Below, piece by piece: positions 1 to 55,210 of a DNA stretch of 55,210 nucleotides. Origin of the DNA: Neocallimastix lanati (nom. inval.) (taxonomy: Eukaryota > Neocallimastigomycota > Neocallimastigomycetes > Neocallimastigales > Neocallimastigaceae); assembly GCA_016946835.1 (NCBI GenBank), contig JACVTC010000292.1:1-55210 (forward strand), in the 5' to 3' direction. The position numbers and the translations under genes were made by a program. The notes beneath the pieces are model-generated. The model searched no databases, was not told the origin of the DNA, and saw only the letters and a list, made by a program, of their open reading frames with translations. The number at the start of each line of letters is the position of its first letter. Position 1 is the stretch's first letter.

Positions 1-310
1 GACAAGGTGATAATTGGAATAGGAATCAATAGGCAGTATTATTCGTCTGGGAAGAGATAAAATCCGAGATTAAAAGATATAGAAGTCCGGTATTAAAGAG
101 ATAGTAGATAAGAAGATTTATTCAAAGATTATTAGACTAAGATAGAGAGAACCGGAAGAGTAGGTATTTGTTCTTTAATAGTAGAATAGTAAAAGTAGAA
201 ACCCAACGATTGCCAAAAGATATTGAGAAGGTAGAATTCCTAAAAGTACGGTAGAATGTCTGAGAAATAGCGTAAAGGTATTGAGGGCTTGGATTAGCAG
301 GTGCTTTTAT
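1..310 (-). mobile_element. Element G, start of internal region (partial)
   Basis: On the minus strand this is the DNA following the 5' LTR of element G: first the primer-binding segment (301-310), then untranslated leader running out of the window at position 1. No ORF of note is present. The sequence is somewhat less AT-rich than the LTR. The rest of G, with any gag-pol and its 3' LTR, must lie to the left of the window. The assignment rests on the LTR end and the self-priming site, not on protein homology. Confidence 0.6.
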
Positions 311-340
311 TGTAACGGAGGTGCTTCTATTGTAAAGGCG
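301..340 (-). repeat. Tandem 20-bp duplication of LTR end plus primer site (element G)
   Basis: Two adjacent 20-bp copies (301-320 and 321-340) match at 17 of 20 positions. Each holds, on the minus strand, an LTR-like terminus followed by the 10-nt primer segment. The copy at 301-310 (minus ATAAAAGCAC) matches the RNA start at 508-518 perfectly; the copy at 321-330 has one mismatch. The perfect copy is taken as the functional LTR end and primer site. Confidence 0.6.
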
Positions 341-507
341 GGATGAGATATAGAAACACAGAAAGGAGAAAACTCAATAGGTTTACACTATCTGTATAAA
401 TAATTCGTTTTATTAGAAATATTTTTTATTAATTATAAAATTTAAAATAATTATTAATATTAATCAACAAGGTAATATTTCGAATTACTTATACGTTAAT
501 TATTATT

Positions 508-559
508 AATAAAAGCACAAAGAAAAATATTTTCATTCGTGAAGTTCGCACTATTTATA
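508..559 (-). promoter_or_regulatory. Element G core promoter and self-primer (R start)
   Basis: On the minus strand a TATA box (tataaata, 559-552) is followed about 34 nt later by GTGCTTTTATT (518-508). That 11-mer is the exact reverse complement of the sequence straddling the LTR/internal junction at 301-311. This is the arrangement of Tf1 of fission yeast, where the first 11 nt of the transcript fold back on the primer-binding site. The start site is inferred from this pairing and the TATA distance. Confidence 0.65.
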
Positions 560-850
560 CTTTTAACGGAAAAACAGTTTTAACATGTAAAAATAATTTT
601 AAAGAAATATTTAGAATATGTTTGTAATAATTAATAATGTAAAGTTTCTAGAATATAGATTTTAATTGATGAAAATGAATCTTATCAAAAAGAATAAAAT
701 AATTTATATAATAAGAATTTCTAAATTCATTTCGGTTGAATTACGAACCGAAAGAATCTTTAACTTTCTATAATTTTATACAGAAAGAATATTAAGAAGA
801 TATTATTAATAATTAATAAAATAATTAATAAAATAATTATTTATGCAAAA

Positions 851-923
851 TGGGTTGAGGTGTGAGTCGAACCCATGAAGTATTGGTCATGGTCAATGTA
901 ACTAACCATCGAACCAAAGTTCT
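851..923 (-). other. tRNA-like Pol III module in element G LTR
   Basis: The minus strand has an A-box-like TGGTTCGATGG (916-906) and a B-box-like GGTTCGACTCA at tRNA spacing. A 4-bp stem surrounds the anticodon region, which contains CAT. The acceptor and T stems do not close, so this is not a functional tRNA. The layout matches the modules at 29908 and 37720 in the E LTRs, which share the segments ACCATGAC and TTCGACTCACACC. Element A begins 14 nt upstream of position 1. Confidence 0.6.
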
Positions 924-937
924 AATTTTACTAACAT

Positions 938-1724
938 TAATACAGAATGAACAAATAATACTAATTGTGCTAGAATAATATAAATTATTCTAACCTTATA
1001 GATTATTCTATTCTATATAATTGGAACTTTCCAATATTCTTCAAATATTACTAAATAGAAATCTTAAGTTAATAAATCACTAATTAACTTATAATTCCTT
1101 TTTGAATTATCGATCCGATTCCATATAATGTATTAAAAATCTTTAGCCAAGAATATTGTCCTTGCCCACTTAATATATTAATATTATATTTCTTTTGTAC
1201 TATGGTTATATTGAAAATAATCAAATCTATTTAATTAGTTATTAAAATTTTCGTTATCATTTAAATTTATTTTTAATTACTAAATTTAACTAAACCACAA
1301 TAAAATATTCTGTATAAATCTCTTTATTTTTATTTTATATATATTAGTATTAAACTATTATTAAATAATTAATAATTCAATAATATATAACTACTATTTA
1401 TAACAATAATATTATTAACTAAAATAATAATTCAATTTCAATTTAAATGTTTTATTTATAAAAATAATTAGTAATTAGTTTATTAAAAAAATAGTTAGGC
1501 TTTACAAATTTTAATTTGATAAAAAAAATATAAATACATGTAATTTTAGTGAAATAAAATATAATCAATAACTTTCTTTTATTAAATAAATAATTATATT
1601 ATTATTTTTCTTTTATAAATTTAAATAAATAAATATTGATTTTAAAACAAATTATTTTTTTTATTGTAATTTTATTATTTGTGTTAATTATTATTATATT
1701 CCTAAAATTATATGAACCATACCA
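938..1724 (+). repeat. Element A 5' LTR
   Basis: This 787-bp copy is nearly identical to 7160-7946. A TATA-like box (tataaata, near 1529) lies in its last quarter. It starts TAATACAG and ends CATACCA. Differences from the 3' copy are single-base indels, mainly in homopolymers. Confidence 0.92.
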
Positions 1725-1732
1725 TGAAAAAT

Positions 1733-1749
1733 TGGTGGAGATATCGGGG
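1733..1749 (+). other. Element A primer-binding site (tRNA-type)
   Basis: TGGTGGAGATATCGGGG starts 8 nt after the LTR. It begins TGG, complementary to a tRNA CCA end, and is identical to the sites of elements C and D. The three therefore use the same primer tRNA, with acceptor end CTCCA-CCA. The isoacceptor cannot be named from this sequence. Confidence 0.75.
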
Positions 1750-1909
1750 AATATAATAATAAATTAATACATTGGGGATAAAATTATAATATTAATAAAT
1801 AATTTTTCTAATAAAACAAATATTTTTTAAAAAAGAAAACAATTTTTATATTTTAACTAATTATTATTAATTGTTAAAAATATTAATTAATATTAAATTA
1901 AACTAATAT

Positions 1910-2077
1910 TCGTGCATAGATTTCCGGGTTAAGTTTATCCTACATAGTAATTGGGCTAGTAGGCTCTGGACTGCTATTTTTTATATTGAAAATAGTAACC
2001 GTGGCACACGCGTGGCATGACACCTTTCAAGAGGTAAGCTGCACGTCAGACAGTGTGTACTATCAGATTGCACGACT
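1910..2077 (+). ncRNA. Conserved structured leader block, element A
   Basis: About 165 nt are shared with the leaders of C (28245-28407) and D (48381-48543), although the DNA around the block in these leaders is unrelated. One hairpin has stem CTATTTT (1974-1980), loop TTATATTG and AAAATAG (1989-1995). In C and D the stem is CTATATT and AATATAG with the same loop, a compensatory change. The palindrome CACGCGTG and a GTGTGTAC segment follow. A role as packaging or dimerisation signal is an inference. Confidence 0.7.
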
Positions 2078-2229
2078 ATTATAATTTAATAAGTGATTAA
2101 TAATAATAAATAATTAATAATTTTATTAGTTAAAAGATTTATTTTTTTTTAATTTTTTATTTTTACTTTTTTATAACAATTTATACATTACAAGGTTTAG
2201 CATTCTATAGATACAATAAATTTTATTTT

Positions 2230-3147
2230 ATGAGAACATCCAGTACTTCCAGTACTCCAACAGAGAGTACTCCAGAAAGTAAGCTTAGCTTCAGAGAATT
2301 AAAGAAAGAATTAAAAGATTTTGAAAAGCTTACTAAACAAAACCTTGACATCAATTCCTGGGCAAATGAGTTAAAGGCATGGATAAAATACCAACATATC
2401 AAGGATCCTGAAACTATTTTTACTGCTTGTATATTAACGGCTTCTGGAGAACCAAGAGAAATTATCCAAGAACTAGAAGATGGAAATGATCTTACTGAAG
2501 ATGAAGATTCTGATTTCGATAGCGATAGTGAAGGAGAAGATGATGAAGAAAATGAATCTACTAACACCTACCCAAGCCTTGATGAAATAATAAATCATCT
2601 GAAGACTTTTTATGGACTTAAAGAAGATCAAACCAACTTGTTGCGAGAATTGCGTTCCATGAAAATAAAGAAGAACGAGAAAGTTAAAGATTTTAATGTC
2701 CGTTATAGATCTTTGTACCATAAATTGGATAAAAAGAGAAGAAGAAAAATTAGTGTTTTAGATTATGCAGATTCCTTAACCAATAATCCTGACGCATGGA
2801 GAAAGGTTATGCTTAAAGACCATATTTCTATTACCAAAGCGTTCGCTATAGCCGAAAAAGTTGATCGTTTATCTATTAAAAATAGTACTGAATATTATGA
2901 TAAGACTCATTACAATCTCCTTAACTCTAAAAGTAATTTTAATAAGAACATTTCAAATGATTTTAACAAACCAAAAACCCACAAAAATGTATCTATAGAA
3001 AATATCACTAACAAGATGAAAGAAATGAAAATTAGTACTTGCTGGTTTTGTAGCAATGAAGGACATACCAAACGAAACTGTCCTAAATTAAATTCTATAT
3101 TGGAAAATAACCGCAGGAAGTTTTATGAAAATCATTTAAACCACTAA
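2230..3147 (+). CDS. gag: Gag of element A (Ty3/gypsy)
   Basis: This 305-aa capsid/nucleocapsid protein starts at a true ATG preceded by A/T-rich leader. The N-terminal half has the retrotransposon Gag fold pattern, including a conserved W in SWANELKAWIK and the block LRELRSMKIKKNEKVKDFN. An acidic linker (about residues 80-115) sits mid-protein. A CCHC zinc knuckle, C-W-F-C-x4-GH-x4-C, lies near residues 270-285 and should bind the RNA. It ends a few codons after the slippery heptamer; pol is reached by a -1 shift just before the stop. It is clearly related to the Gag of C and D (same order, same knuckle, same TFYGLKEDQ-type region) but diverged. Gag assembles the cytoplasmic particle in which reverse transcription takes place. 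Confidence 0.88.
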   Translation: MRTSSTSSTPTESTPESKLSFRELKKELKDFEKLTKQNLDINSWANELKAWIKYQHIKDPETIFTACILTASGEPREIIQELEDGNDLTEDEDSDFDSDSEGEDDEENESTNTYPSLDEIINHLKTFYGLKEDQTNLLRELRSMKIKKNEKVKDFNVRYRSLYHKLDKKRRRKISVLDYADSLTNNPDAWRKVMLKDHISITKAFAIAEKVDRLSIKNSTEYYDKTHYNLLNSKSNFNKNISNDFNKPKTHKNVSIENITNKMKEMKISTCWFCSNEGHTKRNCPKLNSILENNRRKFYENHLNH

Positions 3148-3167
3148 AAGGGAGTAGAAGCACTCCC
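3135..3167 (+). promoter_or_regulatory. -1 ribosomal frameshift signal, element A
   Basis: The slippery heptamer TTTAAAC (3135-3141) is in the correct gag phase (T TTA AAC). An 8-nt spacer containing the gag stop follows, then a hairpin of GGGAG (3150-3154), an 8-nt loop and CTCCC (3163-3167). The pol frame is exactly -1. UUUAAAC is a well-known efficient -1 slippery site, used for example in coronaviruses. Confidence 0.88.
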
Positions 3168-6100
3168 ATCGTCAAAAAAATTGCTTCAGTCTGCCATCGT
3201 TCCAAAACAGTTGACTTAAAAGAAGATGATGATTATGAAGAAATTGCTGATTTCCAAGAAGGTACTACTACGGATTATTACGAAGATTTTGATGATAAGT
3301 CGGATGGTTCCAAAGAATTGAATTACTTAGTAAACGTTATAAAGAGAAAGGCAAATCATAAAGATGAAGAGACTAGTGACCAAAGAGAAAAGAGGGTTCA
3401 CCGTAGTCTAAGAGATGATCCTAAGCCAATAGTTACTCCAGGTTTACGAAAACAAAAAGAAAATCAATTAAGGGGAACATCGCGACCAGTCAAAAAGCCA
3501 ACAACTCAATTACATCCTTCGATTATGGCTCAACCCAGAATAGAGAAAGAAAAGAGGATTGAGAAAGAGCTAAGAGATAAGGAAAGAGCTAGTACTAGTA
3601 CTTCTGTGGAAAATAATAAAAATAGTAATGTTAATATTATTAATGAAGAAACTTCTCAGGAAGGAAATAATTCTAAACAAACTTTAAATAAATTAATTCA
3701 AGAAAAATCATCAGAAAAGTCAACTGAAATTATGCCAACTAGAATTCCAAAAAGAATACAAATGCAAACTGATTGTGATAGTTATGACGTGATCAAAGAT
3801 TTAAACTCCAGTAATTGCAATATTACATTTGGACAATTATTGGACGTTGCTCCAAAGATACGGTCTCAAGTATCACAAGGACTTAAATTAGAAAAGAATA
3901 ATACTAAAATTTCAGGTGCAGTGGATAATATGTGTGCTACTACAATAATAACGAACAATATAGATCATACATATAAAAGTAAACATCATGAACCACAAGA
4001 AGATGATATTGCTATGGTTGATGTAATAGTAGATGGAGTTCGTGGTAAGGCTTTAATAGATTCATGTAGCAACTTAAGTATTATCACAAAGCAATTTTTA
4101 GATAAATTACCTTATCAGTATGAACCTATAGGAGTTAGTGCAGGACGAATACGTTTAGCAACGCTGAATGATGATTACTCAGAAGATGTGCTAATCAAAG
4201 TTCCCGTAAAAATTAATGAACTAGAACTACTTGTTACGTGTAGAATTATAGACAAGGAGGATCCATTCTATGATATATTAATCAACCTCAAAACTCAAAT
4301 TGATAACCAGTTATTTATACATCCAATTAGATATAGTCTTTGTCGATTTAATGATCAAGGTTTAATTGAAGAAATCGCACCTATTAATAATGAATATGAT
4401 GACGAAGAAAAATTATTATGTGTAATCAAAGCATTGAATCACCAAGAAGCTAAGCAACAATTGAAAACAATTGAAGGATTACCACCCATAAAATATATAT
4501 ATGACACAGTTTTTCAAAGTACAATTAATTCAAATTATAGAGAAGCTATTACTAAATTACTTGAAGAATATATTGATATAATTGCAACTTCTTCTGAAGA
4601 ATTAACACCTTCAGATTTATCACCACACAAAATTATTCTTAAGGAAGGAGTTAAACCTATTAAACAAAAATTTTATCGACTTAGTAAATTAAAAACAGAT
4701 ATCTTAAAAGAAGAATTAACCAAACTCATATATAAACGATTAATTGAACCTTCATGTTCAGAATGGTCATCACCAGTAGTACTTGTGCCTAAAAAGAACG
4801 GTAAATGGCGCCTGTGTATTGACTATAGGAAAGTAAATGAAGCAACTAAGAAGGATTCTTATTCTTTACCAAATATTGAGGAAATTTTTGATAGCTTAGA
4901 TGGAGCAAAAATCTTCTCAACATTAGATCTTTATTCCGGTTATCATCAAATATTAATGGATGATGATAGTGTTGAAATCACTACCTTTACAACTAAGTTC
5001 GGAAACTACCAATTCAAGGTAATGCCCTTCGGTTTAACAGGTGCTCCAGCTACATTCCAAAGAGAAATGAACCGTATACTATTTCCCTTAATAGGAAAAT
5101 GCGTATATAACTTTATCGATGATATTTTAATCTACTCAAAAACTGAAGAAGAACACCTAGAACATCTTAAACAAGTCTTAGAAATATTCAAGGAACATAA
5201 GTTAAAAATCAATATCGAAAAGTGTTCTTTCATGCAAACTGAAGTAGAAGTACTTGGACATAAAGTATCCTCAGAAGGTTTAAGTCCATTTGAAAACAAA
5301 GTTGAAGCTATTAAAGAATGGAAGGCTCCCTCTAACATTCATGAACTTCGATCATTTTTAGGAGCCATTGGATATTATAGAAATTTTATTAAGGACTTTG
5401 CAAAAGTCACTGCTCCTCTCTGCACTCTATTAAGAAAAGGTATTAAGTTTGAATGGAAAAAGGAACAAGAAGAAAGTTTTAAAATTCTTAAGGAAAGATT
5501 AATCAATGCCCCAATATTAAGATTTCCTAGATTTGATAGAGAATTTATTATAAGAACAGATGCTTCCTATGATGGAATAGGCGGTGTGCTTTTACAAAAG
5601 GATGATGAAACTGGAAAGGAGCATCCGGTTCATTATATTAGTAGAAGTTTATCTAAATCGGAAAAGAATTATGGAATTACGGATCTAGAAGGTGCCGCTC
5701 TAATTTACTGTATTAATAAATTAAAATCTTATATTATGGGAAATCCTAAGCAAACTATAGTATATACAGACCATAGACCCTTAATCGGATTACTTAAAAA
5801 TAAGGAACCACAAAACTCTCGCCATACAAGATGGTGTTTGACTGTCAGTATGTTAGGAATTGATTTACGATATGAAGCTGGGAAGAATAATGTTGTTGCA
5901 GACGCTTTATCAAGAATGAAAAATGAAAAAGAAAAAGTTATCTTAACAACACAAATTATCAAAGAACAAGATGAAAACCTGCTTTCAAGAACCATTAAGG
6001 AATTTATTGAAGAAAAATTTACGACAATTGATGGTGTGGACTACTTTGTTGATGGCAATAATTATAGAAAATTAGTTACAGATACAAAAGAAAAACTTCA

Positions 6101-7136
6101 ATTAATTTTTCAAGCGCACAGTATAGGACACGAAGGCTATTACAAGACATATCAACGTTTGAAAAAGAGCTACTATTGGAACAATATGGTTAATGACATT
6201 AAGCGAATTATAGGTAAATGTGAAAAATGTCAATTAAATAAATCTCAACCATACCCTGAACCAACAGAAGATAAACCAACTGAAGTGGAAGGACCATTTA
6301 CACACTTAGGATTGGACATTATAGGACCTCTAAGTAAAACCAGAAATAATAATCAATATATAATCGTTGTGGTTGATTATTTTACTAAATGGGTTGAGGC
6401 AGAGCCCACTGAAAATGTTACTTCTCAGGATGTGATAAAATTTTTAATTAATGTATTTGCTCGACACGGTGTACCTCAAATTATCGCTACTGATAATGGA
6501 ACACAATTTACATCAGATATGACAAAAATCTTCCTTGATTTATATGATGTATATGTTAAATTTATCACTCCATATCATCCTGAAAGCAATGGTTTAGTTG
6601 AGAATCGTAATAAAGAAATTGGAAAATTATTACGATTACTAGGACAACAACACAAAGAATGGGATGAAATTTTACCATCTGCACTTTGGGCTTTAAGAAC
6701 TACTAAAAACTCAATCACCAATCATTCAAGTTTTGAATTAGTTTATGGAAGAGAGGACCAACAACCTTTTGACATTGCTGCCAGACCAACTAAGGGTATA
6801 AATAAGTCTTCTGACGAAATTCTACTGGAAAAATTTGTATCACACTACCAATGGGTAATGGAGGCCGCATCTAATATCAAAAATGCTTCGAAATATTGGG
6901 CTACTAGGAGAGAAGAAAAGACCAGTATGAATCAAGCTAAAAGAATAAAACCAGGTGATTTAGTACTAGTAAGAAACTTTAATCGAACTAAATTAGAACC
7001 TTACTTTGTTGGACCTATGAAAGTGGTAAAGAAACAATTCAATACAGTCACTTTAGCTGATCCTGCTACTAATATACAAATGAATCGTAATGTTCATTTG
7101 AAAAATATTGTCAAGTTTAACTCAGCTTCTACCTAG
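3141..7136 (+). CDS. pol: Pol of element A (PR-RT-RNase H-IN), -1 frame
   Basis: Expressed as Gag-Pol by frameshift; the frame is open from 3141 and the first 59 codons precede the nominal start at 3318. Counting from 3318: a charged, disordered N-terminus; aspartic protease with ALIDSCSN near 245-252, where the usual DSG/DTG glycine is cysteine; reverse transcriptase about 440-700 with catalytic FIDD at 599-602; RNase H with TDAS at 747-750 and a TDH motif near 817; and integrase with H934, H938, C968 and C971 followed by D1000, D1059 and E1095 (DD35E). The C-terminus is a short KFNSAST-type tail without a chromodomain. The order PR-RT-RH-IN is that of Ty3/gypsy. All catalytic residues of RT, RNase H and IN are intact. 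IN acts in the nucleus, and this lineage seems to target Pol III-like sites. Confidence 0.93.
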   Translation, partial: PLKGSRSTPIVKKIASVCHRSKTVDLKEDDDYEEIADFQEGTTTDYYEDFDDKSDGSKELNYLVNVIKRKANHKDEETSDQREKRVHRSLRDDPKPIVTPGLRKQKENQLRGTSRPVKKPTTQLHPSIMAQPRIEKEKRIEKELRDKERASTSTSVENNKNSNVNIINEETSQEGNNSKQTLNKLIQEKSSEKSTEIMPTRIPKRIQMQTDCDSYDVIKDLNSSNCNITFGQLLDVAPKIRSQVSQGLKLEKNNTKISGAVDNMCATTIITNNIDHTYKSKHHEPQEDDIAMVDVIVDGVRGKALIDSCSNLSIITKQFLDKLPYQYEPIGVSAGRIRLATLNDDYSEDVLIKVPVKINELELLVTCRIIDKEDPFYDILINLKTQIDNQLFIHPIRYSLCRFNDQGLIEEIAPINNEYDDEEKLLCVIKALNHQEAKQQLKTIEGLPPIKYIYDTVFQSTINSNYREAITKLLEEYIDIIATSSEELTPSDLSPHKIILKEGVKPIKQKFYRLSKLKTDILKEELTKLIYKRLIEPSCSEWSSPVVLVPKKNGKWRLCIDYRKVNEATKKDSYSLPNIEEIFDSLDGAKIFSTLDLYSGYHQILMDDDSVEITTFTTKFGNYQFKVMPFGLTGAPATFQREMNRILFPLIGKCVYNFIDDILIYSKTEEEHLEHLKQVLEIFKEHKLKINIEKCSFMQTEVEVLGHKVSSEGLSPFENKVEAIKEWKAPSNIHELRSFLGAIGYYRNFIKDFAKVTAPLCTLLRKGIKFEWKKEQEESFKILKERLINAPILRFPRFDREFIIRTDASYDGIGGVLLQKDDETGKEHPVHYISRSLSKSEKNYGITDLEGAALIYCINKLKSYIMGNPKQTIVYTDHRPLIGLLKNKEPQNSRHTRWCLTVSMLGIDLRYEAGKNNVVADALSRMKNEKEKVILTTQIIKEQDENLLSRTIKEFIEEKFTTIDGVDYFVDGNNYRKLVTDTKEKLQLIFQAHSIGHEGYYKTYQRLKKSYYWNNMVNDIKRIIGKCEKCQLNKSQPYPEPTEDKPTEVEGPFTHLGLDIIGPLSKTRNNNQYIIVVVDYFTKWVEAEPTENVTSQDVIKFLINVFARHGVPQIIATDNGTQFTSDMTKIFLDLYDVYVKFITPYHPESNGLVENRNKEIGKLLRLLGQQHKEWDEILPSALWALRTTKNSITNHSSFELVYGREDQQPFDIAARPTKGINKSSDEILLEKFVSHYQWVMEAASNIKNASKYWATRREEKTSMNQAKRIKPGDLVLVRNFNRTKLEPYFVGPMKVVKKQFNTVTLADPATNIQMNRNVHLKNIVKFNSAST

Positions 7137-7142
7137 CTTGAG

Positions 7143-7159
7143 TCTTAGCGGGGGCATCT
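7143..7159 (+). other. Element A polypurine tract
   Basis: The G-rich tract GCGGGGG with CATCT lies immediately before the 3' LTR and shortly after the pol stop. The same tract (CGGGGCATCT) precedes the 3' LTR in C and D. It primes plus-strand DNA. Confidence 0.7.
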
Positions 7160-7946
7160 TAATACAGAATGAACAAATAATACTAATTGTGCTAGAATAA
7201 TATAAATTATTCTAACCTTATAGATTATTCTATTCTATATAATTGGAACTTTCCAATATTCTTCAAATATTACTAAATAGAAATCTTAAGTTAATAAATC
7301 ACTAATTAACTTATAATTCCTTTTTGAATTATCGATCCGATTCCATTATAATGTATTAAAAATCTTTAGCCAAGAATATTGTCCTTGCCCACTTAATATA
7401 TTAATATTATATTTCTTTTGTACTATGTTATATTGAAAATAATCAAATCTATTTAATTAGTTATTAAAATTTTCGTTATCAATTTAAATTTTTTTTTAAT
7501 TACTAAATTTAACTAAACCACAATAAAATATTCTGTATAATCTCTTTATTTTTATTTTATATATATTAGTATTAAACTATTATTAAATAATTAATAATTC
7601 AATAATATATAACTACTATTTATAACAATAATATTATTAACTAAAATAATAATTCAATTTCAATTTAAATGTTTTATTTATAAAAATAATTAGTAATTAG
7701 TTTATTAAAAAAATAGTTAGGCTTTACAAATTTTAATTTGATAAAAAAATATAAATACATGTAATTTTAGTGAAATAAAATATAATCAATAACTTTCTTT
7801 TTATTAAATAAATAATTATATTATTATTTTTCTTTTATAAATTTAAATAAATAAATATTGATTTTAAAACAAATTATTTTTTTTATTGTAATTTTATTAT
7901 TTGTGTTAATTATTATTATATTCCTAAAATTATATGAACCATACCA
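7160..7946 (+). repeat. Element A 3' LTR
   Basis: This 787-bp repeat of 938-1724 ends CCATACCA at 7946. The right flank actt matches the left flank acat at three of four bases. Confidence 0.92.
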
Positions 7947-8001
7947 ACTTGATAAATAACAAAATTATTAAATTAAAATAAATAATAAAAAAACAAATTC
8001 T

Positions 8002-8735
8002 TGTTAAAAAGTAAACAGGTTGAATTTAACGAGGAATCAGGTTGATATATCTATATAATATAACTATATAGATATAAGTAAATTACTAAAATAAAAGAGT
8101 TATAAAGTTAAATTTGTTAATTTAACACTTAATTAAAACTAATAATTGGTTTGATATGATAAAAATTTTTATTTATTAATAAAAATATATAGTTATATTA
8201 TAATAGGTTAACTATAACCTTACAAAGGACAAAAAGATAAATTTGAATTTTCTTTTTATACTTTGTAGGTTTGGAATATTGATAATAATAATATAAAGTT
8301 GATAATAATAATATTTAGTATAAGAATATGTTTAATATAAATAAATTATATTTTTTAATCTAATATATTAGCTAATATATATAATATAATATTAAATTTA
8401 AATATTTAATATAGTAATTAATAATTAATAATTAATTAAATCAATATAACATAAATTAATACATAAACATTAATTTATGAATCAAGGATGACATGACCAA
8501 ATGATTCATGTTAATAAATATTTTATTTATTAATAATATTTAAGTTTAATATGATATCATTAGAATCAGTAGGCCTAAGCTGGTCCTAAGATGATCAAAT
8601 AACTTATAATATTATAAAATAAATAAAATTTAAAGAATAATTAATGAATTATAAATTTTTATTAATTATTTTGTTTTTAATAATTTTAATTGAAATTAAT
8701 TGAAATTGAAATTTAATTCAGTTGTAATTTCGACA
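8002..8735 (-). repeat. Element F 3' LTR
   Basis: 734 bp, nearly identical to 12124-12857. It carries the same TATA box and R-start sequence as the 5' copy (around 8215-8265). Confidence 0.9.
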
Positions 8736-8774
8736 ACGCCCTTCCACAAAAATCGGATTCCAGACGATTTTGTG
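8736..8774 (-). other. Element F pre-PPT hairpin and polypurine tract
   Basis: On the minus strand a stem closed by ATCG and CGAT surrounds the 9-nt loop TCTGGAATC (8764-8756) and is extended by A/T pairs to 8774-8746. It is followed by the purine tract GGAAGGGCG next to the 3' LTR. Element E has the same arrangement with loop TCTGGTATC but a stem closed by TTCG and CGAA, so the stem covaries while the loop is kept. Confidence 0.65.
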
Positions 8775-8822
8775 TAACGTTACATAAAGAAATTATTATA
8801 TTTATAAAATTGTATATTTTAA

Positions 8823-8826
<4 letters not shown>

Positions 8827-8857
<31 letters not shown>

Positions 8858-9264
8858 AAGTAAAAAGGTCACATGAGTCCTTTAAAGAACACATTACAAG
8901 TGGCCATTTCATGGAAATTTCGAAATTGTCAAAATTTACTGAAATTAAAATTTTGTTATAAAATTAAATATCGAGAAATATAATGGTGTGAATTTTATTA
9001 AAAATTTCGTTGAAAAAATGTAAAATTGAAATTTTGAAATTGAAATTGAAATTTCATCTTAATTTTATGCATTAAATTGAAAATTTTAAAATATAGTGAA
9101 AATTTATAATTTAATGAATATAATAATGTAAAAATAAATAAAGTATTATTAAATTTCGATTTTTTAAAAATTTTTGAAATTTTGAAATGTAAAATTTTAA
9201 ATTAACTAATTTAATTTTGAAATATTATTATTATTTAATATACTATTTATAGCTTAAGTATAAT

Positions 9265-9322
<58 letters not shown>
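8827..9322 (-). repeat. Element F 3' untranslated region with poly(T)/poly(A) tracts
   Basis: Extremely A/T-rich DNA between the integrase stop and the polypurine tract. It holds T runs at 8827-8856 and 9267-9322. The second gives a ~55-nt poly(A) on the element's sense strand starting right at the stop codon. No gene is seen. Confidence 0.7.
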
Positions 9323-9326
<4 letters not shown>

Positions 9327-10290
9327 ATAAGAAAGAGAAGTGAATTTTCTATTATTCTTTAAATATTCTTGATATATTCTTTGATTCCTTGGATTATTTT
9401 CAACTTCATAAGAAGGCACCCAATTACTTGAACTTTTATATTTGTATCTAACTCTATATTCGTAGCAGTTTTTCTTGTAGTTTGTCCTAAATCCAGAAAT
9501 TTCAATAATATCATTAATGGATTCATTGTGCGAACTTCTATTTAAAAACTTTTGCGGAGTTGGGACATAAGGTTCCAATTCAGAGATATGAAAGATTGGA
9601 TGATGTTTTGGAAAAGGTGACTTTTTAAGATCAATTTTATAATTATTATTCTCTAAAACATCGATTACCTTGTAAGGTCCATATTTGCAAGGAGCGAGTT
9701 TAGAACAATCTTCAATATTTAAGGAAGGAGGTGCTTGAATCCAAACCAAGTCACCTTCTTTTATTACAGGAGGTGGCATCCTTTTCTTATCCGCATAATT
9801 TTTATATAATTCTTTAGATCTTAATAAGACATCTTTAATATGATTAAAACTTGTACTTACATTTTTAATAAATTTACTATTAGTATCAACTTGGGGTAGT
9901 AAGAAATATTCGTCCATAGATGGATGAAATCCATAGTTAATAAAGAAAGGTGTTTCTTTTGTAGATTCATTGACTGAATTATTATAAGCGAACTCTGCAA
10001 GATAGATCCAATTAATCCAATCGTCGTGATAATAAGATCTTGAATAAGCTCTTAAATACTGTTCAATAAAGGAGTTACATCTCTCAACTTGACCAACAGT
10101 CTCATGATGATCTGTTGTAGCTAATTTGGATTTAATATTAAGTAATTTCATGAATTCTTTCCAAAGTGCACTTGTAAACTGAGGACCTCTATCTGTATAC
10201 ATATCATAAGGAAGGCCATGTAATTTATAAACATTATTCATAAATGCTTTGGCAGTTTGTTTTGCATCAGGAATTTGTTTGAAAGGTATT
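9321..10290 (-). pseudogene. Integrase C-terminal half with chromodomain-like end, element F
   Basis: The open frame enters from a deletion junction near 10290-10330 and has no credible start codon. It begins inside the integrase core: the second catalytic Asp (YTDRGPQFTS) and Glu (VGQVERCN) are visible, while the first Asp and the HHCC zinc domain are gone. Then come the linker with SELEPYVP, as in IN of Tf1/sushi elements, and a tail with YEYRVRYKYKSSSNWVPSYE that resembles a degenerate chromodomain. The same segment order is intact in element E. The frame differs from that of the protease fragment upstream, so no joint protein is made. It is best read as the residue of one large internal deletion. 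Confidence 0.85.
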
Positions 10291-11013
10291 AAGTTTTTTA
10301 TTAAAAAATTTTTTATTATAATTAAACTTCTGATCAAATTTTTTTAAATTTTTTGAAAAATTTTTATAATTAAATTTTTTTATTGATTTATTAAAAAGTA
10401 AATAATTTTTTAAAATTTTATTTTTCATCGACTGTAGATATAAATTGTTTTTGCAATATTTATTAGGATTTTTGTTATTTTTATTTGAAAAATAATAATT
10501 TAAGTAAGAATATAATATATTCTTATCATAATTATAGTGAATTTTGAATTTTCGCATGAATTGATTACCAAAAAGTAGATCAGTTGGTATGCAATTTGTT
10601 ATTAGAAATTTTTCATTGTAATTTTTAAAATAAAATTTTTTATTCTTTTGTATTTTTATTTGAAATTTTAGCCAAACGTACTGATCTATCTTAGTAGTAG
10701 AACCAGATATACCTTTGACTGAAATTTTATTTTTTAAATTATAAATTTTTAAATTTAGTTTTTGAACTAAATTTTTTGTAATAAAATTACAAAATGATCC
10801 AGAATCTAGCATAGATTCAGATGTAATTTTTTGGTTATTTTTAATTTTTAATTTATTATTATTAATTGGTAGTCTTGTTGGAATGTAGCAATGGAATAAA
10901 AGAAAAGTTGAAGGTAGTTTTTGGGTTGTGATGTTATCAAATGAAGGAAAGTTATAATAAATTGTTTTTACATTTTTTGATGAATTGGACTCCGAGTGAA
11001 GTCCTTCATTTAG
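10267..11013 (-). pseudogene. Protease fragment of element F pol
   Basis: This is the -1 frame relative to gag, open from the slippery site at 11013. It encodes an Asn/Lys-rich linker and then an aspartic protease with the canonical active site LDSGS (about 10812-10795), followed by the GISGSTTKI flap-type region and LLFGNQF. Beyond that the sequence becomes low-complexity Lys/Asn/Phe and ends at the deletion where reverse transcriptase should start. Protease could still be made as a Gag-Pro fusion. No RT or RNase H residue is present. Confidence 0.8.
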
Positions 11014-11019
11014 TTTTTT
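10987..11019 (-). promoter_or_regulatory. -1 ribosomal frameshift signal, element F
   Basis: On the minus strand, slippery heptamer AAAAAAC (11019-11013) is in gag phase (A AAA AAC). An 8-nt spacer holding the gag stop follows, then a hairpin GGACT with an 8-nt loop and AGTCC (11004-10987). The protease frame is -1. A AAA AAC is the classic gag-pro slippery site of some retroviruses. The heptamer differs from that of A-D, but stem length and loop size are the same. Confidence 0.8.
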
Positions 11020-12089
11020 GAATTATTATTATTTGTACTATTATTACTGTTATTATTAATTTTATTAAAGTTATTATTATTATGGACTTTATTATAATTA
11101 TTATTATAATATTTATTATAATTGTTATTATTATTATATTTATTATTATTGTTGTTGTTGTTATTGTGGACATTAGAAGGCTTTTTCTTTAAATTTTTAT
11201 TACCATTAGATTTTAATTGACCTTTAGATTTCAAGGAATTTTCGTAAAGAATACATCTAGTATAAATAGTACTAAGATCAGAAGGAAATTCATCCATTTT
11301 TTCTATTTCTTCCTGGAACCTTGGGTGCAATCCATTATAAAAGAATAAAACTAAAGCTTCTTCATTCCAATTCAAACATGTTGTAAGGGTTCGAAATTCA
11401 TCAATATAATCATTAATTTTCCCAAATGTGTGAGAAATTTTTGCGAGTTGGATCATGGCTAATTTCTTACTGGCAACATTATTAAAAGCTTTCCTTAATT
11501 CTTTAATCAATTCTTCTAATGTTGCTGGACTTCTATCTTTATATTTGGCATAATACCAATTACGAGCACCATCTCTTAAGCGTGACTTAACATAATTAAT
11601 TTTTACATCCATAGTAGATTCACAGTTAGGATAAGTCTTAAAAGTATCTTCACAGAGCTGACAAAAGAGATCGGTTTCCTTAGTATCCCCAGTGAAAAAT
11701 CCAGGTTCTGGGACTTCTTGAAGTGTATTGGGAATAGTATTCCTCATTATTACATCATTGTCTGCCTCTCTTCTTGTTGATATAGAAGCGTTATCATCTT
11801 GATTTTGAGAAGCATTAACATTAGGAATAAAATCGAATTTCTGATTTAAAATGCTGGTAATAGAAGAAAGTTGTTTTATGATATTCTTGTTATCCCTATT
11901 TAAAGTAAAAAGTTTCTTTTGAAGATCTTCATTATATTTATTAAAATCTTCTCTTGATAAGAATGTAACTTCTGCATCTTTTGCCAGTTCAGAGACAGTA
12001 ATCTGAGCGTCTGTTCTTAGCTTATTTACTTCCGACATAGGAGCAAAGTCAGGATAGGAGTTTGCCCACACGTTATTATAAAGGGACAT
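11010..12089 (-). CDS. gag: Gag of element F (chromovirus)
   Basis: 359 aa from an ATG at 12089, about 35 nt after the 5' LTR. The N-terminus has heptad-like Leu/Ile spacing around residues 20-100, a possible coiled coil. A retrotransposon Gag core follows: residues ~130-280 carry EPGFFTGDTKETDLF, WYYAKYKDRS and FYNGLHPRFQEEI, as in Tf1/sushi Gags. The last ~60 residues are almost pure Asn with a few Lys/Tyr and take the place of a zinc knuckle; no CCHC is present. Asn runs are common in very AT-rich genomes because AAT/AAC repeats expand. The ORF is intact and ends at the frameshift signal, so F may still make particles. Confidence 0.82.
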   Translation of the reverse strand: MSLYNNVWANSYPDFAPMSEVNKLRTDAQITVSELAKDAEVTFLSREDFNKYNEDLQKKLFTLNRDNKNIIKQLSSITSILNQKFDFIPNVNASQNQDDNASISTRREADNDVIMRNTIPNTLQEVPEPGFFTGDTKETDLFCQLCEDTFKTYPNCESTMDVKINYVKSRLRDGARNWYYAKYKDRSPATLEELIKELRKAFNNVASKKLAMIQLAKISHTFGKINDYIDEFRTLTTCLNWNEEALVLFFYNGLHPRFQEEIEKMDEFPSDLSTIYTRCILYENSLKSKGQLKSNGNKNLKKKPSNVHNNNNNNNNKYNNNNNYNKYYNNNYNKVHNNNNFNKINNNSNNSTNNNNSKN

Positions 12090-12113
12090 ATCAAGGTGAT
12101 TCTCTTTTCTAAG

Positions 12114-12123
12114 GTAAGGTTAT
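12114..12123 (-). other. Element F self-priming primer-binding site
   Basis: Directly after the 5' LTR the minus strand reads ATAACCTTAC. It is exactly complementary to GTAAGGTTAT at 12345-12336 inside the LTR, about 30 nt downstream of a TATA box (TATAAAAAG, 12382-12374). No TGG tRNA-type site is present. This is the self-primer geometry known for Tf1. Confidence 0.75.
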
Positions 12124-12857
12124 TGTTAAAAAGTAAACAGGTTGAATTTAACGAGGAATCAGGTTGATATATCTATATAATATAACTATATAGATATAAG
12201 TAAATTACTAAAATAAAAGAGTTATAAAGTTAAATTTGTTAATTTAACACTTAATTAAAACTAATAATTGGTTTGATATGATAAAAATTTTTATTTATTA
12301 ATAAAAATATATAGTTATATTATAATAGGTTAACTATAACCTTACAAAGGACAAAAAGATAAATTTGAATTTTCTTTTTATACTTTGTAGGTTTGGAATA
12401 TTGATAATAATAATATAAAGTTGATAATAATAATATTTAGTATAAGAATATGTTTAATATAAATAAATTATATTTTTTAATCTAATATATTAGCTAATAT
12501 ATATAATATAATATTAAATTTAAATATTTAATATAGTAATTAATAATTAATAATTAATTAAATCAATATAACATAAATTAATACATAAACATTAATTTAT
12601 GAATCAAGGATGACATGACCAAATGATTCATGTTAATAAATATTTTATTTATTAATAATATTTAAGATTAATATGATATCATTAGAATCAGTAGGCCTAA
12701 GCTGGTCCTAAGATGATCAAATAACTTATAATATTATAAAATAAATAAAATTTAAAGAATAATTAATGAATTATAAATTTTTATTAATTATTTTGTTTTT
12801 AATAATTTTAATTGAAATTAATTGAAATTGAAATTTAATTCAGTTGTAATTTCGACA
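12124..12857 (-). repeat. Element F 5' LTR
   Basis: 734 bp, matching 8002-8735 almost base for base. It contains a TATA box (12382-12374) and predicted RNA start (12345). The flanking 5-bp duplication attct is perfect. Confidence 0.9.
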
Positions 12858-12862
12858 ATTCT

Positions 12863-13880
12863 TGATAAAGTTTTCTAACTTAACCCAAAAATTAATCCAT
12901 TCTAAAAAAAAATTAAATCCATATTTAAGAAAAATTAATTAAATAAAGATAATTAAAATAAAATAATAATAAATTAATTAATCATTAATAATTTTAATTA
13001 AAAACTAAAATAAATTAATAAATAATATTTTTCTAAAACAACAAATAAACAAAATAATAAACATATTTAATAAATTATAAACAACAAATAAACAAACTTA
13101 TAAACAACGCAAAATTAAAATTAAATAGTTAAATAATTTTTTAAGTTACTTTTATTTAAAATAATGATTATTTTATTTATTTTATAACTCAACTTTTATA
13201 AACAAATTGTAATTAAAATAACATTTTAAAACTTATCTTTATTAACATTTTAATTGTAAATATTGTTTAATTTAATAATAAATTATTCTTTATTTCTCTT
13301 TTATTAATTTTATTATTTTTAATGTAAATAGTTTAAAATCAAAGAAAAATATAAAAACATGTAAATATTTCTTATAAATTATTCTTTATTATTAATTAGT
13401 TAATAAATTATTATAAATATTTTATTAGTTTTAATAATCAATTTTTTTATGATTATTAATTATTTAATAAATTATTATAGATATTTTATTAGTTTTTAAT
13501 AATCAATTTTTTATGATTATTAATTAGTTAATAAATTATTATAAATATTTTATTAGTTATTAATAATCAATTTTATTATTAAAATTTAAAATAAATTAGT
13601 ATAAATAATAAATATTTCATTTTATTATTTTATTAGTTTTTAACAATTATTTTATTAATTTAAACAAAATTAATTATTAAATAAATAAAGATTAATATTA
13701 AAATAAAAATAAATTTTTTTAATAAAACATTTTTGTGTTTAATAATAAAACATATTTATTTTTTTTTTAAATTTCTTAAATCAATTTTATTCAGTATTTA
13801 TCCTTTTATTCACTTCTGCAAAATTTAATTTTTGTAGATTAAGAATATTAGGTATAAATCAAACTGAAGATTTCGTTACA
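12863..13880 (-). other. U3 part of element G LTR, no gene
   Basis: About 1 kb of nearly pure A/T DNA from the outer end of G's LTR, split from 7951-8001 by element F. The only internal structure seen is three tandem ~62-bp repeats (13390-13577). No ORF or promoter motif is convincing. Confidence 0.55.
13390..13577. repeat. Three ~62-bp tandem repeats in G LTR
   Basis: Each unit carries attaatta, a TTAATAAATTATTATA block, ATATTTTATTAG and taataatcaa. The units differ by a few substitutions. Confidence 0.75.
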
Positions 13881-14503
13881 ATAATATATATTAAGAAATA
13901 GTAAAAGATTTTATAATATTTTAAATATTAAAATAATTAAATAGTAATAACTTAATAATAATCTTGTTCATAATATTAAATAATTATAATAATTTTTATT
14001 ATTATAATAATATTATTTAATAATAATATTTATATACATTTGATTGGAAAATATAGTTACACCAACTATAATAATAATATAAATATAAAATTTTTTTATA
14101 TGGAATAATTAGTTCTTTAGAAATTAATTTATAAAATAATTATGAAATTTATTAAGAGAATTTATTTAGAAAAATAATGAATTTTAACAATTAAAAATAT
14201 TTCTCAACGTTGTATAATCAACTATAAAAATATTAAATAAAAATTATTATTATAACAAATATATAAAGTTATAAACTATATTATTTATATTATAGTATTT
14301 AACTATTTTAATTATTTATAAAAAGAATTATAATATTTAATATATAGATTAAATATTATATAAATTTTTAATAAAACATTTTTTTTAAAATAATTAAGTA
14401 AATTTAAATATTAAATATCGGTAAAACTTGTTAAAATAAAACAAGGTAAAACGATATAAAATAAGTTTAAGAAAATAAAATAAATAATACCTTAAACTTA
14501 TTA
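13881..14503 (+). repeat. Element B 5' LTR (lacks first 12 bp)
   Basis: Corresponds base for base to 20151-20773. It ends CTTATTA. Highly AT-rich. Confidence 0.88.
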
Positions 14504-14505
14504 AG

Positions 14506-14522
14506 TGGTGGAGAACCTCATT
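14506..14522 (+). other. Element B primer-binding site (tRNA-type)
   Basis: TGGTGGAGAACCTCATT begins 2 nt after the LTR. It starts TGG, as for a tRNA CCA end, but diverges after TGGTGGAGA from the site of A, C and D, so a different tRNA is used. Confidence 0.65.
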
Positions 14523-14595
14523 CTACTCCCGGGAAAGCAAATTCCTTGAACATTTTTTATTATTACATTTTTAAACCCATTTCTTGTATTTCAAA

Positions 14596-15447
14596 ATGAG
14601 TAGTAGTTCTAGTAAATCTGTTAAAGATGACTATGAAAAGGCTTCTAATATGGCAAAGGATATTGAAGCTTTAGGTGCCAAGAACACAAAATTTTTCAGA
14701 TGGAAAATGGAACTGGAAGACATTTTCGAAGATCTTAATCTATCTGAAAAAGAAAAGAAAAGAATCAGTATTTCTACTACCACCGGCAAATTAAAAGAGT
14801 CTTGTACAAATATTTACTTTCAGAACAAAAAGTTATCCTTTGAGGAGTTTACTTCAAAGATTGAAAAATTAATTGATAATGGTAAATCATCAATTAAGAA
14901 CCTTTCAAAACTCGAAAATATTAAAATTTCTAATTTAACAGTTAATGAATTTAACAGTGAATATAGTGACTTGCTACATGGAATATCTGATAGAGACAAA
15001 CCATCTGTTGAAAGACAGATATTCCTGTACACTAAAGCCTTTAAAAGAAGAACTCCAATTTTTAATATTCTTTTAAATAAACAACCAAAATCCTTAGAAG
15101 ATGCCATGAATTATGCTTTAAAAGCTGAAGAAACCATTAATGAATATGAGAGTGACGACGAAAGTGATTTTTACAAATCTAAAAAGAGAACCAACTTTTC
15201 AAGAAGAAGACAGTCAAATTCTAATAACTCAAGACTTTTCGAAAATAAAGACAAGAATGAAAAATCAAAACAATCAAAAGAAGAATCCGATTTAGAAGCC
15301 CTCACCAAGAGTTTTGCCGAAATGAAGATTCATGTATGTCATCGTTGTAATCAGAAAGGTCACGAAGAACGCTATTGTCCTAACGAAATGACTGATCTCA
15401 ACAAAGCTATTGCTTCTATTCTATCCTTACAAGACCATTTAAATTAA
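14596..15447 (+). CDS. gag: Gag of element B (Ty3/gypsy)
   Basis: 283 aa from ATG 14596 (MSSSSSKSVK); the in-frame triplet further upstream is TTG and is not used here. Residues ~30-190 form the Gag core (FFRWKMELEDIFEDL, then a region ending in SLEDAMNYALKAEETI). A basic Ser/Asn/Arg stretch follows, then a zinc knuckle C-x2-C-x4-H-x4-C in HVCHRCNQKGHEERYC. It ends LQDHLN at the slippery site. Domain order and size match the Gags of A, C and D, but sequence similarity is limited mostly to the knuckle and surrounding layout. It forms the particle and binds element RNA. Confidence 0.86.
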   Translation: MSSSSSKSVKDDYEKASNMAKDIEALGAKNTKFFRWKMELEDIFEDLNLSEKEKKRISISTTTGKLKESCTNIYFQNKKLSFEEFTSKIEKLIDNGKSSIKNLSKLENIKISNLTVNEFNSEYSDLLHGISDRDKPSVERQIFLYTKAFKRRTPIFNILLNKQPKSLEDAMNYALKAEETINEYESDDESDFYKSKKRTNFSRRRQSNSNNSRLFENKDKNEKSKQSKEESDLEALTKSFAEMKIHVCHRCNQKGHEERYCPNEMTDLNKAIASILSLQDHLN

Positions 15448-15471
15448 TTAAGGGAAGTTCTCAATCTTCCC
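15438..15471 (+). promoter_or_regulatory. -1 ribosomal frameshift signal, element B
   Basis: Slippery heptamer TTTAAAT (15438-15444) is in gag phase. A 7-nt spacer with the stop codon follows, then stem GGGAAG (15452-15457), an 8-nt loop and CTTCCC (15466-15471). Pol is open in the -1 frame from 15444. The stem differs from that of A, C and D while the geometry is the same. Confidence 0.85.
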
Positions 15472-18400
15472 ACCATATAAATAAAATTGAGACCTTCTCG
15501 GATAATGATACAGACACTGATGATAACTATTATGACTCAAAGGTCGATTATAAAAATAATAAAAATATGTTAGAAGATCACATGACTGAAAATTTAGAAA
15601 AAAAAATTTTCCAAAATGATTTTTACCAATCAGAAAATGAGTATTCTTCAGAAAATTCTGATATTCTTGATTCTGATGATTCTACCACAGATCACGTGAC
15701 TTCTTCAACCAATAAAAATGATATCAAAAACCTTATCTACGCTATCAAGAGAAAAGTTTCTGAAACAAATTTTGAGAAAGATCACGTGAGTAGCAAAAAT
15801 AGTATAAACAAAAATATGTCACGTGATGTAGCTGTACCCAAGAAGAGAAGGAACCTTAAAGAAAGTGCACTTCCTATTAGCACAAAGGCCACTCAATTGT
15901 TAGCACAACAAGAAAATCACGATATCGGAACATATCAACACAATAATTACCGTGGTGACAATACTACTAAAAATAATAACACTGAAAGACTTGACATTCT
16001 AGACACGTCAATAATCAGTGGGAAAAACATTACTAGTGCCAAAAAGAAGAATAAAGAAATTAGAAATAAAAGAAGACTTGGACCTGATGAAATAAATAAA
16101 TCTTCAACAACTTTAGAAGACCCTCCAGACATTGAAATTGATGGCAACAAAACAAAAAGTAATTATTACGACTTCCTTAGAACCATCCTAATGTTAGACA
16201 ATAGGAAAGAATACGACCTATTTTATGCCCTTAATAATACTAACGCGGGAATCACGTTCGCTCAGTTATTCGCAGTAAGTCCACTCCTTAGACGGCTATG
16301 TATCAAAGGTCTTAAATTAAATCCTAATGATATAAGGAAAATCAATTCTGTTCATCATGTGAATATAAATGAAAACGATAGTGATTTCCTTATTAATATC
16401 TTTAAGAATATAAATTCAGAACCTTCCGATGATTCAAAGGCTCATCAAGACCCTGTTGAAAACCCCAAAGACAATATTAAAAGAATTAATGTACTTGGTA
16501 AAGCTGGCATTGCTTCCGTTATTGGTTCAGTTGACAAAAATATGGTTAAAGTCCTTGTCGATACGGGTTCTGAAGCTAATGTTATAACTACTTCCTTCTT
16601 TAAAATTATTGCAAAAAACCATAAAGTCCTTAAACTAGAAAGAAATTATTTCAAGGTTGCCGGAAAACAGATTATTTCCTCAGATCAGGTCGTCCATCTA
16701 TGTTTAAAATTTGAAAATTTAGATATTAATGTTCCTTTCTACATTTTAGATGATGATGACACTTCTTACGATATTATTATTGGTCGCCAAGTTCATAAGG
16801 ATTATCGTTTATATATTGATCCTGACGACGATGCCTTATACAAAAAAACTGATTCTGGACCAGTTCTTGTTGCCCATCCTACGGATATTACTATTCCTGG
16901 AAACAGATTATACAGAATCTCTATATGTAATAGTACTAATGAACTACTTACTCTTTCAAAACGTTCAGATAATGATATTGAACTTAAAAATATTGATAAC
17001 AAAAAATTAAATAATTTAATTAATGAATATAAAGATGTTTTAATCAATTCTATTGATGATGTTTCTGTCGCTAAAGCTGAACCACACTCCATTGAACTAA
17101 CAAACAATAAACCAATTAAAATGAGACCTTATAAAACCTCTTTAGAACAATCTAATGCTCTCAAAGAAGAAATTATAAAACTGTTGAAGCATGGATTAAT
17201 TGAACCGTCACACTCACCATGGTCTTTTCCCGTTATTCTCGTAAGAAAGAAAAATGGTAAATGGCGTATGTGTGTAGATTACAGAAGGTTAAATCAAATC
17301 ACTATCAAAGACGCATATGCATTACCCTTTATTGATGAACTATTAGAATCAGTATTCGGTGCTAAATATTTTTCTGCTATTGATCTCTTCTCTGGTTTTC
17401 ATCAAATTCCAATGAATCCTAGGGATATTGAAAAAACTGCCTTTACAACCAAATACGGTAACTTCAATTTTAAAGTTATGCCATTCGGATTAACCAACGC
17501 TCCTGCAACATTTCAAAGAGAAATGAATCGAATTCTTATGCCTCTCATTGGTGTCTGCTTGTTTGTTTACATGGACGATATTCTTGTATATTCTCCCACG
17601 TTGGAACAACACTTAAAGGATTTAGAAAAACTTTTTAAAATCCTTCGTGACAATAAATTTTCTATCAATATTGATAAATGTTCTTTTTGTAAGCATTCTG
17701 TTGAAGTTTTAGGTCATATGCTTACTGGTGAAGGTATTAAACCTGTTCCTTCAAAAGTTTTAGCCATCATGTCCTGGGACATACCTAAAGATGTTTCTCA
17801 GCTTCGTTCTTTCCTCGGACTTATTAGTTATTATCGTAAGTTTATTCCTAACTTCGCTGGTTTCTCTAATTGTTTATATAAACTTACAAGTCCCAAAGTT
17901 CCTTTTGTATGGACTAATATTCATTCTGAAGCTTTCGAAAATCTTAAAAAGGCAATTTGTTCCAATTCTGTGCTTAAATATCCTGACCCAAACCGTCCAC
18001 TTATTATTCGTACAGACGCGTCCTCGTATGCAGTCGGTGCTGTTCTTTTACAAATTCAAGACTCGTCCAAGTTAGAATTTCCAATTTATTGTGTTAGTCG
18101 TTGTCTCAAAAATGCTGAAACTAGATACTCAGTTACGGAAAAAGAAGGTATTGCCGTTATTTTCGCTTTAAAAAAATTTCGTTCTTATATCTCTGCTTCT
18201 CCCTTTCCTGTAAAACTTTTTACTGATCATAAACCTCTTGTAGGTTTCTTTTATAACAGTATTCCTAATAAAGATCGTCATTTTAGATGGATTGCCATTT
18301 TTAACGAATTTCGAGTTGACCTTATTTATGATAAGGGTAAGAATAACGTTTTCGCTGATGCTCTTTCTCGTATTCCCTCTTCACAACATTTGAAAATTAA

Positions 18401-19607
18401 TACCATTCACTCTATTCTTAGTAATGATGAAAGTAATGACGTTTCCTCATTTGCTCCTCCTAAAATATTAGAATATGTTAAAAAGAATTACTCATTTTAT
18501 GATGGTTCTCTTGTTTTTCATGACAAATCTGGGAAACTCCTTAAAGTTATTGAAGATGAGGATGTTAAATCTTCTCTAATCCGTAAAGCTCATCTTGTAG
18601 GCCATGAAGGTGTAGAAAAAACACTTTCTAGGTTGAAAGAAGCTTATTACTGGCCTGGTATGTATAAAGATATTGATAAATGTGTTAAATCATGCTTACG
18701 TTGTCAATGTTACCGTCCAAAACCGATTACTAAAAATCTTTCAAATATTCCCACTCCAGTCGAAAGACCATTTGTTAGAGTTGGCCTTGACATAGTTGGT
18801 CCTCTCCCTATTACAAATAAAGGAAACCAATATTTAATTGTACTCGTAGACTATACAACAAAATGGGTTGAGGCTATGCCACTAAAAAATATTGAAAGTC
18901 AAGACGTAATATATTTTTTAAAGGATGTCTTTGCAAGACACGGTGTTCCAGAAATAATTGTAACTGATAATGGTCCGCAGTTTTCATCTGATATTACAAA
19001 AACAATGATAGACTTATATGGTTCATGGGTACAATTTGTAGCTCCACATCATCCTGAAGCTAATGGACAGGTAGAAAATAGAAACAGAGAAATAATTAAA
19101 ATACTAAGACACCTTTGTTTCAATCAAGAAAATTGGGATGATTATATTCCTGCTTCTTTATGGGCTCTTCGTACTACAAGATCTAGTGTTACTGGATTCA
19201 GTAGTTTCGAACTTCTCTATGGAAGGAAAGATTTATGGCCTCTTAGTGTAGTAATTTCCGATATCAACAAAGCTAAAAACGAAACTAATGAAGAATACAA
19301 TTTAAGAAGATTCATTTTACATCAAAAATGGGTTAAAGAAGCTATGGAAAATATTAAAAAAGCTCATGCCTACTGGTCACAAAGAAGTAAAGCAAGAGAT
19401 AATATGAATCATAAATATAAGCCAGGAGATTTAGTGCTTGTTCGCTACATAGGAAGAAAAAAATTAGATCCATTTTTCTTAGGACCATATAAAGTTTTAA
19501 AAGCATCAAAATATAATACCTTAGTTCTAGAAACAATTGACACACATAAAATTTTAGAACGTAACATACATATAAAAAATGTCAAACCGTACTTAGTATC
19601 AATATAA
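15444..19607 (+). CDS. pol: Pol of element B (PR-RT-RNase H-IN), -1 frame
   Basis: The frame is open from the slippery site; the first ATG is at 15567, but expression should be by frameshift. Counting from 15567: a ~300-residue charged N-terminal extension; protease with canonical VDTGSEANV (DTG 332-334); RT with GKWRMCVDYRRLN near 564-576 and catalytic YMDD at 668-671; RNase H with RTDASSYAVGAV and TDHKPLV; integrase HHCC (HLVGHEG, then CLRCQC); and a DDE core with GLDIVGP, TDNGPQFSS and NGQVENRN. The C-terminal GPYKVLKASKYNTLVLE resembles the IN tail of A. No chromodomain. All key residues are intact. Compared with A, C and D, B keeps the normal protease glycine. Confidence 0.93.
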   Translation, partial: LIKGSSQSSHHINKIETFSDNDTDTDDNYYDSKVDYKNNKNMLEDHMTENLEKKIFQNDFYQSENEYSSENSDILDSDDSTTDHVTSSTNKNDIKNLIYAIKRKVSETNFEKDHVSSKNSINKNMSRDVAVPKKRRNLKESALPISTKATQLLAQQENHDIGTYQHNNYRGDNTTKNNNTERLDILDTSIISGKNITSAKKKNKEIRNKRRLGPDEINKSSTTLEDPPDIEIDGNKTKSNYYDFLRTILMLDNRKEYDLFYALNNTNAGITFAQLFAVSPLLRRLCIKGLKLNPNDIRKINSVHHVNINENDSDFLINIFKNINSEPSDDSKAHQDPVENPKDNIKRINVLGKAGIASVIGSVDKNMVKVLVDTGSEANVITTSFFKIIAKNHKVLKLERNYFKVAGKQIISSDQVVHLCLKFENLDINVPFYILDDDDTSYDIIIGRQVHKDYRLYIDPDDDALYKKTDSGPVLVAHPTDITIPGNRLYRISICNSTNELLTLSKRSDNDIELKNIDNKKLNNLINEYKDVLINSIDDVSVAKAEPHSIELTNNKPIKMRPYKTSLEQSNALKEEIIKLLKHGLIEPSHSPWSFPVILVRKKNGKWRMCVDYRRLNQITIKDAYALPFIDELLESVFGAKYFSAIDLFSGFHQIPMNPRDIEKTAFTTKYGNFNFKVMPFGLTNAPATFQREMNRILMPLIGVCLFVYMDDILVYSPTLEQHLKDLEKLFKILRDNKFSINIDKCSFCKHSVEVLGHMLTGEGIKPVPSKVLAIMSWDIPKDVSQLRSFLGLISYYRKFIPNFAGFSNCLYKLTSPKVPFVWTNIHSEAFENLKKAICSNSVLKYPDPNRPLIIRTDASSYAVGAVLLQIQDSSKLEFPIYCVSRCLKNAETRYSVTEKEGIAVIFALKKFRSYISASPFPVKLFTDHKPLVGFFYNSIPNKDRHFRWIAIFNEFRVDLIYDKGKNNVFADALSRIPSSQHLKINTIHSILSNDESNDVSSFAPPKILEYVKKNYSFYDGSLVFHDKSGKLLKVIEDEDVKSSLIRKAHLVGHEGVEKTLSRLKEAYYWPGMYKDIDKCVKSCLRCQCYRPKPITKNLSNIPTPVERPFVRVGLDIVGPLPITNKGNQYLIVLVDYTTKWVEAMPLKNIESQDVIYFLKDVFARHGVPEIIVTDNGPQFSSDITKTMIDLYGSWVQFVAPHHPEANGQVENRNREIIKILRHLCFNQENWDDYIPASLWALRTTRSSVTGFSSFELLYGRKDLWPLSVVISDINKAKNETNEEYNLRRFILHQKWVKEAMENIKKAHAYWSQRSKARDNMNHKYKPGDLVLVRYIGRKKLDPFFLGPYKVLKASKYNTLVLETIDTHKILERNIHIKNVKPYLVSI

Positions 19608-19673
19608 AAAAAAAATAATAATAAATAAAAATAAATTTTAAATTGAAATTACTTTTGAGATCACTTTATTTTT

Positions 19674-19712
<39 letters not shown>

Positions 19713-19836
19713 ATATCCAATATTATCAGAAACTTACATTTTTATTTGAAAATTTCAGTAATATTATTATAAATTAATAAAATATCCTTATTAATATCAA
19801 TTATTTCATCAATAATACATTTATATGAAAACAAGA

Positions 19837-19877
<41 letters not shown>

Positions 19878-20001
19878 ATTAAAATTATTTCATTTATTTT
19901 TTTTAATTTTTTTTATTATTATATTTTTATAAAAAAAAAAATTTTTTTATTATTAAAATTATTTCATTTATTTTTTAATTTTTTTTTTTTTTACTATATT
20001 T

Positions 20002-20044
<43 letters not shown>

Positions 20045-20138
20045 TTTAAATTTTAACAACCTTAAATTTATATTTTTCCTTATTATTATTATTTATTATT
20101 CTTTTCAGATATAAGTTATATCTTATGGGAGGAAAACT
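19608..20138 (+). other. Element B 3' untranslated region, homopolymers and PPT
   Basis: No gene. It contains several A runs of 30 or more (about 19679-19710, 19839-19874, 20007-20040) and T-rich stretches. The polypurine tract GGGAGGAAAA (20127-20136) ends 2 nt before the 3' LTR. Confidence 0.75.
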
Positions 20139-20773
20139 TGATAAATAATAATAATATATATTAAGAAATAGTAAAAGATTTTATAATATTTTAAATATTA
20201 AAATAATTAAATAGTAATAACTTAATAATAATCTTGTTCATAATATTAAATAATTATAATAATTTTTATTATTATAATAATATTATTTAATAATAATATT
20301 TATATACATTTGATTGGAAAATATAGTTACACCAACTATAATAATAATATAAATATAAAATTTTTTTATATGGAATAATTAGTTCTTTAGAAATTAATTT
20401 ATAAAATAATTATGAAATTTATTAAGAGAATTTATTTAGAAAAATAATGAATTTTAACAATTAAAAATATTTCTCAACGTTGTATAATCAACTATAAAAA
20501 TATTAAATAAAAATTATTATTATAACAAATATATAAAGTTATAAACTATATTATTTATATTATAGTATTTAACTATTTTAATTATTTATAAAAAGAATTA
20601 TAATATTTAATATATAGATTAAATATTATATAAATTTTTAATAAAACATTTTTTTTAAAATAATTAAGTAAATTTAAATATTAAATATCGGTAAAACTTG
20701 TTAAAATAAAACAAGGTAAAACGATATAAAATAAGTTTAAGAAAATAAAATAAATAATACCTTAAACTTATTA
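20139..20773 (+). repeat. Element B 3' LTR
   Basis: 635 bp starting TGATAAATAA and ending CTTATTA. The last A doubles as the first base of the agag repeat next to X1. Confidence 0.88.
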
Positions 20774-20776
20774 GAG

Positions 20777-21335
20777 TGGTACGTTATTTTTATATATTGT
20801 ACCTTTTATATGATTTGGGGAAAGCAAGTTGTAAAACTATAAAATAATATATTCTAATAAAAGAAATAAATAAAAAAATTATAACACAAAATTAATAATA
20901 AATTTTAATAAATAATAATGTGTTACTTTTAAGTCTTTATTTTATTTATAAGTTTTGTTCTTTAAATAAGTACATTTAAATTTATTATAACTTTATTATA
21001 TCTTTAAATTTATATTTTAATAATAATATTAACCAAAATATCCTAAATATTTATTCACCCGAATAAATATTTTATAATTCCTATTCTAACTATTATATTC
21101 TTTAAAGATATTAAATTATTAAGTTCCTCCTTTGTTAATATTTTATCTTTCACTTATTTTTATACTATAATTTATCTTAATTCTTATTGGTTATCTATTA
21201 ATTAAAATTATTTTTATTAATATTATATTTTTATATACTAATTAAACCTTATACCTATTATAATAAAATAACTAAAGAATTATTTATTTTCTTATATTTT
21301 TAATAATTTATTCTATTTTAGTGAGTAACGTACCA
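20777..21335 (+). mobile_element. X1: solo LTR-like element
   Basis: 559 bp with perfect 10-bp inverted termini TGGTACGTTA and TAACGTACCA, flanked by agag on both sides (20773-20776 and 21336-21339). A second 559-bp copy, nearly identical, is X2 (36353-36911). TG...CA ends, 4-bp duplications and a position among Ty3-type LTRs favour a solo LTR left after recombination. A MITE is the alternative. No coding capacity. Confidence 0.75.
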
Positions 21336-21339
21336 AGAG

Positions 21340-21997
21340 TGATACAGAACATTTAAAATATTCCATATCTAGTTATTTATTTATTTGGTCGTTTCTCTAG
21401 GGAATTATGACACAATAATATATTCTAATAAATATAAGAAAATAATTTATAATAATAATGTTTTATAATAATATTTTGTTCTTTATTTATTTTTATAATT
21501 TTACTCTTACATACATAATAATTTATTATTACATTCTCTTAATTTTATATAATTGTTAAAATAATTAATTAATATTATATTTTTATTAAACATATCTCTT
21601 TAACTATTAATTTCCTAATAACTTTATTTAAAAATACAATTTCATTATTAAATATATTTAACTATTAATATTTAAAATATATTTCCTGAATAAAATATAA
21701 TTATCAATATTTATAATATAATTCCTAAAACTATATAATTCTCAAAATAATATTTAAAATATAAAATAAAACTTATTAATAATAATGATGAATTAATTTA
21801 TTATCATAATAATAGAATCATTATTAATATAATTTATCTATTTTAATTATGATAAAAGAATTAACCATGCTTTTAAAAATAATTATTTGAATTAACTATA
21901 TATAAATTATTTTAATTATTATAACCAATAATATTTATACAATATTTCTAACCTAAATTTCTTACCTAAATCTTATTTTTATAGTGGTATCGTATCA
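21340..21997 (+). mobile_element. Y: solo LTR-like element
   Basis: 658 bp with inverted termini TGATAC and GTATCA. It is flanked by agag (21336-21339 and 21998-22001). The start TGATACAGAAC resembles the LTR starts of A (TAATACAGAAT) and C (TGATAAGAAT), so it is probably the solo LTR of a related Ty3-type family in plus orientation. Confidence 0.7.
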
Positions 21998-22001
21998 AGA
22001 G

Positions 22002-22240
22002 TGTTAAGGTTTTAGAGAATTAAATAAAAATAAAGTAAGAAACACAAATTTTATTTATTTATTTATTATTTTTATTTATAAATTTATTTGATTTTATTTT
22101 ATTTTATTTTATTTGATTTGATTTTATTTTATTTAATTTTTTTTTATAAAAACTATTAAATTTAAATTGAATTTTATAATTAGTTATATAAAATTTAATT
22201 ATAACAATATAAATAAAATACATTTATAATATTAATAAAA

Positions 22241-22287
<47 letters not shown>

Positions 22288-22785
22288 TTATTTATTTAAA
22301 AATATCTAAAATATTACTAATAAGAATTTATTTAATTGGCTATAATTTTTATTACAATCTGTTAAAATATTCAAATAAAAATAAAAATACTATTCTAATA
22401 TAAAGGTTTTTAATAAAATAAAATATTTTTCAATATAAAATAAAACATTTCGATATAAAATTTTATAATAAAAAGTTAAAATATAATATATAAATTTTTA
22501 ATTATCAATATATAAAAATATTATTAATATAAATTTTCATTATTAATATAAAAAAAAAATAAGATTTATTATTAATATTGCTAATATAAGTTTTAAATAT
22601 ATAAAAATATTACTTTTAATATAAGATTTAATATAAAAATCTAAAGTTTAATATAATTTTTGATTTAATTTTTGATCTTTGGATTTAAAAATTTATTAAA
22701 GTACAAAAATAATAATGTACACATAATGTATTAGAAATAAATCGTAGATTTAATTAAGAATGCATTATTTAGTACATTCTTATCA
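22002..22785 (-). repeat. Element C 3' LTR
   Basis: 784 bp, same length as the 5' LTR and very similar. It includes a T run of ~43 (near 22242-22285). Compared with D's 863-bp LTR it lacks about 110 bp containing TATAAATA; an ATTTT/GATTT-repeat stretch occupies that place. Confidence 0.92.
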
Positions 22786-22803
22786 AGATGCCCCGACGAA
22801 GAC
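22786..22803 (-). other. Element C polypurine tract region
   Basis: On the minus strand, GTCGGGGCATCT immediately precedes the 3' LTR. The same tract is found in D and, as GCGGGGGCATCT, in A. Confidence 0.65.
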
Positions 22804-25800
22804 TCAAGCTTCTCTGTAAGCGGAGTTAAACTTTACTAAATTTTTAAAGTGAACATTCCTATCGAGTTGCTTTCCAGTCTTCTGATCGATTAGGGTTGCC
22901 GTGTTGAATTGAATTTTTAAAATTTTAAATGGTCCATTGTAATATGGTTCTAGCTTAGTGCGGCTAAAGTTTCTAACAAGAACAAGATCACCAGCCTTTA
23001 ATTCTTTTCCCTTTTTCATACTTATTTGTTCTTCTCGTCTTGTTGCCCAATACTTGTTAGCATTCTTCACATTTTCGCATGCTTCTCTAGTCCATTGATA
23101 ATGACGAACAAATTTTTCCATTAAAATTTCATCATATGATTTACCTGCATTTTCAATTGTTCTTATGGCTATATCATAAGGCTGTTGGTCTTCTCTTCCA
23201 TATACTAATTCAAAACTAGAATGTCCAGTAGCTGTATTTTTGGTAGTTCGAAGTGCCCATAAAGCAGAAGGTAAAACTTCATCCCAATCTTGATTTTTCC
23301 TTCCTAATAAACGAAGTAATTTTCCAATTTCTTTATTTCGATTTTCAGTAAGGCCATTTGATTCAGGGTGGTAAGTAGCTACAAATTTAACATATACATC
23401 ATAAAAATCAAGAAAGATTTTAGTCATATCAGAAGTGAATTGGACTCCATTATCAGTAGTAATAACTTGAGGTACACCATGTCTTGCAAAAACGTTTATT
23501 AAAAATTTAATTATATCAGAGGAAGTTATGTTTTCAGTGGGTTCGGCTTCAACCCATTTGGTAAAGTAATCAACAGTTACTATAATATATTGATTATTAT
23601 TTCTTGTTTTTGGTAACGGTCCTATAATATCTAATCCTAAATGCACAAAGGGACCCTCCACTTTAGTTGGATGGTTTTCGGTTGGTTCTGGATATGGTTG
23701 AGGACGATTTAATTGGCATTTTTCACAATTACTAACAATTCTTTTGATATCTTTAATCATATGATTCCAATAAAAGTTTTTCTTAAGTCTTTGATATGTT
23801 TTGTAATATCCTTCGTGGCCAATATTATGAGCTTCTAAAATTAATTTAAACCTTTCATTTTCGTCCGTTATTAATTTTCTATAATTTCCATTGTCGATAA
23901 AGTAATCTTCACCATCAATAACAGTAAACTTTTCATTAATAAATTCCTTTATAACTTTAGATAATAATTCTTCATTATTTCCATCAGTAATTTTTGTTAA
24001 TAATATCTTTCTCTCTTCCTTACTTTTCATTCTTGAAAGAGCATCAGCTAACACATTCTTTTTGCCTGATTCATATTTTATATTAATTCCAAGCATACTA
24101 GCGGTTAGACACCATCTTGTTTGCCTTGCATTCAAAGGTTCTTTATTCTTAAATAAACCAACTAATGGTTTATGATCTGTGTAAATAGTTGTAGGTAGTG
24201 GATTTCCTTCAATATAAGATTTAAATTTAGTCATACAGTAAAACAAAGCGGTTCCTTCCAAATCGGTAATACCATAATTCTTTTCAGCTTTCTTTAAACT
24301 TCTACTTATAAAGTGTATTGGATGCTCCTTACCGGTTTCTTCTTCTTTTTGTAAAAGAACTCCACCAATTCCATTATACGAAGCATCAGTTCTAATGATA
24401 AAAGGTTTGTCAAATGACGGAAATTTTAGAATAGGTGCATTGATTAATTTTTCTTTTAGGAGTTCAAAGCTTTCTTGTTGTTCTTTATTCCATTCATATT
24501 TAGTATTCTTTTTCAATAATTTACATAAAGGTGAGGTAATTTGAGCATATTTAGGAATAAAGTCACGATAATATCCTACTGCTCCTAGAAATGATCTTAA
24601 TTCATGAATTGATGAAGGGGCTTCCCACTTCTTAATAGCTGTTATTTTACTTTCCATGGGACTTAATCCTTTAGTAGTAAGTTTGTGACCTAATACATCA
24701 ACTTCAGTTTGAAGAAAATGGCACTTTTCAATATTAATTTTTAACTTGTTTTCTTTAAATACTTCTAATACTTGTTTAATATGAATTAAATGTTCTTCGA
24801 TACTTTTTGAATAGATCAAAACATCATCAATAAATACGTAAACAAATTCACCAATAAAAGGGAATAAAATTTTATTCATTTCTCTTTGGAAGGTTGAGGG
24901 AGCTCCAGTAAGTCCAAAAGGCATAACCTTAAATTGATAATTTCCAAACTTAGTAGTGAAAGTGGTTACTTCAACGCTTTCTTCATCCATTAAGATTTGG
25001 TGAAAACCAGAAAATAAATCAAGAGTTGTAAATATTTTAGATCCTCCGAGACTATCAAAAATTTCATCTATATATGGAACTGAATAAGAATCTTTTTCTG
25101 TCATATCATTGACTTTTCGGTAGTCAATACACAAGCGCCACTTTCCATTGTGTTTTAGAATGAGTACTACTGGAGATGACCATTCTGAACAGGATGGTTC
25201 TATCAATCCTTTCTTAATAAGCTTTGTAAGTTCTTCTTTTAAGATATCTGATTTTAATTTAGTTAACCTATAACTTCTTAATTTTACTGGCTTTGCATTT
25301 GCTTTCAAACGGATCTTATGTGGTGAAAGTTTAGAAGGAGTTAGTTCTTCTGTTGAAGTGGCAACTATGTCAATCATTTCTTTGAGAATTTTAATAATTT
25401 GTTCTTTATAATCTTTATTTAAGGTACTTAAAAATTCATCACTCTCAATAAATTCCATTGGAGTTAATTCCTTTATAATTTCCTTTTCATTATTCGTTTC
25501 TTTAACTTTTCTAATAGTGCAAATTATACTTTCTTCATCATAATATTGATTATTTATTTTAGCTATTTCTTCGTATTCACTTTCTGACAAAAGTTTACAT
25601 AAACTGTTTAAGGTCGGATGAATAAATAAACAATGATCGATTTGAGTTTTAAAGTTTATTAACATATCATAAAATGAGTCTTCTTTCTCAATAATTCTAA
25701 AGTCCGCATTAAATTCATAATTATTAATTTTTACTGGTAATTGAACAATAATTCCTTCCGAGTATTCTTCATCTTGTGTTGCTAGTTGGATTCTTCCACG

Positions 25801-26808
25801 ACTTTTTCCAACTGTTTCATATTCACCAGGTAATTTATCAAAATACTGCTTAGTAACGATGCTTAGGTTACTACAAGAATCAATTAAAAGTTTTCCTAGT
25901 ACTCCGTCAACACTTGCATCAACCATTGCTAAGTCTTCTTCGGCTACTTCATTACTTTTACTTATGTAGCTATGATCATAGTTATTCACTAATAAAGTTC
26001 GTGCTATTACATTGTCTACAGTTCCAATTATTTTAGATTTTTCTAACTTTAAACCTTGAGTTAATTGTGAACGAATTTTCGGACATGCATTCAAGAGTTG
26101 ACCTATCGTAATACTGGATTTAAGATTATTTAAATCATCCATAATATTGTAAGGTTCTTTATTATTCATCATTTTGATATTCCTTTTTACTAACTGAGTA
26201 TTTTCATTATTAGTTTCTTTAGTTTTTGTTGAAATTAATTTTTCCAAAGTATTAGTTTTATTTTGTTGATTATCTTTATTCATTTCTATATCTTCTATTT
26301 CATTATCGATTACAAGTATATCTTCAGATTCAACTTTTTTCTTTCCTTTTGATGAATAATTGTTGTTTTCTTCTTTACTTTCTCTTACTCTTGTTATATT
26401 TCTTAATTCCTTTTCTTTTTGTTTTTCTTTGTTAATATTTGGTTGAGTTAAAATTGAAGGAAGTATTTGATTTTTATAAACTTTATTTGGTTTATTATGT
26501 AGCTCATTTTCTTTCTTCTTTCTTAAAGCAGGAGTTGCGAAAGGACGTGGATTATCTTTTAAACTTTTATGTACTTTCTTGGAATTATTTTCTTCCTTTT
26601 CGCTGTTATTATCATTCATTTTTCTTTTTATAGCATTTATAATGATATTATCCTCACTTTCAGTTGTGTCACTAAAATCAGATTCTTCAGATTCTTTATT
26701 AAAGGAATTATTATCAATTGGGGTATTCTTGGTAAAAGTATTATTTTGTAAATTATTTAATGAAGCTATTGTTTTGTCATTGGGAGTGCTTCTGCTCCCA
26801 TTTAGAAG
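22804..26808 (-). CDS. pol: Pol of element C (PR-RT-RNase H-IN), -1 frame
   Basis: The frame is open from the slippery site at 26808 and ends 18 nt before the 3' LTR region. From the ATG at 26619: a Lys/Glu-rich N-terminus; protease LLIDSCSNLS with Cys in place of the usual Gly (about 244-253); RT with GKWRLCIDYRKVN and VFIDDVLIYS; RNase H with IIRTDASYNG and TDHKPLVG; and integrase with HNIGHEGYYKT, CEKCQ, LGLDIIGP, TTDNGVQFTS and NGLTENRN. No chromodomain. It is nearly identical to the D protein, with a handful of substitutions and 5 extra codons in the frameshift-only segment. It appears catalytically complete apart from the odd protease triad. The short distance to the LTR leaves room only for the PPT. 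Confidence 0.94.
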   Translation of the reverse strand, partial: LLNGSRSTPNDKTIASLNNLQNNTFTKNTPIDNNSFNKESEESDFSDTTESEDNIIINAIKRKMNDNNSEKEENNSKKVHKSLKDNPRPFATPALRKKKENELHNKPNKVYKNQILPSILTQPNINKEKQKEKELRNITRVRESKEENNNYSSKGKKKVESEDILVIDNEIEDIEMNKDNQQNKTNTLEKLISTKTKETNNENTQLVKRNIKMMNNKEPYNIMDDLNNLKSSITIGQLLNACPKIRSQLTQGLKLEKSKIIGTVDNVIARTLLVNNYDHSYISKSNEVAEEDLAMVDASVDGVLGKLLIDSCSNLSIVTKQYFDKLPGEYETVGKSRGRIQLATQDEEYSEGIIVQLPVKINNYEFNADFRIIEKEDSFYDMLINFKTQIDHCLFIHPTLNSLCKLLSESEYEEIAKINNQYYDEESIICTIRKVKETNNEKEIIKELTPMEFIESDEFLSTLNKDYKEQIIKILKEMIDIVATSTEELTPSKLSPHKIRLKANAKPVKLRSYRLTKLKSDILKEELTKLIKKGLIEPSCSEWSSPVVLILKHNGKWRLCIDYRKVNDMTEKDSYSVPYIDEIFDSLGGSKIFTTLDLFSGFHQILMDEESVEVTTFTTKFGNYQFKVMPFGLTGAPSTFQREMNKILFPFIGEFVYVFIDDVLIYSKSIEEHLIHIKQVLEVFKENKLKINIEKCHFLQTEVDVLGHKLTTKGLSPMESKITAIKKWEAPSSIHELRSFLGAVGYYRDFIPKYAQITSPLCKLLKKNTKYEWNKEQQESFELLKEKLINAPILKFPSFDKPFIIRTDASYNGIGGVLLQKEEETGKEHPIHFISRSLKKAEKNYGITDLEGTALFYCMTKFKSYIEGNPLPTTIYTDHKPLVGLFKNKEPLNARQTRWCLTASMLGINIKYESGKKNVLADALSRMKSKEERKILLTKITDGNNEELLSKVIKEFINEKFTVIDGEDYFIDNGNYRKLITDENERFKLILEAHNIGHEGYYKTYQRLKKNFYWNHMIKDIKRIVSNCEKCQLNRPQPYPEPTENHPTKVEGPFVHLGLDIIGPLPKTRNNNQYIIVTVDYFTKWVEAEPTENITSSDIIKFLINVFARHGVPQVITTDNGVQFTSDMTKIFLDFYDVYVKFVATYHPESNGLTENRNKEIGKLLRLLGRKNQDWDEVLPSALWALRTTKNTATGHSSFELVYGREDQQPYDIAIRTIENAGKSYDEILMEKFVRHYQWTREACENVKNANKYWATRREEQISMKKGKELKAGDLVLVRNFSRTKLEPYYNGPFKILKIQFNTATLIDQKTGKQLDRNVHFKNLVKFNSAYREA

Positions 26809-26814
26809 TTTAAA
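26781..26814 (-). promoter_or_regulatory. -1 ribosomal frameshift signal, element C
   Basis: On the minus strand TTTAAAC (26814-26808) is in gag phase. A 7-nt spacer with the stop follows, then TGGGAG, an 8-nt loop CAGAAGCA and CTCCCA (26800-26781). Identical to D. Confidence 0.88.
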
Positions 26815-27713
26815 GACTTTTTGGAATATATTTCTTTTTTATTTTTTTCCATAATCTTATTTAATTGAGGGCAATAGTATGAGTAATGACCTTCTTCCTT
26901 ACAGAAGAAGCAAGTTTTAACAGATAAATTTCTCATTTTCTGGGTTGATTCTTCTATAATATCTTGAGGTTTCGGTTTATTATTTGTTTGACTTGTTTGG
27001 AAAGTTTCGTTTCTTCTTTTAGGATAAAGTCTTGAAGTAGTACTGTTTTGATTATTTTGATTATGCTGGGAATTATTAACATTATAGGTATTAATATTAT
27101 TGTTCCTTACAGAAAGTCTATCTACTTTCTCGGCAATTTTGAAAGCTTTCTCCATACTTATATCATCTTTAAGGGATAATTTCTTCCAGGCTTCATAATT
27201 ATTTTGAATAGAATCAATATAATCTAGTACACCAATGCGCTTTCTTCTCTTTTTATCAAGTTTAGTGTACAAAGTTCTATATCTTACATTAAAGTCTTTA
27301 ATCTTTTCGTTTCTTTTAATTCGCATTGCACGAAGTTCTTTAAGAAGTAAATTTTGGTCTTCTTTAATACCGTAAAAATTTTCAAGACTTGAAATAATTT
27401 TTCCAAGAGAAGGAAATTTAATATCATCATCAACATTTTCTTCTTCATCATCTTCTTCTTCTTCATCTGATGAATCATCACTTTCATCATCACTATCTTC
27501 TCCCAAATCTTCAATAACGCGTTGTACTTCACCAGAGCTGGTAAGTAAACAAGCATTAAATATTGTTTCTGGATCTGTAATACCTTGTATCTTGATCCAA
27601 AGTTTTAATTCAGTAGCCCAGGACTTAATATCTAAATTGTCCTTGCTAAGTTTCACAATATCTCTTAATTCTTTTTTCAATTCTTTAAAGCTCAAAGTTG
27701 TTTCCTTGGACAT
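26802..27713 (-). CDS. gag: Gag of element C (Ty3/gypsy)
   Basis: 303 aa from ATG 27713 (MSKETTLSFKELKKE); the longer frame to 27779 starts at a doubtful upstream codon inside the leader. A Gag core with WATELKLWIKIQG and LLKELRAMRIKRNEKIKDFN is followed by a strongly acidic segment (Asp/Glu run near residues 80-105), an Asn/Gln-rich linker and a CCHC zinc knuckle in TCFFCKEEGHYSYYC. It ends SLNF at the frameshift site. Closely matches D and is related to A. Confidence 0.9.
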   Translation of the reverse strand: MSKETTLSFKELKKELRDIVKLSKDNLDIKSWATELKLWIKIQGITDPETIFNACLLTSSGEVQRVIEDLGEDSDDESDDSSDEEEEDDEEENVDDDIKFPSLGKIISSLENFYGIKEDQNLLLKELRAMRIKRNEKIKDFNVRYRTLYTKLDKKRRKRIGVLDYIDSIQNNYEAWKKLSLKDDISMEKAFKIAEKVDRLSVRNNNINTYNVNNSQHNQNNQNSTTSRLYPKRRNETFQTSQTNNKPKPQDIIEESTQKMRNLSVKTCFFCKEEGHYSYYCPQLNKIMEKNKKEIYSKKSLNF

Positions 27714-27879
27714 TTTGTTTAAATATTTCTTGTTGTATATTAATGAGGTGATTAAATAAGAATAAATTTGGAAATACAACTTTAAAAATATAGTTTAATA
27801 GGTAATTTAATATCGAATCAATTTTTAAAACAATATATTTTAGTAACTTTTGAAAATAATAATTTTATTTGCTTTCTTT

Positions 27880-28085
27880 AGTAGATATAAGCTCGAAATC
27901 CTTATCGACAACTTAGTAGAAATTATAAAGCACGAGGTTCTTTTCGACTACTTTATTAAGAATAATTTTAAGTTCGAAATCTTTATCGACAACTTAATAG
28001 AATAATTTTAAGTTCGAAATCTTTATCGACAACTCAATAGAATATTTTTCAAGCTCGAAACCTTTATCGACCACTTGAATTTTGT
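27880..28085 (-). repeat. Tandem hairpin repeats in element C leader (5 units)
   Basis: ~41-bp units with core TCGATAAAGATTTCGA (minus strand), some diverged. Each can fold because AAGTT and TCGA on the left pair with TCGA and ACTT on the right. Five cores are visible here and seven in D, so copy number varies between nearly identical elements. Confidence 0.75.
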
Positions 28086-28244
28086 AATTTAGTATATTTG
28101 TAGTAATAAATTTAGAAGCAAAGTTTTATTTATTATTTTCACCTTTCAAAAATTTTTCTTTTTAAACGATAAATATTGTATTGTTATAGCTAATAAAATT
28201 ATTAATTAATTATAATTATTAAATACAAAAAAATAATCTTTATT

Positions 28245-28407
28245 GTCGTACAATCTGATAGTACACACTGTCTGACGTGCAGCTTACCTAATGGTGTCAT
28301 GCCACGCGTGTGCCACGATTACTATATTCAATATAAAATATAGCAGTTCAGAGCCTACTAGCCCAATTACTATGTAGGATAAACTTAATCCGATAATCTA
28401 TGTACGG
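28245..28407 (-). ncRNA. Conserved structured leader block, element C
   Basis: Homologous to 1910-2077 (A) and 48381-48543 (D). The stem CTATATT and AATATAG around loop TTATATTG lies at 28343-28322. Compared with A, both sides of one base pair have changed. The small hairpin further on is ACC ATTA GGT here, and longer in A. Confidence 0.7.
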
Positions 28408-28659
28408 AATAAAAAAAAATTTTAAAAGTATTCAATAATATTTTTATTAACTAATAAAAATTAACTAAAAACACAATATTTTCAAAGTAAATTAAGATTC
28501 TATTACAGGAATTATATAACAAATAAAGTACCAGTAATAAAAAAAAATAAAAAAAATTTAAATGGCGAAGTTAGCCAAAGTCTGATACTTTATATAATAA
28601 AGTGCCTTATAACTAGCACAAAGAAAAGTAAAAAAAATATATATAAAAAAAACAATCTT

Positions 28660-28980
28660 ACGCCTTCGGTGACGTAAGCTCCTTATTCGCCAGTGCTTGG
28701 AAAGTACCCGCACCTTCGTGTGTTGAAACGTTGAAGGCTGAACTATTATTACCGGGTCGGTAACCAAATACCTTCGTCTACTTTCCAATTAATCTCCAAA
28801 TTAACTACTATTCAATAACCTACTATGAATAGAGTTAATTTGTTGCTATCTGAGAATACACTGTGTATGAGCTCTATCCGCTCCTTGTTATAATTTTACA
28901 AAATTTGTTTTTTTTTTTTTTTTTGAATCTTAATTTTACTTATTTAAAAAAAATTTTTTTTTATATATATATCAAACAAG
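28660..28980 (-). ncRNA. Structured leader region, element C
   Basis: Same as 47900-48135 in D on the opposite strand: GC-richer than its surroundings, with several strong hairpins. It is absent from the shorter leader of A. A 76-codon ORF across it is identical in C and D but starts at a non-ATG codon and is probably not a gene. Confidence 0.55.
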
Positions 28981-29084
28981 CGCCATAGGTTAATCAAAGG
29001 ATTAACGACTTACTTGTTTATCAATATAAAATAAAAAAAAATTAAAAAAAAATCTATGTTATTTACTATTATTTCTATTTAATT

Positions 29085-29101
29085 CCCCGATATCTCCACC
29101 A
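29085..29101 (-). other. Element C primer-binding site (tRNA-type)
   Basis: On the minus strand TGGTGGAGATATCGGGG lies 6 nt after the 5' LTR. Identical to A and D. Confidence 0.78.
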
Positions 29102-29107
29102 TATAAA

Positions 29108-29346
29108 TGTTAAGGTTTTAGAGAATTAAATAAAAATAAAGTAAGAAACACAAATTTTATTTATTTATTTATTATTTTTATTTATAAATTTATTTGATTT
29201 TATTTTATTTTATTTTATTTGATTTGATTTTATTTTATTTAATTTTTTTTTATAAAAACTATTAAATTTAAATTGAATTTTATAATTAGTTATATAAAAT
29301 TTAATTATAACAATATAAATAAAATACATTTATAATATTAATAAAA

Positions 29347-29393
<47 letters not shown>

Positions 29394-29891
29394 TTATTTA
29401 TTTAAAAATATCTAAAATATTACTAATAAGAATTTATTTAATTGGCTATAATTTTTATTACAATCTGTTAAAATATTCAAATAAAAATAAAAATACTATT
29501 CTAATATAAAGGTTTTTAATAAAATAAAATATTTTTCAATATAAAATAAAACATTTCGATATAAAATTTTATAATAAAAAGTTAAAATATAATATATAAA
29601 TTTTTAATTATCAATATATAAAAATATTATTAATATAAATTTTCATTATTAATATAAAAAAAAAATAAGATTTATTATTAATATTGCTAATATAAGTTTT
29701 AAATATATAAAAATATTACTTTTAATATAAGATTTAATATAAAAATCTAAAGTTTAATATAATTTTTGATTTAATTTTTGATCTTTGGATTTAAAAATTT
29801 ATTAAAGTACAAAAATAATAATGTACACATAATGTATTAGAAATAAATCGTAGATTTAATTAAGAATGCATTATTTAGTACATTCTTATCA
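29108..29891 (-). repeat. Element C 5' LTR
   Basis: 784 bp, matching 22002-22785, with the same TATA-segment loss. Its outer end adjoins agag and then the E LTR. Confidence 0.92.
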
Positions 29892-29907
29892 AGAGTTAGT
29901 AAAAAAT

Positions 29908-29980
29908 GTTGTTGTAGTCTGGTGGTAATACACCATGACATTGAAGCCGAACTTCTTAGGTTCGACTCACACCCTTTCCC
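29908..29980 (+). other. tRNA-like Pol III module in element E 5' LTR
   Basis: A-box-like TAGTCTGGTGG (29915-29925) fits TRGYNNARNNGG except for one G. B-box-like GGTTCGACTCA (29959-29969) lies at normal tRNA distance: if A-box T is tRNA position 8, the TTC is position 54 exactly. Acceptor, anticodon and T stems do not pair, so it is not a working tRNA. C, Y, X1 and B are all stacked just upstream. It is retained in both E LTRs and, diverged, in G. Confidence 0.65.
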
Positions 29981-30190
29981 AATCTAAATTATTTTTAGTT
30001 AATTAATTAAATTATTGTAGAAAGTTCTAGAGTTTCTTTGGTTAATATTATATAACTAAATGAAACTAGAAAGTTCTATTTTAATAATTATTTTATCATT
30101 TTTCTATAAGATTCATTTTCTAGAAAGAAAACTTAATTTTTCGAACTTTCGTTAATCTTAATTTTTTCCGAAACTGTTTTTCCGAAAAAG

Positions 30191-30244
30191 TATAAATAAG
30201 CGTGAATTTCTCAATAAAAAATAAATTTTCTTTGTGCTTTTATT
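30191..30244 (+). promoter_or_regulatory. Element E core promoter and self-primer (R start)
   Basis: TATAAATA (30191-30198) is followed at 30234 by GTGCTTTTATT. This is the exact reverse complement of AATAAAAGCAC at the LTR/leader junction (30397-30407). Beyond a 2-nt bulge, a further AAAGAAAA segment of the leader pairs with TTTTCTTT upstream of the start. Confidence 0.75.
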
Positions 30245-30397
30245 AACTAGTTAAAAGTAATTCGAAATATTACAATAACTAATTAATAATAAAAAATAAT
30301 AATAAATTTTATATTTTAATAAAAATATTAATAAAACAAATTTTTTAAGAAAACGAATTACTTATTAGTGTAGACCTATTGGGTGTAAACCGTTACA

Positions 30398-30407
30398 ATA
30401 AAAGCAC
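30398..30407 (+). other. Element E self-priming primer-binding site
   Basis: ATAAAAGCAC directly follows the LTR; no TGG tRNA-type site is present. With the preceding A it gives 11 nt complementary to the predicted RNA 5' end. Tf1, the type element of this clade, primes itself with the first 11 nt of its RNA. Confidence 0.78.
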
Positions 30408-31647
30408 CCAAAGAAAAGAAGCCCAGTACCCCTGCACTAAGGACTAGCCAAAGGAAATCTACCAACTCAAGAAATCAAGGAAATCAAGGATATCTACCAA
30501 CTCAAGAAATCAAGGAAATCAAGGAAATTAAGGAAATCTACCAACTCAAGAAATCAAGGAAATCAAGGAAATCTACCAACTCAAGAAATCAAGGAAATCA
30601 AGGAAATCTACCAACTCAAGAAATCAAGGAAATCAAGGATATCTACCAACTCAAGAAATCAAGGAAATCTACCGAATCAAGAAGATTTGTTATAAGGCGA
30701 ATAAAATAAAATAAATTAAATTACAGATACTATACTAAACAACATCTCGCATTAAATAGTACTCTACTCTCCGAATAAATATTTATTTTAATTATAATTA
30801 ATTTTAAATTTCTTACGTTATATATAAAGGCTTGCCTGGCTCCCAAAGCGACGATAGTTGAGCATCGTTACCATAATACTTTGTCGTTCAGATTCTGTTG
30901 ATAACTGGGGAAGATAATTTGTTGTACTTTTTCATGCTAACAAAGGTTAGATACAAACAAAAATACAATTACATTACTTCCTTCTACCATTAATTGGTAC
31001 TAACAATCGACTTAATCTGTGTTTATCGATAAAGAGCTAAAGAGACTTACCACGCAAGGCTTTAACAAATTATATATTTCCTGGCTCAATACTATATGAT
31101 TTGGTTTATAACAATTCAATAAGAAATAAAGATTAATCAAATAAAATAAATATTTAATTACTCCTATATCTTCCAAAATAATTATATATTACTTTATCAC
31201 TATAAAAAAAAAAAAAAAAAAAAAAATCTTAATCACGGGATATATCAAAAAAATCAACTCTGGAAATATCCAATCTCAAATCACTCTCAAAATCAATCTG
31301 AAATTTTATATCAACCTAATGCAATAAATTTTAAATCTCAATAATCTTTTCTAAATTATTTCCAGCTCTCTATAACTATTAAATTACTATAATAATATAT
31401 ATACAAATCTACTATACCTAATTTAGTATATTATATAAATTTAAAATTTCAATACCAAACCTTATTTAATTCTAAATAATTCCAGTGGGATCAATTATTA
31501 CTATTTATATATTCAAATCCTCCTTAATCAAAAGTATATTATAATTCAATTCCTCTCTATTATACTGAAAAAATCGTTCTTAAATATATCTTATTCCAAC
31601 TTATTCAATAATCAACTATAAAAATAACAGTGAAACTTATATTCAAA
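30408..31647 (+). other. Element E leader (untranslated)
   Basis: About 1.2 kb between primer site and gag-pol. It holds a tandem repeat (30455-30676), a GC-richer segment around 30826-30920 with a small hairpin (ACGAT, then ATCGT), and an A run near 31204-31226. No convincing ORF. Confidence 0.6.
30455..30676 (+). repeat. ~35-bp tandem repeats in element E leader
   Basis: About six units contain TCTACCAACTCAAGAAA followed by one to three copies of the 9-mer TCAAGGAAA. The 9-mer number varies between units, so slippage is ongoing at two levels. The function is unknown. Confidence 0.85.
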
Positions 31648-34600
31648 ATGGAAGAAAACAATTTTGCCAACGCAACCTATAAGGATGGTTTTGCCGGAGA
31701 TAGACGCTACCTTAAGGGATTCTTAGCTAAAATGAATTTAATCTTCATGATTCACCCTGATCGATTCAATAATGATGAAACAAAAGTAATCTACGTTATT
31801 TCTAGGTTATATGGTAATGCTATGAATTGGGCAGCATCACTTATGGAGAATCAGGACCCTTGCTTGTTAAATTACGAAGCCTTCGTTGAAAGAATGAAAT
31901 CTGTATATAGGAGTTATGACTCAACATTCATTGCAAATCAGAAACTCAGAACTATAAGACAAAAACGGTTAGGCGACATTAGAAGCTATATACTCGAATT
32001 CAACTCTTATGCCGACGAGTCATCTTGGAACGAAGAAGCGAAAATGGACGCATTTCTTGTTGGTTTAAATGATCAAATCGCTACAAGAATTCTGGAAATG
32101 TTCCCTGGTCCAAGATCTCTTACTGCTATGCAAACTATAGCTTCCAGAATAGATGGCCGTCTATCAGCCCATAGGCAATTTACAAATAATCAAAATCGAT
32201 CAAACAATAACCTTAATAACAACAATTCTAATAAGAAAAGATGGAATTTTTATAAGAAAGGTTCGAATTCTAAACATTATGGACCCCTATCCGACGAAGA
32301 GAAAGAAAGAAGAAAAAGAGAAAACCTCTGTTTATATTGTGGATCCTCAAATCATACTCTAGGCAATTGTCCACTCAAAAATAAGAAAAAATCACCCTCA
32401 AGCACTTCTCATATTACTAATCCTGAACCAAAGGCCAAAGAAAGACCAAGAATCTCAGATCAACAAAATTTGAGTCTTCCTATATTTGAATTCACTCTCA
32501 ATGTTTTAAAATCATCAGTCAAAACTAAGATTCTTCTAGATTCAGGTTCTCAACTTAATCTTATGGATGTCTACTTTGCCAATGAAAATAACATTCCTTA
32601 TTCATCCGAAACCATTCATCCTGAAGTAGGAGGAATTGGTGGTACTCAGAAAATTCTCGGGGAAACTTTGCCAATTTCGATCCGCTATAAAAATCACAAT
32701 TGTAAAACTAAGTTTTATGTCGTCGATTTACCTTCTTATTGTGCTCTTCTTGGCGCTGAATGGCTCTCTACTCATAATCCAACAATAGATTTCTCTTCTA
32801 AAACACTTCATTTTAATTCAAAATATTGTATTAATAATTGTCTCGTTATTCCAAATACTTATACAACCTTCATTCCTTCATGCAATTTAATAAACGAAAT
32901 TCCAAAAAATTCTGATAATTCGGACAACCAAAAAATTGAAAAAATTAACAATTCAGAAGAAAAAATATCTAATGAAATAATTAATAATACTAAGAACCAA
33001 CACAAGGAACCCAACGAAGATAATAAAAATGTTATCTATCTTTTACCAACTAAATTATCCTCATTTATGGATGTTTTTAGTGAAGTCGCTGCGAACATGC
33101 TACCCCCTCATCGACAATATGATTGTGAAATTAATTTGAAACCAAATACTAATTTATATTACGGCCCAATATATCCATTAACAGAAAAGGAATTAGTTGC
33201 CCTCAAGAAATATATTGACGAAATGCTTGCTAAAGGTTTTATAAGAAAATCAAATTCTCCTGCCGGCGCTCCAATTTTCTTCGTACTAAAAAAGAACGGT
33301 GAACTCAGACTTGTTGTGGATTACCGTCGGCTCAATGAATGTACTTATCGTAACTCCTTTCCCATTCCACTTATCAATTTTATGTTAGAAAGACTTCGTA
33401 AGGGTAAAATATTCTCTAAAATTGATTTACGCCAAGCCTTCAATCTTATAAGAATCAAGAAGGGAGATGAGTATAAAACTGCATTTACTTGTGTATTTGG
33501 ACATTTTGAATACCTAGTAATGCCCTTTGGACTCAAGAATGCTCCTGCAGTCTTCCAACACTTTATTAATGATGTATTTGAAGACATCATAGGAAAATTT
33601 GTTTTCTGCTATATTGATGATATCATCATCTTTTCTCCAGACTTAGAAACACATTACGAACACCTTACTGAAGTACTTACTAGACTAAGAAAAGCAGGAT
33701 TATACGCTAAACTCGAAAAGTGCGAATTTTGTGTACCTTTTCTAGACTTTCTCGGACACAGAATCTCTGCAAATGGTATCTACATGGATCCTAAGAAGGT
33801 TTCTTCTATCCTAGAATGGCCAGCCCCAACTAATACTAAGGAACTCCAATCATTTTTAGGTCTTGCTAACTATTACAGACGCTTCATCACAGGATTCGCT
33901 AAGTTATCCCATCCACTTAACATTTTACTCAGAAAAAATACAAAATTCATTTGGACAACCGAATCTCAAAAGGCTTTCGATGAAATTAAGTCAAAATTTT
34001 CTTCAGCCCCTGTACTTGCTTATCCAAACCGTGAAATCCCTTTTATGGTTGAAACCGATAGTAGTAATTTTGCTATTGGTGCTATTCTTTCACAAACTTC
34101 GACTAAAGACAACAAAATTCACCCTGTCGCATTTTTCTCTAGAGCTCTCAACCATGCCGAAAGAAATTATCCCATATACGATAAGGAACTTCTTGCCATT
34201 GTTTCGGCCTTAGAACACTGGAGACACTTATTAAAAGGCACAGATATTCCCTTCACCATTTTCTCCGATCATCGAAACTTACTTTACCAAAAGAAACCTG
34301 AAAAAATGTCACAAAGACTTGTCCGTTGGTCAATATTCCTATCCGAATTCAATTTTAAAATTGTCTATCGTTCTGGATCATCTAATGGTAAACCTGACGC
34401 ACTTTCCAGAAGACCTGATTATATTCCTTCCTCTGACGACTCCTCTTCCGAAACTCCATTTTTCGTACTTCGCCCTGAAAATTTCGTTGTTACTGTCTTA
34501 ACTAATTCTGATCTCTCTAATAAAATCCTTAATGAATGTAAAGATGATATTTTCTATCATAATATCTACGAATATTTAGAAAACAAAAAACTTCCAATTC

Positions 34601-35931
34601 CTCATCCCAACATTGATAAATTTTCTCTAAGTAATAGTTTCTTACTCTTCGATAGCAAATTATACGTTCCTCCTAAGTGTCGTTCTTTCGTTTTGAATAT
34701 TTGTCATGACTCTCCTTCCTCTGGACACTTTGGAATTAAGAAAACCCTCAATCTTCTGAACCGTGACTTCTGGTGGCCTTCTTCCAATCCTGATACTAAG
34801 GATTATGTCCGCTCTTGCGAAATATGTTGTCGCTCAAAAGTTTCCAAACACAAACCTTACGGCTTGTTAAACCCGCTTGACATTCCTAATCGCCCTTGGA
34901 CTTCCATCTCAATGGACTTCATAACAGACTTACCCAAACCAAACGGCTATACATGTATTTTGGTGGTTATCGATCGTCTTTCCAAGATGTGTCATTTAAT
35001 TCCGTTCCCAAACGTTCCTTCTGCTTCAGACACAGCTTCCGCCTTCCTTAACCAAATTTTTCGCCACCATGGACTTCCTACTGAAATCCTATCGGATAGA
35101 GGAACACAATTTACATCTAAATTTTGGACAGCTGTTTGTAAAGGACTAAATATTTCTCTTAAATTTTCTTCTCCATTTCATCACCAAACAAATGGTTTAA
35201 CGGAGAGGGTGAACTCCGTTATCGAACAATACTTAAGATGCTATACAAATTTCAAAGGATCTAATTGGAATGACTTCCTTTACTTAGCAGAATTTAGCTA
35301 TAATAACACCATTCAAGAATCCACTAATCATTCACCTTTCTTCGCTAATTATGGATTCAATCCCAGACATTCTCCCGAAGTCCCCACAAATGTTGAAGTA
35401 CCTAGAGCAGAAGAACTTGTTAAAAACCTTGCAGAATTAACCAAGGAATTAAAAGAAAATATTAAAATAGCAATTAAAAAACAAGAGAAATATGCCAATA
35501 AGCATCGTATGGAACCACCTGAATTCAAGAAAAATGACAAAGTTTGGATCAATAGTTCTCTAATTATAAAGAATGGTAACAAAAAGCTTAAACCAAGAAA
35601 ATTAGGACCTTTTAAAATCCTAAGCAAAATATCTCCTGTTTCGTATAAACTTGACTTGCCAAAAAATCTTAGGATTCATCCAATCATGCATGTCTCTGAC
35701 CTTGAACCGTACTTTGAAGATAAGTTTGGAAGAAACCAAGAACCACCACCAATTATCATTAACAACGAAGAAGAGTACGAAGTTGAACAAATATTAGACA
35801 AACGAACTCATTATGGGAAAATTCAATACTTGATAAAATGGAAAGGATATCCGCTTTCAGAAGCTTCTTGGGAACCTGAGGAAAATCTTAATTGCCCCAA
35901 ACTCTTGAAAAAATTCAATAAAGATAATTAA
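31648..35931 (+). CDS. gag-pol: Gag-Pol-chromodomain polyprotein of element E
   Basis: 1427 aa in one frame from ATG 31648 ([14 protein letters not shown]); the GTG at 31630 is not needed. Counting from that ATG: Gag core ~10-170; zinc knuckle [14 protein letters not shown] at 228-241; protease [11 protein letters not shown] (DSG 298-300); RT with YIDD at 655-658; RNase H with [11 protein letters not shown] and SDHRNLL; integrase HHCC (H1020, H1027, C1057, C1060) and DDE core with [17 protein letters not shown] and NGLTERVN; the SDLEPYF linker; and a C-terminal chromodomain with [18 protein letters not shown] and SWEPEENL. Gag and Pol in one ORF without a frameshift is typical of Tf1/sushi chromoviruses. 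The chromodomain usually tethers integrase to histone marks. All motifs are intact and E is probably competent. Confidence 0.95.
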
Positions 35932-36298
35932 AATAACTTAAACTAGAAAATGAATCTCTAATAAACTTTAAATTTTATAGTATATTATATAATTATATGA
36001 TTAAATTATATTCTTAAATTATTAATATTAAACTTATTATTATTGTTAAAACCCAATTTTTCCTTTATATTATTTTATAACTTATATTTAAAAAAAATAA
36101 AAAAAAAAAAAAAAAAAATCTATAATAACTATAAACTTTATTAATATCATGTAACAAAAATAATTATTAAATATGTTATTTCATGTAATTAATTATTAAT
36201 ATCATGTATTATTATTTTTATTATTTCATACTATTAAGCAAAAAAGAAATTCACACTTAAATATTTTATTTATTCATTGTAGTCTAGTTTAACTTTAA
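35932..36298 (+). other. Element E 3' untranslated region
   Basis: AT-rich, with an A run near 36098-36118. No gene is visible. Confidence 0.6.
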
Positions 36299-36332
36299 GA
36301 TTCGTCTGGTATCCGAATCCTGGAGGAGGACC
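36299..36332 (+). other. Element E pre-PPT hairpin and polypurine tract
   Basis: GATTCG (36299-36304), 9-nt loop TCTGGTATC and CGAATC (36314-36319) form a perfect 6-bp stem. It is followed by TGGAGGAGGACC, the purine tract just before the 3' LTR. Element F has loop TCTGGAATC with a different but still complementary stem. Confidence 0.7.
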
Positions 36333-36352
36333 ATGTAACGAATCGTAGAGTT

Positions 36353-36911
36353 TGGTACGTTATTTTTATATATTGTACCTTTTATATGATTTGGGGAAAG
36401 CAAGTTGTAAAACTATAAAATAATATATTCTAATAAAAGAAATAAATAAAAAAATTATAACACAAAATTAATAATAAATTTTAATAAATAATAATGTGTT
36501 ACTTTTAAGTCTTTATTTTATTTATAAGTTTTGTTCTTTAAATAAGTACATTTAAATTTATTATAACTTTATTATATCTTTAAATTTATATTTTAATAAT
36601 AATATTAACCAAAATATCCTAAATATTTATTCACCCGAATAAATATTTTATAATTCCTATTATAACTATTATATTCTTTAAAGATATTAAATTATTAAGT
36701 TCCTCCTTTGTTAGTATTTTATCTTTCACTTATTTTTATACTATAATTTATCTTAATTATTATTGGTTATCTATTAATTAAAATTATTTTTATTAATATT
36801 ATAATTTTATATACTAATTAAACCTTATACCTATTATAATAAAATAACTAAAGAATTATTTATTTTCTTATATTTTTAATAATTTATTCTATTTTAGTGA
36901 GTAACGTACCA
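36353..36911 (+). mobile_element. X2: solo LTR-like element
   Basis: 559-bp near-copy of X1 with the same 10-bp inverted termini, TGGTACGTTA and TAACGTACCA. It is flanked by agtt on both sides. Confidence 0.78.
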
Positions 36912-36915
36912 AGTT

Positions 36916-37706
36916 TGGTATGGTTCATATAATTTTAGGAATATAATAATAATTAACACAAATAATAAAATTACAATAAAAAAAAAAAATAATTTGTTTT
37001 AAAATCAATATTTATTTATTTAAATTTATAAAAGAAAAATAATAATATAATTATTTATTTAATAAAAAGAAAGTTATTGATTATATTTTATTTCACTAAA
37101 ATTACATGTATTTATATTTTTTTATCAAATTAAAATTTGTAAAGCCTAACTATTTTTTTAATAAACTAATTACTAATTATTTTTATAAATAAAACATTTA
37201 AATTGAAATTGAATTATTATTTTAGTTAATAATATTATTGTTATAAATAGTAGTTATATATTATTGAATTATTAATTATTTAATAATAGTTTAATACTAA
37301 TATATATAAAATAAAAATAAAGAGATTATACAGAATATTTTATTGTGGTTTAGTTAAATTTAGTAATTAAAAATAAATTTAAATTGATAACGAAAATTTT
37401 AATAACTAATTAAATAGATTTGATTATTTTCAATATAACATAATACAAAAGAAATATAATATTAATATATTAAGTGGGCAAGGACAATATTCTTGGCTAA
37501 AGATTTTTAATACATTATAATGGAATCGGATCGATAATTCAAAAAGGAATTATAAGTTAATTAGTGATTTATTAACTTAAGATTTCTATTTAGTAATATT
37601 TGAAGAATATTGGAAAGTTCCAATTATATAGAATAGAATAATCTATAAGGTTAGAATAATTTATATTATTCTAGCACAATTAGTATTATTTGTTCATTCT
37701 GTATTA
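36916..37706 (-). mobile_element. A': solo LTR of the element A family
   Basis: 791 bp, nearly identical to the reverse complement of the A LTRs, with TAATACAG at 37706 and CCATACCA at 36916. agtt lies on both sides. Its 5' end faces the tRNA-like module, 13 nt upstream of position 1, in the same orientation as A, C and D at their sites. Confidence 0.92.
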
Positions 37707-37719
37707 AGTTAGTAAAATT

Positions 37720-37792
37720 GTTGTTGTAGTCTGGTGGTAATACACCATGACAATTAAGCCGAACTTCTTAGGTTCGACTCACACCCTTTCCC
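37720..37792 (+). other. tRNA-like Pol III module in element E 3' LTR
   Basis: Same as 29908-29980 with changes in the anticodon region (ACAATTAAG against ACATTGAAG). A-box TAGTCTGGTGG at 37727-37737 and B-box GGTTCGACTCA are both unchanged. Confidence 0.65.
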
Positions 37793-38209
37793 AATCTAAA
37801 TTATTTTTAGTTAATTAATTAAATTATTGTAGAAAGTTCTAGAGTTTCTTTGGTTAATATTATATAACTAAATGAAACTAGAAAGTTCTATTTTAATAAT
37901 TATTTTATCATTTTTCTATAAGATTCATTTTCTAGAAAGAAAACTTAATTTTTCGAACTTTCGTTAATCTTAACTTTTTCCGAAACTGTTTTTCTGAAAA
38001 AGTATAAATAAGCGTGAATTTCTCAATAAAAAATAATTTTTCTTTGTGCTTTTATTAACTAGTTAAAAGTAATTCGAAATATTACAATAACTAATTAATA
38101 ATAAAAAATAATAATAAATTTTATATTTTAATAAAATTATTAATAAAACAAATTTTTTAAGAAAACGAATTACTTATTAGTGTAGACCTATTGGGTGTAA
38201 ACCGTTACA

Positions 38210-40226
38210 GTTAATATATTTCTTTTGTGAAATATTATATCCATATTCAGTAGGTTCGACAGTTATTCCAAGTATATGATTTACTGGACTACATTTTGAT
38301 ATTTTAAATTTGTTTTTAATTAGTTCAACAGTGGAGTTTATTTCATTATTTAAGCCTGTAATAAGCATATCATCTACATATAATGCAACAATGCAAGTAG
38401 TTTCTTTTTGAGAGTTTGATTTTGAGAATAAACATTGTTCACTTTTTAGTTGAGTAAAACCTATACTCTTCAGAAAATTAGATATTGTTATATTCCACAT
38501 TCTTCCTGCTTGTTTCAATCCGTATAAGGCTTTGTTCAGTTTCCAAAAACCGTTTTTGTAGTTTGGATCTCCTTCTGGAATTGTCATATATATTTTTTCA
38601 TTAAGAGGAGCATTTAGATATGCAGCTTTAATGTCTAATTGTTGTATATTCCAATTATGTAATGAAGCTATTGCGATGACTAAACGCATACTTTCAACAG
38701 ATAACGTGGGAGAGTATGTTTTGTCATAATCAATTCCTTCAATTTGTTTAAATCCTTTGATCACTAGTCTAGCCTTGTATTTTTCAAGTTCTCCTTTATC
38801 GTTATATTTTTTTGTGAATACCCATTTATATTCAATAGGTTTTCTTCCTTCGGGTAGCCTTTTTACTAAGGACATGGTTTCGTTGTTGTAGAGGTTTTCG
38901 AGTTCGTTTGATATTGCTTCTATCCATTTATCCTTTTCATCACTAGTTACTGCTTCTATGAATGTTTGTGGAGTATCTAAATCAATACTATTTATTTGTT
39001 TATTTATTTCATTGCTTGTTTGATTTGTTTCATTTTCGATATTAACATTTTCATTTGATTTGTTATAATTATCAAACTTTGCTTGATTTAATAATGCTTT
39101 TGTAGCATTAATTATTGTTCCATTTAATCTTCCAGCTCTTCCGTTGCTTTGTGGGTTTCTTGGAACAATAAGATTTCTTTGTATACCTGCTTTGTTACAG
39201 ATATCTATGAATTTCCTTGAAGTATATTCCTTTCCATTATCACTTTGTATTTTGGTTATTGTTAAATTTGATTCGTTTGTTACCATTCGTATGAAATTTT
39301 CAAAAATTTCTGGAACTTCCGATTTTCTTTTCAGTAGATATATCCAACTTTTTCTTGTGAAGTCATCAAGGAAAGTTAAAATGTATTTGAAATTATTCCT
39401 TGATTCTTTAAGAGGTCCAATAATATCCGAATGAATTAGTTCCAATAGTCTTGTGCTTCTTGCATTTAATGTTTTTCTGAAAGGTTCTTTCTTCAGCTTT
39501 GAAATTTTACAGCCAATACAGTGAGTTTTGTTAATAGTATGGCCATTTAAGTATTTAATAAGATTATTATTATAGAAATGGCACAGTCTTTTATGCCATA
39601 TACTTAAGGAGTATTGGTCTAGATTGTTACTTTGTAAACTGTATATTGTTTTATAATTTCCTTGTTTATTATTAACGTAAATATTACAAATTTTAATTGA
39701 GTTTTCTTTTTCTATACATAAAAGTTGACCGTTTAATTTTGCTAATCTAAAGTATGCATTGTTATCAATAATGATAACATCAGCTAAGTATTGTCTTTTA
39801 AGATCGTTAAATGATATTAATGTTTTATTTTCATTAATATCTTCTGAATATAATACATTTTTTATTATGAAGTAAATATTATTGATGTATCCCGTAAGAT
39901 CTCCAATTTTTGAAACTTGTACTATTTCTTTTTCCTTTGTTGGTAGGATCATATTAGTATGATAATCTCTAACATTACATAGATTTTTAAGTGATCCCGT
40001 GATATTTGAAGATGCTCCAGAATCTATGGATATTACATAACCATTATTATAATCTTGATGACATTTATGATTGATAATGAATTCATATATAGTTTTTCTA
40101 TTTAGGTCGTTTGTAATTATGTTTGGAATCATAGGTGGGAGTGGACTATCATGAGGTTTTACTAATTTATTGTTACCAATAAGGTTTAATTCTAGATTAT
40201 TATTATTTTCTATGTTATTGATTATG
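38210..40226 (-). pseudogene. Element H: Ty1/copia polyprotein remnant
   Basis: The frame is open from just inside a stop near 40226 to the junction with E at 38210. Counting from ATG 40132: protease IDSGASSNIT (DSG 37-39); GAG-pre-integrase and HHCC zinc region with WHKRLCHF and CIGCKISKL (~180-210); integrase core with HSDIIGPL and QSDNGKEY; then a jump to RT with KWVFTKKYNDKGELEKYKAR and YVDDMLITG. Order PR-IN-RT defines Ty1/copia. It is dead: no gag; the integrase motif normally reading NG-A-ER is NGRAGRLN (catalytic Glu replaced by Gly); the integrase C-terminus is missing; and RT is cut before RNase H by element E. Confidence 0.9.
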
Positions 40227-40960
40227 ATCTAAAACAAATATGTGTAGTAACATATTTGTATATTTAATAATAATTATTAAATATTAAATTTATATCTTTT
40301 GATAATAATTTTTATAATATATTATTAATTATTCATTATTATATTATAATTACTATTATAATATATATTAAATTACATATTATTTTATAATATATTAAAT
40401 TATATATTTATTTTATAATTATATATTATTATATTAAAATATAACAATATTCTTATATTTAACTTTAATAGGATTTTTTATTATATTATATAATATATTA
40501 TTATGTATTATTTTATATTTATTTTATATTTTACATATAATATACATTTATTATTTAAATATAGATATTGTATTCTTATATATATATAATTTATATTATA
40601 TATTTAAAATATATTTCATATTATTAAATTTTATAATTTTAAAATGTAATTTCTTAATAATAATCAATTTCTAATAAAATTAATTTAGAAAAGGGGTTTT
40701 TAGTTTTTAGGAAAAGTAATAATAAATTAAATATATAACTATATTATTATAATTAAAATATAGCACATAAAAGTCCCGTATATCGAATGTGGTTCATTTC
40801 GCCAATTTTTATAATACAAATTTTCAATACGCCATTTATTTTTAATGGCTTGTAAAATTTTTTGTTAACGCCATAAAAATTTTAATAAAATTATATGTAA
40901 AAAAAAATAAATGTATAAATAAATAAACAAACAAATAAATAAATTAATAAAGAATGTAAT
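40227..40960. other. AT-rich DNA without a gene
   Basis: Upstream of H in its sense. It is almost entirely A/T, apart from a short GC-richer patch near 40769-40850 containing CGCCATTT and AACGCCAT. No gene, LTR or promoter could be supported. Confidence 0.5.
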
Positions 40961-40969
40961 AAGTATATA

Positions 40970-42160
40970 AAATAAAAATAAATAGTAGAATATGAATATA
41001 AGTACGGATTGAATAAAATAAAATAAAATAAAATAAATAGTAGAAATATGAATATAAAGTACATATTTAATAAAATAAAATAAAATAAAATAAATAGTAG
41101 AAATATGAATATAAAGTACATATTTAATAAAATAAAATAAAATAAAATAAATAGTAGAAATATGAATATAAAGTACATATTTAATAAAATAAAATAAAAT
41201 AAAATAAATAGTAGAAATATGAATATAAAGTACGGATTTAATAAAATAAAATAAAATAAAATAAATAGTAGAAATATGAATATAAAGTACAGATTTAATA
41301 AAATAAAATAAAATAAATTGTAGAAATATGAATATAAAGTACAGATTTAATAAAATAAAATAAAATAAATAGTAGAAATATGAATATAAAGTACAGATTT
41401 AATAAAATAAAATAAAATAAATAATAGAAATATGAATATAAAGTACAGATTTAATAAAATAAAATAAAATAAATAGTAGAAATATGAATATAAAGTACAG
41501 ATTTAATAAAATAAAATAAAATAAATAATAGAAATATGAATATAAAGTACAGATTTAATAAAATAAAATAAAATAAATAGTAGAAATATGAATATAAAGT
41601 ACAGATTTAATAAAATAAAATAAAATAAAATAAATAGTAGAAATATGAATATAAAGTACAGATTTAATAAAATAAAATAAAATAAATAGTAGAAATATGA
41701 ATATAAAGTACAGATTTAATAAAATAAAATAAAATAAATAGTAGAAATATGAATATAAAGTACAGATTTAATAAAATAAAATAAAATAAATTGTAGAAAT
41801 ATGAATATAAAGTACAGATTTAATAAAATAAAATAAATAGTAGAAATATGAATATAAAGTACAGATTTAATAAAATAAAATAAAATAAATAGTAGAAATA
41901 TGAATATAAAGTACAGATTTAATAAAATAAAATAAAATAAATAGTAGAAATATGAATATAAAGTACAGATTTAATAAAATAAAATAAAATAAATAGTAGA
42001 AATATGAATATAAAGTGCAGATTTAATAAAATAAAATAAAATAAATAATAGAAATATGAATATAAAGTACAGATTTAATAAAATAAAATAAAATAAAATA
42101 AAATAAATTGTAGAAATATGAATATAAAGTAAAGATTGAATAAAATAAAATAAAATAAAT
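40970..42160 (+). repeat. Minisatellite array, left arm
   Basis: About 21 units of ~52-60 bp. Each unit has (ATAAA)n, n about 3-5, then TAGTAGAAATATGAATATAA and AGTACAGATTTA. Units differ by single substitutions (tagtag/taatag/ttgtag) and in pentamer number. Confidence 0.92.
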
Positions 42161-42440
42161 ATCTAATAATTTTTTATTAAAGAATATTACAGATCAATGT
42201 TTTAGAAATGAAAATTTTTTACATTTTATTGCATTCAATTGATTATGTAATTTAATATATAAAACAATATTATTGTTTGTTAATAATCTCATTAAATATA
42301 AATGTTTTTTTTGCTTTCTAACATATATAATTAAATAAAACATTTTATTTTTAAAAATAAATTGTCTTTAATATTCTTTAATAAAAAATAATGATCAATA
42401 TTTATTTTATTCTATATATTAGTACTTTTATATTATTACA
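42161..42440. other. Spacer between opposed minisatellite arrays
   Basis: ~280 bp of unique AT-rich DNA. It forms the centre of the large inverted repeat made by the two arrays. No gene is seen. Confidence 0.6.
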
Positions 42441-45400
42441 TTCAATATTTATTTTATTTTATTTTATTTTATTTTATTTTATTTTATTTTATTTTATTTT
42501 ATTCAATTTGTACTTTATATTTAATATTCTACTGTTTATTTTATTTTATTTTATTTTATTTTATTTTATTTTATTTTATTCAATTTGTACTTTATATTTA
42601 ATATTCTACTGTTTATTTTATTTTATTTTATTTTATTTTATTTTATTTTATTTTATTTTATTTTATTTTATTTTATTTTATTTTATTTTATTTTATTTTA
42701 TTTTATTTTATTTTATTCAATCTGTACTTTATATTCATATTTCAACCATTTATTTTATTTTATTTTATTTTATTTTATTTATTTTATTTTATTTTATTTT
42801 ATTTTATTTATTTATTTTATTTTATTTTATTTTATTTTATTTTATTTTATTTTATTTATTTATTTTATTTTATTTTATTTATTTATTTTATTTTATTTTA
42901 TTTTATTTTATTTTATTTTATTTATTTATTTATTTTATTTTATTTATTTTATTTTATTTTATTTTATTTTATTTTATTTTATTTTATTTTATTTTATTTT
43001 ATTTTATTTTATTTTATTTTATTTTATTTTATTTTATTTTATTTTATTTTATTTTATTTTATTTTATTTTATTTTATTTTATTTTATTTTATTTTATTTT
43101 ATTTTATTTTATTTTATTTTATTTTATTTTATTTTATTTTATTTTATTTTATTTTATTTTATTTTATTTTATTTTATTTTATTCAATTTGTACTTTATAT
43201 TTAATATTCTACTGTTTATTTTATTTTATTTTATTTTATTTTATTTTATTTTATTTTATTCAATTTGTACTTTATATTTAATATTCTACTGTTTATTTTA
43301 TTTTATTTTATTTTATTTTATTTTATTTTATTTTATTTTATTTTATTTTATTTTATTTTATTTTATTTTATTTTATTTTATTTTATTTTATTTTATTCAA
43401 TCTGTACTTTATATTCATATTTCAACCATTTATTTTATTTTATTTTATTTATTTTATTTTATTTTATTTTATTTTATTTTATTTTATTTTATTTTATTTT
43501 ATTTTATTTTATTTTATTTTATTTTATATTATTCAATCAATACTTATATTTATATTCTACTATTTATTTTATTTTATTTTATTTTATTTTATTTTATTTT
43601 ATTTTATTTTATTTTATTTTATTTTATTTTATTTTATTTTATTTTATTTTATTTTATTTTATTTTATTTTATTTTATTTTATTTTATTTTATTTTATTTT
43701 ATTTTATTTTATTTTATTTTATTTTATTTTATTTTATTTTATTTTATTTTATTTTATTTTATTTTATTTTATTTTATTTTATTTTATTTTATTTTATTTT
43801 ATTTTATATTATTCAATCAATACTTATATTTATATTCTACTATTTATTTTATTTTATTTTATTTTATTTTATTTTATATTATTTAATCAATACTTATATT
43901 TATATTCTACTATTTATTTTATTTTATTTTATTTTATTTTATTTTATTTTATTTTATTTTATTTTATTTTATTTTATTTTATTTTATTTTATTTTATTTT
44001 ATTTTATTTTATTTTATTTTATTTTATTTTATTTTATTTTATTTTATTTTATTTTATTTTATTTTATTTTATTTTATATTATTCAATCAATACTTATATT
44101 TATATTCTACTATTTATTTTATTTTATTTTATTTTATTTTATTTTATTTTATTTTATTTTATTTTATTTTATTTTATTTTATTTTATTTTATTTTATTTT
44201 ATTTTATTTTATTTTATTTTATTTTATTTTATTTTATTTTATTTTATTTTATTTTATTTTATTTTATTTTATTTTATTTTATTTTATTTTATTTTATTTT
44301 ATTTTATTTTATTTTATTTTATTTTATTTTATTTTATTTTATTTTATTTTATTTTATTTTATTTTATATTATTCAATCAATACTTATATTTATATTCTAC
44401 TATTTATTTTATTTTATTTTATTTTATTTTATTTTATATTATTTAATCAATACTTATATTTATATTCTACTATTTATTTTATTTTATTTTATTTTATTTT
44501 ATTTTATTTTATTTTATTTTATTTTATTTTATTTTATTTTATTTTATTCAATCTGTACTTTATATTTAATATTCTACTATTTATTTTATTTTATTTTATT
44601 TTATTTTATTTTATTTTATTTTATTCAATCTGTACTTTATATTTAATATTCTACTATTTATTTTATTTTATTTTATTTTATTTTATTTTATTTTATTTTA
44701 TTTTATTCAATCTGTACTTTATATTTAATATTCTACTATTTATTTTATTTTATTTTATTTTATTTTATTTTATTTTATTCAATCTGTACTTTATATTTAA
44801 TATTCTACTATTTATTTTATTTTATTTTATTTTATTTTATTTTATTTTATTCAATCTGTACTTTATATTTAATATTCTACTATTTATTTTATTTTATTTT
44901 ATTTTATTTTATTTTATTTTATTTTATTTTATTTTATTCAATCTGTACTTTATATTTAATATTCTACTATTTATTTTATTTTATTTTATTTTATTTTATT
45001 TTATTTTATTCAATCTGTACTTTATATTTAATATTCTACTATTTATTTTATTTTATTTTATTTTATTTTATTTTATTTTATTTTATTTTATTTTATTTTA
45101 TTTTATTTTATTTTATTTTATTCAATCTGTACTTTATATTTAATATTCTACTATTTATTTTATTTTATTTTATTTTATTTTATTTTATTTTATTTTATTT
45201 TATTTTATTTTATTTTATTTTATTTTATTTTATTTTATTTTATTTTATTTTATTTTATTTTATTTTATTTTATTTTATTTTATTTTATTTTATTTTATTC
45301 AATCTGTACTTTATATTTAATATTCTACTATTTATTTTATTTTATTTTATTTTATTTTATTTTATTTTATTCAATCTGTACTTTATATTTAATATTCTAC

Positions 45401-46374
45401 TATTTATTTTATTTTATTTTATTTTATTTTATTTTATTCAATCTGTACTTTATATTTAATATTCTACTATTTATTTTATTTTATTTTATTTTATTTTATT
45501 TTATTCAATCTGTACTTTATATTTAATATTCTACTATTTATTTTATTTTATTTTATTTTATTTTATTCAATCTGTACTTTATATTTAATATTCTACTATT
45601 TATTTTATTTTATTTTATTTTATTTTATTCAATCTGTACTTTATATTTAATATTCTACTATTTATTTTATTTTATTTTATTTTATTTTATTTTATTTTAT
45701 TTTATTCAATCTGTACTTTATATTTAATATTCTACTATTTATTTTATTTTATTTTATTTTATTTTATTTTATTTTATTCAATCTGTACTTTATATTTAAT
45801 ATTCTACTATTTATTTTATTTTATTTTATTCAATCTGTACTTTATATTTAATATTCTACTATTTATTTTATTTTATTTTATTCAATCTGTACTTTATATT
45901 TAATATTCTACTATTTATTTTATTTTATTTTATTCAATCTGTACTTTATATTTAATATTCTACTATTTATTTTATTTTATTTTATTCAATCTGTACTTTA
46001 TATTTAATATTCTACTATTTATTTTATTTTATTTTATTCAATCTGTACTTTATATTTAATATTCTACTATTTATTTTATTTTATTTTATTTTATTTTATT
46101 TTATTATATTTTATTTTATTTTATTTTATTTTATTAAATCTGTACTTTATATTCATATTTCTACTATTTATTTTATTTTATTTTATTAAATCCGTACTTT
46201 ATATTCATATTTCTACTATTTATTTTATTTTATTTTATTAAATATGTACTTTATATTCATATTTCTACTATTTATTTTATTTTATTTTATTAAATCTGTA
46301 CTTTATATTCATATTTCTACTATTTATTTTATTTTATTTTATTTTATTTTATTCAATCAGTACTTTATATTCAT
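42441..46374 (-). repeat. Minisatellite array, right arm (inverted), with long (TTTTA)n
   Basis: Same unit as the left arm in reverse complement: (TTTTA)n, CAATCTGTACTTTATATT, then a variant linker and CTACTATTTA. Pentamer runs reach 40-50 copies (for example 42952-43183 and 44111-44366). There are at least four linker variants in blocks: TTTAATATTCTACTG, TTCATATTTCAACCA, ATCAATACTTATATT and TTTAATATTCTACTA. The outermost ~5 units (46130-46374) use the TTCATATTTCTAC linker and are the closest match to the left arm. Long apparent ORFs of repeated FYFIL arise because 5-nt repeats stay open in every frame. Confidence 0.93.
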
Positions 46375-46826
46375 AACTTGCACATATGGGTACCCATCTC
46401 CCATATGGCCATACAGTTATTAATTAACTGTAAGGTGATGAGTTATTGGCATACTGTATCAGCTTCGCCGCTCTCAATCGTCGTTACACACTGCCCGGAG
46501 ATGCATTCCTAACGTTCCTACATATATCTCTAATAACCACGAGCATCAGAACGGAACCATTAACTCCTCCCTAGTGGGTGTAATCATTGGCGATTGGAAA
46601 TTTTACAATCATCAAGGTCTATGCTTCAATTCAAAGCGTAGTATCAGGGTTGGGTGAAATAATCATTTGAGGGAAAGCCTTATGAACATCACGTGTGGTC
46701 TCATGATATCCCAGGATAGAAACCTCATCCGATTATTTGGCGCCATGCCGAGGATTCGAACCCCGCCCTCTACAGTAACCTGTATCGTCCTAACCGACTG
46801 GACCAACATGGCTACTTTATATTCAT
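46361..46826 (-). mobile_element. tRNA-headed SINE with 14-bp target duplication
   Basis: The body at 46375-46812 is flanked by tactttatattcat at 46361-46374 and 46813-46826, which is part of the minisatellite unit; the SINE inserted into the satellite. On the minus strand the 71-nt head (46812-46742) is tRNA-derived, followed by ~365 nt of unrelated, GC-richer body ending in palindromic sequence (GGGTACCC, and a TTAATTAA-centred one). No poly(A) tail. No similar copy is seen in the window, so the family is not confirmed. Confidence 0.75.
46742..46812 (-). other. tRNA-like head of the SINE (Pol III promoter)
   Basis: A 7-bp acceptor stem closes (GCCATGT with GCATGGC, one G-T pair). The D stem GTCC/GGAC and T stem CGGGG/CCTCG also close. 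A-box TGGTCCAGTCGG and B-box GGTTCGAATCC are perfect. The anticodon arm is abnormal: TACAG and CTGTA pair around only four bases, so no standard 7-nt loop or anticodon can be read. Hence a tRNA-derived promoter rather than a translating tRNA. Element D starts 13 nt upstream. Confidence 0.75.
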
Positions 46827-47324
46827 GATAAGAATGTACTAAATAATGCATTCTTAATTAAATCTACGATTTATTTCTAATACATTATGTGTACATTATT
46901 ATTTTTGTACTTTAATAAATTTTTAAATCCAAAGATCAAAAATTAAATCAAATATTATATTAAACTTTATATTTTTATATTAAATCTTATATTAAAAGTA
47001 ATATTTTTATATATTTAAAACTTATATTAGCAATATTAATAATAAATCTTATTTTTTTTTTTATATTAATAATGAAAATTTATATTAATAATATTTTTAT
47101 ATATTGATAATTAAAAATTTATATATTATATTTTAACTTTTTATTATAAAATTTTATATCGAAATGTTTTATTTTATATTGAAAAATATTTTATTTTATT
47201 AAAAACCTTTATATTAGAATAGTATTTTTATTTTTATTTGAATATTTTAACAGATTGTAATAAAAATTATAGCCAATTAAATAAATTCTTATTAGTAATA
47301 TTTTAGATATTTTTAAATAAATAA

Positions 47325-47381
<57 letters not shown>

Positions 47382-47688
47382 TTTTATTAATATTATAAAT
47401 GTATTTTATTTATATTGTTATAATTAAATTTTATATAATTGATTATAAAAATCAATTTAAATTTAATAGTTTTTATATATAAAAAGAAAAATAATAATAA
47501 AATGTAATTTAGTGGCAAGAACAACTTTTATGCCTTGAAAAAAAAGTATAAATAGTTGTAAATTTTGCTACTAATTTTTAAATATCATCAAATAAAATCA
47601 AATAAATTTATAAATAAAAATAATAAATAAATAAATAAAATTTGTGTTTCCTTACTTTATTTTTATTTAATTCTCTAAAACCTTAACA
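46826..47688 (+). repeat. Element D 5' LTR
   Basis: 863 bp, TATA box TATAAATA at 47547-47554 preceded by CCTTGAAAAAAAAG, and an A run of ~50 at 47330-47379. Same length as the 3' LTR. Confidence 0.92.
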
Positions 47689-47694
47689 TTTATA

Positions 47695-47711
47695 TGGTGG
47701 AGATATCGGGG
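47695..47711 (+). other. Element D primer-binding site (tRNA-type)
   Basis: TGGTGGAGATATCGGGG lies a few bases after the 5' LTR. Identical in A and C. Confidence 0.78.
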
Positions 47712-47774
47712 AATTAAATAGAAATAATAGTAAATAACATAGATTTTTTTTTTAATTTTTTTTTATTTTATATT

Positions 47775-47825
47775 GATAAACAAGTAAGTCGTTAATCCTT
47801 TGATTAACCTATGGCGCTTGTTTGA
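47775..47825 (+). ncRNA. Leader hairpin after the primer site, element D
   Basis: ATCAAACAAG/CTTGTTTGAT-type outer arms and GTTAAT/ATTAAC inner arms fold into a ~50-nt stem with internal loop. Also present in C (28970-29025). Confidence 0.55.
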
Positions 47826-47899
47826 TATATATATAAAAAAAATTTTTTTTAAATAAGTAAAATTAAGATTCAAAAAAAAAACAAATTTTGTAAAATTAT

Positions 47900-48145
47900 A
47901 ACAAGGAGCGGATAGAGCTCATACACAGTGTATTCTCAGATAGCAACAAATTAACTCTATTCATAGTAGGTTATTGAATAGTAGTTAATTTGGAGATTAA
48001 TTGGAAAGTAGACGAAGGTATTTGGTTACCGACCCGGTAATAATAGTTCAGCCTTCAACGTTTCAACACACGAAGGTGCGGGTACTTTCCAAGCACTGGC
48101 GAATAAGGAGCTTACGTCACCGAAGGCGTAAGATTGTTTTTTTTA
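47900..48145 (+). ncRNA. Highly structured leader region, element D
   Basis: Hairpins in order: ATACA/TGTAT; a long arm from TTAACT and CTATTCA with TGAATAG and AGTTAA; an 8-bp closing stem GGAAAGTA (48003-48010) with TACTTTCC enclosing TTACCG/CGGTAA and CCTTC/GAAGG; and last CTTACGTC with GGCGTAAG around ACCGAA, followed by T8. The final hairpin plus T run looks like a Pol III-type or structural terminator. Nucleotide sequence is conserved in C. Function unknown; an IRES, packaging element or embedded small RNA are options. Confidence 0.55.
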
Positions 48146-48380
48146 TATATATTTTTTTTACTTTTCTTTGTGCTAGTTATAAGGCACTTTATTATATAAA
48201 GTATCAGACTTTGGCTAACTTCGCCATTTAAATTTTTTTTATTTTTTTTTATTACTGATACTTTATTTGTTATATAATTCCTGTAATAGAATCTTAATTT
48301 ACTTTGAAAATATTGTGTTTTTAGTTAATTTTTATTAGTTAATAAAAATATTATTGAATACTTTTAAAATTTTTTTTATT

Positions 48381-48543
48381 CCGTACATAGATTATCGGAT
48401 TAAGTTTATCCTACATAGTAATTGGGCTAGTAGGCTCTGAACTGCTATATTTTATATTGAATATAGTAATCGTGGCACACGCGTGGCATGACATCATTAG
48501 GTAAGCTGCACGTCAGACAGTGTGTACTATCAGATTGTACGAC
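48381..48543 (+). ncRNA. Conserved structured leader block, element D
   Basis: Homologous to A and C. Stem CTATATT (48445-48451) and AATATAG (48460-48466) surround loop TTATATTG. The CACGCGTG palindrome is kept. D has GACATC where C has GACACC in the next small stem (a G-T pair). Confidence 0.7.
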
Positions 48544-48709
48544 AATAAAGATTATTTTTTGTGTTTAATAATTATAATTAATTAATAATTTTATTAGCTA
48601 TAACAATACAATATTTATCGTTTAAAAAGAAAAATTTTTGAAAGGTGAAAATAATAAATAAAACTTTGCTTCTAAATTTATTACTACAAATATACTAAAT
48701 TACAAAATT

Positions 48710-48990
48710 CAAGTGGTCGATAAAGATTTCGAGCTTGAAAAATATTCTATTAAGTTGTCGATAAAGATTTCGAACTTAAAATTATTCTATTAAGTTGTCG
48801 ATAAAGATTTCGAACTTAAAATTATTTCATTGAATTGTCGATAAAGATTTCGAACTTAAAATTATTCTATTAAGTTGTCGATAAAGATTTCGAACTTAAA
48901 ATTATTCTTAAAAAAGTAGTCGAAAAGAACCTCGTGCTTTATAATTTCTACTAAGTTGTCGATAAGGATTTCGAGCTTATACTTACTAAA
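48710..48990 (+). repeat. Tandem hairpin repeats in element D leader (7 units)
   Basis: Seven ~41-bp units with core TCGATAAAGATTTCGA, the sixth diverged. Each core lies between AAGTT and AACTT and can fold. Confidence 0.78.
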
Positions 48991-49168
48991 GAAAGCAAAT
49001 AAAATTATTATTTTCAAAAATTACTAAGATATATTGTTTTAAAATTTGATTCGATATTAAATTACTTGTTAAATTATATTTTTAAAGTTGGACTTTCAAA
49101 TTTATTCGTATTTAATAACCTCGTTAATTTATAATAAAAAAAAAAAAAAATTATTAACTAAAAACGAA

Positions 49169-50074
49169 ATGTCTACTAAAAGTACTTTAAGTTTTAAAGA
49201 ATTAAAGAAAGAATTACGAGACATAGTGAAGCTTAGCAAGGACAATTTAGATATAAAGTCCTGGGCTACTGAATTAAAACTTTGGATCAAGATACAAGGT
49301 ATCACAGATCCGGAAACAATATTTAATGCTTGTTTACTTACCAGCTCTGGTGAAGTACAACGCGTTATTGAAGATTTGGGAGAAGATAGTGATGATGAAA
49401 GTGATGATTCATCAGATGAAGAAGAAGATGATGAAGAAGAAAATGTTGATGATGATAAATTTCCTTCTCTTGAAAAAATTATTTCAAGTCTTGAAAATTT
49501 TTACGGTATTAAAGAAGACCAAAATTTACTTCTTAAAGAACTTCGTGCAATGCGAATTAAAAGAAACGAAAAGATTAAAGACTTTAATGTAAGATATAGA
49601 ACTTTGTACACTAAACTTGATAAAAAGAGAAGAAAGCGCATTGGTGTACTAGATTATATTGATTCTATTCAAAATAATTATGAAGCCTGGAAGAAATTAT
49701 CCCTTAAAGATGATATAAGTATGGAGAAAGCTTTCAAAATTGCCGAGAAAGTAGATAGACTTTCTGTAAGGAACAATAATATTAATACCTATAATGTTAA
49801 TAATTCCCAGCATAATCAAAATAATCAAAACAGTACTACTTCAAGACTTTATCCTAAAAGAAGAAACGAAACTTTCCAAACAAGTCAAACAAATAATAAA
49901 CTGAAACCTCAAGATATTATAGAAGAATCAACCCAGAAAATGAGAAATTTATCCGTTAAAACTTGCTTCTTCTGTAAGGAAGAAGGTCATTACTCATACT
50001 ATTGCCCTCAATTAAATAAGATTATGGAAAAAAATAAAAAAGAAATATATTCCAAAAAGTCTTTAAACTTCTAA
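49169..50074 (+). CDS. gag: Gag of element D (Ty3/gypsy)
   Basis: 301 aa from ATG 49169 (MSTKSTLSFKELKKE); upstream in-frame sequence begins at TTG and lies in the leader. Same architecture as C: Gag core, an Asp/Glu-rich middle (one fewer repeat than C), an Asn/Gln-rich linker, and zinc knuckle TCFFCKEEGHYSYYC. It ends at the frameshift cassette. Confidence 0.9.
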   Translation: MSTKSTLSFKELKKELRDIVKLSKDNLDIKSWATELKLWIKIQGITDPETIFNACLLTSSGEVQRVIEDLGEDSDDESDDSSDEEEDDEEENVDDDKFPSLEKIISSLENFYGIKEDQNLLLKELRAMRIKRNEKIKDFNVRYRTLYTKLDKKRRKRIGVLDYIDSIQNNYEAWKKLSLKDDISMEKAFKIAEKVDRLSVRNNNINTYNVNNSQHNQNNQNSTTSRLYPKRRNETFQTSQTNNKLKPQDIIEESTQKMRNLSVKTCFFCKEEGHYSYYCPQLNKIMEKNKKEIYSKKSLNF

Positions 50075-50095
50075 ATGGGAGCAGAAGCACTCCCA
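50062..50095 (+). promoter_or_regulatory. -1 ribosomal frameshift signal, element D
   Basis: TTTAAAC (50062-50068) is in gag phase. A 7-nt spacer follows, then stem TGGGAG (50076-50081), loop CAGAAGCA and CTCCCA (50090-50095). Pol is open in -1 from 50068. Confidence 0.9.
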
Positions 50096-53000
50096 ATGAC
50101 AAAACAATAGCTTCATTAAATAATTTACAAAATAATACTTTTACTAAGAATACTCCAATTGATAATAATTCCTTTAACGAAGAATCTGAAGAATCTGATT
50201 TTAGTGAGGATGATATCATTATAAATGCTGTAAAAAGAAAAATGAATGATAATAACAGCGAAAAAGAAGAAAATAATTCCAAGAAAGTACATAAAAGTTT
50301 AAAAGATAATCCACGTCCTTTTGCAACTCCTGCTTTAAGAAAGAAGAAAGAAAATGAGCTGCATAATAAACCAAATAAAGTTTATAAAAATCAAATACTT
50401 CCTTCAATTTTAACTCAACCAAATATTAACAAAGAAAAACAAAAAGAAAAGGAATTAAGAAATATGACAAGAGTAAGAGAAAGTAAAGAAGAAAACAACA
50501 ATTATTCATCAAAAGGAAAGGAAAAAGTTGAATCTGAAGATATACTTGTAATCGATAATGAAATAGAAGATCTAGAAATGAATAAAGATAATCAACAAAA
50601 TAAAACTAATACTTTGGAAAAATTAATTTCAACAAAAACTAAGGAAACTAATAATGGAAATACTCAATTAGTAAAAAGGAATATCAAAATGATGAATAAT
50701 AAAGAACCTTACAATATTATGGATGATTTAAATAATCTTAAATCCAGTATTACGATAGGTCAACTCTTGAATGCATGTCCTAAAATTCGTTCACAATTAA
50801 CTCAAGGTTTAAAGTTAGAAAAGTCTAAAATAATTGGAACTGTAGACAATGTAATAGCACGAACTTTATTAGTAAATAACTATGACCATAGCTACATAAG
50901 TAAAAGTAATGAAGTAGCCGAAGAAGACTTAGCAATGGTTGATGCAAGTGTTGACGGAGTACTAGGAAAACTTTTAATTGATTCTTGTAGTAACCTAAGC
51001 ATCGTTACTAAGCAGTATTTTGATAAATTACCTGGTGAATATGAAACAGTTGGAAAAAGTCGTGGAAGAATCCAACTAGCAACACAAGATGAAGAATACT
51101 CGGAAGGAATTATTGTTCGATTACCAGTAAAAATTAATAATTATGAATTTAATGCGGACTTTAGAATTATTGAGAAAGAAGACTCATTTTATGATATGTT
51201 AATAAACTTTAAAACTCAAATCGATCATTGTTTATTTATTCATCCAACCTTAAACAGTCTATGTAAACTTTTGTCAGAAAGTGAATACGAAGAAATAGCT
51301 AAAATAAATAATCAATATTATGATGAAGAAAGTATAATCTGCACTATTAGAAAAGTTGAAGAAACGAATAATGAAAAGGAAATTATAAAGGAATTAACTC
51401 CAATGGAATTTATTGAGAGTGATGAATTTTTAAGTACCTTAAATAAAGATTATAAAGAACAAATTATTAAAATTCTCAAAGAAATGATTGACATAGTTGC
51501 CACTTCAACAGAAGAACTAACTCCTTCTAAACTTTCACCACATAAGATCCGTTTGAAAGCAAATGCAAAGCCAGTAAAATTAAGAAGTTATAGGTTAACT
51601 AAATTAAAATCAGATATCTTAAAAGAAGAACTTACAAAGCTTATTAAGAAAGGATTGATAGAACCATCCTGTTCAGAATGGTCATCTCCAGTAGTACTCA
51701 TTCTAAAACACAATGGAAAGTGGCGCTTGTGCATTGACTACCGAAAAGTCAATGATATGACAGAAAAAGATTCTTATTCAGTTCCATATATAGATGAAAT
51801 TTTTGATAGTCTCGGAGGAGCTAAAATATTTACAACTCTTGATTTATTTTCTGGTTTTCACCAAATCTTAATGGATGAAGAAAGCGTTGAAGTAACCACT
51901 TTCACTACTAAGTTTGGAAATTATCAATTTAAGGTTATGCCTTTTGGACTTACTGGAGCTCCCTCAACCTTCCAAAGAGAAATGAATAAAATTTTATTCC
52001 CTTTTATTGGTGAATTTGTTTATGTATTTATTGATGATGTTTTGATCTATTCAAAAAGTATCGAAGAACATTTAATTCATATTAAACAAGTATTAGAAGT
52101 ATTTAAAGAAAACAAGTTAAAAATTAATATTGAAAAGTGCCATTTTCTTCAAACTGAAGTTGATGTATTAGGTCACAAACTTACTACTAAAGGATTAAGT
52201 CCCATGGAAAGTAAGATAACAGCTATTAAGAAGTGGGAAGCCCCTTCATCACTTCATGAATTAAGATCATTTTTAGGAGCAGTGGGATATTATCGTGATT
52301 TTATTCCTAAATATGCTCAAATTACCTCACCTTTATGTAAATTATTGAAAAAGAATACCAAATATGAATGGAATAAAGAACAACAAGAAAGCTTTGAACT
52401 CCTAAAAGAAAAATTAATCAATGCACCTATTCTAAAATTTCCGTCATTTGACAAACCTTTTATCATTAGAACTGATGCTTCGTATAATGGAATTGGTGGA
52501 GTTCTTTTACAAAAAGAAGAAGAAACCGGTAAGGAGCATCCAATACACTTTATAAGTAGAAGTTTAAAGAAAGCTGAAAAGAATTATGGTATTACCGATT
52601 TAGAAGGAACCGCTTTGTTTTACTGTATGACTAAATTTAAATCTTATATTGAAGGAAATCCACTACCTACAACTATTTACACAGATCATAAACCATTAGT
52701 TGGTTTATTTAAGAATAAAGAACCTTTGAATGCAAGGCAAACAAGATGGTGTCTAACCGCTAGTATGCTTGGAATTAATATAAAATATGAATCAGGCAAA
52801 AAGAATGTGTTAGCTGATGCTCTTTCAAGAATGAAAAGTAAGGAAGAGAGAAAGATATTATTAACAAAAATTACTAATGGAAATAATGAAGAATTATTAT
52901 CTAAAGTTATAAAGGAATTTATTAATGAAAAGTTTACTGTTATTGATGGTGAAGATTACTTTATCGACAATGGAAATTATAGAAAATTAATAACGGACGA

Positions 53001-54057
53001 AAATGAAAGGTTTAAATTAATTTTAGAAGCTCATAATATTGGCCACGAAGGATATTACAAAACATATCAAAGACTTAAGAAAAACTTTTATTGGAATCAT
53101 ATGATTAAAGATATCAAAAGAATTGTTAGTAATTGTGAAAAATGCCAGTTAAATCGTCCTCAACCATATCCAGAACCAACCGAAAACCATCCAACTAAAG
53201 TGGAGGGTCCCTTTGTGCATTTAGGATTAGATATTATAGGACCGTTACCAAAAACAAGAAATAATAATCAATATATTATAGTAACTGTTGATTACTTTAC
53301 CAAATGGGTTGAAGCCGAACCCACTGAAAACATAACTTCCTCTGATATAATTAAATTTTTAATAAACGTTTTTGCAAGACATGGTGTCCCTCAAGTTATT
53401 ACTACTGATAATGGAGTCCAATTCACTTCTGATATGACTAAAATCTTTCTTGATCTTTATGATGTATATGTTAAATTTGTAGCTACTTACCACCCTGAAT
53501 CAAATGGCCTTACTGAAAATCGAAATAAAGAAATTGGAAAATTACTTCGTTTATTAGGAAGGAAAAATCAAGATTGGGATGAAGTTTTACCTTCTGCTTT
53601 ATGGGCACTTCGAACTACCAAAAATACAGCTACTGGACATTCTAGTTTTGAATTAGTATATGGAAGAGAAGACCAACAGCCTTATGATATAGCCATAAGA
53701 ACAATTGAAAATGCAGGTAAATCATATGATGAAATTTTAATGGAAAAATTTGTTCGTCATTATCAATGGACTAGAGAAGCATGCGAAAATGTGAAGAATG
53801 CTAACAAGTATTGGGCAACAAGACGAGAAGAACAAATAAGTATGAAAAAGGGAAAAGAATTAAAGGCTGGTGATCTTGTTCTTGTTAGAAACTTTAGCCG
53901 CACTAAGCTAGAACCATATTACAATGGACCATTTAAAATTTTAAAAATTCAATTCAACACGGCAACCCTAATCGATCAGAAGACTGGAAAGCAACTCGAT
54001 AGGAATGTTCACTTTAAAAATTTAGTAAAGTTTAACTCCGCTTACAGAGAAGCTTGA
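50068..54057 (+). CDS. pol: Pol of element D (PR-RT-RNase H-IN), -1 frame
   Basis: 1329 codons from the slip site; numbering from ATG 50242. A Lys/Asn/Glu-rich N-terminus (~1-150) is followed by protease LLIDSCSN (DSC 247-249, normally DSG/DTG), RT with GKWRLCIDYRKVN and VFIDDVLIYS, RNase H with RTDASYNGIGGV and YTDHKPLV, and integrase zinc domain (HNIGHEG, CEKCQ) with catalytic LGLDIIGP, TTDNGVQFTS and NGLTENRN. It ends NLVKFNSAYREA with no chromodomain. Only a few residues differ from C. Intact. Confidence 0.94.
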   Translation, partial: LLNGSRSTPNDKTIASLNNLQNNTFTKNTPIDNNSFNEESEESDFSEDDIIINAVKRKMNDNNSEKEENNSKKVHKSLKDNPRPFATPALRKKKENELHNKPNKVYKNQILPSILTQPNINKEKQKEKELRNMTRVRESKEENNNYSSKGKEKVESEDILVIDNEIEDLEMNKDNQQNKTNTLEKLISTKTKETNNGNTQLVKRNIKMMNNKEPYNIMDDLNNLKSSITIGQLLNACPKIRSQLTQGLKLEKSKIIGTVDNVIARTLLVNNYDHSYISKSNEVAEEDLAMVDASVDGVLGKLLIDSCSNLSIVTKQYFDKLPGEYETVGKSRGRIQLATQDEEYSEGIIVRLPVKINNYEFNADFRIIEKEDSFYDMLINFKTQIDHCLFIHPTLNSLCKLLSESEYEEIAKINNQYYDEESIICTIRKVEETNNEKEIIKELTPMEFIESDEFLSTLNKDYKEQIIKILKEMIDIVATSTEELTPSKLSPHKIRLKANAKPVKLRSYRLTKLKSDILKEELTKLIKKGLIEPSCSEWSSPVVLILKHNGKWRLCIDYRKVNDMTEKDSYSVPYIDEIFDSLGGAKIFTTLDLFSGFHQILMDEESVEVTTFTTKFGNYQFKVMPFGLTGAPSTFQREMNKILFPFIGEFVYVFIDDVLIYSKSIEEHLIHIKQVLEVFKENKLKINIEKCHFLQTEVDVLGHKLTTKGLSPMESKITAIKKWEAPSSLHELRSFLGAVGYYRDFIPKYAQITSPLCKLLKKNTKYEWNKEQQESFELLKEKLINAPILKFPSFDKPFIIRTDASYNGIGGVLLQKEEETGKEHPIHFISRSLKKAEKNYGITDLEGTALFYCMTKFKSYIEGNPLPTTIYTDHKPLVGLFKNKEPLNARQTRWCLTASMLGINIKYESGKKNVLADALSRMKSKEERKILLTKITNGNNEELLSKVIKEFINEKFTVIDGEDYFIDNGNYRKLITDENERFKLILEAHNIGHEGYYKTYQRLKKNFYWNHMIKDIKRIVSNCEKCQLNRPQPYPEPTENHPTKVEGPFVHLGLDIIGPLPKTRNNNQYIIVTVDYFTKWVEAEPTENITSSDIIKFLINVFARHGVPQVITTDNGVQFTSDMTKIFLDLYDVYVKFVATYHPESNGLTENRNKEIGKLLRLLGRKNQDWDEVLPSALWALRTTKNTATGHSSFELVYGREDQQPYDIAIRTIENAGKSYDEILMEKFVRHYQWTREACENVKNANKYWATRREEQISMKKGKELKAGDLVLVRNFSRTKLEPYYNGPFKILKIQFNTATLIDQKTGKQLDRNVHFKNLVKFNSAYREA

Positions 54058-54075
54058 GTCTTCGTCGGGGCATCT
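54058..54075 (+). other. Element D polypurine tract region
   Basis: CGGGGCATCT ends immediately before the 3' LTR, as in A and C. Confidence 0.65.
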
Positions 54076-54573
54076 TGATAAGAATGTACTAAATAATGCA
54101 TTCTTAATTAAATCTACGATTTATTTCTAATACATTATGTGTACATTATTATTTTTGTACTTTAATAAATTTTTAAATCCAAAGATCAAAAATTAAATCA
54201 AATATTATATTAAACTTTATATTTTTATATTAAATCTTATATTAAAAGTAATATTTTTATATATTTAAAACTTATATTAGCAATATTAATAATAAATCTT
54301 ATTTTTTTTTTTATATTAATAATGAAAATTTATATAATAATATTTTTATATATTGATAATTAAAAATTTATATATTATATTTTAACTTTTTATTATAAAA
54401 TTTTATATCGAAATGTTTTATTTTATATTGAAAAATATTTTATTTTATTAAAAACCTTTATATTAGAATAGTATTTTTATTTTTATTTGAATATTTTAAC
54501 AGATTGTAATAAAAATTATAGCCAATTAAATAAATTCTTATTAGTAATATTTTAGATATTTTTAAATAAATAA

Positions 54574-54630
<57 letters not shown>

Positions 54631-54938
54631 TTTTATTAATATTATAAATGTATTTTATTTATATTGTTATAATTAAATTTTATATAATTGATTATAAAAA
54701 TCAATTTAAATTTAATAGTTTTTATATATAAAAAGAAAAATAATAATAAAATGTAATTTAGTGGCAAGAACAACTTTTATGCCTTGAAAAAAAAGTATAA
54801 ATAGTTGTAAATTTTTGCTACTAATTTTTAAATATCATCAAATAAAATCAATAAATTTATAAATAAAAATAATAAATAAATAAATAAAATTTTGTGTTTC
54901 CTTACTTTATTTTTATTTAATTCTCTAAAACCTTAACA
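54076..54938 (+). repeat. Element D 3' LTR
   Basis: 863 bp. TATAAATA at 54796-54803. A run at about 54577-54628. Confidence 0.92.
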
Positions 54939-55210
54939 ATTTTAAAAATATTTTAATTTTATTTATTTAAATATTTTATATTATATATTTAATAATTATT
55001 TATTTTATTTAATTAATTATTTATTATTATTATTATTTATATTAATTTTTATATTATTATTTTATTATTTATATTATTTATTATTATTATTAAAGATTTT
55101 ATTATTTATTATTATTTATTTTTTTATTATTATTTATTATTATTTATTATTATTTATTAAATTATTATTATTATTATTAATATAAATTTAAAATTAGAAA
55201 TATAATAAAT
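54939..55210. other. AT-rich flank without a gene
   Basis: Nearly pure A/T with TTATTATTA triplet stretches. Nothing recognised. It does not resemble the minisatellite on the other side of D. Confidence 0.6.

Follow-up and report, generated by a model that had tools for sequence, protein, structure and literature searches.

The usual explanation for integration next to tRNA genes is that it offers a safe haven and spares the genes of the host. LTRs with Pol III promoters of their own are known, to our knowledge, only from small non-autonomous elements, i.e., Cassandra, Helenus, and Ajax. Among elements that target tRNA genes, Ty3 of S. cerevisiae inserts 2-3 bp before the Pol III start under the guidance of TFIIIB (PMC8632968), DGLT-A of Dictyostelium inserts upstream of the mature tRNA at 13-33 bp, 15 on average (PMC5006619), and Tj1 of S. 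japonicus has an insertion window of 5-11 bp before tRNA genes (PMC4600332). The integrase chromodomain of Ty3, which contacts TFIIIB, was thought to be absent until the structure was solved (PMC8632968). Pol III promoters in LTRs have been described for Cassandra, a TRIM with 5S rRNA sequence in its LTR, and proposed for Helenus and Ajax (PMC10886601). Helenus is a non-autonomous TRIM of 311-1263 bp whose LTR contains A and B boxes derived from a tRNA; most of its families contain no proper tRNA, and in fungi it is reported from Pucciniales only (PMC10886601). Kojima considered it unlikely that autonomous partners share LTR sequence of the Helenus type (PMC10886601).

In the DNA studied here, the LTRs of four related retrotransposon families (E, G, K, and M, of which E, G, and K were shown to be chromoviruses) behave like mobile Pol III targets that receive Ty3-like elements. 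The stretch analyzed (the window) is a whole contig of 55210 bases with a GC content of 23%, in an assembly of 199.0 Mb and 762 contigs. In the same assembly at least 150 scored matches to PF02013 (fungal dockerin) were found, with 0 in 14 prokaryote controls, which suggests that the DNA is that of an anaerobic gut fungus (Neocallimastigomycota).

tRNA-like modules in the LTRs of chromoviruses

Both LTRs of E and the LTR of G had been described in the earlier note as carrying a tRNA-like A-box/B-box module that is not a working tRNA, and both statements were borne out. Only these three sites of the window combine an A box with a B box at tRNA spacing: the G LTR (module 850-923, minus strand; A-box T at 916, B box 873-863), the remainder of the E 5' LTR (29892-30397, plus strand; module 29908-29980, A-box T 29915, B box 29959-29969), and the remainder of the E 3' LTR (37707-38209, plus strand; module 37720-37790, A-box T 37727, B box 37771). 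The B-box core alone is not rare, with four in the window against a mean of 0.7 and a maximum of 4 in shuffled sequence. The A-plus-B pairs, on the other hand, appeared in none of 60 dinucleotide shuffles. With this result and with 0 in the reversed-pattern controls of the genome-wide counts given below, plain chance was rejected. ARAGORN named no tRNA at the window modules, an Rfam search (E up to 10) of single copies of E, G, K, and M found no tRNA, and Rfam on seven loci returned no match; the modules are therefore not ordinary tRNA genes.

The modules sit in the U3 of related LTRs, those of the chromoviruses E and G in the window and those of families K and M elsewhere, M having been found in L177. 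In all four families the A box and the B box are 43-44 nt apart, and the GC content of the module is 0.43-0.52 versus 0.17-0.20 in the remaining LTR. Intact E LTRs start with TGTAACGAATC, after the polypurine tract and 35 nt before the A-box T; the LTR start TGTAACGAA is common to E, G, and K, and the A-box T falls on LTR nt 36 in G and on nt 36-40 in K. Exact copies of the 15-nt B-box-core motif GGTTCGACTCACACC numbered 490 genome-wide, with 0 in the reversed control.

The Gag-Pol open frame of E (31612-35931, plus strand) is 1439 aa long and contains gag, RT, RNase H, integrase, SH3_Tf2-1, and chromodomain; all 1439 residues align in one piece at three other loci (L044, L046, and L048). Among the families tested (E, G, and K), the chromodomain PF00385 was found at the Pol C-terminus in the E element of the window and in E, G, and K copies. 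With chromodomain and SH3_Tf2-1, E is like the Tf1/sushi-type chromoviruses. It differs from Tf1 in the tRNA-like module of its LTR, of which we know no counterpart in Tf1. A TATA-like box and the start of R lie downstream of the module in the E 5' LTR, so that the Pol III-type module in U3 is set apart from the Pol II-type promoter. The sequence GTGCTTTTAT, 3' of the box, is complementary to ATAAAAGCAC just after the LTR, which we take to resemble the self-priming of Tf1.

Internally deleted copies were also observed. In five E copies (L039, L040, L042, L043, and L045) one common junction removes residues ~523-535 to 1188 of the 1439-aa frame. A similar deletion with a broken frame is present in L041, and other deletions in a G copy (L185) and a K copy (L186). 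RT and RNase H are lost, yet in L039, L043, L185, and L186 Gag and chromodomain remain in one long open frame. Eight G LTR pairs fetched at both ends are spaced 5256-5306 bases apart, with one G interior read (L185), and from this spacing internally deleted chromovirus forms may be much amplified.

Position of the insertions at modules and tRNA genes

About 30 kb of the 55-kb window consists of inserts at the three modules, with several elements stacked at each. In the G LTR, element A (938-7946, plus strand) is inserted with its LTR start facing the module; its flanks ACAT/ACTT contain one mismatch, and the duplication is not clean. Element B (7950-12857, minus strand) is stacked behind A, and its LTR 3' end (TTATTTATCA read towards the module) also adjoins other G modules (L090 and L092). 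Outermost is the LTR-like sequence V (12863-13861), with flanks TTCT/AACT and no clean duplication, the same end of which adjoins an E module in L038. The whole A-B-V stack lies between the outer 19 nt of the G LTR (TGTAACGAAATCTTCAGTT, 13862-13880, minus strand) and its own module. In the E 5' LTR, the outermost visible element is the Ty3-type element D (13881-20773, plus strand), the 5' LTR start of which is cut by G and which is directly followed by (A)GAG. Then come the solo LTRs Y (20777-21335, flanks (A)GAG/AGAG) and Z (21340-21997, flanks AGAG/AGAG; the same end of Z adjoins an E module in L114) and the full-length element C (22002-29891, minus strand, flanks AGAG/AGAG), with its LTR start towards the module. 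D, Y, Z, and C are separated by AGAG, the first A being shared with the end of D. In the E 3' LTR, the outer 19 nt (36334-36352, plus strand) follow the polypurine tract and precede the solo LTRs Y' (36353-36911) and A' (36916-37706, minus strand), both flanked by AGTT/AGTT, in the order TGTAACGAATCGTAGAGTT, Y', AGTT, A', AGTT, AGTAAAATTG.

The order of RT, RNase H, and integrase in the pol of A and C is that of Ty3/gypsy, and among solved structures C is closest to that of Ty3 Gag-Pol (7q5b, E 1.5e-105); E, too, has its closest solved structure in Ty3. Just inside the 5' LTR, A and C have TGGTGGAGATATCGGGG in common (1733-1749, plus strand, and 29085-29101, minus strand), the counterpart of which in D is TGGTGGAGAACC (14506-14517, plus strand). 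To judge from sequence, these look like primer-binding sites of tRNA type, unlike the site in E. A Copia-type (RVT_2) fragment with integrase core (38177-40228, minus strand) lies close to the end of E, and further on there is a large tandem-repeat block (40898-46343), built of 52-nt and 5-nt-based units and flanked on both sides by inverted copies.

The earlier note had placed Ty3-type elements or their solo LTRs at a constant distance upstream of module position 1, and the distances hold: 14 nt for A (938 versus 923), 16 nt for C (29891 versus 29908), and 13 nt for A' (37706 versus 37720). However, C and A' lie inside the E LTR and not outside it, since that LTR starts further out (TGTAACGAA...) and its first nucleotides are found beyond the inserts. 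A second copy of C (C', 46826-54938, plus strand) lies 13 nt from position 1 of a tRNA-like gene (46738-46812, minus strand; ARAGORN tRNA-???) and has flanks TTCA/ATTT without matching duplication. The acceptor and T arms of this gene are good and its anticodon arm is odd; it may be a Pol III target other than a normal tRNA.

The constancy of the site was evident in larger samples. Thirty E LTR loci were chosen by similarity to window positions 29892-29990, the copy in the window included. Cuts were present in 13 of the 30, and the first LTR nucleotide kept was 12-16; L031 aligns from nt 6 because the end of the incoming LTR resembles the sequence that was lost. No cut fell in LTR nt 17-520, all 30 being unbroken from nt 16 to nt 520, and thus the junctions do not scatter along the E LTRs examined. 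Sixty copies of the B-box core were fetched in contig order from the 100 that were listed among the 490; five of these 100, all of them E copies obtained before, were left out. The full module was present in 59 (L140 was truncated), with an intact LTR start in 37 (19 G and 18 K), an interrupted one in 21 (16 G, 4 K, and 1 E), and a deletion in one (L125); in the interrupted copies the abutting LTR ends 21-25 nt before the A-box T. At least 12 different LTR ends were distinguished by eye at these sites. The LTR start of C faces the module in all eight cases of this sample; B and D, unlike C, present the LTR end.

Joints on the far side of the inserts are consistent with this. The outer end of C joined to the LTR start (TGTAACGAA plus a spacer of 0-14 nt) gave 46 matches, with 0 in the control; the spacers were mostly of E, G, K, or M type, with a few unassigned ones, e.g., TGTAACGAATACTA and TGTAACGAATTCTAAA. 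When 11 of the 46 loci were opened, eight entered a full-length C, so that the module side was out of view, and one (L178) showed no facing end. In L174, C continues to a stacked LTR with the duplication CATA, and in L177 the M module comes into view, with the duplication ATAA. Duplications within the same copy are thus 4 bp long: AGAG (Y, Z, and C), AGTT (Y' and A'), ATAA (L177), and CATA (L174). Exact facing ends of C numbered 733, of which 322 were internal before a polypurine tract, leaving ~411 outer ends; reversed-pattern controls again gave 0.

The same elements were found beside genuine tRNA genes at the same distance. The absence of such neighbors, like a scatter of junctions along the LTRs, had been named in the earlier note as a refutation, and neither was seen in the samples examined. 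Flanks of the LTR starts of A and C were sampled regardless of tRNAs, 20 for each among the 40 best matches listed for each. Three A flanks contained real tRNA genes named by ARAGORN (Met, Gly, and Ser; L050, L057, and L063) at 14-16 nt and three contained modules (2 G, 1 K); four others were internal before a polypurine tract and ten had an LTR-like start after 3-5 nt. The C flanks included one real tRNA gene (Thr, 14 nt, L086; ARAGORN), three modules (2 G, 1 K), seven internal cases, five beside another LTR start (three of them sharing one flank), and one cut by the contig end. The remaining three C flanks (L070, L074, and L075, two of them identical) contain A/B-box-like words, by eye only; ARAGORN named no tRNA in them, Rfam returned no match for L070 and L075, and they are possible unannotated Pol III genes.

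Nineteen tRNA-Arg genes were examined from the 63 tRNA matches listed, 34 of which are on one contig (C555) as a tRNA gene array, many only a few hundred bases apart. A tandem tRNA-Asn gene precedes 10 of the 19. In eight of the other nine, L159 being ambiguous, an LTR-like end was seen by eye 13-16 nt upstream, among them the end of C at 15 nt in L165 and L166 (identical flanks) and that of B in L160. In L184, the LTR end known from the E module of L025 recurs 14 nt upstream of a tRNA-Asn gene, and ARAGORN named both tRNAs at this locus. The insertions lie 13-18 nt before module position 1 versus 13-16 nt before real tRNA genes.

Possible explanations for the shared spacing

Because no scatter was found over the 30 E LTRs and the tRNA genes have neighbors at the same distance, the landing-pad explanation is well supported: Pol III-type promoters in the U3 of chromoviruses are, with high confidence, targeted by a guild of Ty3-type elements. 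The earlier note had gone further and regarded E and G as decoys that attract rivals; the landing pads stand, but the decoy as an adaptation is without support. Constant spacing from the A box is the hallmark of TFIIIB-guided integration described for Ty3 (PMC8632968, PMC5911963) and of DGLT-A at ~15 bp (PMC5006619). Since this distance is constant and the local sequence is not, the module is most likely a site at which TFIIIC and TFIIIB assemble in the cell, and from the same pattern we infer Pol III/TFIIIB occupancy and tethering of the integrase.

It is highly improbable that the integrases of A, C, and others are directed by the local DNA sequence, e.g., GTTAGTAAAA, and that the module is incidental. 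E and G sites do have GTTAGTAAAATT in common, and several families insert there. However, the same families enter K pads (at a poly-A stretch), M pads (ATAACTAGTAAATT), and several unrelated tRNA flanks, the duplicated tetramers differ, and nothing evident except the A-box distance is common to pads and tRNA flanks; the idea was rejected as target sequences vary among tRNA genes and E, G, K, and M pads. A reversed order of events, in which E, G, or K inserted beside A or C LTRs and only appears interrupted, would be permitted by adjacency alone, but the missing E, G, K, or M LTR start lies beyond the inserts, with duplications, which refutes this reading. A module that binds TFIIIC and a targeting factor without being a working Pol III unit, a situation comparable to that of extra TFIIIC sites in yeast, would agree with the imperfect B box of E, G, and K (GGTTCGACTCA) and with the absence of a tRNA fold. 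On the other hand, yeast extra TFIIIC sites without TFIIIB are not targets of Ty3 (PMC5911963), so that repeated insertions argue for TFIIIB. Moreover, in all four families TTTT is absent from the stretch that begins 20 nt upstream of the A box and ends at the B box, and is present 23-33 nt downstream of the B-box start, which is weak evidence as the LTRs are AT-rich. This reading is unlikely, though less so than the two before it.

A much stronger contender, only a little short of an even chance, is that the module is a passive relic of a captured tRNA or tRNA-derived SINE that brings the chromovirus no benefit, the insertions being a by-product. Kojima proposed SINE insertion as the origin of the tRNA-like LTRs of Helenus (PMC10886601), and conservation of the module in E, K, and G, gap columns excluded, is only moderately above that of the rest of U3 (32/58 versus 95/204 invariant columns). 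Against it, four divergent families keep the module at the same LTR position with the same A-to-B distance, and the excess over letter-shuffled rows is larger in the module (32 versus 3.7 expected) than in the rest of U3 (95 versus 30.0). With M added, the invariant columns are 27/58 in the module and 68/173 in the rest of U3, with 0.9 and 12.0 expected. The B-box block shows no variation among E, K, and G, and the same holds for one block in R/U5; once M is included, the B-box block ranks as the best 14-column window in the region covered. As far as sequence comparison goes, this conservation hints at a use to the chromovirus, perhaps as a silencing barrier or through Pol III transcripts, a claim limited by common descent and the small number of families.

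Under the landing-pad explanation, the U3 of E, G, K, and M would hold an internal Pol III-type promoter with the A-box T at LTR nt ~36-40, and the module would recruit TFIIIC and then TFIIIB like a tRNA gene. The integrases of a second, Ty3-type guild (A, C, and at least 10 other families by LTR ends) would read the position of TFIIIB; the guild inserts 13-18 nt before module position 1 and makes the 4-bp duplication. As insertion leaves the module intact, the site would stay live and be reused, which would build the stacks observed, and each chromovirus jump would therefore plant two new landing pads. The displacement of its end makes harm to the host LTR plausible.

Relation to known elements and meaning

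Like Ty3, DGLT-A, and Tj1, A and C combine a Ty3/gypsy pol with a narrow insertion window before tRNA genes. They differ from these in that the targets include promoters within the LTRs of other retrotransposons and that many families share the sites and stack there. The target duplication of Ty3 is 5 bp. Since it is 4 bp in the elements studied here, A and C are classed as Ty3-like in targeting and not as Ty3. A Pfam search found no chromodomain in A or C; that of Ty3 itself was once thought to be absent (PMC8632968).

E, G, K, and M are like Helenus in the tRNA-like A and B boxes of the LTR and like Cassandra in having a Pol III-type promoter within it, that of Cassandra being of 5S type in a non-autonomous plant element. 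Unlike Helenus and TRIMp3 (short, non-coding TRIM), E has the long Gag-Pol frame given above, and the LTRs are those of gag-pol-chromo elements in which the TATA-like box is separate. As to the statement of the earlier note that no target inside an LTR had been described, Pol III promoters in LTRs were in fact already known from Cassandra, Helenus, and Ajax (PMC10886601); in the literature considered, none of them was reported as an integration target. The portion of the Helenus account considered here describes no other elements inserting at Helenus (PMC10886601), the abstracts on Cassandra do not describe it as an integration target, and among the titles and abstract starts listed in a literature search, none reported that Pol III-seeking elements use LTR modules as targets, and none dealt with such elements in gut fungi. 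The targeting mode and the type of LTR promoter are thus known, and the combination and the class of host element are counted as new because no such report was found.

It is likely, at lower confidence than the targeting itself, that autonomous chromoviruses, each LTR of which would have both a Pol II promoter and a working Pol III promoter, are self-multiplying landing sites for a tRNA-gene-targeting guild. The niche of one transposon class would then be built and spread by another, with the insertions recording the position of TFIIIB within a few bases. Here, a Pol III-type promoter sits in an autonomous element with LTRs, a combination that had been considered unlikely (PMC10886601). Pads in LTRs also explain the large nested stacks, and A and B boxes without a tRNA provide a natural experiment on what Ty3-type targeting needs. 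The machinery that targets tRNA genes appears to have been captured by promoters that are themselves mobile, so that the supply of targets grows with another transposon.
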